The notes beneath the pieces were generated by a model that was not told where the DNA came from, made no database searches, and saw only the letters and a program-made list of their open reading frames with translations. Source: Pseudochryseolinea flava (lineage in GTDB: Bacteria; Bacteroidota; Bacteroidia; Cytophagales; Cyclobacteriaceae). Taken from it: DNA of 64,000 nt. Positions 1 to 64,000 of this stretch are shown piece after piece. Location: contig NZ_QMFY01000004.1 in NCBI RefSeq assembly GCF_003286915.1, positions 124,001 through 188,000 of the forward strand. The letters are read 5' to 3'. Numbering within the stretch: the first letter of the stretch is position 1; each line of letters begins with the position of its first letter. The translations under genes and the position numbers were made by a program.

Positions 1-184
1 AGTTTGAATAGTCAGCGGTATGATTGGCATCGTCTACGATCACGTGACCACCACCGCCAACAGTCCATGTACCTTGAATTGATTTCGCCGCCTTCTCTTC
101 TGGCGAGAGGCTATCATCATCTTTACAAGACAATAGAACCACGATCATCATGACCGTTATTAAAAGTGAAGAAAATCTTTTCAT
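1..184 (-). CDS. Lipoprotein, N-terminal part (runs off the left edge)
   Basis: Reading leftward from ATG at 184 gives about 61 residues before the window ends. A hydrophobic stretch ends in the lipobox VLLSC (Cys20), so this is a type II signal peptide. The residues after the cysteine are KDDD, which resembles the acidic lipoprotein export signal described for surface lipoproteins of Bacteroidota. A later SIQGTW stretch is like the start of lipocalin-type folds, but too little is visible to name a family. It lies 65 bp downstream of, and on the same strand as, the giant S8 protease gene. Function unknown; the lipoprotein call is firm. Confidence 0.75.
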   Translation of the reverse strand, partial: MKRFSSLLITVMMIVVLLSCKDDDSLSPEEKAAKSIQGTWTVGGGGHVIVDDANHTADYSN

Positions 185-204
185 ACTCGTTATGTTAATG
201 GGAA

Positions 205-230
205 GCAGGCCATCTATGGAGATGACCTGC
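205..230 (-). terminator. Hairpin between S8 protease gene and lipoprotein gene
   Basis: Arms 205-215 and 220-230 pair over 11 bp with one mismatch around a 4-base loop. It lies after the stop of the S8 protease and before the lipoprotein start. The T-tract on the minus strand is poor (TTCCC), so it may be a weak terminator, an RNA-stabilising hairpin or a 5'-leader structure. Confidence 0.35.
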
Positions 231-248
231 TGGTTTAAATTGGGGAAA

Positions 249-3200
249 TTAATGTTTGATAAACTTGATCGTATGCGCACCGTCTGCACCTTCTAACTTC
301 ATTAAGTATAAGCCAGGTGCAAGCGAGGACACATCAATTGTCGTTAACTCTTGATTTACCTTTGTGATGCTAATCAGCTTGCCCGCGAGATCAACTATTT
401 TTGCTTCAGCACCCGAGGATGGAATTCTCGACACCGAAACATTCAATCTGTCCGCTGTCGGTACTGGATAAACCTTCACGCCGCCGAATATAGGTGTCTC
501 AATTTCTGTAACCATTTTGATAATCACTTTTACCGTTACTGATGCTGTTGCACCATTTTGATCTGTAACCGTGATCGTCACATTTGTTTCACCAGGCGTG
601 AGTGCTTTAAACCGAAGCTTGTTCATCGAGGCGAATATCTCAACCACGCTTTGGTCTGCCGCAACTGCCGACACACTTAGTATGTCGTCACTGTCCGCAT
701 CTGTGATGATCGATGACGTAGCAATGTCCAACGTAGCGCCATAGGCGACTTCGATATCGTCGGTGCTTACCACTACAGGCGTTCTATTGACATTATACAC
801 GGCCAATGCGATAAGCTTTGTATTGCTACGTTGCCCTGCATCTTTTGCAACGATCGAGAGATTCACTACGCCGGCAGATAAGAAATCGGGTGTATATGCA
901 AAGGCGATGCCGTCGCTGTTCTTTTCCCAAGTCATTCCTTCAGGAGCATCGTTTACTGCGTAGGAAATTTCATCACCTTCTGCATCAACAACAGGAACTG
1001 TGAATGTGAGCGTTTCGTTTTCGTCTACCCAGTAGCTATCATAGCCATTTACAAACTGAGGCGCTTGATTGAGGTGAAGATTCGCCGCGATGGTTTTCAT
1101 AGGTTCACCAATTGCATTACTGGCTACCGTAATGACGGCATGCGCATCTGCCCCATCCATGTTCACAGCTTTTGCTGTAAGCGTAAGGTTAGAAGAGGCA
1201 CCAGCTTCAATCACTCCGTTCGCCGCGTCATTAAGTACAAGCCAGTTTCCATCGACAAAGTTCTTCTCAAGTGCTTTCACAAACCAGCCTGCCTTTTTAA
1301 AACTAGGATCATCTGTTAAGTCAAACCAGACACCGGCGTCAGCCACGTAATATAAGAACGTGCCTCTGATCGGTTCTTCTGTTACAACCGTTCCTTGTGG
1401 GCTGTATGTTCCAAATGGATAACTCAACACCACGTAGAATGTTTCGCCTGGAAAGAAATGCAATGGCTTATCCAGTTGCAGTATCTGCGCCGTTTGAGTT
1501 TCTTTTGCAACATTAATTCCGAATGTCTTCGACGCTAACAAGGAAGACGACGAAAATGTATTGCCAATATATACTTCAGCTTTAATCGAGCTTACATCCA
1601 GATTACCAGAAGCATAATATGTCTGGATATCACTTAATGTAAATCCATCGTTCGGCACAGTGAATTTTGTGGCACCAACAAAAGCGGCGCCAGCACCAAA
1701 ACCGAGGTATGAATCAGCCTCGTTCGCATCACTGTATGCTAGCGTTCTGTTATATCCCGCAACACCCAAAACACCTGTCGCTGTTGACGGCGATGAAGCC
1801 ATAGCTCGTAACTTCGACGGATTACCACCGCTTACATTTTTCGGTAAATACGATGATGCAGATAATCCTTCCCGTTGATAAGCAACCGATAATGTATACT
1901 TCAATGTCGACTGGCCTGCCGTATTATCAATCTTGATTACGTCAGTTCCAACGAAATTTTTATCTGGCGCCTGGAAAGAAACCGACATCTTATCGATGCC
2001 CATTACAGCAGGTAATACGATCGTCGCTTCTACTGAAATGCTGTAGTCCCCATCAGCGTCATTGCTTTTGATCACGATTTCATCACGAAGAACTTCGTTC
2101 ATTCCAACGGCTGGTGCAATCTCGACTTTGAATTTTTGTGCGGCCTTAGGCGCAAGCGACAAGGACAATTCAGCTGGCACTACATCCCAATACTTTCCAA
2201 AAAATCCAGATACTTCCATCCACAGCGTGAAGTCTTCACCGCTTTCCAGTTTCATTGACATGATGTCAAGTGTGGCAGCACCGCTGTTTGACAGTTCAAA
2301 TTCTTGACTGAAAGTCGCAGTAGAAGCTTCCACCTCATGCGCAACGATCTCGCCAAAATTGAGCGACGCAGGCGCGGCGATCACAGCCTCTCCTATTACG
2401 GTTAAGGCCAAAGGAATATCCATCAATGTTTTTCCAGGCACGTTCGTGTGTAGCGTTAAATTGCCATCGTACGCTCCGGCAATCATATTTGCTGCATCTA
2501 CTTTCAATGAAAGATTTCTTGATTCGCCAGCAGGAACATCGATACGATTTGCCGGTGTCAGCACAATCGCAAGTTTATTCTCTATCAATTGCTGGTACGC
2601 GGCAATACGCACACCTTCCTCACCTGTTTCGTTCTCAACACCAATTACACCCGAGGTTGTGTATGAAAATCCACCCTCGACCTGATACTGATATTTGATG
2701 CTACCGTTCTTGTACAAGATAACCTCGTAGTTCCAAGGATCGCCCATACCGAATACGTTGTACACGTAAACAAATTCAATGACCACACGATCTTCAAACG
2801 TTTTAGCATACACCCCGTAGATATCATTATCCAAACTGTAGTATGCACCATTAGTCCAGAACGGCGCAATAAAGTTGTTTGGTTTTGCAACGTCTGGAAT
2901 TGAAGGCGATGTGAAGAACTCGGTTGTTTGATCAGGTGAGAACACTACTAACCCACGAGGGTTAACATAAATCTTATTGTACTCCTTTCCATAAAAAGTA
3001 AAGTTGAACGGAAGGTCAATTACTTTTTCTTCGTGTTGGCCTATCAGATCAAATTCCAGTTTAGTCTGCTTCGACATGATTTCTTCCCATTGATAAGCAG
3101 GACCACCCGATGAGGTACTTTTCGACCAAACGTAATCATACTTCGGTTGTTGAATACCTGGAGATGATGGACCTGTTTCGTTGGTCACATACGCCCATGA

Positions 3201-6200
3201 CGGCCCCGTTGGCACAACCTGAAGTTCGCTGGCTCCATTATTCTTAATTTCAATATTGTGAATCTTGGATTCACCCGCCGCCAGTATGTCATTGATTGGA
3301 TTGTTTTCAATTGTGATCGCTGGTGGATTGAATACCACTGCTTGAACACCGACAGCTTTCACTGTGGCACCTGTCAATGTCACCCTCAAACTATCCGATA
3401 GCGATCCTGGTGTCACTCCCTTCAGTCGCACTTTGATATATGCTGAAGAACCTGGTTTCATGTTGAAAGGTGTCGCATCGTGAGTCTTCTGAAACCTATT
3501 GTTATCAAAGGCAATTGAATTTACCTTGATTGTTTTCGTTCCCGTGTTTTGAATTTGAACTGTCGCTTCTTCTGTTTCACCTACGAACAGTTCACCAAGA
3601 TTGATGCTATTCGTGTTGATCGTTGCATCAGCTGCTCCACCACCTGTAACGGTGACTCTTGCCTTAAAGGTAGAAGCAGGATGTGCAGGATCGTTACTGA
3701 CGATCATCAGGTTTTGCTCAAACGTACCTTCGGCAAGTTCGGCTGTATTTACCGTGTAGTTAACGTCTACTGACGCGCCCACTGCAAGCGTTCCGGATAC
3801 CGTTGACAGATCGGAAAGAATATTCCTGCCTGGCGATGTAATCTCCACTGAAAATGTACTTGATGCATTGAGTGGTTTCTGATAATTCGAAATTAAATAG
3901 CCGTCTTTTTTATCGGGATCCTCAATCGCTACTTCAATGTACTCCATACCCCAACTATCAATAGTGGACAGGTCTTTGTAATTGATTAACACATTACCGT
4001 TGTCGTAGATGATGACTTGAAATGTATAACGTTGATTTTCATCGAAAGCAGAAGCAACGTTCTGATACTGCACGATAAACTTACCTGATTTGGCTTGGTA
4101 GTAAATTTTCCCACCACCCTCAAGGCTCATGGTTTGATTAAGCGCCGAGATAAATCCAAACGGCATGTACTCGCTTCCGATATCGATCGCATTGCCAACT
4201 AGGTTGACGTCGTCATTGAGTGTAAGCATTCCGTAACGCGTAATCATCAACTGATCTGTTGTCTTGTTGAAGATCGGGAAGTCAAACCCAAGCTTAACAA
4301 GATAAAAGCGATTCGAAATCACATCTTTGAAGAACGTGCCAATCTCTGTTCCGGTACCGGAGATATCTTCCCATGTATAGGCTAACCCTGAACCATCATT
4401 CGAGTTGCGGTAGGTGTAGCCGAACTTATTGAGTTTGTCTGCATCGTAAGCCACACCATCGCCATTGTCATATTTCGGCATGAAGAATTGAAGCGGGTAG
4501 TTCCCTGCATTTGTGATTTTGAACTTACCTGTTTTTGTTGCACCGAGTGTTGGTACAGTAAAAGTCGCTGTGGCTGGTGCAAGTGTAATTTCAGAAGGAA
4601 GAATTCCACTGGCAGCAAGATTAATTTTATACACATTGCCTTTGTCATCCTCAAGCGTCACTACACCCGTGATGGATTCGGCTGCGGTCGCATTGTACTT
4701 CACACGAATGGAACTTTGGCCAAGTGCAGCAATTTTCCAAGGTGACTCAAGAATCTCGAATGCTGCATGATCAACGGTCGCATTGGAAACCATGAAATTT
4801 CCATAGCCGATATTTTTCACATCGATCACCACTTCTTTGCTTAGCCCTGTAAAAACTTTACCGAAGTCGATAATAGCTGCGGATTGTAAGACAGCTTTTT
4901 GACCTGTCACACTAACACCAACAGGAATCGAAGCAAGGCTATTGTTAAAATCGTTGTTCACGATTACAACATCTGCATTGTATTCACCATTAATCAGGTG
5001 TGTACCATCAGCACTGACTTCGACGGCCGACGAACTTTGTCCTTCAACTGTTCCTTCTGCCGGAGACAATGTTAAATATTTGTCGATACCTGGGGATCTT
5101 GAAATAGGAACTTGTACCCAAGCATAAAAATCATAACCGACAGCTTCGGCTACAGGCAACCATGTTTTGCCCACATCAAAGCTCATGAAGCAGTTTTCTG
5201 AATACTCCGGTTCCGTTTCTTCATTAATGCCCAGTGGATAAAGATGTCCTGCTGGCATGTGTACAATAACCCAAAACGTCTCACCGCTGGCAAAGAATAT
5301 CTGATGATCCAGCTGAATGTCATAGATGGCGTCGTAATTCGTATTTCCTTCATAGGATTGAACGTACGCCAAATTTTTGCGTTCAATACGCTCGCCGCGA
5401 TAAATCTCCACCACGAATGGATCATCACCGCGTTCAGGATTGTTATTGAGTAGCATGTTGATGTTCGTAAGGTTGAACCCATCCGCATAATCAACTTTGT
5501 AGCGTGTAGCCGACGAGTTAGGAATAGATGTGTCCATATCGCCAATCATATATCCACCCCAATACTCGCTAAACACATAGCGAATCGCTCTTTCTTCGTA
5601 ACCGTCATGATAACCTAATGTAGTCGTTTTTGGCTTGCGCTGAATTCTAGCATTTGAGCGATGAATACCAACTTTACCAGACGCTACTTTCGCCGTTGCC
5701 TTTGGATATTTTACGTTATTCCAAGCGAGTGAATAATCCTTCTGACGAACTTCAGATTTCCAACGAAGTTCTCCCGCTGCGTTGTTTTGAATATTGAATC
5801 CATCCGTCGCAAGTTTGGATGATGCTACATCAATTGAAAAATTGATTGCTGATTTATCAACGGCGACATGAGGACCATCCGCTGTCGTTGCCGACACGAT
5901 TGACGAGATTGCAGACTTATTATTCCATCGATCTAATGCATAAACCGCGACGTAGTATTTTGTAACCGGAAAAAGATCATCAATGCTCGCCTGAACAACT
6001 TCTCCCGGTGCGGCAGAAGCATTAATCACTTTGGTGATAACATTCTTTCTTGATGTAATGGAAGATTCATCTTTTGCATAGACGATTTCATATTTCACGG
6101 CACGACCATCATCTGTATCCGTAACCGCGGTCCACGTCAATCCAAAGTGGTCTTGTGTTATATCAGCAATGGTGAGATCAGCAACCTTTACGGGAGCTAT

Positions 6201-7703
6201 CTTCTCGTTCGTCTCCAAGGCAAGCGCAGCGTCAACATATCCAATACCCAACAAACCTTTAAATTCTGGATTGTATTGATCGATGTCGTGCGTACCGGTT
6301 GTCAACGCAGTCCACAAATCGTTCGGCGTATACGTAGGCCCACCGTTGCGAGACACGATCAAAGCCGCAATGCCCGACACGTGTGGACATGCCATCGATG
6401 TACCTTGAAAGAAACCATATTGATTTCCAGGTAGCGTACTTAAGACACCGTTATCCGAGGCAGTCCATTGATCTCCACCTGGCGCCGCGATATCAACCCA
6501 TTCGCCATAATTTGAATAATAGGCACGCAGGTTATCGCGACCTAAAGAAGCAACCGTAAGTACGCGGTCATAACGTGCGGGGTAATAATCTTCCGAACTC
6601 GCAGAATTACCTGCAGCAAAAATCACAATACCACCTTTCATTGGGCTGTTCGGGTAATTGCCAGCCTCTTCGATGAAGTAATCAATACCCGCGAGCACCG
6701 CCTGATTGACAACGTTAGGGGACGTGTATCCCCAAGAGTTCTGTGAAATTACAGCGCCGTTATCGGCAGCATAAACAAAAGACGCCGCGATATTATCATA
6801 ACGTCCATTCAGAATTTTCGCCGTGATAAGCTTCACACCGGGATGTGTGCCATCACCACCGGCAATGCCACTTACACCTATACCGTTGTTTGTTACCGCG
6901 GCAATCGTACCACCAACGTGCGTACCATGATCTCCTGCAGGAACAGCGCCCTGATCATCAGAAAAATCATAACCATTGACATCGTCCACATAACCATTGT
7001 AATCATCGTCAACACCTGGACGTCCATTCTTTTCAGCAATGTTCACCCACATGTTCGTAACAAGATCCTCATGCTTCACATCGATTCCCAAGTCATGAAC
7101 CGAAACAATGACAGAAGGTTTTCCTGTTTCAATTTTCCAAGCCTCTGGAAGGTTGACGTCAGCTTCTACTATGCCTCCCTTCGTTCCATCGTTTTCGTAA
7201 TGCCATTGCAAGTAATAGAATGGATCGTTGACAGGTCCACTGATTGATTTAACCTGATCCTTGCTGATCACCTTCGGCGTACCAGGCTGAATCATCGCTT
7301 TAGCATAGACGGGCTCAGCCCAAGAAATAGTAGAAAGGTTTTTAAAAGATTTCACGACAGCATTCACATCCTTGTTAGCAGGGATGGTTAATTCATACCA
7401 GAGATGCAGACCATGCTTACGGTGAAGAGCATCTTTCTTAGCGTTGTGTGGAAATACTCGCTTCATCTCCGTCGCTTGGCTCGAAAAGGCGAGCGCGTCG
7501 AACGATTGCATTCCTGTTTGGATGTAGCCGTTCTTACGACCCATCTTCATTTTTTGGAGCACTGGCTCTTGTTGTGGTGAAAACTTCACCAAGACTTTGC
7601 CGTTGACGACGGCGGGAGATTGAGCCGAAGCATCAGGTACAACGCAGGTGATTAGCCAAGCTGTAACGAACGCCACGGACAGAGACCGTAGAAACTTCAT
7701 CAT
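249..7703 (-). CDS. Giant secreted S8 (subtilisin) peptidase with T9SS sorting domain
   Basis: A 2484-residue extracellular serine protease. Signal peptide at 1-27 ending ASA. The subtilase domain (about 160-500) has all key residues: Asp204 in SVHDLGID, His259 in GDHGTHVGG, oxyanion Asn366 in FAAGNS and Ser436 in GTSMACPH. A fibronectin type III-like domain follows (about 504-605), then repeated ASPM/choice-of-anchor-D-like beta domains, two copies of a module with a Y-x-W-E-[DE]-I core (near 1110 and 1530), and cadherin/Ig-like repeats (about 2200-2390). The last ~80 residues are a type A T9SS sorting domain (VYPVPTADRLNV, ending IKFIKH). The start is the first of two adjacent ATGs. It is probably secreted by T9SS and retained at the surface; the substrate is unknown. 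It is much longer than typical subtilases because of the C-terminal adhesive modules. Confidence 0.95.
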   Translation of the reverse strand: MMKFLRSLSVAFVTAWLITCVVPDASAQSPAVVNGKVLVKFSPQQEPVLQKMKMGRKNGYIQTGMQSFDALAFSSQATEMKRVFPHNAKKDALHRKHGLHLWYELTIPANKDVNAVVKSFKNLSTISWAEPVYAKAMIQPGTPKVISKDQVKSISGPVNDPFYYLQWHYENDGTKGGIVEADVNLPEAWKIETGKPSVIVSVHDLGIDVKHEDLVTNMWVNIAEKNGRPGVDDDYNGYVDDVNGYDFSDDQGAVPAGDHGTHVGGTIAAVTNNGIGVSGIAGGDGTHPGVKLITAKILNGRYDNIAASFVYAADNGAVISQNSWGYTSPNVVNQAVLAGIDYFIEEAGNYPNSPMKGGIVIFAAGNSASSEDYYPARYDRVLTVASLGRDNLRAYYSNYGEWVDIAAPGGDQWTASDNGVLSTLPGNQYGFFQGTSMACPHVSGIAALIVSRNGGPTYTPNDLWTALTTGTHDIDQYNPEFKGLLGIGYVDAALALETNEKIAPVKVADLTIADITQDHFGLTWTAVTDTDDGRAVKYEIVYAKDESSITSRKNVITKVINASAAPGEVVQASIDDLFPVTKYYVAVYALDRWNNKSAISSIVSATTADGPHVAVDKSAINFSIDVASSKLATDGFNIQNNAAGELRWKSEVRQKDYSLAWNNVKYPKATAKVASGKVGIHRSNARIQRKPKTTTLGYHDGYEERAIRYVFSEYWGGYMIGDMDTSIPNSSATRYKVDYADGFNLTNINMLLNNNPERGDDPFVVEIYRGERIERKNLAYVQSYEGNTNYDAIYDIQLDHQIFFASGETFWVIVHMPAGHLYPLGINEETEPEYSENCFMSFDVGKTWLPVAEAVGYDFYAWVQVPISRSPGIDKYLTLSPAEGTVEGQSSSAVEVSADGTHLINGEYNADVVIVNNDFNNSLASIPVGVSVTGQKAVLQSAAIIDFGKVFTGLSKEVVIDVKNIGYGNFMVSNATVDHAAFEILESPWKIAALGQSSIRVKYNATAAESITGVVTLEDDKGNVYKINLAASGILPSEITLAPATATFTVPTLGATKTGKFKITNAGNYPLQFFMPKYDNGDGVAYDADKLNKFGYTYRNSNDGSGLAYTWEDISGTGTEIGTFFKDVISNRFYLVKLGFDFPIFNKTTDQLMITRYGMLTLNDDVNLVGNAIDIGSEYMPFGFISALNQTMSLEGGGKIYYQAKSGKFIVQYQNVASAFDENQRYTFQVIIYDNGNVLINYKDLSTIDSWGMEYIEVAIEDPDKKDGYLISNYQKPLNASSTFSVEITSPGRNILSDLSTVSGTLAVGASVDVNYTVNTAELAEGTFEQNLMIVSNDPAHPASTFKARVTVTGGGAADATINTNSINLGELFVGETEEATVQIQNTGTKTIKVNSIAFDNNRFQKTHDATPFNMKPGSSAYIKVRLKGVTPGSLSDSLRVTLTGATVKAVGVQAVVFNPPAITIENNPINDILAAGESKIHNIEIKNNGASELQVVPTGPSWAYVTNETGPSSPGIQQPKYDYVWSKSTSSGGPAYQWEEIMSKQTKLEFDLIGQHEEKVIDLPFNFTFYGKEYNKIYVNPRGLVVFSPDQTTEFFTSPSIPDVAKPNNFIAPFWTNGAYYSLDNDIYGVYAKTFEDRVVIEFVYVYNVFGMGDPWNYEVILYKNGSIKYQYQVEGGFSYTTSGVIGVENETGEEGVRIAAYQQLIENKLAIVLTPANRIDVPAGESRNLSLKVDAANMIAGAYDGNLTLHTNVPGKTLMDIPLALTVIGEAVIAAPASLNFGEIVAHEVEASTATFSQEFELSNSGAATLDIMSMKLESGEDFTLWMEVSGFFGKYWDVVPAELSLSLAPKAAQKFKVEIAPAVGMNEVLRDEIVIKSNDADGDYSISVEATIVLPAVMGIDKMSVSFQAPDKNFVGTDVIKIDNTAGQSTLKYTLSVAYQREGLSASSYLPKNVSGGNPSKLRAMASSPSTATGVLGVAGYNRTLAYSDANEADSYLGFGAGAAFVGATKFTVPNDGFTLSDIQTYYASGNLDVSSIKAEVYIGNTFSSSSLLASKTFGINVAKETQTAQILQLDKPLHFFPGETFYVVLSYPFGTYSPQGTVVTEEPIRGTFLYYVADAGVWFDLTDDPSFKKAGWFVKALEKNFVDGNWLVLNDAANGVIEAGASSNLTLTAKAVNMDGADAHAVITVASNAIGEPMKTIAANLHLNQAPQFVNGYDSYWVDENETLTFTVPVVDAEGDEISYAVNDAPEGMTWEKNSDGIAFAYTPDFLSAGVVNLSIVAKDAGQRSNTKLIALAVYNVNRTPVVVSTDDIEVAYGATLDIATSSIITDADSDDILSVSAVAADQSVVEIFASMNKLRFKALTPGETNVTITVTDQNGATASVTVKVIIKMVTEIETPIFGGVKVYPVPTADRLNVSVSRIPSSGAEAKIVDLAGKLISITKVNQELTTIDVSSLAPGLYLMKLEGADGAHTIKFIKH

Positions 7704-8006
7704 AGGTTAGGATTTAGGGTTAATGAGCTTTGTCGGCTTAACCTTTTCGATCAAGCCCGTAAGCAACGATAAAAAGAAGTTGCGGTGGAGCCTGAAAAAC
7801 GACCATTACATCACCTATACAGAACCTTAACAATACCTGCACAAGAGCGGCACAACATGCTTCTATAAATTTGATTGTTAATAAGATAGACAGTCACAAC
7901 CGGTAAGTTCAGACGTACTTGCCATGAAACTTAAACCGAATTTTGTTTGGTCACTACACACGTTGCCGGAGGTGTAAACAGTAACAAATCGAACTATATT
8001 GCGCTT
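7704..8006. other. Intergenic region between divergent genes
   Basis: About 300 bases between the S8 protease (leftward) and a small lipoprotein (rightward). A TAAATTTG at 7866-7873 fits the Bacteroidota -7 box on the plus strand but has no convincing -33 partner and would leave a leader of roughly 130 nt. No hairpin, RNA gene or open frame of interest was seen. Confidence 0.4.
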
Positions 8007-8528
8007 ATGAATAAGATCAAGCTTTACCAGTTTTATTTCCCGGCAATGCTTATCGCAGGCGTGATTGGATGTAACCGCCACGAAGCCCCCATGCACGCAT
8101 CTCTTGAAATCCCTAGTATTTCATTTGCGTCTAATCTTCGTGACTTTATTCCGGAGAAATCACTACAGCTCTTAAAGTATAATGGCAATATTGTGGGAGA
8201 AAAAATTGCGCATCCGGGTGTAGGTTACGTGAGCTACTTCGACTATCAAGCAAGTGAATCGGATGTCTTAACAATGTTAGCAACGCTTCCGTTTTCGAAG
8301 TATGCCATGGTCGCTGATACTACCGCGTATAAAATCGACCTTCGTTTCCTGGAACTGGAACGCACACAAGTTACTGCCGAAGAAATGGAAACGGCCTTTG
8401 ATTTTTGGAATGCTACCGCGGACGAATATACCGCGTACGAGTGCCGAAAATTCCCATGGAAACACACCGTGCTCGTGAACAATAGAACAAGAAGAGTATT
8501 GCATCGCATCGAATACAAACTAAGCTAA
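8007..8528 (+). CDS. Small lipoprotein of unknown function
   Basis: 173 residues if started at ATG 8007. A longer frame from a TTG at 7947 would put 20 residues before the signal peptide and is rejected. The N-terminus is a lipoprotein signal with lipobox VIGC (Cys22), so the protein should be membrane anchored in the periplasm or at the surface. The remainder is soluble, mixed alpha/beta, with no motif I recognise. It is convergent with the OPT transporter gene and shares a terminator hairpin with it. Function unknown. Confidence 0.75.
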   Translation: MNKIKLYQFYFPAMLIAGVIGCNRHEAPMHASLEIPSISFASNLRDFIPEKSLQLLKYNGNIVGEKIAHPGVGYVSYFDYQASESDVLTMLATLPFSKYAMVADTTAYKIDLRFLELERTQVTAEEMETAFDFWNATADEYTAYECRKFPWKHTVLVNNRTRRVLHRIEYKLS

Positions 8529-8548
8529 GCAATCACGTCCACCGAAAA

Positions 8549-8576
8549 TAAAAAAAGCTACCCCATCCGAGGCAGC
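8549..8576. terminator. Bidirectional terminator between convergent genes
   Basis: Arms 8557-8564 and 8569-8576 form an 8-bp stem (with G-T pairs on the minus-strand RNA) around a 4-base loop. An A-run on the left serves as the U-tract for the leftward OPT gene, and ATTATTTTTAT on the right serves the rightward lipoprotein gene. Confidence 0.7.
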
Positions 8577-8601
8577 ATTATTTTTATGAATGAATGACTT
8601 C

Positions 8602-10656
8602 TTATGCGTCTTGGTGTTTCTTGGTAGCAATACGGTAGAGCCAGAACATCATTGCAAAGAAGAATAACGTACCTAAGATTTGATAGCCATTGTGACCGAT
8701 CGCAGAGACGATGTGCTCCTCCATCCCTAATGACTTCATGCCCTCTTCATTGACTACAAAAAGTATAGCAACGATAACACCCGTGATCGCGCCACCCGCG
8801 ATGAGTCCCGTCGCAAATAAACTTCCGCGACTTAGATCATCTTCTTGTTTTGCCTCGCCTTTTTTCTCGGCTCTCCAATCGACATAACCTTTCACTAACC
8901 CGCCTGCGAAAATGGGCAACGTGGTGGCTAGGGGAAGATACAATCCGATGGCAAAGGCAAGGGCCTTGATACCACACAACTCCAATGTAATTGCAATGAA
9001 TACACCGACGATGATGTATTGCCAGTCAAGGTTTCCTGATTGAATCCCTGTGGTTAACGTTGCCATTAATGTTGCTTGAGGTGCAGGATATTTTTCTTGA
9101 CCGATAGCGTGATGAACGTTATTGGCCAACATCTCAGTAGTCGGAGTGTCGAGTACGTGCATAACGACGCCAATGGCAATTGAAGAAACGATTGCGCCTA
9201 TAAAAAGTGCGAGTTGCTGAAATTTTGGCGTCGCGCCGACAAGATAGCCAGTCTTCAAATCTTGTGATGTTCCTCCAGCGTTGGCTGCTGCAATACAGAT
9301 CATTCCGCCTACTACGATGGCCATCGGCTCATAGAACTGACCCGTCCATCCCACGCTTGCAAAAATTAAACATGTTCCCATCAACGTGGCAATGGTCATC
9401 CCCGAAATTGGGTTGTTACTGGTTCCTACTAATCCAACGATACGACTCGATACGGTTACAAAGAAGAATCCGAACACGACTACCAATATTCCGATCAATA
9501 GTTTTTGCAAGAATCCATCGCCTGGTATGTTGGGAAGAATTGTAACGAGGAGCACAAGAATGATACTTCCAAAGATTACAACTTTAAATGAAAGATCTCT
9601 TTCTGTTCTGAGCACGCTCGCTTGACCTTTCTCTCCGATCGATCCCATACTGCTTTTAAATGAGCTAATGATTGTCGGTATCGTTTTGATGAGCGTGATA
9701 AGTCCACCGGCAGCAACAGCGCCAGCGCCAATCAGTCGGATATATGCCCAATAGATTGCATCTGCATAGTTGGAGAAGGTATGCGTTGCAGGATCCCAAC
9801 CACCTCTTGAAGCACGACCTGCGGCATCAATGCTGGTGAGCTGCCCTACTTTCACCAACTGCTGCGCGATAACATCAGGAGATACAAGTGTTGCAAGTAA
9901 CGGATTGACTGCCCACCATGCGAGCACGGAGCCTGCAACGAGCACCCCCGAAATACGCGGCCCGATAATGTAGCCAACACCAAGATACTCCGGTGTAATC
10001 TCACCGCGTGTGGCCGCTGATGGCCAATACTTATTCAGTTGACTTGTAACATACTCAGGTGTTTCTGCAACGACATGAAATACTTTTTGGAGCAATGCAT
10101 AAATGAAAGCAACCCCCATTCCGATGAATGCTGTCTTCGCTAACACGCCACCTTTTTCTCCCGCTTGCAATACAGACGCACACGCTGTTCCTTCTGGATA
10201 TGGTAGTGATCCATGTTCTTTCACAATCAGTGAGCGACGCAGGGGAATCATCATGGTGGTTCCAAGCATTCCACCAAAGGCAGCAAGAATAAAAATGGTG
10301 AGGTAGGTGAAATATCCTTCGCCAACACTTGTACCATCTGTTCCTTTCGAAAGGAATAAAAATGCAGGCAATGTGAATGCCACACCAGCAGCTATCGATT
10401 CACCAGCTGAACCCGTGGTTTGTATGATATTGTTTTCGAGTATTGTGGTTTTGAGAAATCTCCTGCCAAGCGTAATTGCAATTACGGCGATCGGAATAGA
10501 GGCTGTTACGGTAAGTCCTGCTTTAAGGGCTAGGTATACAGTAGAGCAACCGAATAGAATGCCGAACAAACATCCGAGTATTACAGACTTAACTGTAAAC
10601 TCCGCCATGTTTATTTCGGGCGCGACATACGGTTTGAAAGATTTAGGTTCTTCCAT
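8602..10656 (-). CDS. OPT family oligopeptide transporter
   Basis: A 684-residue inner-membrane protein with about 14-16 hydrophobic segments. The N-terminal stretch has the OPT/YSL signature region (STVYLALKAGLT, then SIPIAVIAI), and the central TSNNPISGMTIA and GGTSQDLKTGYLVGATP segments are characteristic of the bacterial OPT branch. Members import small peptides or metal-chelate ligands with protons. It lies 50 bp downstream of a POT-family peptide transporter on the same strand, so the two probably form a peptide-uptake operon. A bidirectional hairpin follows the stop codon. The exact substrate cannot be read from the sequence. Confidence 0.93.
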   Translation of the reverse strand: MEEPKSFKPYVAPEINMAEFTVKSVILGCLFGILFGCSTVYLALKAGLTVTASIPIAVIAITLGRRFLKTTILENNIIQTTGSAGESIAAGVAFTLPAFLFLSKGTDGTSVGEGYFTYLTIFILAAFGGMLGTTMMIPLRRSLIVKEHGSLPYPEGTACASVLQAGEKGGVLAKTAFIGMGVAFIYALLQKVFHVVAETPEYVTSQLNKYWPSAATRGEITPEYLGVGYIIGPRISGVLVAGSVLAWWAVNPLLATLVSPDVIAQQLVKVGQLTSIDAAGRASRGGWDPATHTFSNYADAIYWAYIRLIGAGAVAAGGLITLIKTIPTIISSFKSSMGSIGEKGQASVLRTERDLSFKVVIFGSIILVLLVTILPNIPGDGFLQKLLIGILVVVFGFFFVTVSSRIVGLVGTSNNPISGMTIATLMGTCLIFASVGWTGQFYEPMAIVVGGMICIAAANAGGTSQDLKTGYLVGATPKFQQLALFIGAIVSSIAIGVVMHVLDTPTTEMLANNVHHAIGQEKYPAPQATLMATLTTGIQSGNLDWQYIIVGVFIAITLELCGIKALAFAIGLYLPLATTLPIFAGGLVKGYVDWRAEKKGEAKQEDDLSRGSLFATGLIAGGAITGVIVAILFVVNEEGMKSLGMEEHIVSAIGHNGYQILGTLFFFAMMFWLYRIATKKHQDA

Positions 10657-10706
10657 GATATAGATTTAGGTTTATGAGTTACTACTTATCTTAGCAACGC
10701 TCGTCG

Positions 10707-12197
10707 TTAACGAACATCGCCCATCAATTTGCGTAGCGGTTTTGCGATCAACAATACCACTACGGCTGATGCCATCATCATGATGACAATAAATTGAAAA
10801 AGGTCCACCAAAACATGAGGGTCTTTAGCGACCACCTTCTCATCAATATCGCCAGCAAATAAACCCGCTACTAAATTACCCAGGGCAAGTGCCATGAAGA
10901 ACACTCCCATCATTCGCCCGACCAGTCTTTTTGGAGACAACTTTGTAATGCCACTCAAGCCAATTGGATACAAGCAAATCTCCCCAAAAGTAAGCAGTAG
11001 ATACGTGAGGAACAGCCACGTTGGAAGTGCCTTTTGACCACTGATCACAACAAACGATGCACCAATCATAGCCACGTAAGCAAGGGCGGTAAACACCAGA
11101 CCTAACGATAATTTTACGGGTGTACTTGGATTAGAATTTTTACTCGCCAGAAAAATCCACAATCCGGTAAATATCGGAACAAACGTCACGACATAAATCG
11201 GTGGAAGCGATTGAAACCAACTTGCCGGCGTTGCAAATCCGGCGACAACAAGATCTGTGTAACGCTTCGCAAAAATATTTAATGTTGAACCTTGCCCTTC
11301 ATATCCCGTGTAGAAAATTGCTGTAATTACAAACACGATTGCGATGGCAGCTACTTTCTTTTTTTCGTCAGCATCCAACTTTTCAAAGATCAATGTGTAG
11401 GTGAAATATAACCCAACACAAATACCAATAAGCCACTTGAATGAATTGGCCAACAATACCGGATCAACTACAATTATTTTCAACCACATCATCACAACAA
11501 AAATTGCTAACGCTACAAGCATTATACTCAGCCAGAGAAGGCGCATTTTTTGTGTTGCTTGATCTCCGGCAGACTTTACCGTTATGCCCGCATCGCCAAG
11601 ATTTTTTTCTGTTAGTTTAAATTGTATGACACCGAGTACCATTCCAATACCGGCCGCGGCAAATCCGTAATGCCAATTCACATTCTCTCCGAGATAACCA
11701 CATATAATTGGCGCAATCAATGCACCAATATTGATTCCCATGTAGAAGATTGAGAATCCATTGTCGCGACGAACTTGATCCTCTGGACCATAAAGTTCTC
11801 CGACCATACTGCTGATATTCGGTTTTAACAAACCTGTGCCCATCACAATAAAAAGCAGTCCGATAAAAAATGTTTCTTGATATGGAAGCGCGAGACAAAA
11901 ATGTCCTGCCGCAATAATGCATCCACCATAAAAAATGGAACGACGTAATCCAAAAAGATTATCGGCAATCCATCCACCGGGTAATGCAAGGAGATAAACG
12001 AACATCGTGTAAAGACCGTAAATGGCACCTCCCGATTTATCGTCGAAGCCCAGTCCTCCTTCATGAATCGGTGCGACGATGAAAAGAAACAGTAGAGCCC
12101 GCATGCCGTAGTAGCTAAAACGCTCCCACATCTCGGTAAAAAAAAGGGTCGCCAGTCCGCGCGGGTGACCAAAAAAAGTTTTGTTGGAAGCCATCAA
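10707..12197 (-). CDS. POT/PTR family proton-dependent peptide transporter
   Basis: A 496-residue MFS protein of the proton-coupled di/tripeptide importer family (DtpT-like). The N-terminal helix carries the family motif ExxER (Glu22, Glu25, Arg26 in FTEMWERFSYYG), used for proton coupling. A PTR2-type segment, NIGALIAPIICGYLGE, follows in the first half. About 12-14 membrane helices fit the length. The start is the first ATG of an ATG-ATG pair at 12197. It is divergent from pckA and upstream of the OPT gene. Confidence 0.93.
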   Translation of the reverse strand: MMASNKTFFGHPRGLATLFFTEMWERFSYYGMRALLFLFIVAPIHEGGLGFDDKSGGAIYGLYTMFVYLLALPGGWIADNLFGLRRSIFYGGCIIAAGHFCLALPYQETFFIGLLFIVMGTGLLKPNISSMVGELYGPEDQVRRDNGFSIFYMGINIGALIAPIICGYLGENVNWHYGFAAAGIGMVLGVIQFKLTEKNLGDAGITVKSAGDQATQKMRLLWLSIMLVALAIFVVMMWLKIIVVDPVLLANSFKWLIGICVGLYFTYTLIFEKLDADEKKKVAAIAIVFVITAIFYTGYEGQGSTLNIFAKRYTDLVVAGFATPASWFQSLPPIYVVTFVPIFTGLWIFLASKNSNPSTPVKLSLGLVFTALAYVAMIGASFVVISGQKALPTWLFLTYLLLTFGEICLYPIGLSGITKLSPKRLVGRMMGVFFMALALGNLVAGLFAGDIDEKVVAKDPHVLVDLFQFIVIMMMASAVVVLLIAKPLRKLMGDVR

Positions 12198-12318
12198 CGA
12201 AAAAGATAAATAAGCAAAATCACTTTATACCAAATAATCATTCAAAGTATCGCCTCGCACGCAGATTCGCAAATCTGTTGCGAAGGCGCAAAGTAAATAA
12301 AATATTTTATGCAAACGA

Positions 12319-12335
12319 TTGAAACGTTTTCAATT
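12319..12335. promoter_or_regulatory. 17-bp dyad overlapping the pckA promoter
   Basis: ATTGAAA-CGT-TTTCAAT is a perfect 7-bp inverted repeat with a 3-base centre. It covers the -33 element and much of the spacer of the proposed pckA promoter, a position expected for a repressor site. The spacing does not match classical CRP, FNR or LacI operators, so no regulator is assigned. Confidence 0.5.
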
Positions 12336-12347
12336 GCCTATCTTTGC
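12320..12347 (+). promoter_or_regulatory. Bacteroidota-type promoter of pckA
   Basis: TTG at 12320-12322, a 17-base spacer, then TATCTTTG at 12340-12347. This fits the TTTG / TAnnTTTG promoter known for the Bacteroidota primary sigma factor. The pckA start codon is at 12370, giving a leader of only about 15 nt. Confidence 0.7.
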
Positions 12348-12369
12348 ATAACTCATTAACCAAATTGAC

Positions 12370-13983
12370 ATGTTAGAACTAGGATACAAAGCGCCCAGTG
12401 CGAGCGTTTGCTCTTTGGGCATTATGGAAGGTAAAGCGCATTGGAACCTGTCACCTGATCAACTCATCGCGCATGCACTCGAAAGAGAAAATGCCACACT
12501 CACCAACACAGGTGCCATCGCCATCGATACAGGCGAATTCACAGGCCGATCTCCAAAAGACAAGTTCACCGTGAAAGATTCACTCACTGAGCACGCCGTA
12601 TGGTGGAACAATTTTAACATCCCATTCGACTCAGCAAAATTCGAATCGCTTTATCAGAAGATGATCGCATATCTTAATGGCAAAGAGTTTTTTGTACGAG
12701 ATGCCATTGCCTGCGCCGATCCTCGTTATCAAATGAATGTTCGCGTCATCAACGAGTATGCGTGGTCAAATTTATTTGTCTACAACATGTTCCTCCGCCC
12801 TTCTGCTGAAGCGATTCAAACATTTTCCCCGGAGTGGACAATCATTAACGCACCAGGCTTTAAAGCAGATCCAACATTGGATGGAACACGTCAACATAAT
12901 TTCTCCATCATCGACTTCACACGTAAAATGATCTTAGTGGGTGGAAGCGGATATACAGGAGAAATTAAGAAAGGTGTATTCTCTGCCTTAAACTTTATAC
13001 TGCCGCATCAGAAAAATGTACTCGCGATGCACTGCTCAGCAAACATGGGCAACGCGGGTGACACAGCAATCTTTTTCGGACTTTCTGGAACAGGAAAAAC
13101 CACCCTATCGGCAGACCCTAATCGAAAATTGATTGGTGACGATGAACATGGTTGGACCGAAGACAATACAATTTTCAATTTTGAAGGTGGTTGCTATGCA
13201 AAAACGATCGACCTGTCAGAACAAAAGGAACCAGAAATTTATCAAGCTATCCGCCGCGGCGCTTTGCTTGAAAACATTGGCTTCAAGAAAAATTCAAATG
13301 AAGTAGATTACGCTGATGGAACACGTACAGAAAATACCCGCGTGAGCTATCCGATAGACTTCATCAGCAATATTGCGCAGCCGTCGCTTGGCAAGAATCC
13401 AAAGAACATATTTTTCCTCACCTGCGATGCCTATGGAGTACTGCCGCCTATCGCAAAACTTACACCTGGTCAAGCAGCATTTCATTTCATCTCGGGATAT
13501 ACGGCGAAGGTTGCCGGAACCGAAGCAGGCATTACAGAACCAACAATGACTTTCTCTGCATGCTTCGGCGCACCATTTATGCCTTTACATCCAACAAAAT
13601 ATGCGGAGATGTTAAGTCGTAAAATGAAAGAGGCGAAAGTAAATGTTTGGTTGATCAATACAGGTTGGTCTGGTGGCGCATACGGCGTGGGTAAACGGAT
13701 GAGTTTGACACATACACGTGCGCTGATCACAGCAGCATTGAACGGCGAACTCGACAATGTGGCTTACGAGCAACATGACATCTTCGGTGTGGCGATCCCT
13801 AAAACTTGCAACAACGTACCAAGCGAAATTTTAAATCCTCGAAATACATGGAAAGACAAAGATGCTTACGATCAAAAGGCGCACTACTTAGCTGAAGCAT
13901 TTTTGAAGAACTTTGAAAAATTTGCCTCTTATGCCAACGATGAAATCTTGGCCGGCGCGCCTACCGTGAAAGCGCACGTGTAA
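12370..13983 (+). CDS. pckA: Phosphoenolpyruvate carboxykinase (ATP)
   Basis: A 537-residue cytoplasmic enzyme converting oxaloacetate and ATP to PEP, CO2 and ADP, the first committed step of gluconeogenesis. The length is normal for the ATP-dependent family. Visible motifs are the substrate-binding TGRSPKDK (Arg60), the P-loop GLSGTGKTT (Lys243), and the metal/kinase-2 segment GDDEHGW (256-262). It stands alone: its promoter carries a dyad suited to regulation and a strong terminator follows. In Bacteroidota the enzyme often also works in the carboxylating direction, so the direction here is not decided by sequence. Confidence 0.98.
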   Translation: MLELGYKAPSASVCSLGIMEGKAHWNLSPDQLIAHALERENATLTNTGAIAIDTGEFTGRSPKDKFTVKDSLTEHAVWWNNFNIPFDSAKFESLYQKMIAYLNGKEFFVRDAIACADPRYQMNVRVINEYAWSNLFVYNMFLRPSAEAIQTFSPEWTIINAPGFKADPTLDGTRQHNFSIIDFTRKMILVGGSGYTGEIKKGVFSALNFILPHQKNVLAMHCSANMGNAGDTAIFFGLSGTGKTTLSADPNRKLIGDDEHGWTEDNTIFNFEGGCYAKTIDLSEQKEPEIYQAIRRGALLENIGFKKNSNEVDYADGTRTENTRVSYPIDFISNIAQPSLGKNPKNIFFLTCDAYGVLPPIAKLTPGQAAFHFISGYTAKVAGTEAGITEPTMTFSACFGAPFMPLHPTKYAEMLSRKMKEAKVNVWLINTGWSGGAYGVGKRMSLTHTRALITAALNGELDNVAYEQHDIFGVAIPKTCNNVPSEILNPRNTWKDKDAYDQKAHYLAEAFLKNFEKFASYANDEILAGAPTVKAHV

Positions 13984-14018
13984 GAGTTCCCGAACTTTTT
14001 ACGCGTTAGGGTTGATCG

Positions 14019-14052
14019 AAAACCGCTCCCAGAGACCAGGAGCGGTTTTTTT
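14019..14052 (+). terminator. Rho-independent terminator of pckA
   Basis: A perfect 11-bp stem (14019-14029 with 14039-14049) and 9-base loop, GC-rich at the top, ends in a run of seven T. It lies 36 bp after the pckA stop. Confidence 0.92.
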
Positions 14053-14123
14053 ATGGACCGGCCGAAGTAAGAAAACCTAATAAGTTTAACGTTTTGATAA
14101 TCTAGACTTTAGCTTAAACCACT

Positions 14124-14131
14124 TATATTTG
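14124..14131 (+). promoter_or_regulatory. Possible -7 box upstream of the M15 peptidase gene
   Basis: TATATTTG matches TAnnTTTG, 25 bp before the ATG at 14157. No good -33 TTG is found at the usual distance, so this is a weak call. Confidence 0.35.
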
Positions 14132-14156
14132 TGCCCTGAATTTTAACGTTGCACAA

Positions 14157-14918
14157 ATGCTTAAACCTCTCAAGGCAATTGTTGCCTTACTCCTCTTGGT
14201 CTCAACGATTGACGCGCAGGCGCAGCTTGATCAGTTGTTCGCTCCATTTGATTGTCGGGAGCACGCTGAGTTTTTTCATGTTGTAGAGGCCGTTGAGCCT
14301 CCGAAAGTTGACAGTGTAATTGCCGCGCCCGAAATCGTAATCGAGATTGACACGATCAATGAATGGAAGGAATGGTCGTATGTTGAAAATTACAACTTCG
14401 GAAAAGATCGCGGCGCCATGCCGATGATTACTGACCTCCGTGCACTTCACCCCTACTTCCGTGATAAAATCAACAAGCTTATAGCGGAATGCAAGAAGCA
14501 GGGCATCGAACTCGCCGTTGTCGAATCATATCGAACGCATGCAAAGCAGAACGAATACAAAGTGATGGGCAAGAAGTATACGAGCTCAGGCGCCGGTCGT
14601 TCAAAACATCAATATGGTCTCGCCGTTGACTTAGTTCCAATCGTTGATTCTGTTGCTGTATGGGATAATAAACAACTCTGGCTGAAGGTCGGTGTGACCG
14701 GAGAAAAGCTTGGCTTACGTTGGGGAGGTCGCTGGAGAAAACCATACGACCCTGGTCACTTCGAATGGACTGGCGGTTTAACATCAGTACATCTTGCACA
14801 CGGCATGCTTCCGATAATTTCAGAAGATCATTATCCTTGCGCGCACGATGACGTCAAGCTCCTTCGTAAATACTGGAAGGAATGGGAAACAGCGCAGGCT
14901 GCCGTGACACGTAAGTAA
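14157..14918 (+). CDS. Secreted M15-family peptidoglycan peptidase (D-alanyl-D-alanine carboxypeptidase-like)
   Basis: 253 residues with a signal peptide at 1-22 (ending AQA). The catalytic domain (about 85-205) has the M15C zinc-binding pattern: His151 and Asp158 in SKHQYGLAVDL and His201 in DPGHFEW. The upstream SYRTHAKQNE is also typical of the VanY/CwlK-like group, which trims cell-wall peptides. It should act in the periplasm. The stop is followed after one base by the ATG of a GH1 glycosidase, so the two are co-transcribed; the functional link is not clear. Confidence 0.88.
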   Translation: MLKPLKAIVALLLLVSTIDAQAQLDQLFAPFDCREHAEFFHVVEAVEPPKVDSVIAAPEIVIEIDTINEWKEWSYVENYNFGKDRGAMPMITDLRALHPYFRDKINKLIAECKKQGIELAVVESYRTHAKQNEYKVMGKKYTSSGAGRSKHQYGLAVDLVPIVDSVAVWDNKQLWLKVGVTGEKLGLRWGGRWRKPYDPGHFEWTGGLTSVHLAHGMLPIISEDHYPCAHDDVKLLRKYWKEWETAQAAVTRK

Positions 14919-14919
14919 A

Positions 14920-16122
14920 ATGAAACTTGTATTTCCTGAACACTTTTTTTTCGGAACAAGTACTGCCGCAGCGCAAATAGAAACAGCATACGAACATGAC
15001 TGGCAAGGCTTCAAAGCCCGTGATGGTTATGTATTTGACGTCACTACAGATCACGAGCAACGCTTTAAAGAAGATGCGGAAATTATAGCATCACTAGCGC
15101 CACATTATCGTATGGGATTGCAATGGAGTAAACTTCAACGCGAACCTTTCGGAGCGCTTCATCAAGAAACATCCAACGACTACCATGTATTCATCAAAGA
15201 TTTGAAACAACGCAATGTTCAAATCATGATGGTGCTGCATCATTTTACCAACCCAAAGTGGTTTGCAATGCGCGGCGGTTGGGAAAGAGAAGATAACATT
15301 CCCGCATGGATTGATTTCGCTAAGAAAGTAGTCGATGAATTCGGTCAATACGTTTCCTACTGGAATACTTTTAATGAGCCCAATGTGTATGCAAGCTTCG
15401 GCTTCATGACTGGATTTTTCCCACCGCATAAGGTCAATCCGGTTGCTGCGGGTAGAGTCATCTCAAACATGGGAAAGGCACATGATGAGATCTATGACTA
15501 CATCAAAGCAAAATATCCAGATCAACCAATAGGTATCTCTCACAACTGCGCCATCTTTTCTGCAGAGAATATTCTTGGGTGGTTTCCTGCGCGACTAAGT
15601 GACTGGTGGTTTATGGAATATTGTCCGAAGCATTTCGAAAAAGTAGATTTCTTCGGCATGAGTTACTACGGTCGTATTCCACATGATCCGATGCCCATCA
15701 CCTACCTCGAAACGCCAGATAAAATTAAAGCACTTGGAAGAAAACATGACGATATCTGGGAGTATCATCCCGAAGGAATTGTAGACTGCATTAAGCGTTA
15801 TTGGAATAAATATAAAAAGCCGATCATCATCACGGAAAACGGTGTGTGCGACGAGAGTGACTTCTTACGACTTCAGGCGATTCAAGATTACGCTCAACTC
15901 ATACACCAATGTATTCAAGAAGGTGTCGATCTACGCGGCTACTATTTTTGGAGCACGTGGGATAACTTCGAATGGCATCTTGGTCCAACGATGAGGTTTG
16001 GCTTATACGAATGTGATCTAAAAACAAAACGTCGATTACCACGTCCGAGCGCGGAGTTGTATCGAAAGCTTGCCCATCGTAAGTCGATTACGATTCAAGA
16101 GATGGATGTTTTTGCGGTGTGA
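14920..16122 (+). CDS. Glycoside hydrolase family 1 (beta-glucosidase-like)
   Basis: A 400-residue TIM-barrel enzyme without a signal peptide, so probably cytoplasmic. The acid/base Glu153 is in NTFNEPN and the nucleophile Glu306 in IITENG; both GH1 catalytic residues are therefore present, together with FFGTSTAAAQIE near the start and DNFEW near the end. It is somewhat shorter than the usual 440-480 residues. It begins one base after the M15 peptidase stop. Sugar specificity cannot be decided; GH1 covers glucosidases, galactosidases and 6-phospho variants. Confidence 0.92.
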   Translation: MKLVFPEHFFFGTSTAAAQIETAYEHDWQGFKARDGYVFDVTTDHEQRFKEDAEIIASLAPHYRMGLQWSKLQREPFGALHQETSNDYHVFIKDLKQRNVQIMMVLHHFTNPKWFAMRGGWEREDNIPAWIDFAKKVVDEFGQYVSYWNTFNEPNVYASFGFMTGFFPPHKVNPVAAGRVISNMGKAHDEIYDYIKAKYPDQPIGISHNCAIFSAENILGWFPARLSDWWFMEYCPKHFEKVDFFGMSYYGRIPHDPMPITYLETPDKIKALGRKHDDIWEYHPEGIVDCIKRYWNKYKKPIIITENGVCDESDFLRLQAIQDYAQLIHQCIQEGVDLRGYYFWSTWDNFEWHLGPTMRFGLYECDLKTKRRLPRPSAELYRKLAHRKSITIQEMDVFAV

Positions 16123-16156
16123 AGGAACAGCTTAAAATACGCAGCGCTATATCGAC

Positions 16157-17987
16157 TTATTTAATTCTGAATGTTGTGAACACCTGAATGTTTGTATTGA
16201 ATTCATCAACGTCGCTATAGTTTTGAAAAGAAACATCTGAAAGACCTCGGTAGTAACGAGCGCCAGCCGAAATACGGCCATTGACTTTGTAACGAACGCC
16301 AGCCACAATGCCCCTTTTCTAACCCGATCCCTTTTCCTGTATAGTACCAATCGTAATTATCATAGAACGATGTAATATTGTCAGGATCAAATTTCGAGTT
16401 CAGCAGAATACCGTAAACCTATCCTGCATCAATTCCAAGTCGTCGCGTAGCCTGATAGCTAAGAAGGACAGGAAACTCTATGTAGTTCGCAATCGCCTTG
16501 AGTTGTTCGCCATCGTATTCAAATTTAAATCCTTTCCGAAAGTAGAGTACTTCTGGAATCAGGCTAAAGCGTTTATACAATCTAATTTGAAAGTACATAC
16601 CACCATGAGCCGCGAACATGGCATCGCTGTGGTCATCCTTTCCCATTACTGGGTCGTCGTGTTTGGTATCGTTCAAATTAATTCCACCTTTTACGCCGAA
16701 TGAAAATGGGAGCACAACGGAATCCATATGCGCACGATAGCTAAACCTGTCGGCCTCTTCTTTTGTTTTGTCGCGCGTTACACTAACGCCTTTCATTCGC
16801 ACACCGAAGCTTAATACTTGCCCCTTGTGATATAAGTATGTGCCATCAGAGTACTCACTCGATGACCACAGATAGTAACTCGTAAAATCGACTTCCTTCC
16901 GGTAGGTAATAAATGGTGTAATCCGTGGTAATGCATCGGTTGAAATCTCGAAGCCATACACTCCCGAAAAGATATTGTCGTTTGTTATATTATTCTTCGG
17001 GCTATCCTCGTTAGGCAATGGTGAAGACGACATCAACCGATTAAATACCAAACCTGCTTCAAGGGAAAATGTGAATGGTCTAGTTTTCACTGGCGAGTAC
17101 CCGATAATCACCGGTACTCCCATGAAATTTTGCTTTACATCCTCTTCGTCTTGAATGGGGCCTCCTTTTTGGGAGTAAACCAAACCAAGATTGGTGTAAA
17201 ACCTTTTTCTTGTGAATCGAAAATCAATTTCCGCTTGATATCCGTTTCTTCCAGAAGAACTTTCTTGCCTGGAAATTTCATCATATGAAGTCACCGTCAC
17301 GTACCTAGACAATCCCTGTCTTATGCCAATGGAAAACATGCTTCGCCGATCATGAAGGTATTCATGATCGATATCACGGCGATAAGCATATCCTAAAGAC
17401 AGCTGGAACATTTCATTTGATATTTTGAATCCAGGAATCCATCGCAAGTCGTTACCCCTGATGTTAGTGACGCCATGCACATAACGCAGCATAAGGTTCA
17501 GGCGTGGATTGAATTGATAAGCGACCCCGCCTATTAAGCTTAACTCGGTTGGGTTATCATAAAAGGTTCCTGTATGCTTTTTGCCTCCGTTAAAACGGTG
17601 GGCTGACAAAAAGAGATCAAATTCTCCCCCGGCCAGTATTGAAAACTTGTCTGTGACGTGATATTGTGCCATCAGAGGGACACTCAAATAGGTTATGTGA
17701 ATATTATTATATCCATCCTTGTATTTCGTGCTATATCCTTTATCGGAATATAAAAGGTCAGCTACCGCCGAAATTCTTTTTGAGAACTTATAGCTGAAGA
17801 AAAAACCCGCATGATACGATGGTCGCCATGAAATTGATTCTGTGTATGGAGAATCATCATTATGCCGAGCAGTCACAAACTGCCCACCAGCACGCAATCC
17901 ATAGTTGAATTGAGAAAAACTGACTCGAGTTATAGTGCACAAACATAAAGTTAAGACAGCAAGAAATAGGGCGTGATTGATTCGCAA
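16157..17987 (-). pseudogene. Triple outer-membrane beta-barrel (PorT-like) gene, broken near its 3' end
   Basis: The open part (17987 to 16419, 522 residues) has a signal peptide and is built from three consecutive barrel-type domains: about 25-200, 210-395 and 410 to the end, each rich in alternating beta strands as in PorT-family porins. The third domain stops at TAG (16421-16419) right after LGIDAG. Reading on in the same frame gives barrel-like VYGILLNSKFDPDN, and a +1 shift in the A4G4 run at 16318-16311 then opens the expected C-terminus (IVAGVRYKVNGRISAG to FTTFRIK, stop at 16159-16157). Two lesions, one nonsense and one frameshift, separate the gene from an intact frame of roughly 610 residues. 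It could be a real pseudogene or, less likely, two sequence errors. Confidence 0.8.
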
Positions 17988-18087
17988 AACTAAATGGGGT
18001 TCGTAGGGAACAAAAATATAAAAACACGCTATCAGTTCAAACCTTGATCACTCAGGCTCAACTTTTCTCACTATATTTTCATTCGTA

Positions 18088-19200
18088 ATGAAAACACTCT
18101 GGCGCGAATACATCCTGAATCTGAATAAATGGAAACTGGTCGCCGTGCTACTCATCATCCATTTTCCGCTTGGTTTATATTTAAACTTTCCCGTTTACAG
18201 TCCAAAGTACCAATACACCCTCGCTGTTTTCTATTATCAACTCGGCACTTTGATAATCGTGACTGGGATGTTATATGTTTGGCTTCATCTATCTGAATTA
18301 ATGTTAAAGATCCTGTCTAAATACCTTGGACCGGACTTTCTCTTCTCCTTCAAAATAATTCCACTGTTTACAACTTTTGCTGTTGCCATCACGATGGCCA
18401 TATCATTCGTATGGGCTGCGGGTAATTTATTAACATTCGCAGAATGGATATCTCAATCTTTATTTCAACTCCCGTTTCGGATGTTACCGGTAAACCAATC
18501 AGAAGAATTCATCGCCCTGTATCAGCGTGGCAACATCGGCTTTTTTCTTTTGCTCATGCTATCATCATTCTATTTAATGGCTTATCAACAATCATCACAA
18601 AAAGCCAAGCTGATGGAAATTCGAATGGAACAACTTGCCAAGGAAAAAATTCAAGCACAACTTATCGCACTGAAAGATCAACTGAGTCCACATTTTCTTT
18701 TCAACAGTTTTACAATTCTATCAAACCTTGTTTACCAAGATGCAAGCATGGCTGAACGTTTCATTCAGGAACTGTCGAAAACGTACCGGTACATTCTTGA
18801 GAATCGAACCTTAGACACCGTTCAACTTTCCACGGAACTTACATTCTTAAGCTCATACATCTTTCTTCTCCAAATTAGATTTAAGGGAAAGTTTTTTGTC
18901 AATCAGGAAATTCCAGAAGATGCTACACGATTGAAGGTACCTCCTGTCACATTGCAATTGCTTTTCGAAAATGTGATTACACACAATCAACTGTCCGAAG
19001 AAAAACCACTATCAATTATATTGCGGGCCGAAGACAATTATTTGATCGTCAGCAACACGATCCGTCGCAAGAAGCAATCTGTAGCATCGACTGGCCTCGG
19101 GCTTAAAAATATCCAGAAACGTTATGCGGCCTTAACTGATCGACTTGTGATCATTAACGATGATAAGTCAACATTCTGCGTAAAAATTCCTTTATTGTAG
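18088..19200 (+). CDS. LytS/YehU-type sensor histidine kinase
   Basis: 370 residues. Four or five hydrophobic segments occupy the first 165 residues, then a short coiled coil (about 168-192) leads to the His_kinase domain. The phosphorylated His202 is in LSPHFLFNSF, the signature of the LytS family, and the ATPase end has GLGLKNIQKRY. There is no extracellular sensor domain, so the signal is probably sensed in the membrane. The response regulator follows after 2 bp, forming a classical LytS/LytTR-type pair of Bacteroidota. Confidence 0.93.
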   Translation: MKTLWREYILNLNKWKLVAVLLIIHFPLGLYLNFPVYSPKYQYTLAVFYYQLGTLIIVTGMLYVWLHLSELMLKILSKYLGPDFLFSFKIIPLFTTFAVAITMAISFVWAAGNLLTFAEWISQSLFQLPFRMLPVNQSEEFIALYQRGNIGFFLLLMLSSFYLMAYQQSSQKAKLMEIRMEQLAKEKIQAQLIALKDQLSPHFLFNSFTILSNLVYQDASMAERFIQELSKTYRYILENRTLDTVQLSTELTFLSSYIFLLQIRFKGKFFVNQEIPEDATRLKVPPVTLQLLFENVITHNQLSEEKPLSIILRAEDNYLIVSNTIRRKKQSVASTGLGLKNIQKRYAALTDRLVIINDDKSTFCVKIPLL

Positions 19201-19202
19201 CC

Positions 19203-19967
19203 ATGATGCTTCGTGTATTAATTCTTGAAGATGAACCCATGGCTGCTGAACATCTTGTGCGCCAACTACACCGGTTTGACACTACCATTGAAATTCTTTC
19301 GACGCTTCCATCTGTAGAGAAAACTTTACAATGGTTAAAGAAAAACAATGCACCAGATTTAATTTTCATGGACATCCAGCTTGAGGACGAACTCGTGTTT
19401 GTATTGTTCGAGAAGATCGACCTGCATATCCCGGCGATCTTTACAACAGCGTACGATGAATATTTTCTGAAGGCGTTCAAGGTTAGTGGCATCGACTATT
19501 TATTGAAGCCTGTAGAGTATGAGCAGTTGGAACATGCTCTCAACAAGTACAATAGTCTTTCATCACATTTTTCTCCATCACAACAAGAACAACTCCTACG
19601 ATTACTCGAACGACCACAACCGGTGCCGTATCGAAGCCGATTCATGATTTCGTTCGCGAATAAGATACAAAGCATCAATGTGTCGGAAGTAGCATATTTC
19701 TTTGTATCTGACAAAAATGTATTCTTAACAACCAACAAGGGAGCTAATCTTCCAATAGACTACCGACTTGACGACCTTGAGACGCAGCTTGACCCTAAAA
19801 TGTTTTTCAGAATCAATCGACAATTCATCGTTTCACATCAAAGCGTTCAACAGGGACATCTCTATTCCGGCGGCAAGCTAAAACTAGACATCATACCTAC
19901 AACACGTCAAGAAGTTTTCGTTAGTGGTGATCGCTTAACGGCATTTAAAGAATGGTTAGGCAAATAA
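19203..19967 (+). CDS. LytTR-family response regulator
   Basis: 254 residues. The receiver domain (1-120) has acidic residues Glu9-Asp10, phospho-acceptor Asp57 in LIFMDIQL, a Thr at about 81 and Lys102 in YLLKPVEY. The C-terminal half (about 145-250) is a LytTR DNA-binding domain with the typical FFRINRQFIVSHQSV segment. It is paired with the upstream kinase (2-bp gap). Targets are not known; the membrane protein gene 105 bp downstream is the nearest candidate. The start is either of two adjacent ATGs at 19203/19206. Confidence 0.93.
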   Translation: MMLRVLILEDEPMAAEHLVRQLHRFDTTIEILSTLPSVEKTLQWLKKNNAPDLIFMDIQLEDELVFVLFEKIDLHIPAIFTTAYDEYFLKAFKVSGIDYLLKPVEYEQLEHALNKYNSLSSHFSPSQQEQLLRLLERPQPVPYRSRFMISFANKIQSINVSEVAYFFVSDKNVFLTTNKGANLPIDYRLDDLETQLDPKMFFRINRQFIVSHQSVQQGHLYSGGKLKLDIIPTTRQEVFVSGDRLTAFKEWLGK

Positions 19968-20072
19968 TTTCAGGCATACATCTCCGGCATTCAGCTATCT
20001 AAAAACGGCATTCAGCAACATTAATTTCCAAATCGACAAGTGATAGATCAACTTGTCGCTTTATACAACACT

Positions 20073-21260
20073 ATGAATGCTGTACTGACAGAACTCCAGC
20101 CGGAACAAAACCTTGACACTACGTCAGCAAAACAACGAATGAGAGTCAACGCGATTGATATGCTCAGGGGTTTGGTCATGGTAATTATGGCGTTGGATCA
20201 TGTTCGAGAATTTTACAGTACCACACCTTTTCGCCCGGAGGATGTAAGCCAAACATCCGTTTTACTTTTTGGAACGCGATGGATCACACATCTCTGTGCG
20301 CCGACCTTTGTATTTTTATCTGGTGTAAGCGCTTACCTATCGTCTCGACATAAGTCGCCGAAGGAATCAAAACATTTCCTCATCAAACGAGGGCTTTGGC
20401 TGATCTTCGTCGAAATCGCCGTAATCAGTTTCTTATTTCAATATGGATATCAGTTGATTATTCTCGAAGTAATTTGGGCTATCGGATGGTCAATGATCTT
20501 TCTTTCCTTTTTATCGCGGCTTCCTCGAAAAGTAATCTTAGCCATTGCGCTCACCATTATTATTGGTCAGCACTTAATTCCTAACGTGCCTATCACCCCT
20601 GCTACATTTTTACCGGCAATTTTTCTGCATACACCTTTTACGATAAACGCAGGCGTTACGATATTGATGGCCTATCCTATCCTTCCTTGGATGGCCGTTA
20701 TGCTCTGTGGTTTTTTCGTTGGCAAATGGTTTACAGAAGATGGGCTTTCGAAGCGATTAACCTTTACAGGCATTGTCCTTCTAATAATATTTATCATCAT
20801 TCGCGCTACCAATGTTTATGGGGACCCTTTGGAATGGAGTACCCAACCACGGGGCGAAGTATTTACTTTTTTATCGTTCATCAACGTAAACAAGTATCCA
20901 CCGTCAATGCTTTTCATATCGAGCACGTTGGGTATTGCGTTAATACTTCTTGGACGGCTCGATAAAATCAAGTCACCCATTATTGAAAAACTCATTGTAT
21001 ATGGAAAAGTACCGTTGTTCTATTTTATCCTTCATCTCTTTTTGATCAGCGCCTCTGCCTACTTATGGTCGTATTTTCAATTTGGTCACTTTATCAACTT
21101 CTCATTCGTACCACCCGATCAATGGCCGCAAGCATATTCACCCAGTCTATTGCGCACATATCTCGTTTGGTTTCTTATCGTTGCAGCCCTATACTTCCCT
21201 TGTAAATGGTATGGGGCGTTGAAAGAACACAACAAGAAGTGGTGGATGTCGTACGTGTAA
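20073..21260 (+). CDS. Membrane protein with heparan-alpha-glucosaminide N-acetyltransferase-like (DUF1624) domain
   Basis: About 395 residues with roughly ten membrane helices. The first helix carries IDMLRGLVMVIMALDHVREF, the typical start of the DUF1624/HGSNAT-like acyltransferase family, which is thought to move acetyl groups across a membrane onto sugars. ATG 20073 is preferred; a GTG at 20040 would add 11 residues, and a start at residue 38 is also possible. It lies downstream of the two-component pair on the same strand and is convergent with the Ldh-family gene, with only 5 bp between stops. The acceptor sugar is unknown. Confidence 0.8.
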   Translation: MNAVLTELQPEQNLDTTSAKQRMRVNAIDMLRGLVMVIMALDHVREFYSTTPFRPEDVSQTSVLLFGTRWITHLCAPTFVFLSGVSAYLSSRHKSPKESKHFLIKRGLWLIFVEIAVISFLFQYGYQLIILEVIWAIGWSMIFLSFLSRLPRKVILAIALTIIIGQHLIPNVPITPATFLPAIFLHTPFTINAGVTILMAYPILPWMAVMLCGFFVGKWFTEDGLSKRLTFTGIVLLIIFIIIRATNVYGDPLEWSTQPRGEVFTFLSFINVNKYPPSMLFISSTLGIALILLGRLDKIKSPIIEKLIVYGKVPLFYFILHLFLISASAYLWSYFQFGHFINFSFVPPDQWPQAYSPSLLRTYLVWFLIVAALYFPCKWYGALKEHNKKWWMSYV

Positions 21261-21265
21261 GTTAA

Positions 21266-22300
21266 TTATGCTAACAGCGTAACAATCTCTTTCCAGACAT
21301 TTTCAGAAACCGGAATACCTTCAGCGAGATTTTCATTTCTTGTCTTTTCAATACGCTCTCCAGGAAATCGAACGCGCTCATTCTGTTTTGTTGATACCGA
21401 CTGATGGTAATCGTCTATGATTTTAGTAATCGCCTGATAAATTACTGAAGCATTAGACAGTTTGGAAAGATCGATAGCAATAAAAACTTGTGACATGGCA
21501 TACTCGACAGGCAACTTTGATATTTCATGCGTCGCTAGGCCAGCAGAAAGAATAGTAGCCATTACATCCAGAAGCAAAGACATACCTGCCCCTTTCCAAA
21601 ATCCAATCGGAAGAACCCGCCTCGTTTCTGCAATCAACGTTGGATCATCAGTAAGCTCACCATTTTTATCGTGACCACCAATCGTAGGTAATTTTTCTCC
21701 TTTCAATTTATAAAGATCAATAGCACCATAAGAGTATTGCGACATCGCTGTGTCCATCACAATTGGAGATGACGCGAACGGAACAGCAAACACCATTGGG
21801 TTATTTCCCAGACGACTATCCTTCGCTCCCCATGCAGGCATGTTACCAAGGGTGTTAGTCCAAGCGATCAAAGCAAAACCCTTCTTCGCGGCGAACTGCC
21901 CGTAATATCCGGCACGCATCCAATGGTTGGTGTTCGCCAATGCAACGCAGCCTATCGTGTTCTTTGATGCCAAAGCCATCGCCGCTTCTGTACATCGAAT
22001 CGCGTTGATCGGGCCTGGCCCACACTTGCCATCCCAGCGCTCAAAACTTCCCAAGGCATCTACACGTGTAGCTTCTTCATCTGCCTTTACATAGCCTTCA
22101 GCAACAAACTTTATAAATTTAGCAAAGCGATTCACACCATGCGTGTAAATCCCTTCAACGCTATTCGTGGTAAAGACTTCGGCACACATCGCTGCTTTTT
22201 GCTCCTCAAATCCCGACGCCATTAATATCCTGTTGAATGTATCATACATTTCCTGATATGATACACGAATGAAATTATTTGCCTTTGTATTACTCATCAT
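21266..22300 (-). CDS. dlgD: Ldh-family oxidoreductase, 3-dehydro-L-gulonate 2-dehydrogenase-like
   Basis: 344 residues of the malate/L-lactate dehydrogenase (NAD(P)H, non-Rossmann) family. Several segments match what I remember of E. coli YiaK/DlgD closely: YTHGVNRFAKFI, NTNHWMRAGYYG, NMPAWGAKDSRLGNNP and ILP-x-G-FWKGAGMS. DlgD reduces 2,3-diketo-L-gulonate to 3-dehydro-L-gulonate. His in the HGVNRF segment and in NTNHWM are the conserved family residues. No ascorbate or gulonate pathway genes sit beside it, so the physiological substrate is uncertain. Confidence 0.85.
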   Translation of the reverse strand: MMSNTKANNFIRVSYQEMYDTFNRILMASGFEEQKAAMCAEVFTTNSVEGIYTHGVNRFAKFIKFVAEGYVKADEEATRVDALGSFERWDGKCGPGPINAIRCTEAAMALASKNTIGCVALANTNHWMRAGYYGQFAAKKGFALIAWTNTLGNMPAWGAKDSRLGNNPMVFAVPFASSPIVMDTAMSQYSYGAIDLYKLKGEKLPTIGGHDKNGELTDDPTLIAETRRVLPIGFWKGAGMSLLLDVMATILSAGLATHEISKLPVEYAMSQVFIAIDLSKLSNASVIYQAITKIIDDYHQSVSTKQNERVRFPGERIEKTRNENLAEGIPVSENVWKEIVTLLA

Positions 22301-22310
22301 GGATGAAAAT

Positions 22311-22346
22311 AAAAAACGCCAAGCAAAATCAATTCACCTGGCGTTT
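22311..22346 (-). terminator. Terminator of the OmpA-family gene
   Basis: Arms 22314-22321 and 22339-22346 (AAACGCCA / TGGCGTTT) pair perfectly over 8 bp, with a 17-base loop. The A-run to the left gives a U-tract for the leftward OmpA-family transcript. Confidence 0.6.
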
Positions 22347-22366
22347 CGTTCGAACATTTTATTTTG

Positions 22367-23035
22367 TTAATCTTTTAGAATCCGCATCTCAACCCGACGA
22401 TTGAGTGCTTTAGCCTCTGGCGTCTGCTCATTCTTCAATGGCTGCGAACCTCCAAATGCTTTAGTCTGAATTCTTCCTTTCGATATGCCTTTCTCTACCA
22501 AATATTTTTTGACCGCATCCACACGTTTTTGCGACAGGTCGAGATTTGCTTTTGGCGATCCAACATTATCGGTATGCCCTTCCAATTGAATTTCTATTTT
22601 TGAATTCTCCTTCATCATCTGCACCACTTCATCAAGTTCACCAAACGATTCCGGATCGATAACAGCCTTTCCTTTTGCAAATATCAAGTGATCAAGAATA
22701 ACCGTTTGACCTTTCGGTGTGAGACGGATATCACGGAGCACTTTCTTATCCGCGTTTACATCTTTCGGATCTACGATAACCGTTTTAGGATTATACCCAT
22801 CAGCTGACGCTGTTATTTGATATTTCGCCGTACCAAAAATCGGAAACGAAAAAGTACTATCATTGAAGCGTCCGAATATACTGCCGGTTGGAATACTACT
22901 GTATTTGATACTAGCGCGAATTCCCTTACCTGTTCGTGAATCGCTCACTGTTCCTTGCGCGAGAATCTCATCGTTTTGAGCATAACAAAGGTTAGCCGCG
23001 AGTGAGACGATAGTTACTAAAAAGAGTTTTTTCAT
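22367..23035 (-). CDS. OmpA-family protein with carboxypeptidase-like N-terminal domain
   Basis: 222 residues. Signal peptide 1-19 (ending CYAQ). Residues about 25-105 form a beta-rich domain resembling the carboxypeptidase-regulatory-like domains often fused to OmpA in Bacteroidota. Residues about 110-220 are an OmpA C-terminal domain that binds peptidoglycan, with LEGHTDNVG and the NLDLSQKRVDAVKKYL helix, ending NRRVEMRI. It probably tethers the outer membrane to the cell wall. No beta-barrel is present. A dyad lies just upstream of the start and a terminator follows. Confidence 0.9.
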   Translation of the reverse strand: MKKLFLVTIVSLAANLCYAQNDEILAQGTVSDSRTGKGIRASIKYSSIPTGSIFGRFNDSTFSFPIFGTAKYQITASADGYNPKTVIVDPKDVNADKKVLRDIRLTPKGQTVILDHLIFAKGKAVIDPESFGELDEVVQMMKENSKIEIQLEGHTDNVGSPKANLDLSQKRVDAVKKYLVEKGISKGRIQTKAFGGSQPLKNEQTPEAKALNRRVEMRILKD

Positions 23036-23073
23036 ATACCGAAATTAGGAAAGCATCCCCTTCGGAGCAAACA

Positions 23074-23100
23074 GTTAACCGATGACAGACTACGGTTAAC
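23074..23100. promoter_or_regulatory. GTTAACCG / CGGTTAAC dyad upstream of the OmpA-family gene
   Basis: A perfect 8-bp inverted repeat (23074-23081 and 23093-23100) with an 11-base spacer sits 39 bp before the OmpA-family start codon and about 50 bp after the stop of the upstream hydrolase gene. It has no T-run, so an operator or leader hairpin is more likely than a terminator. Confidence 0.45.
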
Positions 23101-23151
23101 GGTGAAACGGTTCATCCTTTACTGTTTTGCTTCGCTGACGTGGAATTAGCG

Positions 23152-24027
23152 CTATGCTGCTTTCGGCCTATCAATACCAATAGTCGTACCAATCCAGCGA
23201 ACCATATCGTGCCACATGAGCATTTCCATGTGCTTCTTGAAAAAGCCGAAATGACCAATCTTCTTCACCACGAGGTCGTCGGGATGAATGTGCCAGTGTT
23301 CTATCCGCGCGTGCTTATAAAATCGTTTTAAGTCGAGAACGGCTTTGTATGGCGCGAGTGCATCATCAGAAAAACTAACAAACAAGGTTCGCTGATCCAA
23401 CGCTTCGAATGATGATTTTAATGCCGGATTATCCTTAAAGACATACTTAGGTGTTCTTGCCCAACGCGCCCACTGCAACGCAACTTTCGCTGGCAGATCT
23501 TCAAACAATCCTAGCTTTGATGATGGAAAATAACCAAACATTCTCGTCAATACTGGGATCAAAATATTCCAAAATAATAGCAGCTTCATCCGCATCAACG
23601 CACCCTCATAATTTTTCCAGTACGGCGTTTGCGCACCGACCATGATCAGCGAATCTGCATAGCCTGCCATTCGCGACATACCAATAATTTGTCCGCCAAT
23701 ACTATGACCAATGATTACCAGGCGAGATTGTGGGTGTAACGTTGTGATGTGACTTATCATAGCATCCATATCTTTCGACCAATCTTTCATGTTGGACTGT
23801 AGATATGCTTTGTCGCGAGCACATGATTCGCCAATACCACGATAGTCATAGGTGTAAACGTGAAATCCCTTTTGTGCTAGAAAGTCGGCGAATTGATGAT
23901 AATAGGATTGTTTAACCGCCGTTGCAGAATTAATCAAGATCACCTTTTCTGATGGATTATTTGCTAAAAACCAACTTGCGCCAATCTTCACCCCGTCGCG
24001 CGTCAAAACGGAAATCGTTTCTTTCAT
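23152..24027 (-). CDS. Alpha/beta hydrolase
   Basis: 291 residues, cytoplasmic, no signal peptide. The nucleophile elbow is GHSIGG (Ser109); the acid is probably in FSDDALAP, and the late GHFGFF supplies the His. The layout matches the predicted hydrolases grouped with COG4757. The substrate is unknown. It lies upstream of, and on the same strand as, the OmpA-family gene. Confidence 0.85.
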   Translation of the reverse strand: MKETISVLTRDGVKIGASWFLANNPSEKVILINSATAVKQSYYHQFADFLAQKGFHVYTYDYRGIGESCARDKAYLQSNMKDWSKDMDAMISHITTLHPQSRLVIIGHSIGGQIIGMSRMAGYADSLIMVGAQTPYWKNYEGALMRMKLLLFWNILIPVLTRMFGYFPSSKLGLFEDLPAKVALQWARWARTPKYVFKDNPALKSSFEALDQRTLFVSFSDDALAPYKAVLDLKRFYKHARIEHWHIHPDDLVVKKIGHFGFFKKHMEMLMWHDMVRWIGTTIGIDRPKAA

Positions 24028-24218
24028 GTATATACTGTAATCGTTTACGTGTGCCGTTACGATTTAGCTTCAGGTGACTGTTGCATTAATACTGAACTGA
24101 GCGAAGGAAGGTTTCGATTGTCTCGCAATAGTTGTCAGGGGAAAAACACCGAGAAAGATTAAAACCTTACTTGAAAATTTCGACGGTACTACCACATTGT
24201 TGTGTAGCAGCCGATAAA

Positions 24219-24246
24219 TAAAAAAAGACCCGCATCACTACGGGTC
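24219..24246 (-). terminator. Rho-independent terminator of parC
   Basis: Arms 24227-24232 and 24241-24246 (GACCCG / CGGGTC) with an 8-base loop, followed on the minus strand by a run of seven T. It lies just past the parC stop codon. Confidence 0.85.
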
Positions 24247-24267
24247 CATTATCTAAGTTTAACAAGT

Positions 24268-27177
24268 CTATATTTTGAATTCGAATGTCTCGCCAGGATT
24301 AATCAACTTATCATCAACATCCCGCTCACTCACCTCTTCTTTTTCACTTTCGCTTTTTGTTTGGTTTGGACTTTGGCTTTGCTTTTCCGCTTGGCTTTGT
24401 CCGAAGAGGTTTTGTTGCTCGACTTGACTTTTTTGGACTGGCTGACTTTTTTGCTGGTGACTTGCCGCTTGTCTTGGGTCCGGCTTTTTTGGCTCCCCGA
24501 AGAGGCTGACTTGTCCGTCCTCCTCGACTGCTGTTGGCTGAGGACTTGTCTCGAGTTTTTTTTTTGGCGACTGATCTTCTTCAGCCACCTCTGCTTCCGC
24601 ATTTTCTGCTTCAGCTTCTTCCGGAGCCGCCTCTTCCTCTTGTATTAGATTCACCTTCGAAACTTTGTATTCTGACAGGCGATTACCTAAAGCCTTCCAT
24701 CCTTTTATTTCTACCAGCTCTTCCAGGTTTACAACTTCCGTTTTCTTCGGCTTGTCTTTCGCCTTTTGCACTTCCATTTCAACTTCCGGCGTTTCCGAGG
24801 TCGTTGCTACAATAAGACGAGAACCGATCCCTTCAGAGATAAATCCAAACTCTTTGTCGAGTGTGCTGGTTTCAATTAGGAATCGCTTCACCATGTATTG
24901 CTTACTCTCACCATCAACATAGACAGCTGAAACAGCTTTCTCAGGATTAAATTTCTCTATATGTAAAGTCTTCTCTGGTTCGTAGCGATTATTCAGATCG
25001 TAACTTGTGATCTTGTAAGAACCGTTGCGCTGAAAAGCAATGATCTTGTCATCACCATCAAACTTACCAAGATACTTACCGCGCTTGTCCTTATTGAGAC
25101 GCCCCGCGGCATCATCATACCACAACGTGAGTTTACTCAACGTTGAACCACCCGCTTTCAGGAAGTCTACTTTACGGAGTGGATATTTCGAAATGATATT
25201 TCCGCCGGCACTTCTTCCCTTTACCTCTAGCTCGGCAAAGTCGTAGTTAAAGATCTTCTTGCGCGCTGTACTAGACTGCGAAAGTTTCACTTCCACTTTT
25301 TCTGCTTCGCCATTCGGATTACCGCTCACATAGTAGATGCGAGAGTTGGCTGCGCCTTTGGTCAAATCATATTCTTTCTCGCGCGTTACACCTGGCAGGT
25401 TAAAGCGCTTCGCAAATGCTCTTCCACTCTTACCATCGGCATAGATCACGTTGTACACCATGCGTTCATCGTTCTTCTTAAAGATACCGACATACAGGAT
25501 GTCCTTGCCCATAAAAACTTTCTCTTGAATCTTGGACACCTTCAACTTGCCATCCTTACGGATTACAAGAATATCATCCAAGTCGGAGCAGTCGCATACA
25601 TACTCATCTTTCTTCAATCCGTAACCAATAAATCCATCGGCACGGTTAACGTAAAGTTTCTGGTTGTTCGCAATAACTTCCACCGCTGTAACAGATTGGA
25701 AGCTTTTCATCTCTGTTCTGCGCTCACGCCCCTTACCGTATTTCTCCAGCAAACGCTGGTAGTAAGCGATAGCGTAATCTGTAAGGTGCTTGAGATTATG
25801 TTCTGTTTCCTTCAACTGTTTCTCAAGATCCTTGAGTAACTCGTTTGCCTGGAATGAATCGTATTTCGAGATACGCTTAATCTTGATTTCCGTCAAACGA
25901 ACGATATCGTCGCGGGTGATCTCGCGGTAGAATTTTTTCTTGTGTGGCTTGAGACCTTTGTCGATAACCTCGATAACTTCTTCCCAGCTTTCTGCCTCTT
26001 CAATGCTTCTGTAAATCTTGTTCTCGATGAAGATCTTCTCCAAAGACGAGAAGAGTATTTTCTCCATCAACTCTCCCCTTCTGATCTGAAGCTCTTTCTT
26101 GAGAAGCTCAACCGTCTGGAAAGTGTTGATTTTCAAAATCTCATTCACAGGCATGAACACCGGTTTATCATCGATGATCACACATGCATTTGGCGATATA
26201 CTAATCTCACAATCCGTGAACGCATACAATGCATCCATTGCAATTTCAGGCGACTGTCCGGGTTGCAGAACGATTTGAATTTCTACATCCTTCGCCGTGT
26301 TATCGATTACTTGCTTAACCTTGATCTGCCCTTTTTCACTTGCCTTCACGATAGACTCCATCAAAGAAGTAGTCGTGGTTGCAAAAGGAATCTCTTTTAT
26401 GACGAGTGTTTTTTTATCGAGGATCTCGAGTTTGGCTCTCACCTTGATTTTTCCGCCACGAAGTCCTTGGTTGTATTCTGAAAAATCAGCGATACCGCCC
26501 GTTGGAAAATCAGGATAGATCTTAGGCTTTTTCTCTTTCAGAATGTCGATCGATGCCTTGATCAATTCGATAAAGTTGTGAGGGAGGATCTTTGTTGATA
26601 GACCTACTGCGATACCTTCAACACCTTGTGCCAGCAAGAGTGGGAATTTCACCGGAAGGGTTACCGGTTCTTTCTTACGACCATCATAAGAAAGCTGCCA
26701 CTCTGTAGTTTGAGCGTTGTAAGTAACATCGAGCGCAAACTTCGACAGACGTGCTTCGATGTAACGCGGTGCTGCGGCACTATCGCCCGTACGTACATCA
26801 CCCCAGTTACCTTGTGTTTCGATCAGAAGATCTTTCTGACCAATATTCACAATTGCTTCTCCAATTGCAGCATCACCGTGCGGGTGGTACTGCATGGTAT
26901 TCCCAATCACGTTCGCCACTTTGTTGAAGCGTCCGTCATCCATTTCTTTAAGAGAGTGCATGATCCTGCGTTGTACAGGCTTGAACCCGTCTTCAATACG
27001 CGGAACAGCGCGTTCAAGAATTACATATGACGCGTAATCCAGGAACCAATTTTGATATAGACCATCAAGGGCAATGGAGTGAACGCCATCCTCTCCATGT
27101 CCGTTGCCACCGTTGTCGGTAGTTGGAATAAATGGTGGTAGCTTTTCCTTGCCTTCTGATTTAGGTTTTTTACTCAT
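24268..27177 (-). CDS. parC: DNA topoisomerase IV subunit A
   Basis: 969 residues, the DNA-cleaving subunit of the decatenase. The active-site Tyr139 is in AAAPRYIEARL; the segment at about 40-80 (LDYASYVILERAVPRIEDG) and the HPHGD at 98-102 are type IIA hallmarks. The C-terminal pinwheel domain is of the divergent Bacteroidota kind. The last ~110 residues are a Glu/Gln/Ser/Lys-rich, probably disordered tail holding two QxxLF motifs, QVSLF (889-893) and QQNLF (921-925), which look like sliding-clamp binding peptides. Its partner parE lies immediately upstream (47-bp gap), which favours ParC over GyrA. A strong terminator follows. Confidence 0.95.
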   Translation of the reverse strand: MSKKPKSEGKEKLPPFIPTTDNGGNGHGEDGVHSIALDGLYQNWFLDYASYVILERAVPRIEDGFKPVQRRIMHSLKEMDDGRFNKVANVIGNTMQYHPHGDAAIGEAIVNIGQKDLLIETQGNWGDVRTGDSAAAPRYIEARLSKFALDVTYNAQTTEWQLSYDGRKKEPVTLPVKFPLLLAQGVEGIAVGLSTKILPHNFIELIKASIDILKEKKPKIYPDFPTGGIADFSEYNQGLRGGKIKVRAKLEILDKKTLVIKEIPFATTTTSLMESIVKASEKGQIKVKQVIDNTAKDVEIQIVLQPGQSPEIAMDALYAFTDCEISISPNACVIIDDKPVFMPVNEILKINTFQTVELLKKELQIRRGELMEKILFSSLEKIFIENKIYRSIEEAESWEEVIEVIDKGLKPHKKKFYREITRDDIVRLTEIKIKRISKYDSFQANELLKDLEKQLKETEHNLKHLTDYAIAYYQRLLEKYGKGRERRTEMKSFQSVTAVEVIANNQKLYVNRADGFIGYGLKKDEYVCDCSDLDDILVIRKDGKLKVSKIQEKVFMGKDILYVGIFKKNDERMVYNVIYADGKSGRAFAKRFNLPGVTREKEYDLTKGAANSRIYYVSGNPNGEAEKVEVKLSQSSTARKKIFNYDFAELEVKGRSAGGNIISKYPLRKVDFLKAGGSTLSKLTLWYDDAAGRLNKDKRGKYLGKFDGDDKIIAFQRNGSYKITSYDLNNRYEPEKTLHIEKFNPEKAVSAVYVDGESKQYMVKRFLIETSTLDKEFGFISEGIGSRLIVATTSETPEVEMEVQKAKDKPKKTEVVNLEELVEIKGWKALGNRLSEYKVSKVNLIQEEEAAPEEAEAENAEAEVAEEDQSPKKKLETSPQPTAVEEDGQVSLFGEPKKPDPRQAASHQQKSQPVQKSQVEQQNLFGQSQAEKQSQSPNQTKSESEKEEVSERDVDDKLINPGETFEFKI

Positions 27178-27224
27178 GGCTTAAAAAATCCTTCGATATT
27201 AATGCTAGTTATTTACTCAATGAA

Positions 27225-29129
27225 TCAGGCCTCCTGGTCTTCCAACACTTCGGGATCCTCTACATTATTCTTGTCAACCTTGTCCATCTCAACACGGAGG
27301 TTTCCGATGATGAACTCCTGGCGATCCTGAGTATTCTTACCCATGTAGAACTCCAAGATGCGCTGAAGATGACTGTCCTTGTGGAGCAACACCGGCTGAA
27401 GACGGATGTCTTCTCCGATGAATCCACCGAACTCATCCGGTGAAATTTCTCCCAAACCTTTGAAGCGGGTGATCTCCGGTTTGCCGCCGATCTTTTTGAT
27501 CGCTGCCTGTTTCTCCTCCTCGCTGTAGCAATAGATCGTCTCTTTCTTATTGCGAACACGGAACAAAGGTGTCTCCAAAATAAACACATGCCCCGCCTTC
27601 ACAAGATCCGGGAAGAATTGCAAGAAGAATGTCATCAGCAAAAGACGAATGTGCATACCGTCCACGTCGGCATCGGTAGCGATGATCACCTTATTATAAC
27701 GAAGTCCTTCAAGACCATCTTCAATATTCAACGCGTGTTGAAGAAGGTTAAACTCTTCGTTTTCGTATACAACTTTTTTGGATAGACCAAAACAGTTCAA
27801 AGGCTTACCACGCAAACTGAATACAGCCTGACTTTCGACATCACGCGATTTGGTGATTGATCCGGAAGCCGAGTCTCCCTCTGTGATGAAGATTTGTGAG
27901 TCTACACCTTTAGGATTTTTCTCGTCGAAGTGGTAACGGCAATCGCGAAGTTTGCGATTGTGGAGGTTGGCTTTCTTGGCACGCTCATTCGCAAGCTTCT
28001 TGATACCAGCAATCTCTTTGCGCTCACGCTCCGATTGCATGATGCGCTTCTGCATAGCATCGGCAACCGTCGGGTTTTTGTGGAGGTAGATCTCCAGCTC
28101 TTTGGCCACGTAGTCACCAACAAAGGTTTTGACGGCTGCTCCTTCCGGTGCCATGGTGAGCGATCCGAGCTTCGTTTTAGTCTGTGATTCGAACACTGGC
28201 TCCTGAACACGAACTGCAATAGCTCCAATAACTGAAGCCCGGATGTCGGAAGCATCAAAATCTTTCTTGAAGAAATCACGAACACCACGAACGATACCTT
28301 CGCGGAAAGCCGCCAAGTGCGTACCCCCCTGAGTTGTATTCTGACCATTAACGAATGAGTAATACTCTTCGCCATATTGATTTCCATGGGTCAGCGCAAA
28401 CTCAATGTCATTTCCTTTAAATGAAATGATTGGGTAGCGTAATTCTTCTGGATTGGTTTTCTGCTTCAATAGATCAAGAAGGCCATCTTTGGAATAGAAC
28501 TTCTGACCGTTATAATTAATCGTTAGTCCGGCGTTAAGAAATGCATAATTCCACATAAGATCATCCAAGTATTCTGGGATGAAGTGGTAATGCTTGAACA
28601 TGGTATTATCAGGCTCGAACTCAACGTAGGTACCATTTTTCTCGTCGGTCTTGGTTTGCTTAGGATCGCTGGTCAGAACACCTTTCTTGAATTCCGCTAA
28701 TTTGGTAGCACCTTCGCGATATGCTTGAACCTTAAAATAACTTGACAAAGCGTTAACGGCCTTTGTACCAACCCCGTTCAACCCTACCGATTTCTGGAAT
28801 GCGCCACTATCGTATTTCGCGCCCGTATTGATCTTTGACACGACGTCAACGACCTTGCCCAAAGGAATACCGCGGCCGTAGTCGCGAACGGTTACTTTAG
28901 ATTCTGTGATCGTCACATCGATAACCTTACCGAAGCCCATCATATGTTCATCGATACAGTTATCAATAACTTCCTTCACCAATACATATATCCCGTCGTC
29001 TTTTGATGAACCATCGCCGAGTTTACCGATATACATACCGGGGCGCAAGCGAATGTGCTCTCGCCAATCGAGCGACTTAATACTGGACTCATCATAATCA
29101 AACATTGACTCTTTCTCGGATTTTGCCAT
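27225..29129 (-). CDS. parE: DNA topoisomerase IV subunit B
   Basis: 634 residues, the ATPase subunit. The GHKL ATP site shows Glu53 and Asn57 in [11 protein letters not shown] and Asp83 in RDYGRGIP, followed by [15 protein letters not shown]. The TOPRIM part has EGDSASG and DADVDGMHI, and the end has the [13 protein letters not shown] segment. The length is that of ParE/GyrB without insertions. It forms an operon with parC, translated first. The neighbouring gene pair supports ParE rather than GyrB. Confidence 0.96.
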
Positions 29130-29375
29130 TACTCCAATGATTTAACATTTTCAGAAACAAGACTAAAAAATAAGCCTATTCCAGTTCAAAAAGTGGTTTT
29201 GTAGCCCATAAAATCCAGCGATCTGGAAAGATCAGACAGGACGTTAAACTGATTGCACCTGTAATAAAAGGATTTTTAAAATGACTTCAAGGGGTTCCTA
29301 GCGTGCAATAACTACAAAATTTCCTTAACTGAATAGCTTAAAATAAATGATTTACAGTTCAATAAGCATCATCAA

Positions 29376-29816
29376 TCAAACCGTCGATTTAGTTGAAAAA
29401 CGCCTAAAAACCTTAATCACAGGCCAGGCAATAGCCCAAGCCACAACCAACCCCACGCTACCATAGATCACAAAAGCTATTCTCGAGAAGTCAAAACGCT
29501 CCCCACTGTTGAAGGCATTGATCAAAAACAAACTTACAACAAGAAAGAGGTTTATCGTGATAACCAAACCATGGTACCAACTGCGAAAATCTTCATTTTT
29601 CAAGTAAAAAAGCTTGATTAAATACACGGTCATATTGACTACTACACTCAGGATGAGCACGATATAGAAAAATGATTCACGTGAAAGTGCAACTTGATCT
29701 AGGCCATTCTGCTGAATTACAACGACTTCACCTAAAGAAGCGTACACCAACATCATCGCTGTGAGCAACCCCAACAACGACACAAACCAAATACTTTTAA
29801 AAACTTTCAAAATCAT
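29376..29816 (-). CDS. Small four-helix membrane protein of unknown function
   Basis: 146 residues with about four hydrophobic segments (near 8-30, 48-68, 82-100 and 113-133) and a basic C-terminus. There is no catalytic motif and no family I can name. It is divergent from the phosphohexomutase gene. A CAAACTTA at 29834-29841 reads as TAAGTTTG on the minus strand, a possible -7 box only ~18 bp before the start. Confidence 0.7.
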   Translation of the reverse strand: MILKVFKSIWFVSLLGLLTAMMLVYASLGEVVVIQQNGLDQVALSRESFFYIVLILSVVVNMTVYLIKLFYLKNEDFRSWYHGLVITINLFLVVSLFLINAFNSGERFDFSRIAFVIYGSVGLVVAWAIAWPVIKVFRRFSTKSTV

Positions 29817-29887
29817 ATTTTTCGAATCGGCTGCAAACTTATAATAAATTTACTGCGCCTTATTTTTAACGGTTAAATTTTTACGCA

Positions 29888-31618
29888 ATGACTCAACTTC
29901 TAAAAGACGTTCAGACTAAAGCCCAAGTATGGATCGACAGCCCTGTAATCGACGATACGACAAAAGCCGAGGTCAAATCCCTCCTCTCTAACCAAGATTC
30001 AAAAGAACTGATCGATAATTTTTATAAAGATCTGGAATTTGGTACCGGAGGCCTTCGCGGTATTATGGGCGCTGGCTCAAACTGCATGAATAAGTACACG
30101 GTTGGAATTGCTACACAGGGTCTCGCAAACTATCTACTGAAAGCTTTCCCCGGCAAAACCATCAAAGTCGCGATCGCGCATGATAGCCGTAACAATAGCC
30201 GTTTCTTTGCGCAAGTGGTGGCAGATGTGTTTTCCGCCAATGGAATTCACGTTTTTATGTTCGCCGAACTCCGCCCCACCCCCCTGCTTTCATTCGCCAT
30301 CCGCTACCTGAAATGCGAATCGGGTATCGTCATCACCGCATCGCACAATCCGAAGGAATACAATGGATACAAAGCCTACTGGAATGATGGAGCGCAGGTT
30401 GTTCCTCCGCACGATAAGAATATCATCAAGGAAGTCAACACCATTACTTCATTCAGCCAGGTTAAATTCAATGCGAATCCATCATTAATTAAGACTATAG
30501 GTACAGAGGTAGAACAGGCTTATTTTGAAGAAGTTAAGAAGATCATACCGAACCATGAAATCATCGCCAAACACAACGCTATTCCGTTGGTTTATTCGAG
30601 TATCCACGGTGCGGGGATCACAATGGTTCCGGAAACTTTAAAACAGATTGGCTTCACCAACATTCACGTTGTTGATGAACAAGCAAAGCCAGACGGAAAC
30701 TTTCCGACCGTAAAGTCACCAAACCCGGAAGAGCAATCCGCTATGGAAATGGTTATTGCAAAGGGCAAGGCCGTGGGTGCCACCATGGTAATGGCCACTG
30801 ACCCTGATACAGACCGCGTGGGTATTGGCGTCCGAAAATCTGATGGTGAATTCATTCTATTGAACGGAAACCAAGCTTTCAGTTTAATGATGTACTTCAT
30901 CATGAAAAACCTGAAAGAAACGAAGAACACTTATATCGCGAAGACAATTGTAACCACGGAGTTGGTAGATGCAATGGCTGCAAAACTTGGAATCGAATGC
31001 TACAACACCCTTACCGGCTTTAAATACATTGCCGAATTGATGGGCAAATTTGAAGGGAAGAAAACATTTGTGGCCGCTGGCGAAGAAAGCTATGGATACA
31101 TGGCCGGTGACTTTGTTCGCGACAAAGATGCAGTTTCCGCGTGCGCATTCTTTGCGGCGATGGCGGCCAGTGCAACGGAACAAGGCAAGTCGCTCTATGA
31201 TTGGTTGATTGACATGTATGTTGAATATGGATTCTTCAAAGAAGGTTTATTGAACGTAACCAAGAAAGGTCAGCAAGGTGAGATGGAAATCAAAGCGATG
31301 ATGGAGAAATTCAGAACAAACCCGCCTGCCCAGATTAATGGCTCTAAAGTAGTTCAACTACTTGATTATAAAAGCCTGATTCAAAAAGATTTAACAACAG
31401 GAAAAGAATCAAAACTTGACTTCCCGAATTCGGATGTTTTGCAATTCTATCTGGAAGATGGCACGAAGGTATCTGTCCGTCCATCGGGTACGGAACCGAA
31501 GATCAAGTTTTACATCAGCGTAAACGCAAAGCTTCCGTCGAAGGAAGAATTTAAGACTGTTGATCAAACCTTGGATGCAAAAATCAAAGGTGTTGAACAA
31601 TACCTGATGAGCGTTTAA
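29888..31618 (+). CDS. Phospho-sugar mutase (phosphoglucomutase/phosphomannomutase family)
   Basis: 576 residues, cytoplasmic, interconverting hexose 1- and 6-phosphates. The phosphoserine is Ser152 in VITASHNPKEYNGY; the metal loop is DPDTDR (Asp305, 307, 309); the sugar-specificity loop is GEESYG and the phosphate-binding loop is RPSGTEPK. The length and these motifs fit the PgcA-like phosphoglucomutases of Bacteroidota and Firmicutes. It supplies hexose 1-phosphate for the sugar nucleotides needed by glycan assembly, though it is not linked to the glycan locus here. Confidence 0.94.
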   Translation: MTQLLKDVQTKAQVWIDSPVIDDTTKAEVKSLLSNQDSKELIDNFYKDLEFGTGGLRGIMGAGSNCMNKYTVGIATQGLANYLLKAFPGKTIKVAIAHDSRNNSRFFAQVVADVFSANGIHVFMFAELRPTPLLSFAIRYLKCESGIVITASHNPKEYNGYKAYWNDGAQVVPPHDKNIIKEVNTITSFSQVKFNANPSLIKTIGTEVEQAYFEEVKKIIPNHEIIAKHNAIPLVYSSIHGAGITMVPETLKQIGFTNIHVVDEQAKPDGNFPTVKSPNPEEQSAMEMVIAKGKAVGATMVMATDPDTDRVGIGVRKSDGEFILLNGNQAFSLMMYFIMKNLKETKNTYIAKTIVTTELVDAMAAKLGIECYNTLTGFKYIAELMGKFEGKKTFVAAGEESYGYMAGDFVRDKDAVSACAFFAAMAASATEQGKSLYDWLIDMYVEYGFFKEGLLNVTKKGQQGEMEIKAMMEKFRTNPPAQINGSKVVQLLDYKSLIQKDLTTGKESKLDFPNSDVLQFYLEDGTKVSVRPSGTEPKIKFYISVNAKLPSKEEFKTVDQTLDAKIKGVEQYLMSV

Positions 31619-31628
31619 GAGTACAAAG

Positions 31629-31656
31629 AGCGAACCGGAACGATTCTGGTTCGCTT
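31629..31656 (+). terminator. Probable terminator of the phospho-sugar mutase gene
   Basis: AGCGAACC (31629-31636) and GGTTCGCT (31648-31655) form an 8-bp stem with an 11-base loop. The following T-tract is short and interrupted (TTCCCTTATT). Confidence 0.55.
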
Positions 31657-31684
31657 TCCCTTATTCATCAAAATTACTTCGCCT

Positions 31685-32134
31685 ATGAATCCCGTCATCG
31701 AATCATTAGTAGAGCTCTTCGACCGTGATCTTCAAAAATTAGAAGACGAGATTAAGGCTTATCCGGATGAGGCACTCCTTTGGAAAGCCGTGCCGGGAAC
31801 CACCAACCCGGGTGGAAATCTTGCCCTGCACTTATCTGGAAATCTCCAAAACTACTTTGGCGCTGTGTTGGGAAATACGGGCTATAAGCGAAACCGGCCG
31901 CTCGAATTTTCCGCCAAGGATGTTCCAATTTCAGAAGTCGTAAAAGAAATCAAAGCTGCTCGGGCTGCGGTCAAAAAGGTACTCCTCGATACCAAGATTG
32001 AAGATTTCACAAAAATATACCCTGAAGAAATCTTCGGAAAGCCCATGACATACATGTTCTTTTTCAACCACCTGTATGGCCACCTCAACTATCATTTAGG
32101 CCAAGTCAATTATCACCGGAGAATAGTGAAGTAA
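31685..32134 (+). CDS. DinB-superfamily protein
   Basis: 149 residues, an all-helical four-helix-bundle protein. His49 (in LALHLSGN) with His133 and His137 (in HLYGHLNYHLGQ) make the three-histidine metal site typical of DinB/YfiT-like proteins. Some members are thiol S-transferases (bacillithiol or mycothiol); most have no known role. The gene stands between the phospho-sugar mutase gene and a structured repeat. Confidence 0.85.
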   Translation: MNPVIESLVELFDRDLQKLEDEIKAYPDEALLWKAVPGTTNPGGNLALHLSGNLQNYFGAVLGNTGYKRNRPLEFSAKDVPISEVVKEIKAARAAVKKVLLDTKIEDFTKIYPEEIFGKPMTYMFFFNHLYGHLNYHLGQVNYHRRIVK

Positions 32135-32164
32135 CCTTAAGGATCAAGGCTTGTATTTGCTTCA

Positions 32165-32275
32165 TGCAAATTAGGGCAATGCCCCGAGGCGGGGCCCGGG
32201 CTATCCGCTATACTCCTCGTCCCTAGCTCAGCCCAACGCTACTGCGGGGTGTCGCTCCTATCCCTATTGCTTGCA
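32165..32275. repeat. GC-rich structured intergenic element with terminal inverted repeats
   Basis: Ends TGCAA-N2-TAGGG (from 32165) and CCCTA-N4-TTGCA (to 32275) are inverted repeats. Inside is a perfect hairpin GCCCCG-AGG-CGGGGC (32181-32195), then CCGGGCTATCCGCTATA and CTCCTATCCCTA blocks. The composition contrasts with the flanks. I recall similar CGGGCTATCCGCT...CTATCCCTA blocks between genes in many Bacteroidota genomes, but I know no family name and could not check this. It may be a palindromic repeat or a small non-autonomous element. Confidence 0.55.
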
Positions 32276-32304
32276 ACTAGGTTCCAACACTTGATCACAT
32301 TTTC

Positions 32305-32312
32305 TATCTTTG
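32305..32312 (+). promoter_or_regulatory. Possible -7 box of the mtaB promoter
   Basis: TATCTTTG matches TAnnTTTG, 54 bp before the mtaB start and just after the structured repeat. No clear -33 TTG lies at the expected spacing. Confidence 0.45.
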
Positions 32313-32365
32313 TCCCGTACTGGTAAGAGGCCACTTTGGAAACCAGCTAACGAAGGCCGAAGGAA

Positions 32366-33703
32366 ATGAAAAAAGTCGCTTTTTATACATTAGGATGCAA
32401 GTTAAACTACTCAGAGACATCAACGATCTCGAGGATGTTTGAAGAAAAAGGCTATAAAAAGGTCGATTTCAACGATACCCCTGACATTTTTATTATTAAT
32501 ACGTGTTCGGTGACCGAGAATGCGGATAAAAAATGTCACAAGATCGTACGCGAAGCGCGAGCAATTTCACCCGATGGGTATGTGGCGATCATCGGATGTT
32601 ATGCACAGTTAAAGCCGAAAGAGATTTCCGAGATCCCAGGCGTTGATGCCGTACTTGGTGCCGCCGAAAAGTTTAGACTTCACGAGCTTCTTGATGGCTT
32701 CGTTAGAAAACCTGATGCTCAAGTATTCGCTTCCGAAATCAATGAAGCAAAACGTTTCAACACCTCCTACTCCGCCAACGACCGCACCAGAACTTTCCTC
32801 AAAGTCCAGGACGGCTGCGACTACTCCTGCACTTTCTGCACCATTCCTTTAGCGCGCGGAAACAGCAGAAGTGACAGTATCGCCAATATTATCGAAACTG
32901 CCCGCGAGATCGCAGCTACCGAAGTTAGGGAAATAGTTCTTACCGGTGTGAATACCGGCGACTTCGGACTTCAAGACGGAAAACGCGTTGAACGATTTAT
33001 AGATTTAATCAAGGCACTAGACGAAGTAGAAGGCATCGACCGCTTCCGGATTTCATCGATAGAGCCAAACCTACTAACCGACGAGATTATTGAATTCGTG
33101 GCTTCTTCTAAGAAGTTTGTCCCGCATTTCCATATTCCGTTACAGTCGGGCTCGAACAAGATTCTACGGTTAATGCGCCGGCGCTACCAACGCGAACTCT
33201 ACGTTGAGCGTGTCACAAAAATCAAAGCGCTCATGCCACACTGCTGTATCGGCGTGGATGTGATCGTAGGATTCCCGGGTGAAACACAGGAAGATTTCCT
33301 GGAGACCTACCAATTTTTGAACGACATCGACATCTCCTATCTCCACGTATTTACCTACTCAGAAAGAGAAAATACACTGGCCGCAACAATGGAAGGGATT
33401 GTTCCCGGAAATCACCGCGCTGATCGATCAAAAATGCTCCACATTCTCTCGGACAAAAAAAGACGTAAGTTCTACGACGATAACCTCGGGAAGGAAGGGA
33501 CAGTCTTATTCGAGAATGATGTTGAAAACGGAATGATGCACGGCTTCACAGAGAATTACATTCGGGTGTCCGCCAAGTATGACCCCATTCTCATCAACGA
33601 ACTTAAAGCAGTGAAACTGATATCGGTGAACAGCATTGGACATGTGGAGGTCGAAGAGGCCGACACTGAGATATTAAAGCACTTACCCCAACATCGCTTG
33701 TAA
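32366..33703 (+). CDS. mtaB: tRNA t6A37 methylthiotransferase MtaB
   Basis: 445 residues, a radical-SAM enzyme that adds a methylthio group to N6-threonylcarbamoyladenosine-37 of tRNA. The N-terminal MTTase domain has the three cluster cysteines Cys11, Cys47 and Cys78. The radical SAM motif CxxxCxxC is Cys151, Cys155 and Cys158 in GCDYSCTFCTIPLARG. A TRAM-like segment ends the protein. The opening YTLGCKLNYSET is typical of MtaB (YqeV) rather than MiaB or RimO. Confidence 0.95.
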   Translation: MKKVAFYTLGCKLNYSETSTISRMFEEKGYKKVDFNDTPDIFIINTCSVTENADKKCHKIVREARAISPDGYVAIIGCYAQLKPKEISEIPGVDAVLGAAEKFRLHELLDGFVRKPDAQVFASEINEAKRFNTSYSANDRTRTFLKVQDGCDYSCTFCTIPLARGNSRSDSIANIIETAREIAATEVREIVLTGVNTGDFGLQDGKRVERFIDLIKALDEVEGIDRFRISSIEPNLLTDEIIEFVASSKKFVPHFHIPLQSGSNKILRLMRRRYQRELYVERVTKIKALMPHCCIGVDVIVGFPGETQEDFLETYQFLNDIDISYLHVFTYSERENTLAATMEGIVPGNHRADRSKMLHILSDKKRRKFYDDNLGKEGTVLFENDVENGMMHGFTENYIRVSAKYDPILINELKAVKLISVNSIGHVEVEEADTEILKHLPQHRL

Positions 33704-33708
33704 GGCAG

Positions 33709-33776
33709 ATCAACGATTTACAAAAAAGCTCACCGCTTAACCGTGCGGAGAGAAATATCAGCTAGCTTTCGTTGAT
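33709..33776. repeat. Long imperfect dyad downstream of mtaB
   Basis: The 13-base right arm AGCTTTCGTTGAT (33764-33776) pairs completely with the left arm (ATCAACGA at 33709, then AAGCT at 33726-33730), apart from a bulge in the left arm. The apex holds a small CCGC/GCGG hairpin. It could be an RNA structure at the mtaB 3' end. Confidence 0.45.
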
Positions 33777-33995
33777 TGTATTATGCGGCAATCAAATTCC
33801 TTATTTGGCAAAAACATACCGTTGACAGTCAATGTTTTATTAGCGCATCCAAAACAATTGCGCTAACATTCTTAATGCGCAAATCTCAATCGCTGCGAGT
33901 CGAAAATGGAACTCTTTATCAAACTCCTTACATCGCTATGTTATTGGGTTACTCTTAGAAGTGCACGTCGTTTCTTGCCAATATCTTTGTATCAC

Positions 33996-34112
33996 TGATT
34001 AAGATTTACACCAAGATTTTTTATATCGGGAGCCTACTTTAACCTAACGGGTAAAGATCTGGAGAGAACCACGAATGAAGCGATTGATGCTGTGCTGGGT
34101 TCTCTCCTTTCT
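33996..34112 (+). ncRNA. Candidate small RNA
   Basis: TATCTTTG at 33982-33989 could start a transcript near 33996, and a 10-bp stem (34061-34070 with 34098-34107) followed by TTTCTTTTTTT would end it after about 115 nt. Upstream, AGATTTACACC and GGGTAAAGATCT can pair around a large loop. No coding frame fits. The family is unknown; a 6S-like RNA is one possibility by size only. The stem-loop might instead simply terminate mtaB readthrough. Confidence 0.35.
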
Positions 34113-34115
34113 TTT
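34061..34115 (+). terminator. Stem-loop terminator on the plus strand
   Basis: GGAGAGAACC (34061-34070) and GGTTCTCTCC (34098-34107) form a perfect 10-bp stem with a 27-base loop, followed by TTTCTTTTTTT. The T-run lies on the plus strand, so it does not belong to the leftward lolD gene. Confidence 0.7.
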
Positions 34116-34122
34116 TTTAACA

Positions 34123-34779
34123 TTAGACTTTCAATCTTCCGTCGGCAATTTCCACTCTCCGGTCTGCCATTTTCGAAAGTTCTTCATTATGGGTTACGAT
34201 CACAAAGGTTTGCCCCAATTCACTCCTTAGCTTAAAGAAGAGATTATGGAGTTCAAGCGCATTCTTGGAGTCAAGGTTTCCGCTTGGTTCATCCGCTAAA
34301 ATCATCTTCGGTGAATTAATCAACGCTCTTGCGACTGCGGTTCTTTGTTGCTCTCCCCCAGACATCTCTGATGGCTTATGGTCCGCCCGTGAAGCCAGGC
34401 CCAGCCTATCGAGTAACTCAAGACCTTTTTTTCGAACAGATGCCTCGTTAGATGAATTTCCGATTAACCCAGGAATCATCACATTCTCCAGTGCGGTAAA
34501 TTCCGGCAACAGATTATGAAATTGAAAAACAAAACCAATGGTTTGATTCCTGAAGGCCGATAACGCCTTGGGTGAATACGCAAATACATCGGCGTTATTA
34601 ATCAGCACCTTTCCTTTATCCGGAGAATCAAGTGTTCCCATGATATGAAGAAGCGTACTCTTTCCCGCGCCAGATGCTCCAACGATGGCAACAACTTCCC
34701 CTTGCGCGATCTCAAGATCGATACCCTTTAAGACTTTCAACTGCCCATAAGATTTCTCGACCTGGCTGATCTGTAGCAT
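34123..34779 (-). CDS. lolD: ABC transporter ATP-binding protein, LolD-like
   Basis: 218 residues. Walker [10 protein letters not shown] (34-42), Q-loop in [12 protein letters not shown], signature SGGEQQR (140-146), Walker [10 protein letters not shown] with catalytic Glu164, and switch His in VTHNEE. The [17 protein letters not shown] stretch is typical of LolD, which powers the release of lipoproteins from the inner membrane with LolC/E. No LolC/E gene is adjacent, so other members of the MacB/LolD/FtsE group remain possible. It is divergent from sucC. Confidence 0.85.
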
Positions 34780-34849
34780 TATTTTGAATTATTCGGTTTT
34801 CTTGAAATAAACCATGAAATACGCTAGTTTCGCCCAAAACAAAAAATCC

Positions 34850-36061
34850 ATGAATATTCACGAATACCAGGGTAAGGAAATTCTTAAGCGTTACGGCGTA
34901 GCCATTCAACGTGGTATTGTTGCCGACAATTATGACAGTGCAATCGCCGCGGCGAAAGAGCTTCAAGCAGAAACTGGTACCAAGTGGTTCGTGGTGAAGT
35001 CACAAATTCACGCGGGTGGTCGTGGTAAAGGAACCGTGAAGGAAACAGGATCTAAAGGTGTTGTTCTTGCAAAAAGCATTGCTGAAGTTCCGGAGAAAGT
35101 AAAAGGTGTATTGGGTGGAACGCTTGTCACCATCCAAACGGGTCCTGAAGGAAAAAAAGTAAACAAGGTTTTAATTGCCGAGGACGTATACTACCCTGGC
35201 GAGAACGAACCGAAAGAATATTATATGAGTATCCTTCTCGATCGCGCTACAGGGTCACCTGTTATCATGGCATCGACTGAGGGAGGAATGAATATTGAGG
35301 AGGTAGCTGAAAATCATCCAGAAAAAATCATCAAAGAATGGATTGATCCCGCAGTCGGACTTCAACCATTTCAAGCTAGAAAACTCGCATTCGCTTTAGG
35401 ATGGGAAGGCAACGCATTTAAAGAAGGCGTTAAATTTATCAACTCCTTATATAATGCATACCTGGGTCTTGATGCGTCGATGTTTGAAATCAACCCTTTG
35501 CTTAAAACCTCTGACAACAAAATTATCGCTGTCGATGCAAAAGTAAACCTTGATGAGAACGCACTCTATCGTCATAAAGATCTTGCCGAACTCCGCGATG
35601 TAACAGAAGAAGATCCATTGGAAGTTGAGGCTGGCAAATCCGGCTTGAACTACGTGAAGCTTGATGGTAACGTGGGGTGTATGGTAAACGGCGCCGGGTT
35701 AGCAATGGCTACCATGGACATCATCAAACTTTCTGGTGGTGAGCCTGCAAACTTCCTCGACGTAGGAGGTGGCGCAAACGCAGAAACGGTTGAAGCCGGA
35801 TTCCGTATCATTTTGAAAGATCCGAACGTAAAGGCGATTCTTATCAACATCTTCGGTGGTATCGTTCGCTGCGATCGGGTTGCAAACGGTGTCGTTGAGG
35901 CATACAAGAAAATTGGCAATATTCATGTACCGATCATTGTAAGGCTTCAGGGTACTAACGCTGAAGAAGGCGCGAAGATCATAGAACAATCTGGCTTGAA
36001 AGTTTTCTCAGCTATTCTATTAAAAGATGCCGCTAAAAGAGTAAAAGAGGTTTTGGCCTAA
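34850..36061 (+). CDS. sucC: Succinyl-CoA synthetase subunit beta
   Basis: 403 residues from ATG 34850. A longer frame from 34814 adds 12 residues not seen in the family, whose proteins begin [16 protein letters not shown] as here. The N-terminal ATP-grasp domain shows [12 protein letters not shown], and the C-terminal ligase domain shows [14 protein letters not shown] and the [11 protein letters not shown] segment. The enzyme makes ATP (or GTP) from succinyl-CoA in the TCA cycle with the alpha subunit SucD, which is not in this window; unlinked sucC and sucD are common in Bacteroidota. Confidence 0.96.
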
Positions 36062-36115
36062 TAATCAGGCGGGTATCGTTTTTAATTGTTTATATTGTTG
36101 AAAAATTTGCCGTTG

Positions 36116-36988
36116 ATGAGGAGTTTCAAAATACTCGTTTTTACTATTGTAACCTTTGCCCCGTTCTTTGCAGATGCACAGAGCTTCTTTGCCATACGAA
36201 GAAACAGAAATCTTCTTGTTGGATTAGGTTCAGGCACTGCTAACTACTACGGGGAGATGGTCAACCCTGGTGAATTTGGGATTATTAAACCCAATATTAC
36301 GGTGAGTGCTGAATATTATTGGCTACCTCGCATCAGCTCCAGGGCTCAACTGACATGGTTCCAATTTTCTGGAGATGATTCAAAAGCGGATGATGATAGA
36401 CGAGAAAGAAACTTGTCGTTCACGTCGAGTAATATCGAGTTAAGTGTGATTGGCGTGGTTCACCTCTCCCCTATGGGTACGCGATTTTATCAAAGATCGC
36501 CTCTTGACATCTACGGCTTTTTGGGGTTTGGCCTTTTGCGCTTTAATCCAAAAACCGTCGCACCTGACGGCGAAAAAGTAGCACTCGCTCCATTGCAAAC
36601 TGAAGGCGTAAAATACAGTCGCATCCAACCTGTCATTCCTGTTGGTTTAGGTGTGCGAGTTAAGGTTGATCCATTCTTTAATATACTCGTAGAAGGCGGA
36701 TACCGCCTAACATTCACAGACTATCTTGATGACGTCAGCATCAAGCGCTACCCTGATCCAGCGATACTCAGCAGTGATCTTGCGAGGGCACTGTCAGACC
36801 GAAGACCTGAAATCGGTACACAACCTGACAGACCCCAAGAAGTTGGTGTACGCGGTAATCCAGATGAAAACGATGGTTATTTTATTGCGAACATAACGCT
36901 GCAATACTACCTACCAACAGAAATTTTCAGAAGTTCACAACACAAGCTTTACCGATCAAAACGGAAATTCTGGAACAGACGCCGATAA
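36116..36988 (+). CDS. DUF6089-like outer-membrane beta-barrel protein
   Basis: 290 residues from ATG 36116; a TTG at 36086 would put 10 extra residues before a good signal peptide (ending FADA) and is rejected. The mature protein is rich in alternating beta strands. The early ANYYGEMVNP segment is like that of DUF6089 proteins of Bacteroidota, and the end is a barrel strand followed by a basic tail (KRKFWNRRR). No enzymatic motif. It follows sucC by 54 bp and is followed by a strong terminator. Confidence 0.75.
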   Translation: MRSFKILVFTIVTFAPFFADAQSFFAIRRNRNLLVGLGSGTANYYGEMVNPGEFGIIKPNITVSAEYYWLPRISSRAQLTWFQFSGDDSKADDDRRERNLSFTSSNIELSVIGVVHLSPMGTRFYQRSPLDIYGFLGFGLLRFNPKTVAPDGEKVALAPLQTEGVKYSRIQPVIPVGLGVRVKVDPFFNILVEGGYRLTFTDYLDDVSIKRYPDPAILSSDLARALSDRRPEIGTQPDRPQEVGVRGNPDENDGYFIANITLQYYLPTEIFRSSQHKLYRSKRKFWNRRR

Positions 36989-37016
36989 ATAGTTTTAAGG
37001 AATAGAATTAAAATAG

Positions 37017-37049
37017 CACCCCGTCACGAATTTGTCGGGGTGTTTTAGT
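37017..37049 (+). terminator. Rho-independent terminator after the DUF6089-like gene
   Basis: CACCCCG (37017-37023) and CGGGGTG (37036-37042) form a 7-bp GC-rich stem with a 12-base loop, followed by TTTTAGTTTTT. It separates the housekeeping part from the glycan locus. Confidence 0.85.
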
Positions 37050-37226
37050 TTTTACCTATATAGTATAAAGAAACATTTCACACAACCGTGTGTAAGTCAA
37101 GATCGAATTGATTGAGATTAGGTAACACTGCTGATATCAGAGTATCAAATTATCACAACGTTGAAAGAGTACCGCGCGGAGAAACTGATGACTAGTCGAA
37201 ACACAAAATTCAGAAGTCTATAAAAA

Positions 37227-39128
37227 TTACCCCTGAGGCAGATCGAGAACCTCAAAACGAGAGTAGTTACTCTTGTACTCAGGAACAATCTCCTTCATGA
37301 GCGTCACCATCTTATGCTCATTCTTGTCGTTGATAAAATCCTCTAGTAGGTCTAAGTTTCGGCATACCTCATCATATTGATATTCGGAGACCTTTGCCTT
37401 TAAGATCTTTTCATTGTGTGTAGGAATCGTATTCTCTTGATCGTTCAGCAACTCTTCATAAAGTTTTTCTCCATCACGAAGCCCCGTAAATACAATCTCG
37501 ATGTCTTTATTAAGTTCCTTACCAGAAAGCATAACCATTTTTCTAGCGAGATCATAAATCTTGATCGGCTTGCCCATATCAAAGATGAAAATCTCACCTC
37601 CTCTACCCATTACACCGGCTTCAATTACCAACTCACATGCTTCAGGAATGGTCATGAAAAATCTCGTGATCTCAGGGTGGGTAACCGTAATCGGTCCACC
37701 TTTCATTAATTGCTCTTTAAATATAGGAATGACGGATCCATTCGAACCAAGTACGTTGCCAAAACGAGTTGTTACAAATGACGTATTCCCGAGGGCCAAT
37801 GAGCTATTGTATCCGTTCAGTGACTGCACGTAGATTTCCGCAATTCGTTTGGTGCATCCCATCACATTAGTTGGATTCACTGCCTTATCGGTAGAAATCA
37901 TGACGAATTTCTTAACCTTATGGCGCACTGCGGTATCTGCAAGATTCTTTGTCCCAAATATGTTAACCGCTACCGCCTCGGACGGATTGCTTTCCATCAT
38001 GGGAACGTGCTTATAAGCTGCGGCATGAAACACCATTTCTGGCTTAAAATCGTTGAATATCCTATCAATCCGCTCTTTATTACAGATATCAGCGATACAA
38101 ACAATCAATTTTGTTGGCAACCCCTTACTTCGTAGTTCACGCTCAATATCAAACAGTGGTGATTCTGCTTGATCAATGATAATCATTGTTGTTGGTCTAA
38201 ACGTGATTATTTGGCGTGCTAACTCAGAGCCAATAGATCCCGCTGCTCCGGTAATACAAATTACCTTTCCCTGGAGTGCATTCTGAATAGTCCCATTATT
38301 GAGTTTAATCACCTCACGCCCCAGCAGATCCTCAATGTTAATATCACGAATTTCCTTCACGTCGAAATCGTTCCGAAGCCACTTATCAAAAGACGTTACA
38401 TAGCTAACACGAACTCCATGCGCCAATGCCTCATCCACAATCTCATTCTTTCGGTCTATGGAAAGATTCTTTACGGCAATGACAAGTCTTTTGACTGCAT
38501 GCTTCTTGACGAGGTCATTTAGTTTATCTGAATTATAGATCTTCGTTCCGTTGATTTCTTTCCCATTCTTTTGGACATCATCATCCATAAATGCGACAAG
38601 TTTGTACGAGCTATGAAGATCCGCTTCAATCGCTTGCTTTGTAAGAAAACCTGCCACGCCGGCACCGAAAACCACCACAGGAACCGAAGTCCCAGAGTTC
38701 GTTTTATATAGTGTGAACAGATTCTTCACCAGAATGCGATATTGGTATAGCAACAAACTTGAAATGAAGAACGCGATGAAAACTACAGAGAAGGGTATGA
38801 CATTTTTCCCTGTATTGTAATAATACACGAGGTTTACAATTACAATCATCGACACGCTGAGCAACTCAGTTCTGATGATACGCAGACCATCTTGGATGCC
38901 AGTGTAACGGACGATCCCTGCGTAGCTTTTTGTAATTAACGTTGATGCAAAGGCGGCTACCATTGTCAGAATTATTCCTGACAGTGGCTTATATGAAATA
39001 ACCTCACTAATGTGAAAGTTGAAACGAAGAAGGAAGGCAAGGCAGACAGAGGTAAATATTAAGAACTGGTCGATTAAAATAACCACCCACCTCGGCAACA
39101 CCGTGAGCTTATTGAGCACTTTTACCAA
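37227..39128 (-). CDS. pglF: Membrane UDP-GlcNAc 4,6-dehydratase (PglF/WbpM/CapD type)
   Basis: 633 residues. Four membrane helices fill the first ~130 residues, then a CoA-binding-like Rossmann domain (about 148-240) and the short-chain dehydrogenase domain. NAD is bound at ITGAAGSIGSE (292-302). The active site is STDKAV (412-417) with Met423 and Lys427 in NVMGCTK, the Met-for-Tyr variant typical of WbpM/PglF. The product would be the UDP-4-keto-6-deoxy sugar used by the PglE-like aminotransferase at 43250-44374. No in-frame ATG exists upstream: the frame begins at TTG 39128, or GTG 39119. It is the last gene of the leftward glycan locus. Confidence 0.92.
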   Translation of the reverse strand: MVKVLNKLTVLPRWVVILIDQFLIFTSVCLAFLLRFNFHISEVISYKPLSGIILTMVAAFASTLITKSYAGIVRYTGIQDGLRIIRTELLSVSMIVIVNLVYYYNTGKNVIPFSVVFIAFFISSLLLYQYRILVKNLFTLYKTNSGTSVPVVVFGAGVAGFLTKQAIEADLHSSYKLVAFMDDDVQKNGKEINGTKIYNSDKLNDLVKKHAVKRLVIAVKNLSIDRKNEIVDEALAHGVRVSYVTSFDKWLRNDFDVKEIRDINIEDLLGREVIKLNNGTIQNALQGKVICITGAAGSIGSELARQIITFRPTTMIIIDQAESPLFDIERELRSKGLPTKLIVCIADICNKERIDRIFNDFKPEMVFHAAAYKHVPMMESNPSEAVAVNIFGTKNLADTAVRHKVKKFVMISTDKAVNPTNVMGCTKRIAEIYVQSLNGYNSSLALGNTSFVTTRFGNVLGSNGSVIPIFKEQLMKGGPITVTHPEITRFFMTIPEACELVIEAGVMGRGGEIFIFDMGKPIKIYDLARKMVMLSGKELNKDIEIVFTGLRDGEKLYEELLNDQENTIPTHNEKILKAKVSEYQYDEVCRNLDLLEDFINDKNEHKMVTLMKEIVPEYKSNYSRFEVLDLPQG

Positions 39129-39165
39129 AGAATTCTTATTTAGTAATACGCAGATTAACTAAGTG

Positions 39166-39375
39166 TTAATCTTTTTGTTTTCTATTCCTTCTAAAGATAT
39201 TATATCCTCCGAGAGCACCGCCCGCAGCAATGAGCCATTCAATACCTGTGAAAGGCACCGGATCGCCTGGAGGATCTGGATCACCAGGTTGTGCCTGGAC
39301 AAGTACTGGCAGACACATGACGATCGCCATTACTAGCACATGAAAAAGGACCTTATGGTTACAACGGTTATTCAT
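39166..39375 (-). CDS. 69-residue protein with exosortase-type C-terminal sorting tail
   Basis: The whole protein is an export signal and a sorting tail. Residues 1-28 are a signal peptide (cleavage likely after VQA). A Pro/Gly/Asp-rich linker of about 12 residues follows. Then come PFTG (41-44), a short transmembrane stretch (45-61) and the basic end RRNRKQKD. That order (motif, helix, basic tail) is the design of PEP-CTERM-like exosortase substrates, and it resembles the small PID-CTERM proteins of Bacteroidota. Its ATG overlaps the stop of the giant T9SS gene in TAATG, so translation is probably coupled. The exosortase gene lies about 5.5 kb upstream in the same orientation. It may be a carrier or anchor for a glycan; this is inference. 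Confidence 0.8.
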   Translation of the reverse strand: MNNRCNHKVLFHVLVMAIVMCLPVLVQAQPGDPDPPGDPVPFTGIEWLIAAGGALGGYNIFRRNRKQKD

Positions 39376-42300
39376 TACTTCTTTATGATTTTAAGCGTAC
39401 TTCGACCCGTTTGGGTTACAAACATATTCAAAAAATAGATACCTGCAGGCATTCCCTCAAAATCAACCATAAGCATACCGCTGTTTCGCTGAACATTCAT
39501 CGATTTGGTTTGACCTAAATTATCAGTAATAGATACCGTTGTTCCCTCAAAGTTAGCAACTTTTACATACATGTATCGCTCAACAGGATTTGGATATGCA
39601 ACAATCGCACTTGCTTCCGATTCCGATTTCAATTGAATCTTGAATCGATCTGTTCGCGCTGTCGCCGGATCATTTGTGATGGTAAACGTATAGGGTTTAT
39701 CGAGTGAAACTATCGTATTCGTATACTGATCTATCAGGTAATAACTGTAGTCATCAAAATCACCATTCCGCTCTCCCAACGATAAAGTGTATTGTCGCGC
39801 TTCAAGGTCACGTATTCCGAGTGCAATAATCAAGTCGTTATCGACCGAATGCCGGGCATTAATGGCCATTGCAACCTTATCGTCGCTTAACGTGTACAAG
39901 TCAAATGCTTCATTATCCAATTTAGGAGCATCCAAATCATCGAGCGTGTTCTGCGATTCAGACCTAAGCTTGACAAAAGCTTTATCCGTTAACACCCCGT
40001 CACTCAACAGGATTGGCAAAGTACTCACGACTATTGGCGTAGGTGGCGTCGTGTCTTCCCTGTAAAACTCGCCAGCAGTATTCGCTGTAATCACTTTTGC
40101 ATTTTCTGTGATACGAAGCACTGGATTTGCAGCCGTGGCCCTAACCCAAAATGCTTGTCCCTGAGCAATTCGACCATTGGTCAAATCGCCAGAAGTTCCG
40201 TCCCAATAACGCATCATTCCCCCGGCGCCGTTGTCGCGCACAGAAATGATGGGAGAAATTCTAGTCTTCGCCCAGCCCATGTCCCAATCGATTGTACATG
40301 GATACGGATTTCCGATAAGGTTATAACCATCGGCCGTAGCGTCGCCAGTGTTCGTATATGTTAAAGAATACGTAAATGTACCTTGGTTAATCGGTCCTGT
40401 GACGTCGATAATCGTTGGACTATCACAACGTCGTATAAATGCCGCATAGCCTCTACCAACAACCAACGGATTACTTGCCGAAATACCCACCGTTGGGTAT
40501 GCTACATAACCTTGATCCACATTTCCTGGAGGTGTTTCATCGTAGTAATATAACGATGGCTGAGTTTTGATAAATGAAAAACCACAAGAAGCAGAGCCGT
40601 TGCTTGGGTTGGAAAATGTCCCCGTGATTGGAAAGTCATCTTGCCACGACGCTACCGTTGCATTGGTAACTGGAGAGCTGATATACCGATAAATCCTTCC
40701 TTCTCCACTCATGAACCTCTGGACAGTTACGTCTCCTGTAACAGTGTTTGTACCCAAGCGATAAATTTGAGAGGTCCCCGGCGCCGTTGCTGTCCCTTCT
40801 GCGTCGCTCGTTGAGATGAGCGTTAAGAAACCGTTTGATTGAAAATTACAATTGGCCGTAGGCGATACAAAATTCAAATAACCGATCAATCCAGTTGGTC
40901 CCGTCAGTTGAACGTTGCCACCAGATTTTGAAATTGTAAGATTAAAGAAATTCGATCCCCCGGCCGACACGGTTTGGAGTGCAGCACCGTTCAATATTGT
41001 CGTGGTTGTCGATGGGGCAAAAGTACTTCCAGTTGCAAATGCAATATTTCCTGAAACATTCAAATTGACAACGGTCGACAACGATGCCGTGTTTGTCGCG
41101 GCGATGTTCGCAAAAACCGCTGTACTTGTCCCGGAAATGGCCGTTGTTCCATCAAATGTCACGGTGCTCGTTCCAGGTATGAAATTTCCTGCATTATCGA
41201 TCCAACTTGCGCCACGCATCCGTATTGCATGCGTGGATCCCTGCAACACACCGCGTGTAAACGTTACCACACCGTTAATTGTAAGATCTTGTGAAAGTTG
41301 AAGTATATCCGTTGATTGATTTGTATTTATTGTCAGACTTCCCAACGCATTAAGCTCAGAAGGTGAAGGAAGTTCTAATCCCGTACTAAAAGTGGCTGGA
41401 CTTCCTGCAACACTTGTGGTTCGATATATCACATTAAAAGCATCGGTTGGACCGTGTAATGCACGCGCACCTAAAAGTTGAGCTGTGGGCCAGCGTGACA
41501 CAGTAGCACCCGCAGCGAGTGTCAACCCTGATGCGTTGTTAGCATCTCCGTTCACCAAATTTAACTGCGATGTAATGGTCACCGCGCTGTTAATACCGAT
41601 CGCAGCGCCTGCGCCAGTTCTATTAAGCGTTAAGACGCCTAGTACATTGTTTGATACGCCGAATGGAAGTGTCCCGAAATTTCCTCCTGATGTGCCTCCG
41701 ACTACCACGACGGAGTTGCCATCGCCTCCAAGCACGCCACCTATAGAAGAGATGGTGCCATTCAGGTTAAGTCGTCTGTTTCCAATGAACAACTGACCGC
41801 TTCTCAACTCTAAATGTCCTGCAATGGTCATTTGTGCGGTCGTTCCCTGAAACAACGACACGCCGTTGGGATTATCGATAACGGTGGTGACATCAGCGGT
41901 TGCCGGCTGGCCATCGCCCATAAATTGAGCACTAGCACTCCGATAAATTATCATTGACCCAGGAGAAAAAACACGCAAGGTATTGGTTGTTCTTATATTT
42001 CCGAGCGTGGTCGAATTCCGGATCGCTCCTGTCGGTTCAGTAGACCCAACAATGAGCGTTCCATCAAGAATAAAGTTTGCGCCTGAACTTGATAAGGGAT
42101 AGATCGAAACATCAAGAATTGTCGCGGCACTGATATAGTAGTTTATCCTATTAATAACAGACCCCGTATTTACAAATGTAGTTGCACCCGCGCGAAGGAA
42201 TCGAAGGTTACCTGATGCTGTACTGCCACCAGACTCGGTAATTTGTCCTGATGTTAGGTTAAAATTGCCATTGAGGTTGAATGTTGACGTGCCCGTAGAT

Positions 42301-43178
42301 CCGCTCGATCCCGCCATAAAAATCCGACCTCCAGGCGCGTTCATATTAAAATCACCGGCAAGGTTAATCGTAAAACTTCCGATGTTTGTAAGTAAAGAGC
42401 CGTTTACATTGGTGGACGTGAAATTAAAATTTCCTCCAATGTCCAATACTCCCCCGGCGCTTGTGGTCGAAAAGTTAAATCGTGCCGTGCCTGCAATTGA
42501 AAAATTACCATCCACATCAAAAGCCACGTTACTTTGACCGATTGTGAGTTGCGTAAAGCTTGTCCCTGTGCTTAAAACAGAAAAATCACCGTTAACATCA
42601 GTGATCAATCCATTGAAATTTACGGTGCTGCGCTGAAGGGTACAGTTATAAACAAAATTGCCATACGTCTGACTCCAAGCTGTTGATGTAAAGTTTAGTA
42701 TGGAGAGGTTGGTATATCCTTCAATGATAAAGTTTGAGGTCGTCGCCCACGTGGCAACCAGCGGAATACCTTCCGTTGCCGTATAACGATGACGATAGGT
42801 AGATGCTGCACCAAAAGTAACAGTAGCGCCCGTCTGAGTGACCGTTGCCAAATTCCCCATTATGAATTCGCCATTGACGACCAATGTATTGCCCGGATTG
42901 ATTAACAAATCTGTTCCAGCGCCATTGGACAGTGACAAAGAGCCGCCGTTGGCGATTGTAAGGGCCGCATTAGCAATCACCTCGTCAACTGTCACAGCGT
43001 AACCGTTCGGAATGGTTACTGCATGATTTAATGTAATCACCCCTGCTGTCGAAGTCGGGCTCACACCCGTGCTCCAAACTGTGGGATCATCCCAGGTACC
43101 CGCCTTGATGGTATTTACTTGGGCATGTAGGTGCAGAGAGAGGGTAAAAAGAATTAAAGCCAGCGATAGTTTCTTCAT
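39375..43178 (-). CDS. Giant secreted beta-helical protein with T9SS sorting domain
   Basis: 1267 residues from ATG 43178. The open frame extends to 43331, but only this start yields a signal peptide (MKKLSLALILFTLSL to HAQ). The body is Ser/Thr/Asn/Gly-rich with repeated NGNFN/NGDFS-type strands, as in right-handed beta-helices. Then comes a region typical of T9SS cargo (GYNLIGNPYPCTIDWD). The last ~75 residues are a T9SS type A sorting domain (VAYPNPVERYMYV, ending TLKIIKK). It should be exported across the outer membrane and anchored or released. It is encoded inside the diNAcBac/exosortase gene group and overlaps the sorting-tail gene. Confidence 0.92.
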   Translation of the reverse strand: MKKLSLALILFTLSLHLHAQVNTIKAGTWDDPTVWSTGVSPTSTAGVITLNHAVTIPNGYAVTVDEVIANAALTIANGGSLSLSNGAGTDLLINPGNTLVVNGEFIMGNLATVTQTGATVTFGAASTYRHRYTATEGIPLVATWATTSNFIIEGYTNLSILNFTSTAWSQTYGNFVYNCTLQRSTVNFNGLITDVNGDFSVLSTGTSFTQLTIGQSNVAFDVDGNFSIAGTARFNFSTTSAGGVLDIGGNFNFTSTNVNGSLLTNIGSFTINLAGDFNMNAPGGRIFMAGSSGSTGTSTFNLNGNFNLTSGQITESGGSTASGNLRFLRAGATTFVNTGSVINRINYYISAATILDVSIYPLSSSGANFILDGTLIVGSTEPTGAIRNSTTLGNIRTTNTLRVFSPGSMIIYRSASAQFMGDGQPATADVTTVIDNPNGVSLFQGTTAQMTIAGHLELRSGQLFIGNRRLNLNGTISSIGGVLGGDGNSVVVVGGTSGGNFGTLPFGVSNNVLGVLTLNRTGAGAAIGINSAVTITSQLNLVNGDANNASGLTLAAGATVSRWPTAQLLGARALHGPTDAFNVIYRTTSVAGSPATFSTGLELPSPSELNALGSLTINTNQSTDILQLSQDLTINGVVTFTRGVLQGSTHAIRMRGASWIDNAGNFIPGTSTVTFDGTTAISGTSTAVFANIAATNTASLSTVVNLNVSGNIAFATGSTFAPSTTTTILNGAALQTVSAGGSNFFNLTISKSGGNVQLTGPTGLIGYLNFVSPTANCNFQSNGFLTLISTSDAEGTATAPGTSQIYRLGTNTVTGDVTVQRFMSGEGRIYRYISSPVTNATVASWQDDFPITGTFSNPSNGSASCGFSFIKTQPSLYYYDETPPGNVDQGYVAYPTVGISASNPLVVGRGYAAFIRRCDSPTIIDVTGPINQGTFTYSLTYTNTGDATADGYNLIGNPYPCTIDWDMGWAKTRISPIISVRDNGAGGMMRYWDGTSGDLTNGRIAQGQAFWVRATAANPVLRITENAKVITANTAGEFYREDTTPPTPIVVSTLPILLSDGVLTDKAFVKLRSESQNTLDDLDAPKLDNEAFDLYTLSDDKVAMAINARHSVDNDLIIALGIRDLEARQYTLSLGERNGDFDDYSYYLIDQYTNTIVSLDKPYTFTITNDPATARTDRFKIQLKSESEASAIVAYPNPVERYMYVKVANFEGTTVSITDNLGQTKSMNVQRNSGMLMVDFEGMPAGIYFLNMFVTQTGRSTLKIIKK

Positions 43179-43249
43179 GCGTATATTCTCAAAATCACTC
43201 CAAAAAATAGAATCAAAACTTAATGCTTCCCAATTCGAAAATGTAACCG

Positions 43250-44374
43250 TTAATGGGATAATAGTGAATGAATTACGTCCGCAACGCGCTGCAATTCCTC
43301 CGTGGTCATATTCGAACCTGAAGGTAAGCATATACCTTCATTAAATAAGCGTTCTGAAGTGCCATTTGTGTATGCCGGACATCCTTCAAAAATTGGCTGG
43401 AGATGCATCGGCTTCCACAGCGGTCTACTTTCGATATTTTCACGCTCCAATTTTAGCCTCATATCTTCACGTGATATCCTTCCTTTGATTACAGCCGTGG
43501 TCAGCCAACGGTTTGAATAAAACCCTTGAGGTTCAGATAAAAATTGGATTTCCCGACGGTCCGCAAACGCATTCCTGTAAAAATCATAATTTTTACGTCG
43601 CTGGGCAACGCGTTCGTCCAGCACCAGCAATTGACCACGTCCGATGCCCGCCAGAATGTTGCTTAGGCGGTAATTATATCCGATATGAGAATGCTGATAG
43701 TGTGGAGCAGCGTCTCTTGCTTGTGTCGCCAAAAAGCGCGCTTTTTCGATCCAAGCTGTATTTCTGGATACTAAAGCGCCGCCCCCAGAAGTTGTAATGA
43801 TCTTATTTCCGTTGAAAGAGTAAATTCCAAGATCGCCAAATGTACCGAGTGCCTGCCCGAAGTATTTAGAACCTAACGCTTCCGCGGCGTCCTCCACGAC
43901 CGGAACTTCGTATTTTCGAGCTACCTCTAAGATCTCTTTGATTTTTGACGGCATCCCATAAAGGTGAACCAAAATGATGGCTTTCGGCTTTTTACCGCGC
44001 TTGATTCGATCCGCTATAGCTTCCTCTAAAAGCACTGGATCCATGTTGTACGTATCCGCTTCGGAGTCAACAAAAATTGGTGTTGCTCCCTGATACCGGA
44101 TCGGATTACATGATGCCGAAAATGTGAATGAAGAACAAATGACCTCATCCCCTGCTTCTACTCCTAATACGATCAAGGCCAAATGAATGGCGGCAGTGCC
44201 GGATCCGAGCGCAGCACATGCGTCGATTTTATTATACATCGCTAATTCGCGTTCAAAAGCGGTGATGTTCGGTCCCACGGTAGATACCCAATTGGTATCA
44301 AATGCTTCTTTTACAAAATCTGCTTCACGCGTGCCCAAATGTGGCGATGAGAGGTATATCTTCGGTTTTTCCAT
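43250..44374 (-). CDS. pglE: DegT/DnrJ-family aminotransferase, PglE-like
   Basis: 374 residues, PLP-dependent sugar aminotransferase. PLP lysine is Lys191 in SFNGNKIITTSGGG, with Asp162 in VVEDAAEALGS. Many stretches match what I remember of Campylobacter PglE (LSSPH at the start, ETRPLWK-like ESRPLWKPMH, GICLPSG at the end). PglE aminates UDP-4-keto-6-deoxy-GlcNAc at C4. The PglF, PglD and PglC relatives in the same locus support this role. It follows the exosortase partner gene by 95 bp. Confidence 0.9.
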   Translation of the reverse strand: MEKPKIYLSSPHLGTREADFVKEAFDTNWVSTVGPNITAFERELAMYNKIDACAALGSGTAAIHLALIVLGVEAGDEVICSSFTFSASCNPIRYQGATPIFVDSEADTYNMDPVLLEEAIADRIKRGKKPKAIILVHLYGMPSKIKEILEVARKYEVPVVEDAAEALGSKYFGQALGTFGDLGIYSFNGNKIITTSGGGALVSRNTAWIEKARFLATQARDAAPHYQHSHIGYNYRLSNILAGIGRGQLLVLDERVAQRRKNYDFYRNAFADRREIQFLSEPQGFYSNRWLTTAVIKGRISREDMRLKLERENIESRPLWKPMHLQPIFEGCPAYTNGTSERLFNEGICLPSGSNMTTEELQRVADVIHSLLSH

Positions 44375-44469
44375 AATCGAGTGCGAAGTACGGGATTCAC
44401 ATTATCAAAAAAAAACTTTGTGCAGGCAGGAAATTCATCTCAAGGTCAATCTGCTTCAATGCCAAGAGT

Positions 44470-44874
44470 TTATTTAGCGGCTTGACGCTCTTGAATAAAA
44501 AAAGCCGGAATAAGAATCAGCATTAACAATGGATTTACAATCAGCCGATGCAGGTACGAAACCAGTGGCCCATTGTAGGTTGGAAAATTCAGTTTCAGAA
44601 TAAAATAAGGGAGTAAGAATAGAACGACCCCGATTACTTGAACATAAAAAGCGAAAATCACAAAGTTTCTTTTGACAAAAAGTGCATAGATTAATCCGAT
44701 CATTAGGAGATCATTCAAAATATAGCGGATCGCTTTATTGGCTAAGAAAATTCTCACGTCTGACCCTCCTCCCGCAATCTTCAGGAATGCGGCGTGTTGG
44801 AACAGAAACGTACAACACAATCCTGCTACGCATAGAATGCCAATGAATACGCGCAACGATTTAGTTGGGTTCAT
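44470..44874 (-). CDS. Exosortase-associated membrane protein (XrtF/XrtX-associated type)
   Basis: 134 residues with about four membrane helices. The late segment HRLIVNPLLMLILIPAFF and the internal RYILNDLLMIGLIYALF resemble the small membrane protein consistently found beside XrtF/XrtX exosortases in Bacteroidota. Its role is unknown; it is thought to help the exosortase. Its start overlaps the end of the exosortase gene by 14 bp, so the two are surely co-expressed. Confidence 0.82.
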   Translation of the reverse strand: MNPTKSLRVFIGILCVAGLCCTFLFQHAAFLKIAGGGSDVRIFLANKAIRYILNDLLMIGLIYALFVKRNFVIFAFYVQVIGVVLFLLPYFILKLNFPTYNGPLVSYLHRLIVNPLLMLILIPAFFIQERQAAK

Positions 44875-45403
44875 GCTTTAGCTTTTTGTTGACACGTAGC
44901 CAAATAAACCAGAGCAAAAAAATAGCACCATACACGAGGGCCGTAAGTAAGTACTTATGAAAGAAATAAAGATTGTGGGGATAGTCTCTGGATATAAAGA
45001 ATAAAAGACCGATGCGAAATAAATTGATTGCATGGATTAGGAGAATGCCCCCTGGTACGAACCACCACATTTTCCTATTGAATTCTCCGATAGCCACAGT
45101 GAACGCGAGAAATACGATCATCACATTAAACCCGTTACAACCTTCAAATACGCTTACAATCGGTCTATCCTGGCGGATCACAACGGAGGGGCTAGTGGAA
45201 CTTGGATAGCATGACACGGGAGAAGCGATCACATCAATGATCGCCGTCGTTTGATTTGTAACAAACACAGTGATTGGATCTGCCGCAGGGTGGTAAGTTG
45301 TAATGAACGTCCCGTAGAGTAAATTGCCAAGAAGATAAACACCCAGGAATTTCCCTATAAAAAAAATCGTCGGCTTAAAATCTTTCCAATGAAATGCGGC
45401 CAT
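44861..45403 (-). CDS. Exosortase family protein (Bacteroidota XrtF/XrtX-like)
   Basis: 180 residues with about five membrane helices, the compact form seen in Bacteroidota. The three catalytic residues of exosortases are present: Cys89 in VFEGCNGFN, Arg130 in HAINLFRIG and His149 in YFFHKY. Exosortases are transpeptidase-like enzymes that cleave C-terminal sorting tails at the membrane. The flanking glycan genes, the overlapping partner protein and the sorting-tail protein at 39166-39375 make a complete local system. Which exosortase subtype it is needs a profile search. Confidence 0.9.
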   Translation of the reverse strand: MAAFHWKDFKPTIFFIGKFLGVYLLGNLLYGTFITTYHPAADPITVFVTNQTTAIIDVIASPVSCYPSSTSPSVVIRQDRPIVSVFEGCNGFNVMIVFLAFTVAIGEFNRKMWWFVPGGILLIHAINLFRIGLLFFISRDYPHNLYFFHKYLLTALVYGAIFLLWFIWLRVNKKLKHEPN

Positions 45404-45426
45404 TGCGAAATCCTTTTGTAATCAAT

Positions 45427-46062
45427 TCATTTTTTCAAGATGCTTTTCGCTGGAACACCAACAACTGTTTTGCCGGGCAAGACATTTTCCAGCACAACCG
45501 CCCCTGAACCGACAACAGCGTCATCTCCAATACGAATGCGATTCAAGATGTTTGCACCACTTCCAATCATCACCGCTGATGCAATTTCGACTTGACCGGC
45601 AATATTCACACCCGGCATCACCGAAGTGAAATCTCCGATGACGGCATCGTGTCCAACCGTTGCATTTAAATTTATCAGGACGTGCTGGCCCACCCGAATC
45701 GATGTAGTCAAAATGCTGCCTGCTGTAATAATTGTTCCTCGCCCAACATCAATTGTACTTGCATCACAAAGAACCGCGCGTGGATGAATGATGGTAACAA
45801 ATTCGATGTTTGTATTCTGTTTAATTTTATTAACGATATCACGTTTGATTAACGGATTTCCTATTGCAACAACGACTGACGCCGCCTTGAGCGTTTCTAA
45901 ATATTTCGTATCACCCAATATTGGAGCCCCCATTACAGTAGTACCGACAGGCACGTGATCATCGCAAAATCCCGACACATTCCATTCTGGCAAAACATCG
46001 ACGATGGTTTTAACTTCGCGTCCAAGTCCTCCGGCTCCGAAAATAATGAGTGATTTTTTCAT
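45427..46062 (-). CDS. NeuD-family sugar O/N-acetyltransferase
   Basis: 211 residues. The N-terminal PglD-like nucleotide-sugar-binding part (FGAGGLGREV) is followed by a left-handed beta-helix of hexapeptide repeats (from about 95), ending VVGVPAKSILKK. It belongs to the NeuD/PglD family that acetylates amino sugars or sialic-acid-type sugars. It overlaps the preceding PglD-like gene by ATGA. Two family members side by side suggest two different acetylation steps; which one is the real PglD cannot be settled here. Confidence 0.88.
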   Translation of the reverse strand: MKKSLIIFGAGGLGREVKTIVDVLPEWNVSGFCDDHVPVGTTVMGAPILGDTKYLETLKAASVVVAIGNPLIKRDIVNKIKQNTNIEFVTIIHPRAVLCDASTIDVGRGTIITAGSILTTSIRVGQHVLINLNATVGHDAVIGDFTSVMPGVNIAGQVEIASAVMIGSGANILNRIRIGDDAVVGSGAVVLENVLPGKTVVGVPAKSILKK

Positions 46063-46676
46063 TTCGGCTCATTGAATTTAAGAACCCGCGCAGGGTTACC
46101 AGCGATGATGGCATAGTCAGGTACATCACGTACAACGACAGCCCCTGCTCCTGCAACCACGCCCTTACCGATTTTTATCTTGGGTCGTACAACAGCATTC
46201 GCACCAATAAGTGCTCCCTCTCCTATTTCTACCCCCCCACAGAGTACTGCGGATGGCGCAATGTGAACATAGTCACCGATCACGCAGTCGTGATCTACTT
46301 GACTTCCCGTATTTAGAATAACATGTTTCCCTATTACCGCGCCCGCTTGAACAATTGCACCGTGCAACAGCATACTCCCTTCACCAATTGTAGCATATTG
46401 AGAACAGATTACTGAAGGATGTTGTGCGATGAAATAGCGATGTTTCACTTCATGTCGTGCAATTCGTTCGCGAACTGCGTTATCGCCGATTGCAATAATC
46501 ACCGGCACGTCGGTATGCAATGCAGATTGATAGTTTCCTAGACAGGTTAATCCCAATAAGTTACCTTGATGGGGATCGAAGAACCCTTTCACAATAGTTC
46601 CCTGTGACTGCAAACAGTCCGCGACAACTTTGGCATGTCCACCACCGCCTACTAGTATAACTTCAGTTATTGCCAT
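46059..46676 (-). CDS. pglD: PglD-like UDP-amino-sugar N-acetyltransferase
   Basis: 205 residues with the PglD N-terminal GGGGHAKVV motif, catalytic-type His in QVDHDCVIGD, hexapeptide beta-helix and the end IIAGNPARVLKF. PglD uses acetyl-CoA to acetylate the 4-amino group and so completes UDP-di-N-acetylbacillosamine. Its start lies within the end of the PglC-like gene (14-bp overlap), the same pairing as in known diNAcBac loci. Confidence 0.85.
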   Translation of the reverse strand: MAITEVILVGGGGHAKVVADCLQSQGTIVKGFFDPHQGNLLGLTCLGNYQSALHTDVPVIIAIGDNAVRERIARHEVKHRYFIAQHPSVICSQYATIGEGSMLLHGAIVQAGAVIGKHVILNTGSQVDHDCVIGDYVHIAPSAVLCGGVEIGEGALIGANAVVRPKIKIGKGVVAGAGAVVVRDVPDYAIIAGNPARVLKFNEPK

Positions 46677-47268
46677 CGAATTTTCTCATCGTTACAGAAC
46701 CTTCACCGCTTATCCCTTCTGCTTTAAACACTTTTATCACCGTTAAAAATAACACTTTAATATCGATCAAAAATGATATATGCTCAACATACCAAACGTC
46801 GTAAGCAAACTTTTGCTGCCACGAAAGTGCATTTCTACCATGCACCTGAGCCCAACCTGTAATGCCCGGTTTTACATCGTGCCTGCGTTTTTGTTCCGTC
46901 GAATAAAGCGGAAGATACTCAACCAGCAACGGTCGGGGTCCAACAATTGACATATCGCCCATCAACACATTTAACATTTGAGGGATTTCATCAAGTGATG
47001 TCTTCCGAATGAATTCTCCCACTGGTGTGAGACGCTCTGCGTCTGATAAAAGATTCCCTTGTGAATCCTTTTTATCATTCATGGTTTTAAACTTGAACAC
47101 CGTGAAAACTTTCCCCTGGTATCCAGGACGCGCCTGTCTAAAGAAAATCTTACCTCGATTATATATTGATAATAATATGACTACCGGCAATGTCACTGGT
47201 AAACTCAGCAAGAGCACAATGATGGCAACGAGTTTATCAAAAAAGACTTTAACAATAGTTTTATACAC
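46663..47268 (-). CDS. pglC: Monotopic phosphoglycosyl transferase, PglC-like
   Basis: 201 residues, the compact form of the family. A re-entrant N-terminal helix (about 8-36) is followed by the catalytic core with Asp93-Glu94 in TSLDEIPQ, MSIVGPRP and KPGITGWAQVHGRN. The end, RKFDGNN, is strikingly like that of Campylobacter PglC. The enzyme moves the first phospho-sugar (diNAcBac-1-P in PglC) to undecaprenyl phosphate and so starts the glycan. It overlaps the pglD-like gene. Confidence 0.92.
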   Translation of the reverse strand: MYKTIVKVFFDKLVAIIVLLLSLPVTLPVVILLSIYNRGKIFFRQARPGYQGKVFTVFKFKTMNDKKDSQGNLLSDAERLTPVGEFIRKTSLDEIPQMLNVLMGDMSIVGPRPLLVEYLPLYSTEQKRRHDVKPGITGWAQVHGRNALSWQQKFAYDVWYVEHISFLIDIKVLFLTVIKVFKAEGISGEGSVTMRKFDGNN

Positions 47269-47301
47269 GTCTATATTATTTTAACTGTGGCACTATTGAA
47301 T

Positions 47302-48462
47302 CTATTGCTGTTGATTGTATGCTTCTAAAAGCTTTGACCAAACATAGCTTTGGTCAAAATTTTCTTTTACAAATGCGCGTGCTTTTTTTCCAAATTGCTT
47401 TCGAACATCAGGATTATCCGATAGCTGCTTCATCGCGTCAAACAGGGGTTCATGTTTTTTCACAGGAACAATGAAACCTGTTTCGTTGTGCGCGATTATT
47501 TCATTACAACCATTGATATCCGAAACGATGCACGCTACTTCGAGACAACATGCCTGCATCACAACATTTGGAAAGCCTTCGCGATAGCTGGGAAACACAA
47601 ATATATCAGACGCAACAACGTAAGGTCTAACATCCGATTGGAATCCCACGTGGATTATATCTTTGTTATCCTTCAAAATCTCTTGACTTTTTTGTGTGAT
47701 TGGATCGAGCTCTGGCTCAAAATGTCCGACCAGAATAAGCTTTGCTTTCGTTTGCTTCGACACGCGATCGAAAGCAATCAACAACTCTTCAATACCTTTA
47801 TCATTGACAATTCGACCAACAAAAGAAAATGTCGTCCACGAACTATCGATACCATACTGCTCACGAATAATCGCCGCTTTAGATTCTAAAGTCTCGTTTC
47901 GACAGAAAAAATTTACATCTATACCATTGCTACTTCCCCTACCAATCACCTCCAATTTCAACGCAGAAACGGAAATATTCTCGTCTATGAATTTTTTCAA
48001 TCCATACGAATTCGGATAGACTTTGTGCGCACAACGGTAAGTCAACCATTCCGTAAACAAGAGTAATTTTCTTTTGAACCCTTGTGTTTCCATAAGCGGA
48101 AGTCCAGCGACCGTATGTAGGCGAAGGGGAACGCGACACAGAAAAGCCGCCATCATTCCTAAAAGCCCTGCCTTCGGTGTATGTGTATGAACAATGTCTG
48201 GCCGATACTTTCTCATCAATTTCCAAAGGGCGAACAATGAAGCTAGATCCTGAAACGGAGAAATAATTCTTGACATCGGTACCACTACGTGCGACACGCC
48301 CTCGTTGTGGATTACATCTGTTCGCTCTTTCCCATCAGCACTTACCGCGAGCACATCGAAACCTTGTTGCTGCATAAACCGCATTTGCCCTTTGATCAAA
48401 ACTTTCAAAGAAATTGGTACGGTAGTGATACGAAGTAGTTTCCTTTTATTTTCCATTGCCAA
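47302..48462 (-). CDS. Glycosyltransferase family 4
   Basis: 386 residues, GT-B fold. The donor-binding end has the E-x7-E pattern in FVFPSYREGFPNVVMQACC, and the nucleotide region FVGRIVNDKGIEEL precedes it. The first half (HTHTPKAGLLGMMAA) is typical of EPS transferases close to PglA-type enzymes. Its start overlaps the deacetylase gene by 17 bp. A second ATG at 48456 is a possible start. It probably adds the second sugar after PglC; the sugar is unknown. Confidence 0.9.
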   Translation of the reverse strand: MAMENKRKLLRITTVPISLKVLIKGQMRFMQQQGFDVLAVSADGKERTDVIHNEGVSHVVVPMSRIISPFQDLASLFALWKLMRKYRPDIVHTHTPKAGLLGMMAAFLCRVPLRLHTVAGLPLMETQGFKRKLLLFTEWLTYRCAHKVYPNSYGLKKFIDENISVSALKLEVIGRGSSNGIDVNFFCRNETLESKAAIIREQYGIDSSWTTFSFVGRIVNDKGIEELLIAFDRVSKQTKAKLILVGHFEPELDPITQKSQEILKDNKDIIHVGFQSDVRPYVVASDIFVFPSYREGFPNVVMQACCLEVACIVSDINGCNEIIAHNETGFIVPVKKHEPLFDAMKQLSDNPDVRKQFGKKARAFVKENFDQSYVWSKLLEAYNQQQ

Positions 48463-49459
48463 CCAGTGTCGCTAACTCGCCCATGCTTAACGACTGCATG
48501 TTTAGATTTTTTTTGCAGTATGCATAATGATTTAGAATATCCTTTAGTGCTGCGATGCTTTGCGTCGGATACAATCCAAAATTATGAGGATGCCACCACA
48601 GATGATACGCTTCGCCATTCGAAGCTGCACGCGTCATTTCAGATTTAATTCTGGCAATCTTAAATTGATTTAAGATGAGTTCTTTCGGACTATAAGGGCG
48701 TAGAAGCCGGCTCGCTGGAATACACGCAGGATAGCCTGGTCTAACCTCTATCGCGTCGAGTTTATAGGTATTCTTTTTACCGATGGAAAAGTAAGCATCG
48801 AGACCGCGATTGAGACGCTTCCACATCGATTCACGTTCAGTACTTTTTATAATCCAAAACCAGTCCAGTGGATTGGAACGAACTGATGTTATACCCTCTT
48901 CAAGACAAACTTTAAGATATTGATCGTTGAATTGATTCCGCGGAAAGACCAACGACTTCAATTGCTTTCCGTAGGTATTTGCAATGCGCTGCGCTGCTTT
49001 TAAATCTTCCCGAAAATCTTCGACAGTCTGCCCTTCTTCGTTACAATAGAAATGTGCGAATGTATGCGTGGCTATTTCTTGATAAGGCGTGTTAATAATT
49101 TTTTGAATCAATGATGGCGCGAAATGAAAAGGATCATCGCTTTCGTTAGCGCCAATGCCCTTTGTATAGATATAGTGATACGCCGAGAGTTGCTCTACTT
49201 TGTATTGCGGTCTACGCAACGGAGCATTTGCCAACAACTCATTTTTCGATCGATGAAAAAGCATCCCAACGGTTGCCCAGGTAACATGTACTTCATGCTG
49301 TTGAAACAGCTCCAGCATCTCAGGAATCACTTTTCGTGTATTGTGGAAGTACGTTTTGTAATCAATTCCCGGGGCATTTGGATCGCGATTTAGGGGCCAC
49401 TTCTCAAAGCCTCCCCAATGCAATTCAAAATCTAATGATATTGTAAAAATCCCTTTCAA
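48446..49459 (-). CDS. Polysaccharide deacetylase (NodB-homology) family protein
   Basis: 337 residues, no signal peptide. The metal-binding motifs are altered but present: SLDFE (Asp10, Glu12) and THTFAHFYC (His132, His136). A deacetylase of this kind is commonly found in exosortase-linked EPS loci of other phyla. It probably removes acetyl groups from an amino sugar of the glycan or its precursor. It overlaps the Wzy-like gene (ATGA) and the GT4 gene. Confidence 0.85.
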   Translation of the reverse strand: MKGIFTISLDFELHWGGFEKWPLNRDPNAPGIDYKTYFHNTRKVIPEMLELFQQHEVHVTWATVGMLFHRSKNELLANAPLRRPQYKVEQLSAYHYIYTKGIGANESDDPFHFAPSLIQKIINTPYQEIATHTFAHFYCNEEGQTVEDFREDLKAAQRIANTYGKQLKSLVFPRNQFNDQYLKVCLEEGITSVRSNPLDWFWIIKSTERESMWKRLNRGLDAYFSIGKKNTYKLDAIEVRPGYPACIPASRLLRPYSPKELILNQFKIARIKSEMTRAASNGEAYHLWWHPHNFGLYPTQSIAALKDILNHYAYCKKNLNMQSLSMGELATLVGNGK

Positions 49460-50688
49460 AGTATTGCGTTAGGCGTTGCTTGTTCAATTGGTTGGATCGG
49501 CGTTTGTGCCATTCGGCGTCGGACCAGTTGCTGTTTGTTCAATTTTTTCTGATGTTCCTCATCAAGAAATACCAGCACGACAAACATCAACAAGATCATG
49601 ATTTGACTTTTTTGTCGCATAGCAATCCCTAAGTTCCCCGAGATTTGCGCCAAGGCAATAGAGACCGTAATAAAGCTTAGCAGCGCACTTTTTGTATAGA
49701 AACTCCCCGTGAACATGAACTTGATACCATTCCAACTGCCAAGCAATTTCATTGTTATAAAAAGATAAAACACATTCTCAACGGACACAATTAGGCCCAG
49801 TGCCCCCGGAGCATCAAAGAAGAGCGGTCGGTATAAGAACGTGAACACCTGCATCCCTAAACTATAATTCGAAATATTAACACCTGACCCTGCCTTTGAA
49901 AGTTCATTCGCACGATGGGTAAGATCCAAACCGTCCGTCATCAATTCACTCTCATCGATACCAACCGCCGCCAATACATTTTTGTAGATAAAAAAGAAAA
50001 CTATTGATGCGCACATTAAGAAGAAGACGCGCCAAGCTACAGATACGCCTTTCGAAGAAAAGACGAAACCGATGGCACTGGAGACCAACATAACCAAAAG
50101 AATGTGCGGCCGAACGTGGTAGACAATAAAGCCCCCGATGATGATCGCAGGAATGCGAGATTTAATTTTACTGATACCGAAGAAGTATAGCCCAATGCCG
50201 AGAAAGATAATCGATCCCTTTCCGAATGACGAAGACCAAAAATGTAAGTTGGGTAAGAAGAAGACAAGGGTCATTAGGTCGAAGCCGAAAACCTTGTGCT
50301 TATATTTTATATTCTCTTTGAAAAAAATATAGAAGTATATGAATCCCAAAAAGCCAAAGAAGGAAAACAATACCATTACGGCTTCATAAGAGAAACCAAA
50401 TATTTTAATGAAAGGATAGCCGACGAATTCGATAAACGTTGTGCTTGTGCCGTAAAAATCCATCCATTCGGGCCCCCTAAAATTCATCAAGACTTTACGA
50501 TAGTAAAATTTCGAATCTGAGGGATTGAACGCCACGTATCCATAGTAGGCGACAGATAGCAACGCATGGTATAAGAGAAGACTTCTAAGGAAATTCGCGT
50601 CTGCAAACTTATATTTTGCCGCTACGCGTTCAATAACCATGAACGCGAACATGCATATAATCAGAATGACGAATATACCACTGACCAT
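49456..50688 (-). CDS. Polytopic membrane protein, probable glycan polymerase (Wzy-like)
   Basis: About 410 residues with ten or more membrane helices and large polar loops, the form of Wzy/EpsG-type polymerases. ATG 50688 is chosen because it lies one base after the stop of the upstream gene; the frame could extend to 50733 with a polar N-terminus. There is no conserved motif that proves the function; the call rests on topology and on the locus otherwise lacking a polymerase beside its Wzx. O-antigen ligase is an alternative. Confidence 0.65.
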   Translation of the reverse strand: MVSGIFVILIICMFAFMVIERVAAKYKFADANFLRSLLLYHALLSVAYYGYVAFNPSDSKFYYRKVLMNFRGPEWMDFYGTSTTFIEFVGYPFIKIFGFSYEAVMVLFSFFGFLGFIYFYIFFKENIKYKHKVFGFDLMTLVFFLPNLHFWSSSFGKGSIIFLGIGLYFFGISKIKSRIPAIIIGGFIVYHVRPHILLVMLVSSAIGFVFSSKGVSVAWRVFFLMCASIVFFFIYKNVLAAVGIDESELMTDGLDLTHRANELSKAGSGVNISNYSLGMQVFTFLYRPLFFDAPGALGLIVSVENVFYLFITMKLLGSWNGIKFMFTGSFYTKSALLSFITVSIALAQISGNLGIAMRQKSQIMILLMFVVLVFLDEEHQKKLNKQQLVRRRMAQTPIQPIEQATPNAIL

Positions 50689-50689
50689 C

Positions 50690-51685
50690 TTAGAACAATT
50701 CGAGGTCGCCGAATGAAGGCGACCAATTTGCAAAGTTATGAAATTGGCTCAGATCCTCTAATGCAAGCGCACGCACCGTCGCCACGGGCCCAATCGGCAA
50801 TTTCAAAAACGAACCCGTGCCAGGGAGTAATCGCCAGACCGATGAGGACGACGTACCCGCGATCGTCGTGTAATCAATTTGATAATCTTGTACAGCTTGC
50901 TTAAGCTGGTGCTGTAGATGCTTCAATGACTTTTCATTGTCGATAAAGCAGTCCGTGATACGTAGTTCATTTCCAATGCGTGTTTGTTTAATCCGTCCGA
51001 TCACTAGTCCGTGCAAACTGTTCCCGTGTGTTTCACCGAACGCTAAATATGACGCGACAGGCACCGTCCGATATCGCCAATCAAGATATGTTGAGCTGTA
51101 ATGAGTTTGAATTCCGTATCCCTTGTTTGTTTCTACGTCGAGAAGATCAGACAAGCCAGCATGTTTAAGCAGCAAGGTTAAGTTATCCGACGAAGGTGAA
51201 ACCGTTGTTGTCGTGGTTTTCGCCAGGCCTTTCGCGAGCATGGATAAAGGTCTGTTGACACTCATACGCACGGGTACCTTCCCCGCAACAACCCAGCCCA
51301 TCTTCAAATATCCAGGTCTACTTTGCGTATTCGGCGTGTTAAAAACAAAATGATCCCCCTCGTCTGTACATTGCTTAACGAGCTGCAAAGTCAATTTCTT
51401 AAAAATGCCCTTCCCTTGATGACCTGGGTGTGTCGCCGTGTCAACAGCTCTTAACGTACTGAAAATTTGCTTGTTATCGTGCCATTGCCAACGCATGAAT
51501 GCCCGTATGCCGATAAGTATGCCATTTTCCTCCGCAACCAATACTGGTGATATGCCAAACGGATTATCAACATGTTTCCATTTCCAATACGCTTCTGACT
51601 TGGGCATCAGACTTTCGCCGAGACTCTGCTTAAGCAATGCTACTATCGCGGGAACATCCTGTACAACAGCTTTTCTAATATTCAT
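50690..51685 (-). CDS. GNAT-family N-acetyltransferase
   Basis: 331 residues. The GNAT core in the first half has the acetyl-CoA loop HPGHQGKGIFKKL (region about 91-105) and the beta strand VFNTPNTQSRPGYLKMGW. The second half is a further domain of unknown type, as in the large GNAT proteins found in glycan loci. The substrate is probably a sugar or lipid-linked intermediate. It is followed after one base by the Wzy-like gene. Confidence 0.82.
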   Translation of the reverse strand: MNIRKAVVQDVPAIVALLKQSLGESLMPKSEAYWKWKHVDNPFGISPVLVAEENGILIGIRAFMRWQWHDNKQIFSTLRAVDTATHPGHQGKGIFKKLTLQLVKQCTDEGDHFVFNTPNTQSRPGYLKMGWVVAGKVPVRMSVNRPLSMLAKGLAKTTTTTVSPSSDNLTLLLKHAGLSDLLDVETNKGYGIQTHYSSTYLDWRYRTVPVASYLAFGETHGNSLHGLVIGRIKQTRIGNELRITDCFIDNEKSLKHLQHQLKQAVQDYQIDYTTIAGTSSSSVWRLLPGTGSFLKLPIGPVATVRALALEDLSQFHNFANWSPSFGDLELF

Positions 51686-51762
51686 GTACTGATTAAAACC
51701 GTTGCGAAGGTAGCTATTTTTGTCTTGTCCGAGGTTGTTAAATTGTGATCAATGTGCGGCAA

Positions 51763-52959
51763 TCAAAAGGAATGGTCGTTATTGCCAGTCAAGCCTTTGT
51801 ACAGATCTTCTAATTGTTTAACCATCTCCTCCATGCTGAAGCAATCCTGGATACGAATGCGGGCTTGCCTGCTCAGTAGGGTGCGCTTTGATGAGTCGTT
51901 GATCAGTTCGGATGCGTACTCCACCAACCGATTAGGTTGATCGACTTCACACAGCAACCCATCTGTTCCATGTCGAATGACTTCTTTTATTCCGCCTGCG
52001 TCTGTCGTTATAATGGCACACTCCATAGACATCGCTTCAAGCAATGCGATTGGAAGCCCTTCAAAAATCGACGACATCATATAAACATCCATGGATGCAA
52101 CGTAAGGTCTAACCTCAGTCTGCAGACCTGGCATATGGATTCGTCCTTCCATGCCTAAGGTCTTCCGCTTCTCCAACAACTGAGATTTCAACGGGCCGTC
52201 ACCAAGCAAAAGAAAATGTGTTTCTGGATGATGTTCCAAAATTTTTGAAGCGATTTCCATCCAAAGATCCAACCGTTTTTGAAAACGAAAAACCGCTACT
52301 GTTCCAATCACTACAGCTGATTCAGGAATATGCAATTGCGCTCTAATGTCAATACGGCTAAATGACTGGCGATTAAAATGATCCATATTGACACCATTCA
52401 AAATTGTCTTTAATGGCGATTTCAGCATCGGTTTATGCTTCCTGATGGATTCTGCCACGTCATTAGACACCGCCACTACGGTGGTTAAGAAATTCATCGT
52501 GGCAAGGTTTGCCAAACGCGTAGCGAAATGGTAGCGTTCCTGTTTATTGTGCTCCGTGTAAACGACAGGAACTCCCGTCATTTTCCCGACGATCCGACAA
52601 AGAATTCCCGCCCAAGGTAAGTGAGCGTGAATGAGTTGTATTTTATTTTCCCGCACGTAGTTGGCCACTTGGCGGGCTTTCATCATCAATTGCAGATTGT
52701 TATTTGCTGGAAGGCAAGTTACCTTTCCTCGACGTGCTTTTATGTTTTCAACCATTTGATCCTTCCACGGAAGAAAGTATATGTAGTGAAAGTCAAATTG
52801 CTCCAGGTCATGTAGGCGCAGCGTCTCGGGTAAAAGCATTTCTGCGCCGCCGCGACCAAGGGATTTTATGACATGTAAAACACTGATCTTAGAATTCAAA
52901 CTTGTATTATTATCTTTGAACAAAGCTGCAAAAATAACAATGCTTACCCATTTCACCAC
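51763..52959 (-). CDS. Glycosyltransferase family 4 (start uncertain)
   Basis: Up to 398 residues, GT-B fold. Early SLGRGGAEM binds the acceptor side; the donor site has VYMMSSIFEGLPIALLEAM with the E-x7-E pattern. The frame opens with GTG at 52959, but the family normally begins near KISVLHVIKSLGRGG, and no ATG precedes that. TTG codons at about 52921 and 52897 are alternative starts. This matters because a plus-strand promoter box (52911-52918) lies in this region. It is divergent from the MBOAT gene. Confidence 0.85.
   Translation of the reverse strand: MVKWVSIVIFAALFKDNNTSLNSKISVLHVIKSLGRGGAEMLLPETLRLHDLEQFDFHYIYFLPWKDQMVENIKARRGKVTCLPANNNLQLMMKARQVANYVRENKIQLIHAHLPWAGILCRIVGKMTGVPVVYTEHNKQERYHFATRLANLATMNFLTTVVAVSNDVAESIRKHKPMLKSPLKTILNGVNMDHFNRQSFSRIDIRAQLHIPESAVVIGTVAVFRFQKRLDLWMEIASKILEHHPETHFLLLGDGPLKSQLLEKRKTLGMEGRIHMPGLQTEVRPYVASMDVYMMSSIFEGLPIALLEAMSMECAIITTDAGGIKEVIRHGTDGLLCEVDQPNRLVEYASELINDSSKRTLLSRQARIRIQDCFSMEEMVKQLEDLYKGLTGNNDHSF
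52911..52918 (+). promoter_or_regulatory. Possible -7 box of the MBOAT/SGNH operon
   Basis: TATCTTTG matches TAnnTTTG on the plus strand, 48 bp before the MBOAT start. No good -33 partner. It would give the O-acetylation pair its own promoter inside the 5' end of the opposite GT4 gene. Confidence 0.4.
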
Positions 52960-52965
52960 TCTTTC

Positions 52966-54375
52966 ATGCTATTCAATTCGTTAAGCTTTCTGCTGTTTTT
53001 CCCCATTGTAACAATCATTTATTTTCTGTTACCCCATCAATGGCGATGGTTGCACATACTCATTGCCAGCTGTATTTTTTACATGTTCTTTGTCCCCTAC
53101 TATATCTTGATCCTATTTATAACGATCTTGATAGACTATTTCGCAGGAATATGGATTGAGCGATCGGAGGGTAAAAAACGAAAACAATATTTATTGATCA
53201 GTATCATCAGCACGGTGTTGGTACTCTTCGTTTTTAAGTACTACAATTTTTTTATCGATAACTACAACGGGATTGCAAACTTAATTGGGTGGAATTACTC
53301 AATAGACGCACTCGCAATCATACTACCGATTGGCCTTTCCTTCCACACTTTTCAAAGCTTGAGTTATGTTATCGAAGTCTACCGTGGAAATCAAAAAGCG
53401 GAAACTAACTTCGGCATTTATAGTCTGTATGTAATGTACTATCCTCAATTAGTCGCCGGTCCCATCGAAAGACCTCAAAACTTACTTCACCAGTTCAAGC
53501 GTGAGAACAATTTTAAGTTTCAAAATTTCCACCGCGGCATCCGGTTGATCATTGTGGGCTTTTTTATGAAACTTGTTGTGGCCGATCGCCTTGGGATTTA
53601 CGTGGATAGTGTCTATAATAATGCTGACAAACACGGAGGACTTTCTTTAGCGCTCGCCACGTTCTTTTTTGCATTTCAAATTTACTGCGACTTCGCAGGA
53701 TATTCTTCTATCGCCATCGGTGCTTCTCGTGTCATGGGAATCAGTCTGATGACGAATTTTAGAAGACCCTACCTTTCTAAAACCGTGTCAGAATTCTGGC
53801 GACGTTGGCATATTTCGTTATCAACATGGTTCAAAGATTATGTCTTTATTTCCATGGGTGGAAGTCGGGTAAAAACGAAGTCTAAGCTATATTTCAACCT
53901 TATGGTTACGTTCTTGATCAGTGGCTTTTGGCATGGCGCATCATGGACTTTTGTTATTTGGGGAGGACTAAACGGCTTGTATCTCATCTTCGAGCAAATG
54001 ATTCACCGCGTTCATACCTTCCTGGCCTCTGTCAAGTTTTTTACTGTATTTCGGATCATCTATGTATTTGTGTTAATCTGCATTGCATGGATCTTCTTTC
54101 GGAGCAACTCCATCGGCGATGCATTGATGATCACAAAAAAGATTTTTACATCACGCGGCAAATTATTCACGCCTCCTGATCCCGAAATTCTGATCTACTG
54201 TTTTCTTGCCGTGTTTATGATCATTGCCAACGAAGTGTTTTACGAGATGATCTACGCTAAAAGAAGAATAAAACGCTATACCGTATTAAACAATGCGTAC
54301 ATGATCTTTCTGATCATCTGCATCATCTTGCTAGGTGTTTTCGATGGCGGGCAATTTATTTATTTTCAATTCTGA
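52966..54375 (+). CDS. MBOAT family O-acyltransferase (AlgI-like)
   Basis: 469 residues with about 11-12 membrane helices. The family core is visible: FWRRWHISLSTWFKDYVF and SGFWHGASWTFVIWGG, whose His is the conserved catalytic residue. MBOAT proteins of this type pass acetyl groups across the membrane for O-acetylation of exopolysaccharides. The SGNH-type partner follows after 2 bp. The pair is the only plus-strand unit in the glycan locus. Confidence 0.93.
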   Translation: MLFNSLSFLLFFPIVTIIYFLLPHQWRWLHILIASCIFYMFFVPYYILILFITILIDYFAGIWIERSEGKKRKQYLLISIISTVLVLFVFKYYNFFIDNYNGIANLIGWNYSIDALAIILPIGLSFHTFQSLSYVIEVYRGNQKAETNFGIYSLYVMYYPQLVAGPIERPQNLLHQFKRENNFKFQNFHRGIRLIIVGFFMKLVVADRLGIYVDSVYNNADKHGGLSLALATFFFAFQIYCDFAGYSSIAIGASRVMGISLMTNFRRPYLSKTVSEFWRRWHISLSTWFKDYVFISMGGSRVKTKSKLYFNLMVTFLISGFWHGASWTFVIWGGLNGLYLIFEQMIHRVHTFLASVKFFTVFRIIYVFVLICIAWIFFRSNSIGDALMITKKIFTSRGKLFTPPDPEILIYCFLAVFMIIANEVFYEMIYAKRRIKRYTVLNNAYMIFLIICIILLGVFDGGQFIYFQF

Positions 54376-54377
54376 TT

Positions 54378-55301
54378 ATGAAGGTCCATCTCTATAAGTT
54401 ATTCCGTTTCTTTTTAATCGCCATCACCATTTTATTGTTGATCGATTTTAGCTTGGGCAAGGTCATGGGAACACTTTACAACAGAATGAATGTTGGAGAA
54501 AAAGCTCGTGCAAATTATTTTATCCGTCGCGACACCTCTTCTGTTGTCATCTTTGGATCCTCGCGCGCGCTTTACCACTACCACTCTAAGGTTATTGCCG
54601 ACTCACTGGGCCTATCTGTTTATAACGCCGGTAGATCCAATCAATCTATCATCTATCACCTTGCGTTGCTGCAGGGAATTGTTGAGCGCCATCCACCAAA
54701 AACAGTGGTGCTCGACCTTAAAGAAGATGAGTTCGTAAAAAGCCCCTATAAATACGAAGTATTAAGTGCCTTGCTCCCTTATTGTAACACAAATGAAGGC
54801 ATTCGGGAAATCTACCTCCGAGCCAATCCCAACTACAAATATTGGTCATGGTCCCATCTCTTGCCTTATAACTCCTCTGTTTTTGCAACCCTATATAGAG
54901 GACTGAAACGCGGCAAGGACAAAGACATCCGAGGTTTTATGCCGCTGGATGGGACATTCAAAGACGAGCGAAAAATTTCTAAGAACTGTGGAACTTCCAG
55001 TCTTCCAATCGATACTGTCTTAGTAACATGCTTCCACGATTTTGTCAAATTGTGTAAAGAAAAGAATATAGAACTTTTTGTGACCATCTCGCCGCGTTAC
55101 TCAAGGTATGAATGTGTCCGTCCTGAGCTAAGCTCCGTCCTCGAAGCCGCGCAAAAAAGTAACGTAGCGGTTCACGATTTTTCGGAAGTCATCGACGATA
55201 AAACGTTGTTTTATGACCTTTGGCACTTGAATAAAAAAGGCGCGCTCGTATACTCACAAAAGCTCGCCGCTGAACTTAAATTAAAAAGCGCAACGGATTA
55301 A
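54378..55301 (+). CDS. SGNH-type protein partner of the MBOAT acyltransferase
   Basis: 307 residues. A single N-terminal membrane helix (about 8-25) anchors a domain with the SGNH marks: FGSSRA (Ser62 the likely nucleophile), an YNAGRSNQS block, and Asp280/His283 in DLWHLNKKG. MBOAT plus SGNH pairs (like AlgI/AlgJ or PatA/PatB) transfer acetyl groups onto polysaccharide outside the inner membrane. I recognise the motifs but not a named family. Confidence 0.82.
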   Translation: MKVHLYKLFRFFLIAITILLLIDFSLGKVMGTLYNRMNVGEKARANYFIRRDTSSVVIFGSSRALYHYHSKVIADSLGLSVYNAGRSNQSIIYHLALLQGIVERHPPKTVVLDLKEDEFVKSPYKYEVLSALLPYCNTNEGIREIYLRANPNYKYWSWSHLLPYNSSVFATLYRGLKRGKDKDIRGFMPLDGTFKDERKISKNCGTSSLPIDTVLVTCFHDFVKLCKEKNIELFVTISPRYSRYECVRPELSSVLEAAQKSNVAVHDFSEVIDDKTLFYDLWHLNKKGALVYSQKLAAELKLKSATD

Positions 55302-55319
55302 TGCTACTGCATAAAAAGC

Positions 55320-56408
55320 TCAAACCGTAACAATCTTCTTATATTGTATTAGAAACCGTTCCGCTATCGGCCCTATTGCATAGTTGTGAATGCAAGTGAG
55401 GTAAGCTGCATTTATCAATGATTCCCTCAGTGCTGCATCCTTTTCAACCGTGTACATTGCGGCTACAAATTCCGTCTCTTCGCCTTTGCGAATGAGCATC
55501 CCTGTTCGCTCGTGGAAGATTACTTCCGGAATGCCGCCGACATCGTACGTGATGACAGGAATCCGAGACGCCATCGCTTCGAGAATTACACCAGGAAGTC
55601 CCTCGATCAAACTCGGCAACACCAATCCTGATGCATGTTGCATAAGCGCATCAACGTCCTGACGATAGCCAAGAAAATGTGCACGATCTTGAAGTCCTAA
55701 CGCTGCTACATCAGAAAGTAAAGACGCTTTTAATTTTCCATCACCAACGATTATCAAATCGCGCGTACCGCCCTGCTCCACGTACCGTTTGAAAACACGA
55801 AGAAGTCCTGCGTGATTTTTTTCAGGAACAAGGCTTGCAACATTAATCCAATATTCTCGATTCGATGGTATTACCGGACGATCATGCTTTACTTCCGACA
55901 AAATCGTACCAATCGGAATTGTGACTGTATTCTCATTCCGAACGCCAAACGTCTTTACGAAATCAACGCGACAATTTTCACTCACAGAAATCACAAAATT
56001 GACACGGCGCGCCAAAAATGTATTGAAAATTTTCGACGCTACAGACTTGATAAAGTCACTCACTTTATTCGCGTTTCTGTATGCAATGGGAGTTTTCCAC
56101 CTGAATAACAGTTTCGACAAAACGGTAAACTTCAAGGTCTCTGACGCATTGGCCTGGATAATATCTGGCCCATGTTTTTTTACGAGTTCAGCAAACGCCT
56201 TCCAACCTGCGTAAGATAGTATACGATTGGATTTGTCGATTTTTAGATCAATGTACTTCACCCCTTCTACGGTTGGAAAAGCTACGGGTGGTTGCAAGCC
56301 CACAATGATCACCTGATGACCATGCTTAACAAACTCCGCACTCAACTGGGAAGCGAAAATCTCTGCACCGCGCAGTTGTCGCTTCGTGATAACATGCATG
56401 ATCTTCAC
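55320..56408 (-). CDS. Glycosyltransferase family 4
   Basis: 362 residues, GT-B fold. Donor site GLVLPSLIEGLPGVILEAM with the E-x7-E pattern; the nucleotide region is NVASLVPEKNHAGLL. Early RGAEIFASQL is typical of the GT1_YqgM-like group. It overlaps the upstream GT4 gene by ATGA and is convergent with the SGNH gene (18-bp gap). Confidence 0.9.
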   Translation of the reverse strand: MKIMHVITKRQLRGAEIFASQLSAEFVKHGHQVIIVGLQPPVAFPTVEGVKYIDLKIDKSNRILSYAGWKAFAELVKKHGPDIIQANASETLKFTVLSKLLFRWKTPIAYRNANKVSDFIKSVASKIFNTFLARRVNFVISVSENCRVDFVKTFGVRNENTVTIPIGTILSEVKHDRPVIPSNREYWINVASLVPEKNHAGLLRVFKRYVEQGGTRDLIIVGDGKLKASLLSDVAALGLQDRAHFLGYRQDVDALMQHASGLVLPSLIEGLPGVILEAMASRIPVITYDVGGIPEVIFHERTGMLIRKGEETEFVAAMYTVEKDAALRESLINAAYLTCIHNYAIGPIAERFLIQYKKIVTV

Positions 56409-57523
56409 GACGTCTTGTTTACAATTTCCTGATAATAGTTATCATGTTGTTCTGCGATCAAATCAATATCGAATCGCTTTTCGGCTACGGCACGTGCCTT
56501 CTCAGCATAGGCTTTTGACGTCGCATAATTTGACATCATCCATTCAAGTGAATTTCTAATAGCAGTCTCATCTTTAGTCTTGAACAGCCAGCCTGTTGAC
56601 TGATGAACAACTGCTTCTTTATTCATGCTGATATCAGAGGCTAGTAGCGGAATGCCAGAAAGCATCGCCTCTACCAACGTTCCGCTGAACCCTTCGTAAT
56701 GCGAAGGGAACACGAACGCATCATGAGAAGCCATCACCTTGTGAATATCTTTCATATTCCCAGGTAGCGTTACTGATTTCTCAAGTTTGTAATGCGAGAT
56801 TAATTGCGCTAAGCGTTTACGATGAGGACCTTCACCTGCAATGGTTAACTTCACGTCAGGATGGTTAGCCTGAAATCCGTGAAAAGCGGCAATCAATTCC
56901 TCAAAACCTTTGCGATAAAGAAGTCTCCCAACGGCAAGAAATGTAGTTGGCGTGGTATGGGCACGCGGGATGTATTCAAAGATATCTGTACGACGACCAC
57001 GGTAGATGACTGCTACTTTATTTTTAGGCACAAACAACGCTTTGCAGTTGCTATCCTTTATGCTGGTAGAGTTTGACAAAAAACCGACACATAGTTTAGC
57101 AGTAAGCATGTTGAGAACCCAGAAAAATCCGATCTTGATCTTCATCGAAAATGACAACGCTTCCCATTCATACTTCGAATATGTGTCGTTCACAAAAGTT
57201 CCAACGTTTGGAATACGGAGCACGCGACAGGCCAATCTCGAAATCAGTTCGGACCGAAGTAGTGATGCAACAACAAGGTCGGGCCGTTCATCCTTTAGAA
57301 CCTTCTTTAGCGCACTATAGCCTTTGATGAAATTGTATGGACCGTCAATATTTAGTGAGATGACTCGAATCCCGCTTTTTTCAAAATCTTGCTTTAAGAA
57401 ATCATTTTTGTAAATATGGCAGACTACTGGTTCAAACGCCTTCAGCCGCGACGCGATATCTAAAACACTTTTTTCTGCGCCCCCCGTTTGAAGCGAGTCA
57501 ATCACATACATTACTTTCCGCAT
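56405..57523 (-). CDS. Glycosyltransferase family 4
   Basis: 372 residues, GT-B fold. Early QTGGAEKSVLDIA for the acceptor side, AVGRLLYRKGFEELI for nucleotide binding and FVFPSHYEGFSGTLVEAM with the E-x7-E pattern. It overlaps the next GT4 gene by 4 bp (ATGA) and follows the methyltransferase gene by 9 bp. The two adjacent GT4 enzymes probably add successive sugars. Confidence 0.9.
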   Translation of the reverse strand: MRKVMYVIDSLQTGGAEKSVLDIASRLKAFEPVVCHIYKNDFLKQDFEKSGIRVISLNIDGPYNFIKGYSALKKVLKDERPDLVVASLLRSELISRLACRVLRIPNVGTFVNDTYSKYEWEALSFSMKIKIGFFWVLNMLTAKLCVGFLSNSTSIKDSNCKALFVPKNKVAVIYRGRRTDIFEYIPRAHTTPTTFLAVGRLLYRKGFEELIAAFHGFQANHPDVKLTIAGEGPHRKRLAQLISHYKLEKSVTLPGNMKDIHKVMASHDAFVFPSHYEGFSGTLVEAMLSGIPLLASDISMNKEAVVHQSTGWLFKTKDETAIRNSLEWMMSNYATSKAYAEKARAVAEKRFDIDLIAEQHDNYYQEIVNKTS

Positions 57524-57532
57524 GAACTTGGG

Positions 57533-58261
57533 TTATTTTCGAAGATATAAACTCACTCGTCTCCGATCCTTATCAAGACTTGTCTTAGCTTTCACAAAAC
57601 CGCTATCAAGAAGTTCTTTTTCTGACTTCTCAACGTCACCCATCTCATAATGCCATTCCATGATAACGCCTTGTACATTCGCGAGTGAATCTTTATATGT
57701 TGTGATGAAATCAAATTCAGAACCCTCTATATCAACTTTCAAAAAACAAGGTGTTGCTAGAAACGGCACGAGATCGATATAATTTCTCTTCGCAGGAGCT
57801 CCTTGATGAAATCTTTTGTTAATCGAAGAACTCCACGGATTCCGGCTAGTTTCAAAAAAATCGACACTGCCCTCTCGTTTCCCGGCGACACCAAAAAACA
57901 ATTGAGATTCAATGCCGTTAGTCGAAAGATTTGTTTCGAGCACGCCCGCATTAAACGTCGATGGCTCTACACATAACGTTTTCTTAATATCCCATTCCAA
58001 CACACCCGCACTCATTAAATGATGAAAAAGCATGGTGACATATCCTGTAGCCGCACCACAATCAATAAACAAAGATGGTTTAAGGTTAGCCTTGATAATC
58101 TCAGGCATCAAAGACATATACTCTCTGCTCGTAAAGGTAGACCAGAAAAGAGAATGCTGCGCCGTGGTATTGGCAACAACACGCATACCCGAACGAAGTG
58201 CATAAGCTTGCGGAATGCGTAATGAAATCGAGTGTATCAATCGAGCGAATTTGAATCCCAT
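57533..58261 (-). CDS. FkbM-family methyltransferase
   Basis: 242 residues, no signal peptide. The SAM-binding motif I is SLFIDCGAATGYVTM, then the FkbM-type FLKVDIEGSEFDFI and a later VIMEWHYE. Such enzymes O-methylate sugars in many EPS loci. It follows the GT2 gene by one base, within the operon. The sugar target is unknown. Confidence 0.88.
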   Translation of the reverse strand: MGFKFARLIHSISLRIPQAYALRSGMRVVANTTAQHSLFWSTFTSREYMSLMPEIIKANLKPSLFIDCGAATGYVTMLFHHLMSAGVLEWDIKKTLCVEPSTFNAGVLETNLSTNGIESQLFFGVAGKREGSVDFFETSRNPWSSSINKRFHQGAPAKRNYIDLVPFLATPCFLKVDIEGSEFDFITTYKDSLANVQGVIMEWHYEMGDVEKSEKELLDSGFVKAKTSLDKDRRRVSLYLRK

Positions 58262-58262
58262 G

Positions 58263-59162
58263 TTAACGGAGGTTTATTGTTTTGCCCATCTTATTCATGA
58301 CAGCATGCGTAAAAGCCTTGCTGATCATTTTAAAATTCTTTGCGCCGAATGTCATTCCGTGAACAAACCCCGCAATCCCTTTCAAAAATGAACGAACGAA
58401 CAGACTCAACATCGGCAAGTACAACCTGTTCTTTTTAAAGATATAAAACAAGTTGCGCTTACTATAATAATCGCGCGCTAACCTTGGCGCAGAATTCGTA
58501 AGATTAACGACTTTTCTCTTTTTATTAAGATTCCCACTTACCTCTCGATACTTATAAAATAAATCTCCATTCACTAAAATCTCGAAACCCGCCTTCTTTA
58601 CGCGGTAGCAAAAATCGAATTCTTCAAATCCAAAGAACAGTTTTTCATCCGGCACAACGCCTTGGTGAACGACCTTTGCATTGATGATCATACAATCGCC
58701 ACCGGCTACGGTATCAACCGACAGTAGTCCCTTCAGTTGATTCGTGGGCAATCGTTTGATCACACCTCGTCGCGTATCAAATAAATGCCCAACAGCTCCA
58801 ATTATACCTGGCTGATGCTGTTCCGCCAAGGGAAGTAAAGTCTTGAAATCGTCAATCAGTTTAGGCGGGTCATTATCATCTCCCCAGAAGATCCAGCGAT
58901 AACCATCGCTTGCCAAAATTTTCAACGCCACTGCCGCGGCACCCGCTGGCCCTGCATTGTAACCAACTCTGTGGTAAGCAACACGAGGATCTCCGAGCTT
59001 CGCGACGACTTCTTCCGTGAGATGGGTTGCACTATTATCAACAACCAGGATTTTTTCTGGTGGTAATGTTTGGGCAAAAAGTTTTTGAACCATGATGAGA
59101 ACTTCCTGCGGACGCTCATAGGTCATGATAAATGCAGCAAAGTTTTTATCCATCACTTTCAA
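58263..59162 (-). CDS. Glycosyltransferase family 2
   Basis: 299 residues, GT-A fold. Early IMTYERPQEVL, then the nucleotide-sugar site with VVDNSA and the metal motif WGDDNDP. A basic segment before the last ~50 residues suggests membrane association. Rhamnosyl- or galactofuranosyl-type transferases look similar. It overlaps the next GT2 gene upstream by ATGA. Confidence 0.9.
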   Translation of the reverse strand: MKVMDKNFAAFIMTYERPQEVLIMVQKLFAQTLPPEKILVVDNSATHLTEEVVAKLGDPRVAYHRVGYNAGPAGAAAVALKILASDGYRWIFWGDDNDPPKLIDDFKTLLPLAEQHQPGIIGAVGHLFDTRRGVIKRLPTNQLKGLLSVDTVAGGDCMIINAKVVHQGVVPDEKLFFGFEEFDFCYRVKKAGFEILVNGDLFYKYREVSGNLNKKRKVVNLTNSAPRLARDYYSKRNLFYIFKKNRLYLPMLSLFVRSFLKGIAGFVHGMTFGAKNFKMISKAFTHAVMNKMGKTINLR

Positions 59163-60019
59163 AAAATAAGTTTTGATATTTTTCGGCGGTCTTCATTGAA
59201 CAACGCCACCCATTGGGAAAAGGCTGATTTCTTGTAATGACTAGCGCGCGTCTTGCAATATTTCCAAACAATCAAAAAGTAGTCGCGCTTTCGAATGGGT
59301 TGTGACACGAAATAATCGATTACGACTTGCCAAAATTCAAGTCGCGATGTTAGGTTAGCATGAATGATACGATTGTCTTGATGGCGTCGAACATACGTAA
59401 CGGGTTTATCAAGTATACCGCCGTACAAGTTACCATGAAACGCCATGCGTAACCACAGTTCCGAATCTTGATGCAAGCGAAGCCCCGACACAAACATCCC
59501 TGAACGCGACAGCAACGACTTTCGGAAGGTTAGTGCATTCGTACTAAAATGACCGTAAGTTCCACGAAGCAAATAGTGAAAAAGTTGACGCGGTGGAATA
59601 TGCCGATTAATCGTATACAGTTTATATCCATCAATACCGTCACCGAAAATTCCAACGGCTTCATACACGCCATCAGCATCTGGAAATTGAGCAAAAATCT
59701 CTGCCGTTCTTGTGAATCGGTTCTCAAGGAAATAATCGTCAGCATCAAGAAACGCAATATACTCGCAACGGGCAGATTGCATGCCCAAATTACGGGTAGG
59801 CCCCGCGCCCTTGTTAACACCTCCAGGATGCCGAAATAATTTCACGCGGGAATACTCTTTGACAAGCGCCTCACATACAGCTAAACTGCCGTCAGGCGAT
59901 TTATCTTCCACCAACACAACCTCAGAAACCTCTGGCTGTCGAAGGCAAGACTCAACAGCATTTCGCAGAAACTTTTCTGCATTGTACACTGGAATTACAA
60001 CGGAGATCTCGATACTCAT
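59159..60019 (-). CDS. Glycosyltransferase family 2
   Basis: 286 residues, GT-A fold. Typical opening SVVIPVYNAEKFLRNAVES, nucleotide part VEDKSPDGS and metal-binding FLDADDYF. The C-terminal part has no membrane helix. It lies 9 bp after the gene at 60029-61486 and overlaps the second GT2 gene by 4 bp. Confidence 0.92.
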   Translation of the reverse strand: MSIEISVVIPVYNAEKFLRNAVESCLRQPEVSEVVLVEDKSPDGSLAVCEALVKEYSRVKLFRHPGGVNKGAGPTRNLGMQSARCEYIAFLDADDYFLENRFTRTAEIFAQFPDADGVYEAVGIFGDGIDGYKLYTINRHIPPRQLFHYLLRGTYGHFSTNALTFRKSLLSRSGMFVSGLRLHQDSELWLRMAFHGNLYGGILDKPVTYVRRHQDNRIIHANLTSRLEFWQVVIDYFVSQPIRKRDYFLIVWKYCKTRASHYKKSAFSQWVALFNEDRRKISKLIF

Positions 60020-60028
60020 GACTATTTT

Positions 60029-61486
60029 TTACGCAATGAAATTTGCGCGCAAGATGTCCGCAAATTTAATATTTTCCATTCCTCTTCCTTTCATGTTGGC
60101 GAGCTTTGTTATCAATGCTATCAATCCATCAGCATCTTTTTCCAAGTAGGCCACCGCTGATCCGTTTGAGAGCTCATGCTTAAAAGCCGCCACACCGATT
60201 TCATCGATTACGATGTTATTCACACCGAGTAACCCCGCCTCTATGATTGAACCAGAAAATTTCGATAAATGCACTGCCGAATGCTGCAAAATAGTTGGCA
60301 AAGGGAGCTGGCACGCATCGTCTATATTAACAGCCCGTTCTATACCTGACTTCTTTAGGATCCCTATCAACCTATCTTTTTCTTTCAACTGGCGGGGGTG
60401 TAACCTAATCCACCATTCATATGAAGACACCGTCTTTTTGATCGCCTCCAAAATGTAATCATCGAGCATGGGCTCCACCGGTTGTAACGTATACAATATG
60501 ATTTTTTTTGATGTGCGAATAATCGGAACCTCATGTTGGTCCGCAAGGAAGTTAATCCACGGATTACCACCTACGATGACGTTGTGGTTTAACTGTTTAC
60601 TTGTCCATGATTGAATAACGTTTGCCGAAGGTTGGTCCCAGCACCAAAAGACTTTCGGCAATATACTAAAACCATGCGTAGGCATTTTTGTGAAATGCGC
60701 ATACGCCACATGAAGATCGCCCTGCGTACCATGCTGCATGTCGATACTGACGACTTCGTTTCGTCGGGCACTTAGATTCATGCCTAGCATTTGTAAAGTG
60801 TAATAGCAAAGACCAAACGCGTAATCAGGCTTTGTTCGTTTAAAGATCCTATCAAATACAAATGCCCACACGAGTATTGTTTGCGTCATGTAAACGACCT
60901 GTTTCTTAACAAATTGTCTTGACAAGGTGGGTAGCTCATGTTCTATTTCGATAAGGCAGTCATTAAATCGATTCAAACTAGAAAATTGTTTACTCACAGC
61001 CCCCCTCGTAGTTGCCTTTACCCAGGCGTTTGCCAATGGAAATAACTTGCGCAGGGGCACAATTCGATCTCGCTTATAATAGTTAAGATCCCGAAGACTA
61101 TCTTGCTCGAATTGAAGACAGCTAGCGTCGTATTCGCTCTCCAGATAATCCATCATGGGATCGAAATACCTATTCATGGACATATCCGAAAAATTAACGC
61201 GATATGAATGCGCGCCTGAAAAAACATACTTCGTTCGCTTTGCTTGAACAAAAAGGAATGTTATCCAAGCCAAAAATGACGACACCAATGCGCGAATGGA
61301 AGATGTCTTTATTTGTTTTTCCTTCTTTGGTGAATTCCTTTTCTCTTGTTCATTCCGTTCAAACCAAAAAAAGAAAGTTTGAATTTTAAGAATAGGCCAT
61401 ACATCAACGTCAGCAACTCGCCATGTGTCGACTGGATACTTTTGCTCAAGGTTATGAATAAAATCAACGATTTCTTTTCGACTCAT
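60029..61486 (-). CDS. Probable surface-carbohydrate transferase (capsule-synthesis GT-B-like), function unproven
   Basis: 485 residues, mostly soluble with a hydrophobic stretch near 65-85. Segments SIDMQHGTQGD, VIVGGNPW and the later WIRLHPRQ resemble proteins of capsule and surface-carbohydrate assembly related to CDP-glycerol/Kdo-type GT-B transferases. I cannot name its family with confidence. Its start lies 23 bp inside the end of the flippase gene. Confidence 0.6.
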   Translation of the reverse strand: MSRKEIVDFIHNLEQKYPVDTWRVADVDVWPILKIQTFFFWFERNEQEKRNSPKKEKQIKTSSIRALVSSFLAWITFLFVQAKRTKYVFSGAHSYRVNFSDMSMNRYFDPMMDYLESEYDASCLQFEQDSLRDLNYYKRDRIVPLRKLFPLANAWVKATTRGAVSKQFSSLNRFNDCLIEIEHELPTLSRQFVKKQVVYMTQTILVWAFVFDRIFKRTKPDYAFGLCYYTLQMLGMNLSARRNEVVSIDMQHGTQGDLHVAYAHFTKMPTHGFSILPKVFWCWDQPSANVIQSWTSKQLNHNVIVGGNPWINFLADQHEVPIIRTSKKIILYTLQPVEPMLDDYILEAIKKTVSSYEWWIRLHPRQLKEKDRLIGILKKSGIERAVNIDDACQLPLPTILQHSAVHLSKFSGSIIEAGLLGVNNIVIDEIGVAAFKHELSNGSAVAYLEKDADGLIALITKLANMKGRGMENIKFADILRANFIA

Positions 61487-62885
61487 GTAGCATCTTTCTG
61501 ATTCTTAACAATAGATATCCAAATATAGGCGATACAATCGCTGTGATGATGACCTTGTTCCACACTGATGTATAGACGATGACATAAGCAATCGCCGTGA
61601 GGATAACCGTGGCAGCCAACCATAGCATTGGATAATAGTTTACACGGTTGTCGGACCTGAAATCATTCAGAAAGAATCCTGCATATCCCATATACATTAA
61701 CGAAGCAAAAGTTGTAAACGCAGCGGCTTCGTAACCAATCCACGACACAAAAATTATGTTTAGCAATACATTGGTAGCTCCCGCAATAAAACTCACTCGC
61801 CATAATACTTTCGTTTTTTCCGTATACAATAGCTTTGCATTACTTCCGAAATACATCGGCCTATAATTATAGCCCATAACAATGATCACCGACAAATTAT
61901 AAACCTGGTTTAAGGCATCATTTTGAATGAAGAAAGATAGTAGTTCACGCATCCAAATCGAAATCAGGAATGTCATTGCAAAGAAAACTACCTGTAAAAT
62001 AAAAATGAGATTACGCGCCTTAAGCTCCTCTCCCCTCTTATAACATTCATTTAATATTGGTCCCACAGCAAATCCTGCTGCCACGCCTAAGTTGTTAAAG
62101 TAGTTTCCAAACGTATATGCAACATTATACTTCCCAATGTTTTCAGTAGGCACTTTCAAAAATTCCATTACCATTTTATCTGATGCATTCAGCAAGTAAG
62201 TTGAATAATAATGTGGAACTGTTGGCAATGATATTCGAAGACTATTTTTCATCAGCCGCCATTTAAATTTAAAGATTGGCCTAATGCCAAGACTGTAGTT
62301 TAGCGGAATCCAATAACTAATATTGTTCAACGCATTGACAATAAACGTAGACCAAAACCAACCCATATATCCCATCTTCAAAACAGCGATCATATAAAGA
62401 TTCAACAACACTGTAAGCGTGCCGAAGAGCGCTGTTCGAATAGCAATTGGAAAAGGTTTTTTATTGATTTGATAGTAGGTAGTTGCCAGTGTGCTTGTCT
62501 GTCCAAAAAAAACAAGAGGAAGAACATTGATCGCAATAATCTCCCATACGTGATGCTTTGCTTCTTCAGGAATTATAAAATAGACCAGCGTACCAGAGAG
62601 GACCGCATAAGGGATGACCCAGATGCTTAGAAAACCGTAGATCTGCCGCCATACCCATTTGTAACGATGAGGAGATTTATAAAAGCTATTGACGAGAACA
62701 ACTCTTAATCCAAGGCTAGACAAAACCGAGATTGAACCGACTGTGGCTGTAATAACACCATAGACGCCATAGTCGACTGGAGTTAGAAACTGTGTTACAA
62801 TTGGCAGAACAAAAATACTTGCAATCTTCGAAATATGAGGAGCTAATCCATAGATGGCGGTATGTGTTGCTAATTTCCTTAGCAT
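61464..62885 (-). CDS. Wzx-type oligosaccharide flippase
   Basis: 473 residues with 12-14 membrane helices spread evenly, the MOP/polysaccharide-exporter layout. The opening IFVLPIVTQFLTPVDYGVYG is the usual first-helix signature of the family. It would move the undecaprenyl-linked repeat unit across the inner membrane. It overlaps the SGNH hydrolase gene by 7 bp and the gene at 60029-61486 by 23 bp. Confidence 0.92.
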   Translation of the reverse strand: MLRKLATHTAIYGLAPHISKIASIFVLPIVTQFLTPVDYGVYGVITATVGSISVLSSLGLRVVLVNSFYKSPHRYKWVWRQIYGFLSIWVIPYAVLSGTLVYFIIPEEAKHHVWEIIAINVLPLVFFGQTSTLATTYYQINKKPFPIAIRTALFGTLTVLLNLYMIAVLKMGYMGWFWSTFIVNALNNISYWIPLNYSLGIRPIFKFKWRLMKNSLRISLPTVPHYYSTYLLNASDKMVMEFLKVPTENIGKYNVAYTFGNYFNNLGVAAGFAVGPILNECYKRGEELKARNLIFILQVVFFAMTFLISIWMRELLSFFIQNDALNQVYNLSVIIVMGYNYRPMYFGSNAKLLYTEKTKVLWRVSFIAGATNVLLNIIFVSWIGYEAAAFTTFASLMYMGYAGFFLNDFRSDNRVNYYPMLWLAATVILTAIAYVIVYTSVWNKVIITAIVSPIFGYLLLRIRKMLHESKRNR

Positions 62886-63526
62886 GCCTTATTTCCTAAA
62901 AATGAGCGTACGCTGTTAAAAATAAATTGATGCCCGTCTTTATTTAAGTGAATATGGTCACTCATTATCCCGGCTCTGTCAATGGTATCAGTGGGAATAA
63001 AATTCTCTTGGAAAAGATTTTTAAGGATTTCGTTAAACTGCTTTACACGCTTTGTTACGCCTGGTACAATAATTTCATATTCGGGACAAGAGGGTAAAAT
63101 GCCGATCGAGAACATCTCTACAGCGCCCAGTTGCATCCTAATTTTTTGAAGATATGACGCAAAGTCGCGCGGCGTGGTGTAGGTCTTATTTCTGAAACCA
63201 CGGAGGTATTTACTCTGTTTTCTTACAATGGGCAATACGAGCCTTTTGGTAACCCAAAATTGTTGCATCACTTCTAATTCCAATAACCCTAACGCTCGCG
63301 GAGCACAATCAACAATGCCGCTTTGAATAATAACATAGTCAGGTTTGTATGCAATATGGTATTCGAGTTGCCGATGCAAATCCTTTATTGTTCCGCCACC
63401 AATTGAAATCGCGTGTACGTCGAAATAATCTTGCAACAAGACCGGCCAAGTGTCTTCATGCTTACACGATTCCGGTTTAAATCGTGGCAACGTTAGCGAG
63501 TCACCCAAAATCAACACTTTCTTCAT
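62879..63526 (-). CDS. SGNH/GDSL hydrolase-like protein
   Basis: 215 residues, no signal peptide. Block I VLILGDSLTL has the nucleophile Ser10; block V has Asp190 and His193 in SDHIHLNKDG. The usual GxND of block III appears as SGIVD, a departure from consensus. A role in removing or moving acyl groups on the glycan precursor is likely but unproven. Its ATG overlaps the nucleotidyltransferase stop by one base (TGATG). Confidence 0.8.
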   Translation of the reverse strand: MKKVLILGDSLTLPRFKPESCKHEDTWPVLLQDYFDVHAISIGGGTIKDLHRQLEYHIAYKPDYVIIQSGIVDCAPRALGLLELEVMQQFWVTKRLVLPIVRKQSKYLRGFRNKTYTTPRDFASYLQKIRMQLGAVEMFSIGILPSCPEYEIIVPGVTKRVKQFNEILKNLFQENFIPTDTIDRAGIMSDHIHLNKDGHQFIFNSVRSFLGNKAC

Positions 63527-64000
63527 CAGCTAACCTCGGTATTGGCTTTGTTATAATCTACTGGCCTTCCGATATCAATCCAATAATCATCAAATTTGAA
63601 CACCTTCGTCGTGCGCCTTCTTTTCAAAATCTCTAAGAACAACGACGGCATATCATAAAATTCATTTGACGGGACAAAATCAATGGCTTCCGGATCCAAC
63701 ACGTATATGCCTGCATTAATGTAATTGTTCACATTTGGTTTCTCCACCAGAGACAATAAGTCCATCTGCTCACCAAACTCAACACACGCAAAAGGTATCT
63801 CATACGATTGTTGTTTTACACACATCGTAGCAATAGACGAACTTGTTTGATGAAACTTAAGCACTTCGTCTAGATCAATATTGGTGATAACGTCGGCGTT
63901 CAAAACCAAAAATGGTTCCGTTAATAAATGTCGATCAATAAGACTCAGCGCACCCGCTGTTCCCATACGTTTTTCTTCAATTGTATAATGTATGTTCACG
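63526..64000 (-). CDS. Nucleotidyltransferase (sugar-1-phosphate type), C-terminal part
   Basis: The last ~158 residues of a nucleotidyltransferase whose N-terminus lies beyond the right edge. The segment GTAGALSLI, the metal-binding NADVITNIDL, VEKPNVNNYINAGIYVL and the closing YWIDIGRPVDYNKAN are typical of the NTP_transferase family that makes NDP-sugars, including the PtmE-like branch. The sugar is unknown. It is the first visible gene of the leftward glycan operon. Confidence 0.88.
   Translation of the reverse strand, partial: VNIHYTIEEKRMGTAGALSLIDRHLLTEPFLVLNADVITNIDLDEVLKFHQTSSSIATMCVKQQSYEIPFACVEFGEQMDLLSLVEKPNVNNYINAGIYVLDPEAIDFVPSNEFYDMPSLFLEILKRRRTTKVFKFDDYWIDIGRPVDYNKANTEVS

Follow-up and report, generated by a model that had tools for sequence, protein, structure and literature searches.

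An exosortase XrtF locus of Pseudochryseolinea flava with a predicted 69-residue substrate beside a giant type IX secretion system protein

Gene content of the locus

The window analysed here is a 64,000-nucleotide stretch of the contig NZ_QMFY01000004.1 of Pseudochryseolinea flava. It contains genes for an exosortase and its membrane partner, a very small protein, and a giant cargo protein of the type IX secretion system (T9SS), together with sugar genes, as follows:

36086..36988, plus strand: PorG-like T9SS protein gene at the flank of the cluster (NF052316, 89.3 bits, below the cut-off of 130)
37227..39128, minus strand: polysaccharide biosynthesis NDP-sugar dehydratase/epimerase, next gene downstream of the mini-substrate (PF02719, E 1.9e-118)
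39166..39375, minus strand: predicted mini-substrate, 69 aa (tail profile, E 6.5e-11 in its own genome)
39244..39255, minus strand: codons of the PFTG motif (placed by arithmetic)
39375..43178, minus strand: giant T9SS type A cargo, 1267 aa (TIGR04183, 38.0 bits, cut-off 23; PF18962, 30.5, cut-off 27)
43250..44374, minus strand: DegT/DnrJ/EryC1 sugar aminotransferase, between the partner and the giant protein (PF01041, E 3.9e-96)
44470..44874, minus strand: exosortase F system-associated membrane protein, 134 aa (TIGR04127, 48.0 bits, cut-off 35)
44861..45403, minus strand: exosortase XrtF, 180 aa (TIGR04128, 119.2 bits, cut-off 90)
45137-45139, 45014-45016 and 44957-44959, minus strand: codons of XrtF Cys89, Arg130 and His149 (placed by arithmetic)
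45427..46062, minus strand: NeuD/PglB-type sugar acetyltransferase (TIGR03570, 194.9 bits, cut-off 160.8)
46059..46676, minus strand: second NeuD/PglB-type sugar acetyltransferase (TIGR03570, 206.3 bits, cut-off 160.8)
46663..47268, minus strand: polyprenyl glycosylphosphotransferase, C-terminal catalytic part only, covering profile positions 254-443 (TIGR03025, 246.8 bits, below the cut-off of 295.55)
47302..48462, minus strand: glycosyltransferase (TIGR03088, 126.1 bits, below the cut-off of 409.05)

Besides its TIGR04128 score, the exosortase matched PF09721 (27.8, cut-off 25.7), and in the tree it was grouped with the flavobacterial XrtF enzymes in a 47-row clade (support 100/99). Its score with the XrtX model NF046081 was 108.4 bits, below the cut-off of 170; the cut-offs and the tree rule out an identity as XrtX or XrtY. 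Cys89, Arg130, and His149, which we take to be the catalytic residues, are invariant in all of the 122 aligned exosortases; only open reading frames of 130–320 residues were taken for this alignment, and 121 of 126 regions yielded one. The partner gene overlaps the exosortase gene by 14 bp. The original prediction, made from the nucleotide letters of the window, had described the enzyme with its three residues and the overlapping partner, had proposed profile searches of both genes, and had named an exosortase score below the family cut-offs as evidence against it. Both proteins scored over the cut-offs of their families, and the description was borne out.

The 69-residue protein consists of a signal peptide (residues 1–28), a linker of 12 residues (29–40, QPGDPDPPGDPV), the motif P41-F-T-G44, a hydrophobic stretch (approximately 45–60), and a basic tail (61–69, FRRNRKQKD), with the boundaries set by eye. 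No Pfam model was matched, and no NCBIfam model over its cut-off; the only hit there was TIGR04200 (13.9 of 40). The tail profile (E ≤ 1e-4) found a single copy in the genome of the window. In all six of the other genomes of the genus that were searched, a protein of 63–68 residues has PITG in the same place, and its gene lies directly between a T9SS protein gene and a gene for 633–672 residues, as in the window. A chance open reading frame is ruled out because similar genes occupy this position in each of the seven genomes, that of the window included. The layout given in the original prediction is thus that of a conserved gene.

The open reading frame of the giant protein is open from 43331, and its likely start is at 43178; its tail alone gave 42.4 bits with TIGR04183. 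In the sequence TAATG, the last base of the giant protein's TAA stop codon is also the first base of the ATG of the mini-gene, an overlap that was absent from the original prediction. By eye, a gene similar to the PorG-like one lies at the same flank in three other loci, L066, L068, and L069. At the locus L112, a glycosyltransferase-like gene was seen 3 kb from the mini-gene.

Distribution and neighbors of the mini-proteins

The mini-proteins of 130 loci are 56–140 residues long, with a median of 71. The linker between the two signals has a median of 13 residues and a range of 4–61 (127 of the 130 proteins, by a rough rule). The earlier description of the window protein as "almost only a sorting tail" fits all 130 loci read and not the window alone; no protein exceeds 140 residues, which rules out that they are the ends of larger PEP-CTERM-like proteins. 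P4 and G7 of the tail alignment A1 are invariant (30 of 30) in a three-part arrangement of P-x-x-G, helix, and basic end. Even within a single genus, named species differ in their linker sequences, and one genome, G206, contains 12 copies. Tail-profile matches were also seen in longer open frames, for example with E 4.5e-4 in a frame of 557 aa and 1e-8 in one of 248 aa.

Because proteins beside exosortases had supplied the tail profile, the positive side of the following co-occurrence counts is biased: in the order sample (194 genomes), the tail was found at E ≤ 1e-4 in 63 genomes, of which 62 matched TIGR04128; among 59 relatives, TIGR04178 was matched in 28 of 28; and in the phylum sample (296 genomes), an exosortase was found in 51 of 51. 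Neither component was found in 123 genomes of the order sample and in 27 of the relatives. The exosortase occurred without a mini-protein detected by A1 in 8 of 70 exosortase genomes of the order sample, in 4 of 32 of the relatives, and in 39 of 90 of the phylum sample, many of these 39 being flavobacterial, where A1 is insensitive. The tail was present in one of the 124 exosortase-negative genomes of the order sample (G100). With the window protein alone as the query, 12 of the 194 genomes were matched at E < 1e-3, and all 12 have an exosortase.

The motif residue follows the type of enzyme. Thr, Ser, Gln, or Gly takes the place of Asp/Glu only alongside an XrtF enzyme. In the family f1, the residue is other than Asp in 17 of 18 XrtF genomes and in none of the seven with other exosortases (Fisher p 1.7e-5, which is overstated because the genomes are related).

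In Flavobacterium, similar mini-proteins were found in 96 of the 104 XrtF genomes and none in the other 8; six of the 17 XrtF-negative genomes also gave a match, these six being 76–96% complete. The restriction to genomes with the cognate exosortase is therefore weaker here (96 of 102) than in the three samples above. The flavobacterial proteins are candidates for the target of XrtF. Their genes, in the loci read, adjoin neither XrtF nor a T9SS cargo gene, and in three loci from named relatives the mini-gene lies beside housekeeping genes, riboflavin synthase and pdxA (named by eye); F. johnsoniae itself lies outside the 25-locus set. No mini-gene beside xrtF was found in 29 flavobacterial loci of approximately 3.5 kb with a pattern that required Gly at the fourth place and misses PIDQ types. 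The original prediction had called the small protein a dedicated target, had proposed a search of the genome and its relatives for co-occurrence, and had counted a wide distribution without any exosortase against itself. No such distribution was found outright, the exceptions being G100 and the six Flavobacterium genomes, and the dedicated target is well supported by the co-occurrence, the single copy in its own genome, and the motif that changes with the enzyme type.

The most constant neighbor of the mini-gene is the giant T9SS protein, which the original prediction had left unlinked to it. A TIGR04183 tail was found in 87 of the 103 scanned proteins just upstream of mini-genes, the remaining 16 having no T9SS tail. 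Our own T9SS tail model matched 55 of 78 adjacent genes, compared with 31 of the 1439 others in these regions; the gap was at most 10 nt in 34 of the 78 pairs, and the genes overlapped in 14. In 25 of the 130 loci there was no upstream same-strand open reading frame of at least 250 aa within 400 nt, and two more loci share a neighbor. The pairing was seen in none of the 11 flavobacterial loci counted, and such loci rule it out as a rule for all Bacteroidota. At the level of genes, the link between the exosortase and the T9SS is strong.

A possible role of the mini-protein

On the sequence evidence, it is reasonably probable that the mini-protein is cut by XrtF and that a short Pro/Gly peptide stays on the surface, where it serves the coupled giant T9SS protein. 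Computation supplied the family of the enzyme and its catalytic residues, the co-occurrence, the change of the motif with the enzyme, and the gene pairing. The mini-protein would be made in step with the giant protein by translational coupling via TAATG. It would then be exported by Sec, its signal peptide would be removed, and, as its architecture suggests, the C-terminal helix and the basic tail would hold it in the inner membrane. As exosortase theory and the gene context suggest, XrtF, with the TIGR04127 partner, would cleave at P-F-T-G and link the newly formed end to an acceptor, probably a product (glycan or lipid) of the surrounding polysaccharide genes. The remaining Pro/Gly/Asp-rich peptide of approximately 12–15 residues may be a surface partner of the giant protein, such as a tether, cap, or assembly tag.

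XrtF has a measured loss phenotype in F. johnsoniae, and the mini-proteins supply a concrete class of candidate targets. The targets of XrtF are stated as not yet known in 2025 in PMC12188702. According to PMC10936215, deletion of xrtF or its partner abolishes biofilm, zorbs, and sand colonization, and deletion of the hypothetical gene Fjoh_0651, whose small size allows complementation by a 434-bp fragment including the promoter, causes the same losses. The phenotype is unspecific because the table entries are identical for xrtF, the partner, porU, porZ, Fjoh_0651, and the aminotransferase gene Fjoh_0334 (PMC10936215). Fjoh_0651 could be the mini-substrate of F. johnsoniae; our literature search for this gene and its neighbors returned this paper only. 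It is doubtful that an exosortase-made peptide-glycan or peptide-lipid conjugate is the very site that holds or joins the co-translated giant T9SS protein. If it is, T9SS cargo in Bacteroidota would have a widespread class of anchors derived from proteins, namely the mini-proteins, and Fjoh_0651, whose deletion resembles those of xrtF and of porU, the gene of the T9SS sortase, would be the first member with a demonstrated importance.

Alternatively, in line with the glycan anchor or lipid-like carrier suggested in the original prediction, the exosortase-substrate peptide may be the attachment point of the polysaccharide made by the locus, with the giant T9SS protein merely co-regulated. A glycan locus fits this role, the mini-gene/T9SS pair lying inside sugar genes in the window and in L066, L068, and L069, and the linkers (median of 13 residues by the rough rule) are mostly too short for a folded domain. 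However, the T9SS neighbor is kept in L077 and L082, where no sugar gene is evident by eye near the mini-gene, and the mini-gene lies beside housekeeping genes in the three flavobacterial loci; we regard such a carrier as rather improbable. The peptide-sized stretch between the signals (range 4–61 in 127 of 130) and the many copies in a genome such as G206, with 12, would also suit a cleavage that frees a short Pro-rich extracellular signal or matrix part and leaves no anchor. This is quite unlikely: a linker that varies within one genus is unsuited to a recognized signal, and the tight pairing with T9SS cargo would be left unexplained.

We assign a similarly low probability to a mini-protein that is never cleaved and acts as a small tail-anchored membrane subunit of the T9SS protein or the exosortase. 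Single helices with a basic tail are common, and we found no cleavage of this family described in the literature searched. However, the tight P-x-x-G, the presence with exosortases, and the change of the motif with the enzyme type are predictions for a substrate, as in the cleavage by XrtF that we favor.

Comparison with known systems

The locus shares the enzyme family and an adjoining partner gene with XrtF/TIGR04127 of F. johnsoniae (Fjoh_1448/1449). It differs in having a candidate target in the same gene run and PFTG instead of PIDG. The mini-protein can be aligned with PID-CTERM (NF046080) in A1 and resembles it in its small size, signal peptide, P-x-x-G, basic tail, and a short hydrophobic stretch in which glycines are conserved, whereas its Pro lies one residue closer to the glycines and Thr stands in place of Asp. 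It gave no match to NF046080 at E ≤ 10 and falls outside PID-CTERM by the cut-off; among nine other mini-proteins of the XrtF clade, only L228 passed (27.1 of 26), and the other eight scored below it or not at all. PID-CTERM is tied to XrtX/XrtY, and our literature search returned no paper on it.

The three-part C-terminal signal, the integral membrane Cys/Arg/His enzyme, and the exopolysaccharide setting are reminiscent of PEP-CTERM/EpsH-type systems. PEP-CTERM cargo is mostly full-size with many proteins per genome, whereas every cargo here has 56–140 aa (130 loci). The coupled giant protein has a TIGR04183 tail like the T9SS type A cargo of Porphyromonas with PorU-dependent anchoring, but the second sorting signal is here on a separate, overlapping small gene. 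Neither a T9SS cargo gene with an overlapping small sorting-signal gene nor a description of mini-substrates or of the mini-gene/T9SS pair was found in the literature searched. Shared VimA-like chemistry of exosortases and the T9SS is remarked on in PMC7468200, and genes of both were found in one screen in PMC10936215. The XrtN/VIT-domain target pair, which occurs in the same genome as the window, likewise combines one exosortase with an adjacent dedicated target; it differs in that the enzyme has 486 aa and the target belongs to a family of large proteins (model of 822 positions).

The mini-protein and its gene run

In the window, the exosortase, its partner and the mini-protein belong to one run of minus-strand genes, and the coordinates of the original prediction were all correct on checking.

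Gene run of the window, in transcription order
48462 down to 45427, minus: sugar genes (first)
45403-44861, minus: exosortase XrtF (TIGR04128, 119.2 bits, cut-off 90)
44874-44470, minus: XrtF partner (TIGR04127, 48.0 bits, cut-off 35)
44374-43250, minus: DegT aminotransferase
43178 (likely start) to 39375, minus: giant T9SS type A protein (tail above the cut-off in both profile libraries)
39375-39166, minus: 69-aa mini-protein
39128-37227, minus: polysaccharide dehydratase gene (last)

The exosortase and the partner each score above their own family cut-off, in keeping with that prediction. The 69-aa protein gave nothing above cut-off among the models of both libraries. The giant gene and the mini-gene are joined by TAATG; therefore, the stop of one and the start of the other have one base in common. 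A PorG-like T9SS gene (89.3 bits, under the cut-off of 130) flanks the cluster, and a PorG-like gene was seen by eye at the corresponding flank in three other loci (L066, L068, and L069).

The 69-aa ORF is genuine, as each of the six further genomes searched in this genus encodes a PITG protein of 63-68 aa whose gene directly follows that of a T9SS protein (1368-1597 aa). From the order sample of 194 genomes, 80 stretches, none longer than 20 kb, were taken, 79 of them around TIGR04128 matches and one at a small protein of G018. With the window added, the set had 81 regions, and a regular-expression search followed by a profile search (E < 0.01) detected proteins of this plan in 42 of them; in many of the remaining genomes, the mini-gene lies elsewhere, away from the region. 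Thirty of the 43 seed tails make up the alignment of the tail profile A1, which has one match in the host genome (E 6.5e-11), a second, weak one (0.0099) being disregarded. The window also encodes a 2484-aa T9SS type A protein (249-7703, minus) with a subtilase-like part and choice-of-anchor D domains; the sole strong A1 match of the host genome is not at this protein.

Pairing with giant T9SS proteins

The collected loci hold 130 unique mini-genes, each with at least 1000 nt upstream. For 112 of these, an ORF of 150 aa or more on the same strand ends within 400 nt upstream (30 of the 112 are cut by the stretch end), and 78 of the 112 ORFs carry a T9SS tail according to a model purpose-built from 51 tails. 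As a check, the last 90 residues of each distinct upstream neighbour with 250 aa or more (103 in all) were compared with NCBIfam; 87 matched TIGR04183, the model of the type A tail, at E ≤ 0.01, which is looser than the curated cut-off. In the same 121 regions, the purpose-built model detected the tail in 55 of 78 adjacent genes and in 31 of the 1439 others with 150 aa or more. The gap between the T9SS gene and the mini-gene has a median of 21 nt; it is at most 10 nt in 34 of 78 pairs, and 14 pairs overlap. Nearly all of the complete T9SS partners (54/55) have at least 800 aa. Four giants were scanned and differ in their bodies, that of the window having a sub-threshold G8 match and the others Ig-like or HYDIN-like domains. 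What stays constant across loci is the T9SS tail together with the mini-gene.

Several arrangements were observed besides the simple pair. In G088, a tandem duplication (L136, 8207-8422 and 12573-12788) comprises two copies each of a T9SS protein (~1050 aa), a mini-protein (71 aa, identical in both) and an exosortase (nearly identical). Two different mini-proteins stand in tandem in L251 (6076-6264 and 6296-6499), 31 nt apart, with no T9SS neighbour. In G174, G191, and G199, which share a genus (L247, L248, and L249), the protein upstream of the mini-gene has 828 aa (650 aa where cut) and is Gly/Tyr-rich near the C-terminus, with no T9SS tail by the purpose-built model.

Co-occurrence with exosortases and the motif

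The original prediction took the mini-protein for a dedicated exosortase target, and the tail and the enzyme do occur together. The samples overlap, so that some genomes are counted in more than one. In the order sample, TIGR04128 matched 70 of 194 genomes at E ≤ 1e-3, 20 of them above the cut-off, the other matches being exosortases of different or unsettled type. A1 matched 66 genomes at E ≤ 0.01 and 63 at E ≤ 1e-4, and 62 of these 63 have an exosortase; in the sole exception, G100, the mini-gene ends a contig of 3 kb. Genomes that match only at the looser threshold (G047, G155, and G160) were left out of the count; two of them are without an exosortase, and their A1 matches fall in frames of 522 and 145 aa. 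Eight genomes have an exosortase and no A1 match at E ≤ 1e-4 (G048, G119, G142, G157, G158, G160, G169, and G194). The window protein as a lone query found 12 genomes at E < 1e-3, all with an exosortase, and 76 at E ≤ 1, many by chance. Of the 59 relatives, 28 matched A1 (E ≤ 1e-3), all within the 32 with TIGR04178; an exosortase without an A1 match was found in G209, G212, G013, and G029, and G207 (83% complete) has TIGR04127 with neither an A1 nor a TIGR04178 match. In the phylum sample (296 genomes), the 51 genomes with A1 (E ≤ 1e-3) all lie inside the 90 with TIGR04128, as judged by comparing two result tables by eye.

In an exosortase tree of 122 sequences, one clade (47 rows, 100/99) unites the window with 17 relatives and 29 flavobacterial XrtF. 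Outside it, 39 of 75 rows have the motif in the same region, always with Asp or Glu, and 36 have none there. Inside it, 16 of the 18 non-flavobacterial rows have Thr, Ser, Gln or Gly at that place (exceptions, G018 and G217). In the taxonomic family that includes the window, the motif is non-Asp in 17 of 18 XrtF genomes (15 Thr or Ser, G210 Gln, and G213 Gly; exception, G217) and in none of seven with other exosortases (p 1.7e-5). In this count, G222 was called XrtF from TIGR04127 adjoining its exosortase, and G009, G206, and G227 were called other type for lack of TIGR04127, the enzymes of all four being outside the tree; of the 12 mini-protein copies in G206, five were read. The split falls within one family; therefore, the motif goes with the enzyme and not with the species. 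The PID-CTERM model (NF046080) does not match the mini-protein of the window and exceeds its cut-off in one of nine other XrtF-clade mini-proteins tested (L228, PIDG), while the control L112 is easily above it; by itself, this curated model matched three of 19 relatives. G206 is a many-to-one case, with 12 mini-protein matches versus one exosortase match; each of the five copies read (L235-L238 among the loci) lies behind a protein of 753-2631 aa.

Candidate targets in Flavobacterium and a possible role

Most flavobacterial XrtF genomes (>200 bits) in the phylum sample have no A1 match, and all five weak flavobacterial matches inspected are small proteins of the same plan. A second profile, A2, was made from seven proteins, two of other groups, and was searched together with TIGR04128 over 121 Flavobacterium genomes. 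TIGR04128 matched 104 (103 above the cut-off, G600 not) and A2 (E ≤ 0.01) matched 102; 96 genomes have both, eight only XrtF, six only A2 and 11 neither (Fisher p 4.8e-7). Completeness is 76-96% in the six A2-only genomes, and none of the nine XrtF-negative genomes of 99% completeness has an A2 match. Against this reading, G530, G596, and G626 are XrtF-positive and 99-100% complete, and the A2 search found no match in them. All 20 A2 places read encode a small protein with a signal peptide, linker, motif (e.g. PIDG, PIDQ, PIDS, and PLDG), hydrophobic stretch and basic end; one of them, L332, is from an XrtF-negative genome. Looser motifs also occur (L328 AIDQ, L326 PIND, and L329 PINQ). Mini-proteins of the MKNLKAPF type or close to it were found in 25 loci, of which 24 have a Flavobacterium title and one a Flavobacteriaceae title; the gene adjoins riboflavin synthase-like and pdxA-like genes in the three loci inspected for this (by eye), and a gene with an epimerase-like text motif is located upstream in 14 of the 25. 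The XrtF target is described as not yet known in the accessible parts of PMC12188702 and PMC10936215, and the flavobacterial mini-proteins are candidates for it.

Once both signals are removed, ~12-15 residues remain of the mini-protein of the window, and the median between the signals in 127 of 130 mini-proteins is 13 by a rough rule. Exosortases cleave at the motif and then transfer the product to an acceptor. This reaction, with an unknown acceptor, is also described in the accessible parts of PMC7468200 and PMC12188702. XrtF would thus be expected to cleave the mini-protein at its motif and transfer the product to an acceptor. The tight coupling of the two genes suggests that the remaining peptide serves the giant T9SS protein at the surface. 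The parts of two F. johnsoniae studies available to us report a shared phenotype of xrtF and porU (PMC10936215) and a need of T9SS for biofilm (PMC8444969); these data are consistent but indirect, because the Flavobacterium loci read lack the gene pairing. The enzyme, the general plan and the PID-CTERM model are already known. As far as our searches show, three findings are new, namely candidate targets for XrtF, a cargo class that is mini-sized throughout, and its pairing with T9SS proteins, since no earlier account of them was found in the literature searched, with subscription journals mostly outside it.

Fjoh_0651 is a hypothetical gene without a COG in the accessible part of PMC10936215, where its deletion has seven table entries identical to those of the deletions of xrtF and Fjoh_1449, the XrtF partner; the same seven entries are given for porU, porZ, and the aminotransferase Fjoh_0334. 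The complementing fragment with promoter has just 434 bp; therefore, the protein is small. We found no further literature on Fjoh_0651, and our guess is that it is the F. johnsoniae mini-substrate.

The host genome of the window also has a second exosortase system on contig C46 (L002, 149-997 and 940-2400), in which an XrtN exosortase (TIGR04476, 329.4 bits, cut-off 200) adjoins a VIT-domain target (TIGR04477, 313.6, cut-off 250) with a C-terminal end of VPEPHEW and a helix.
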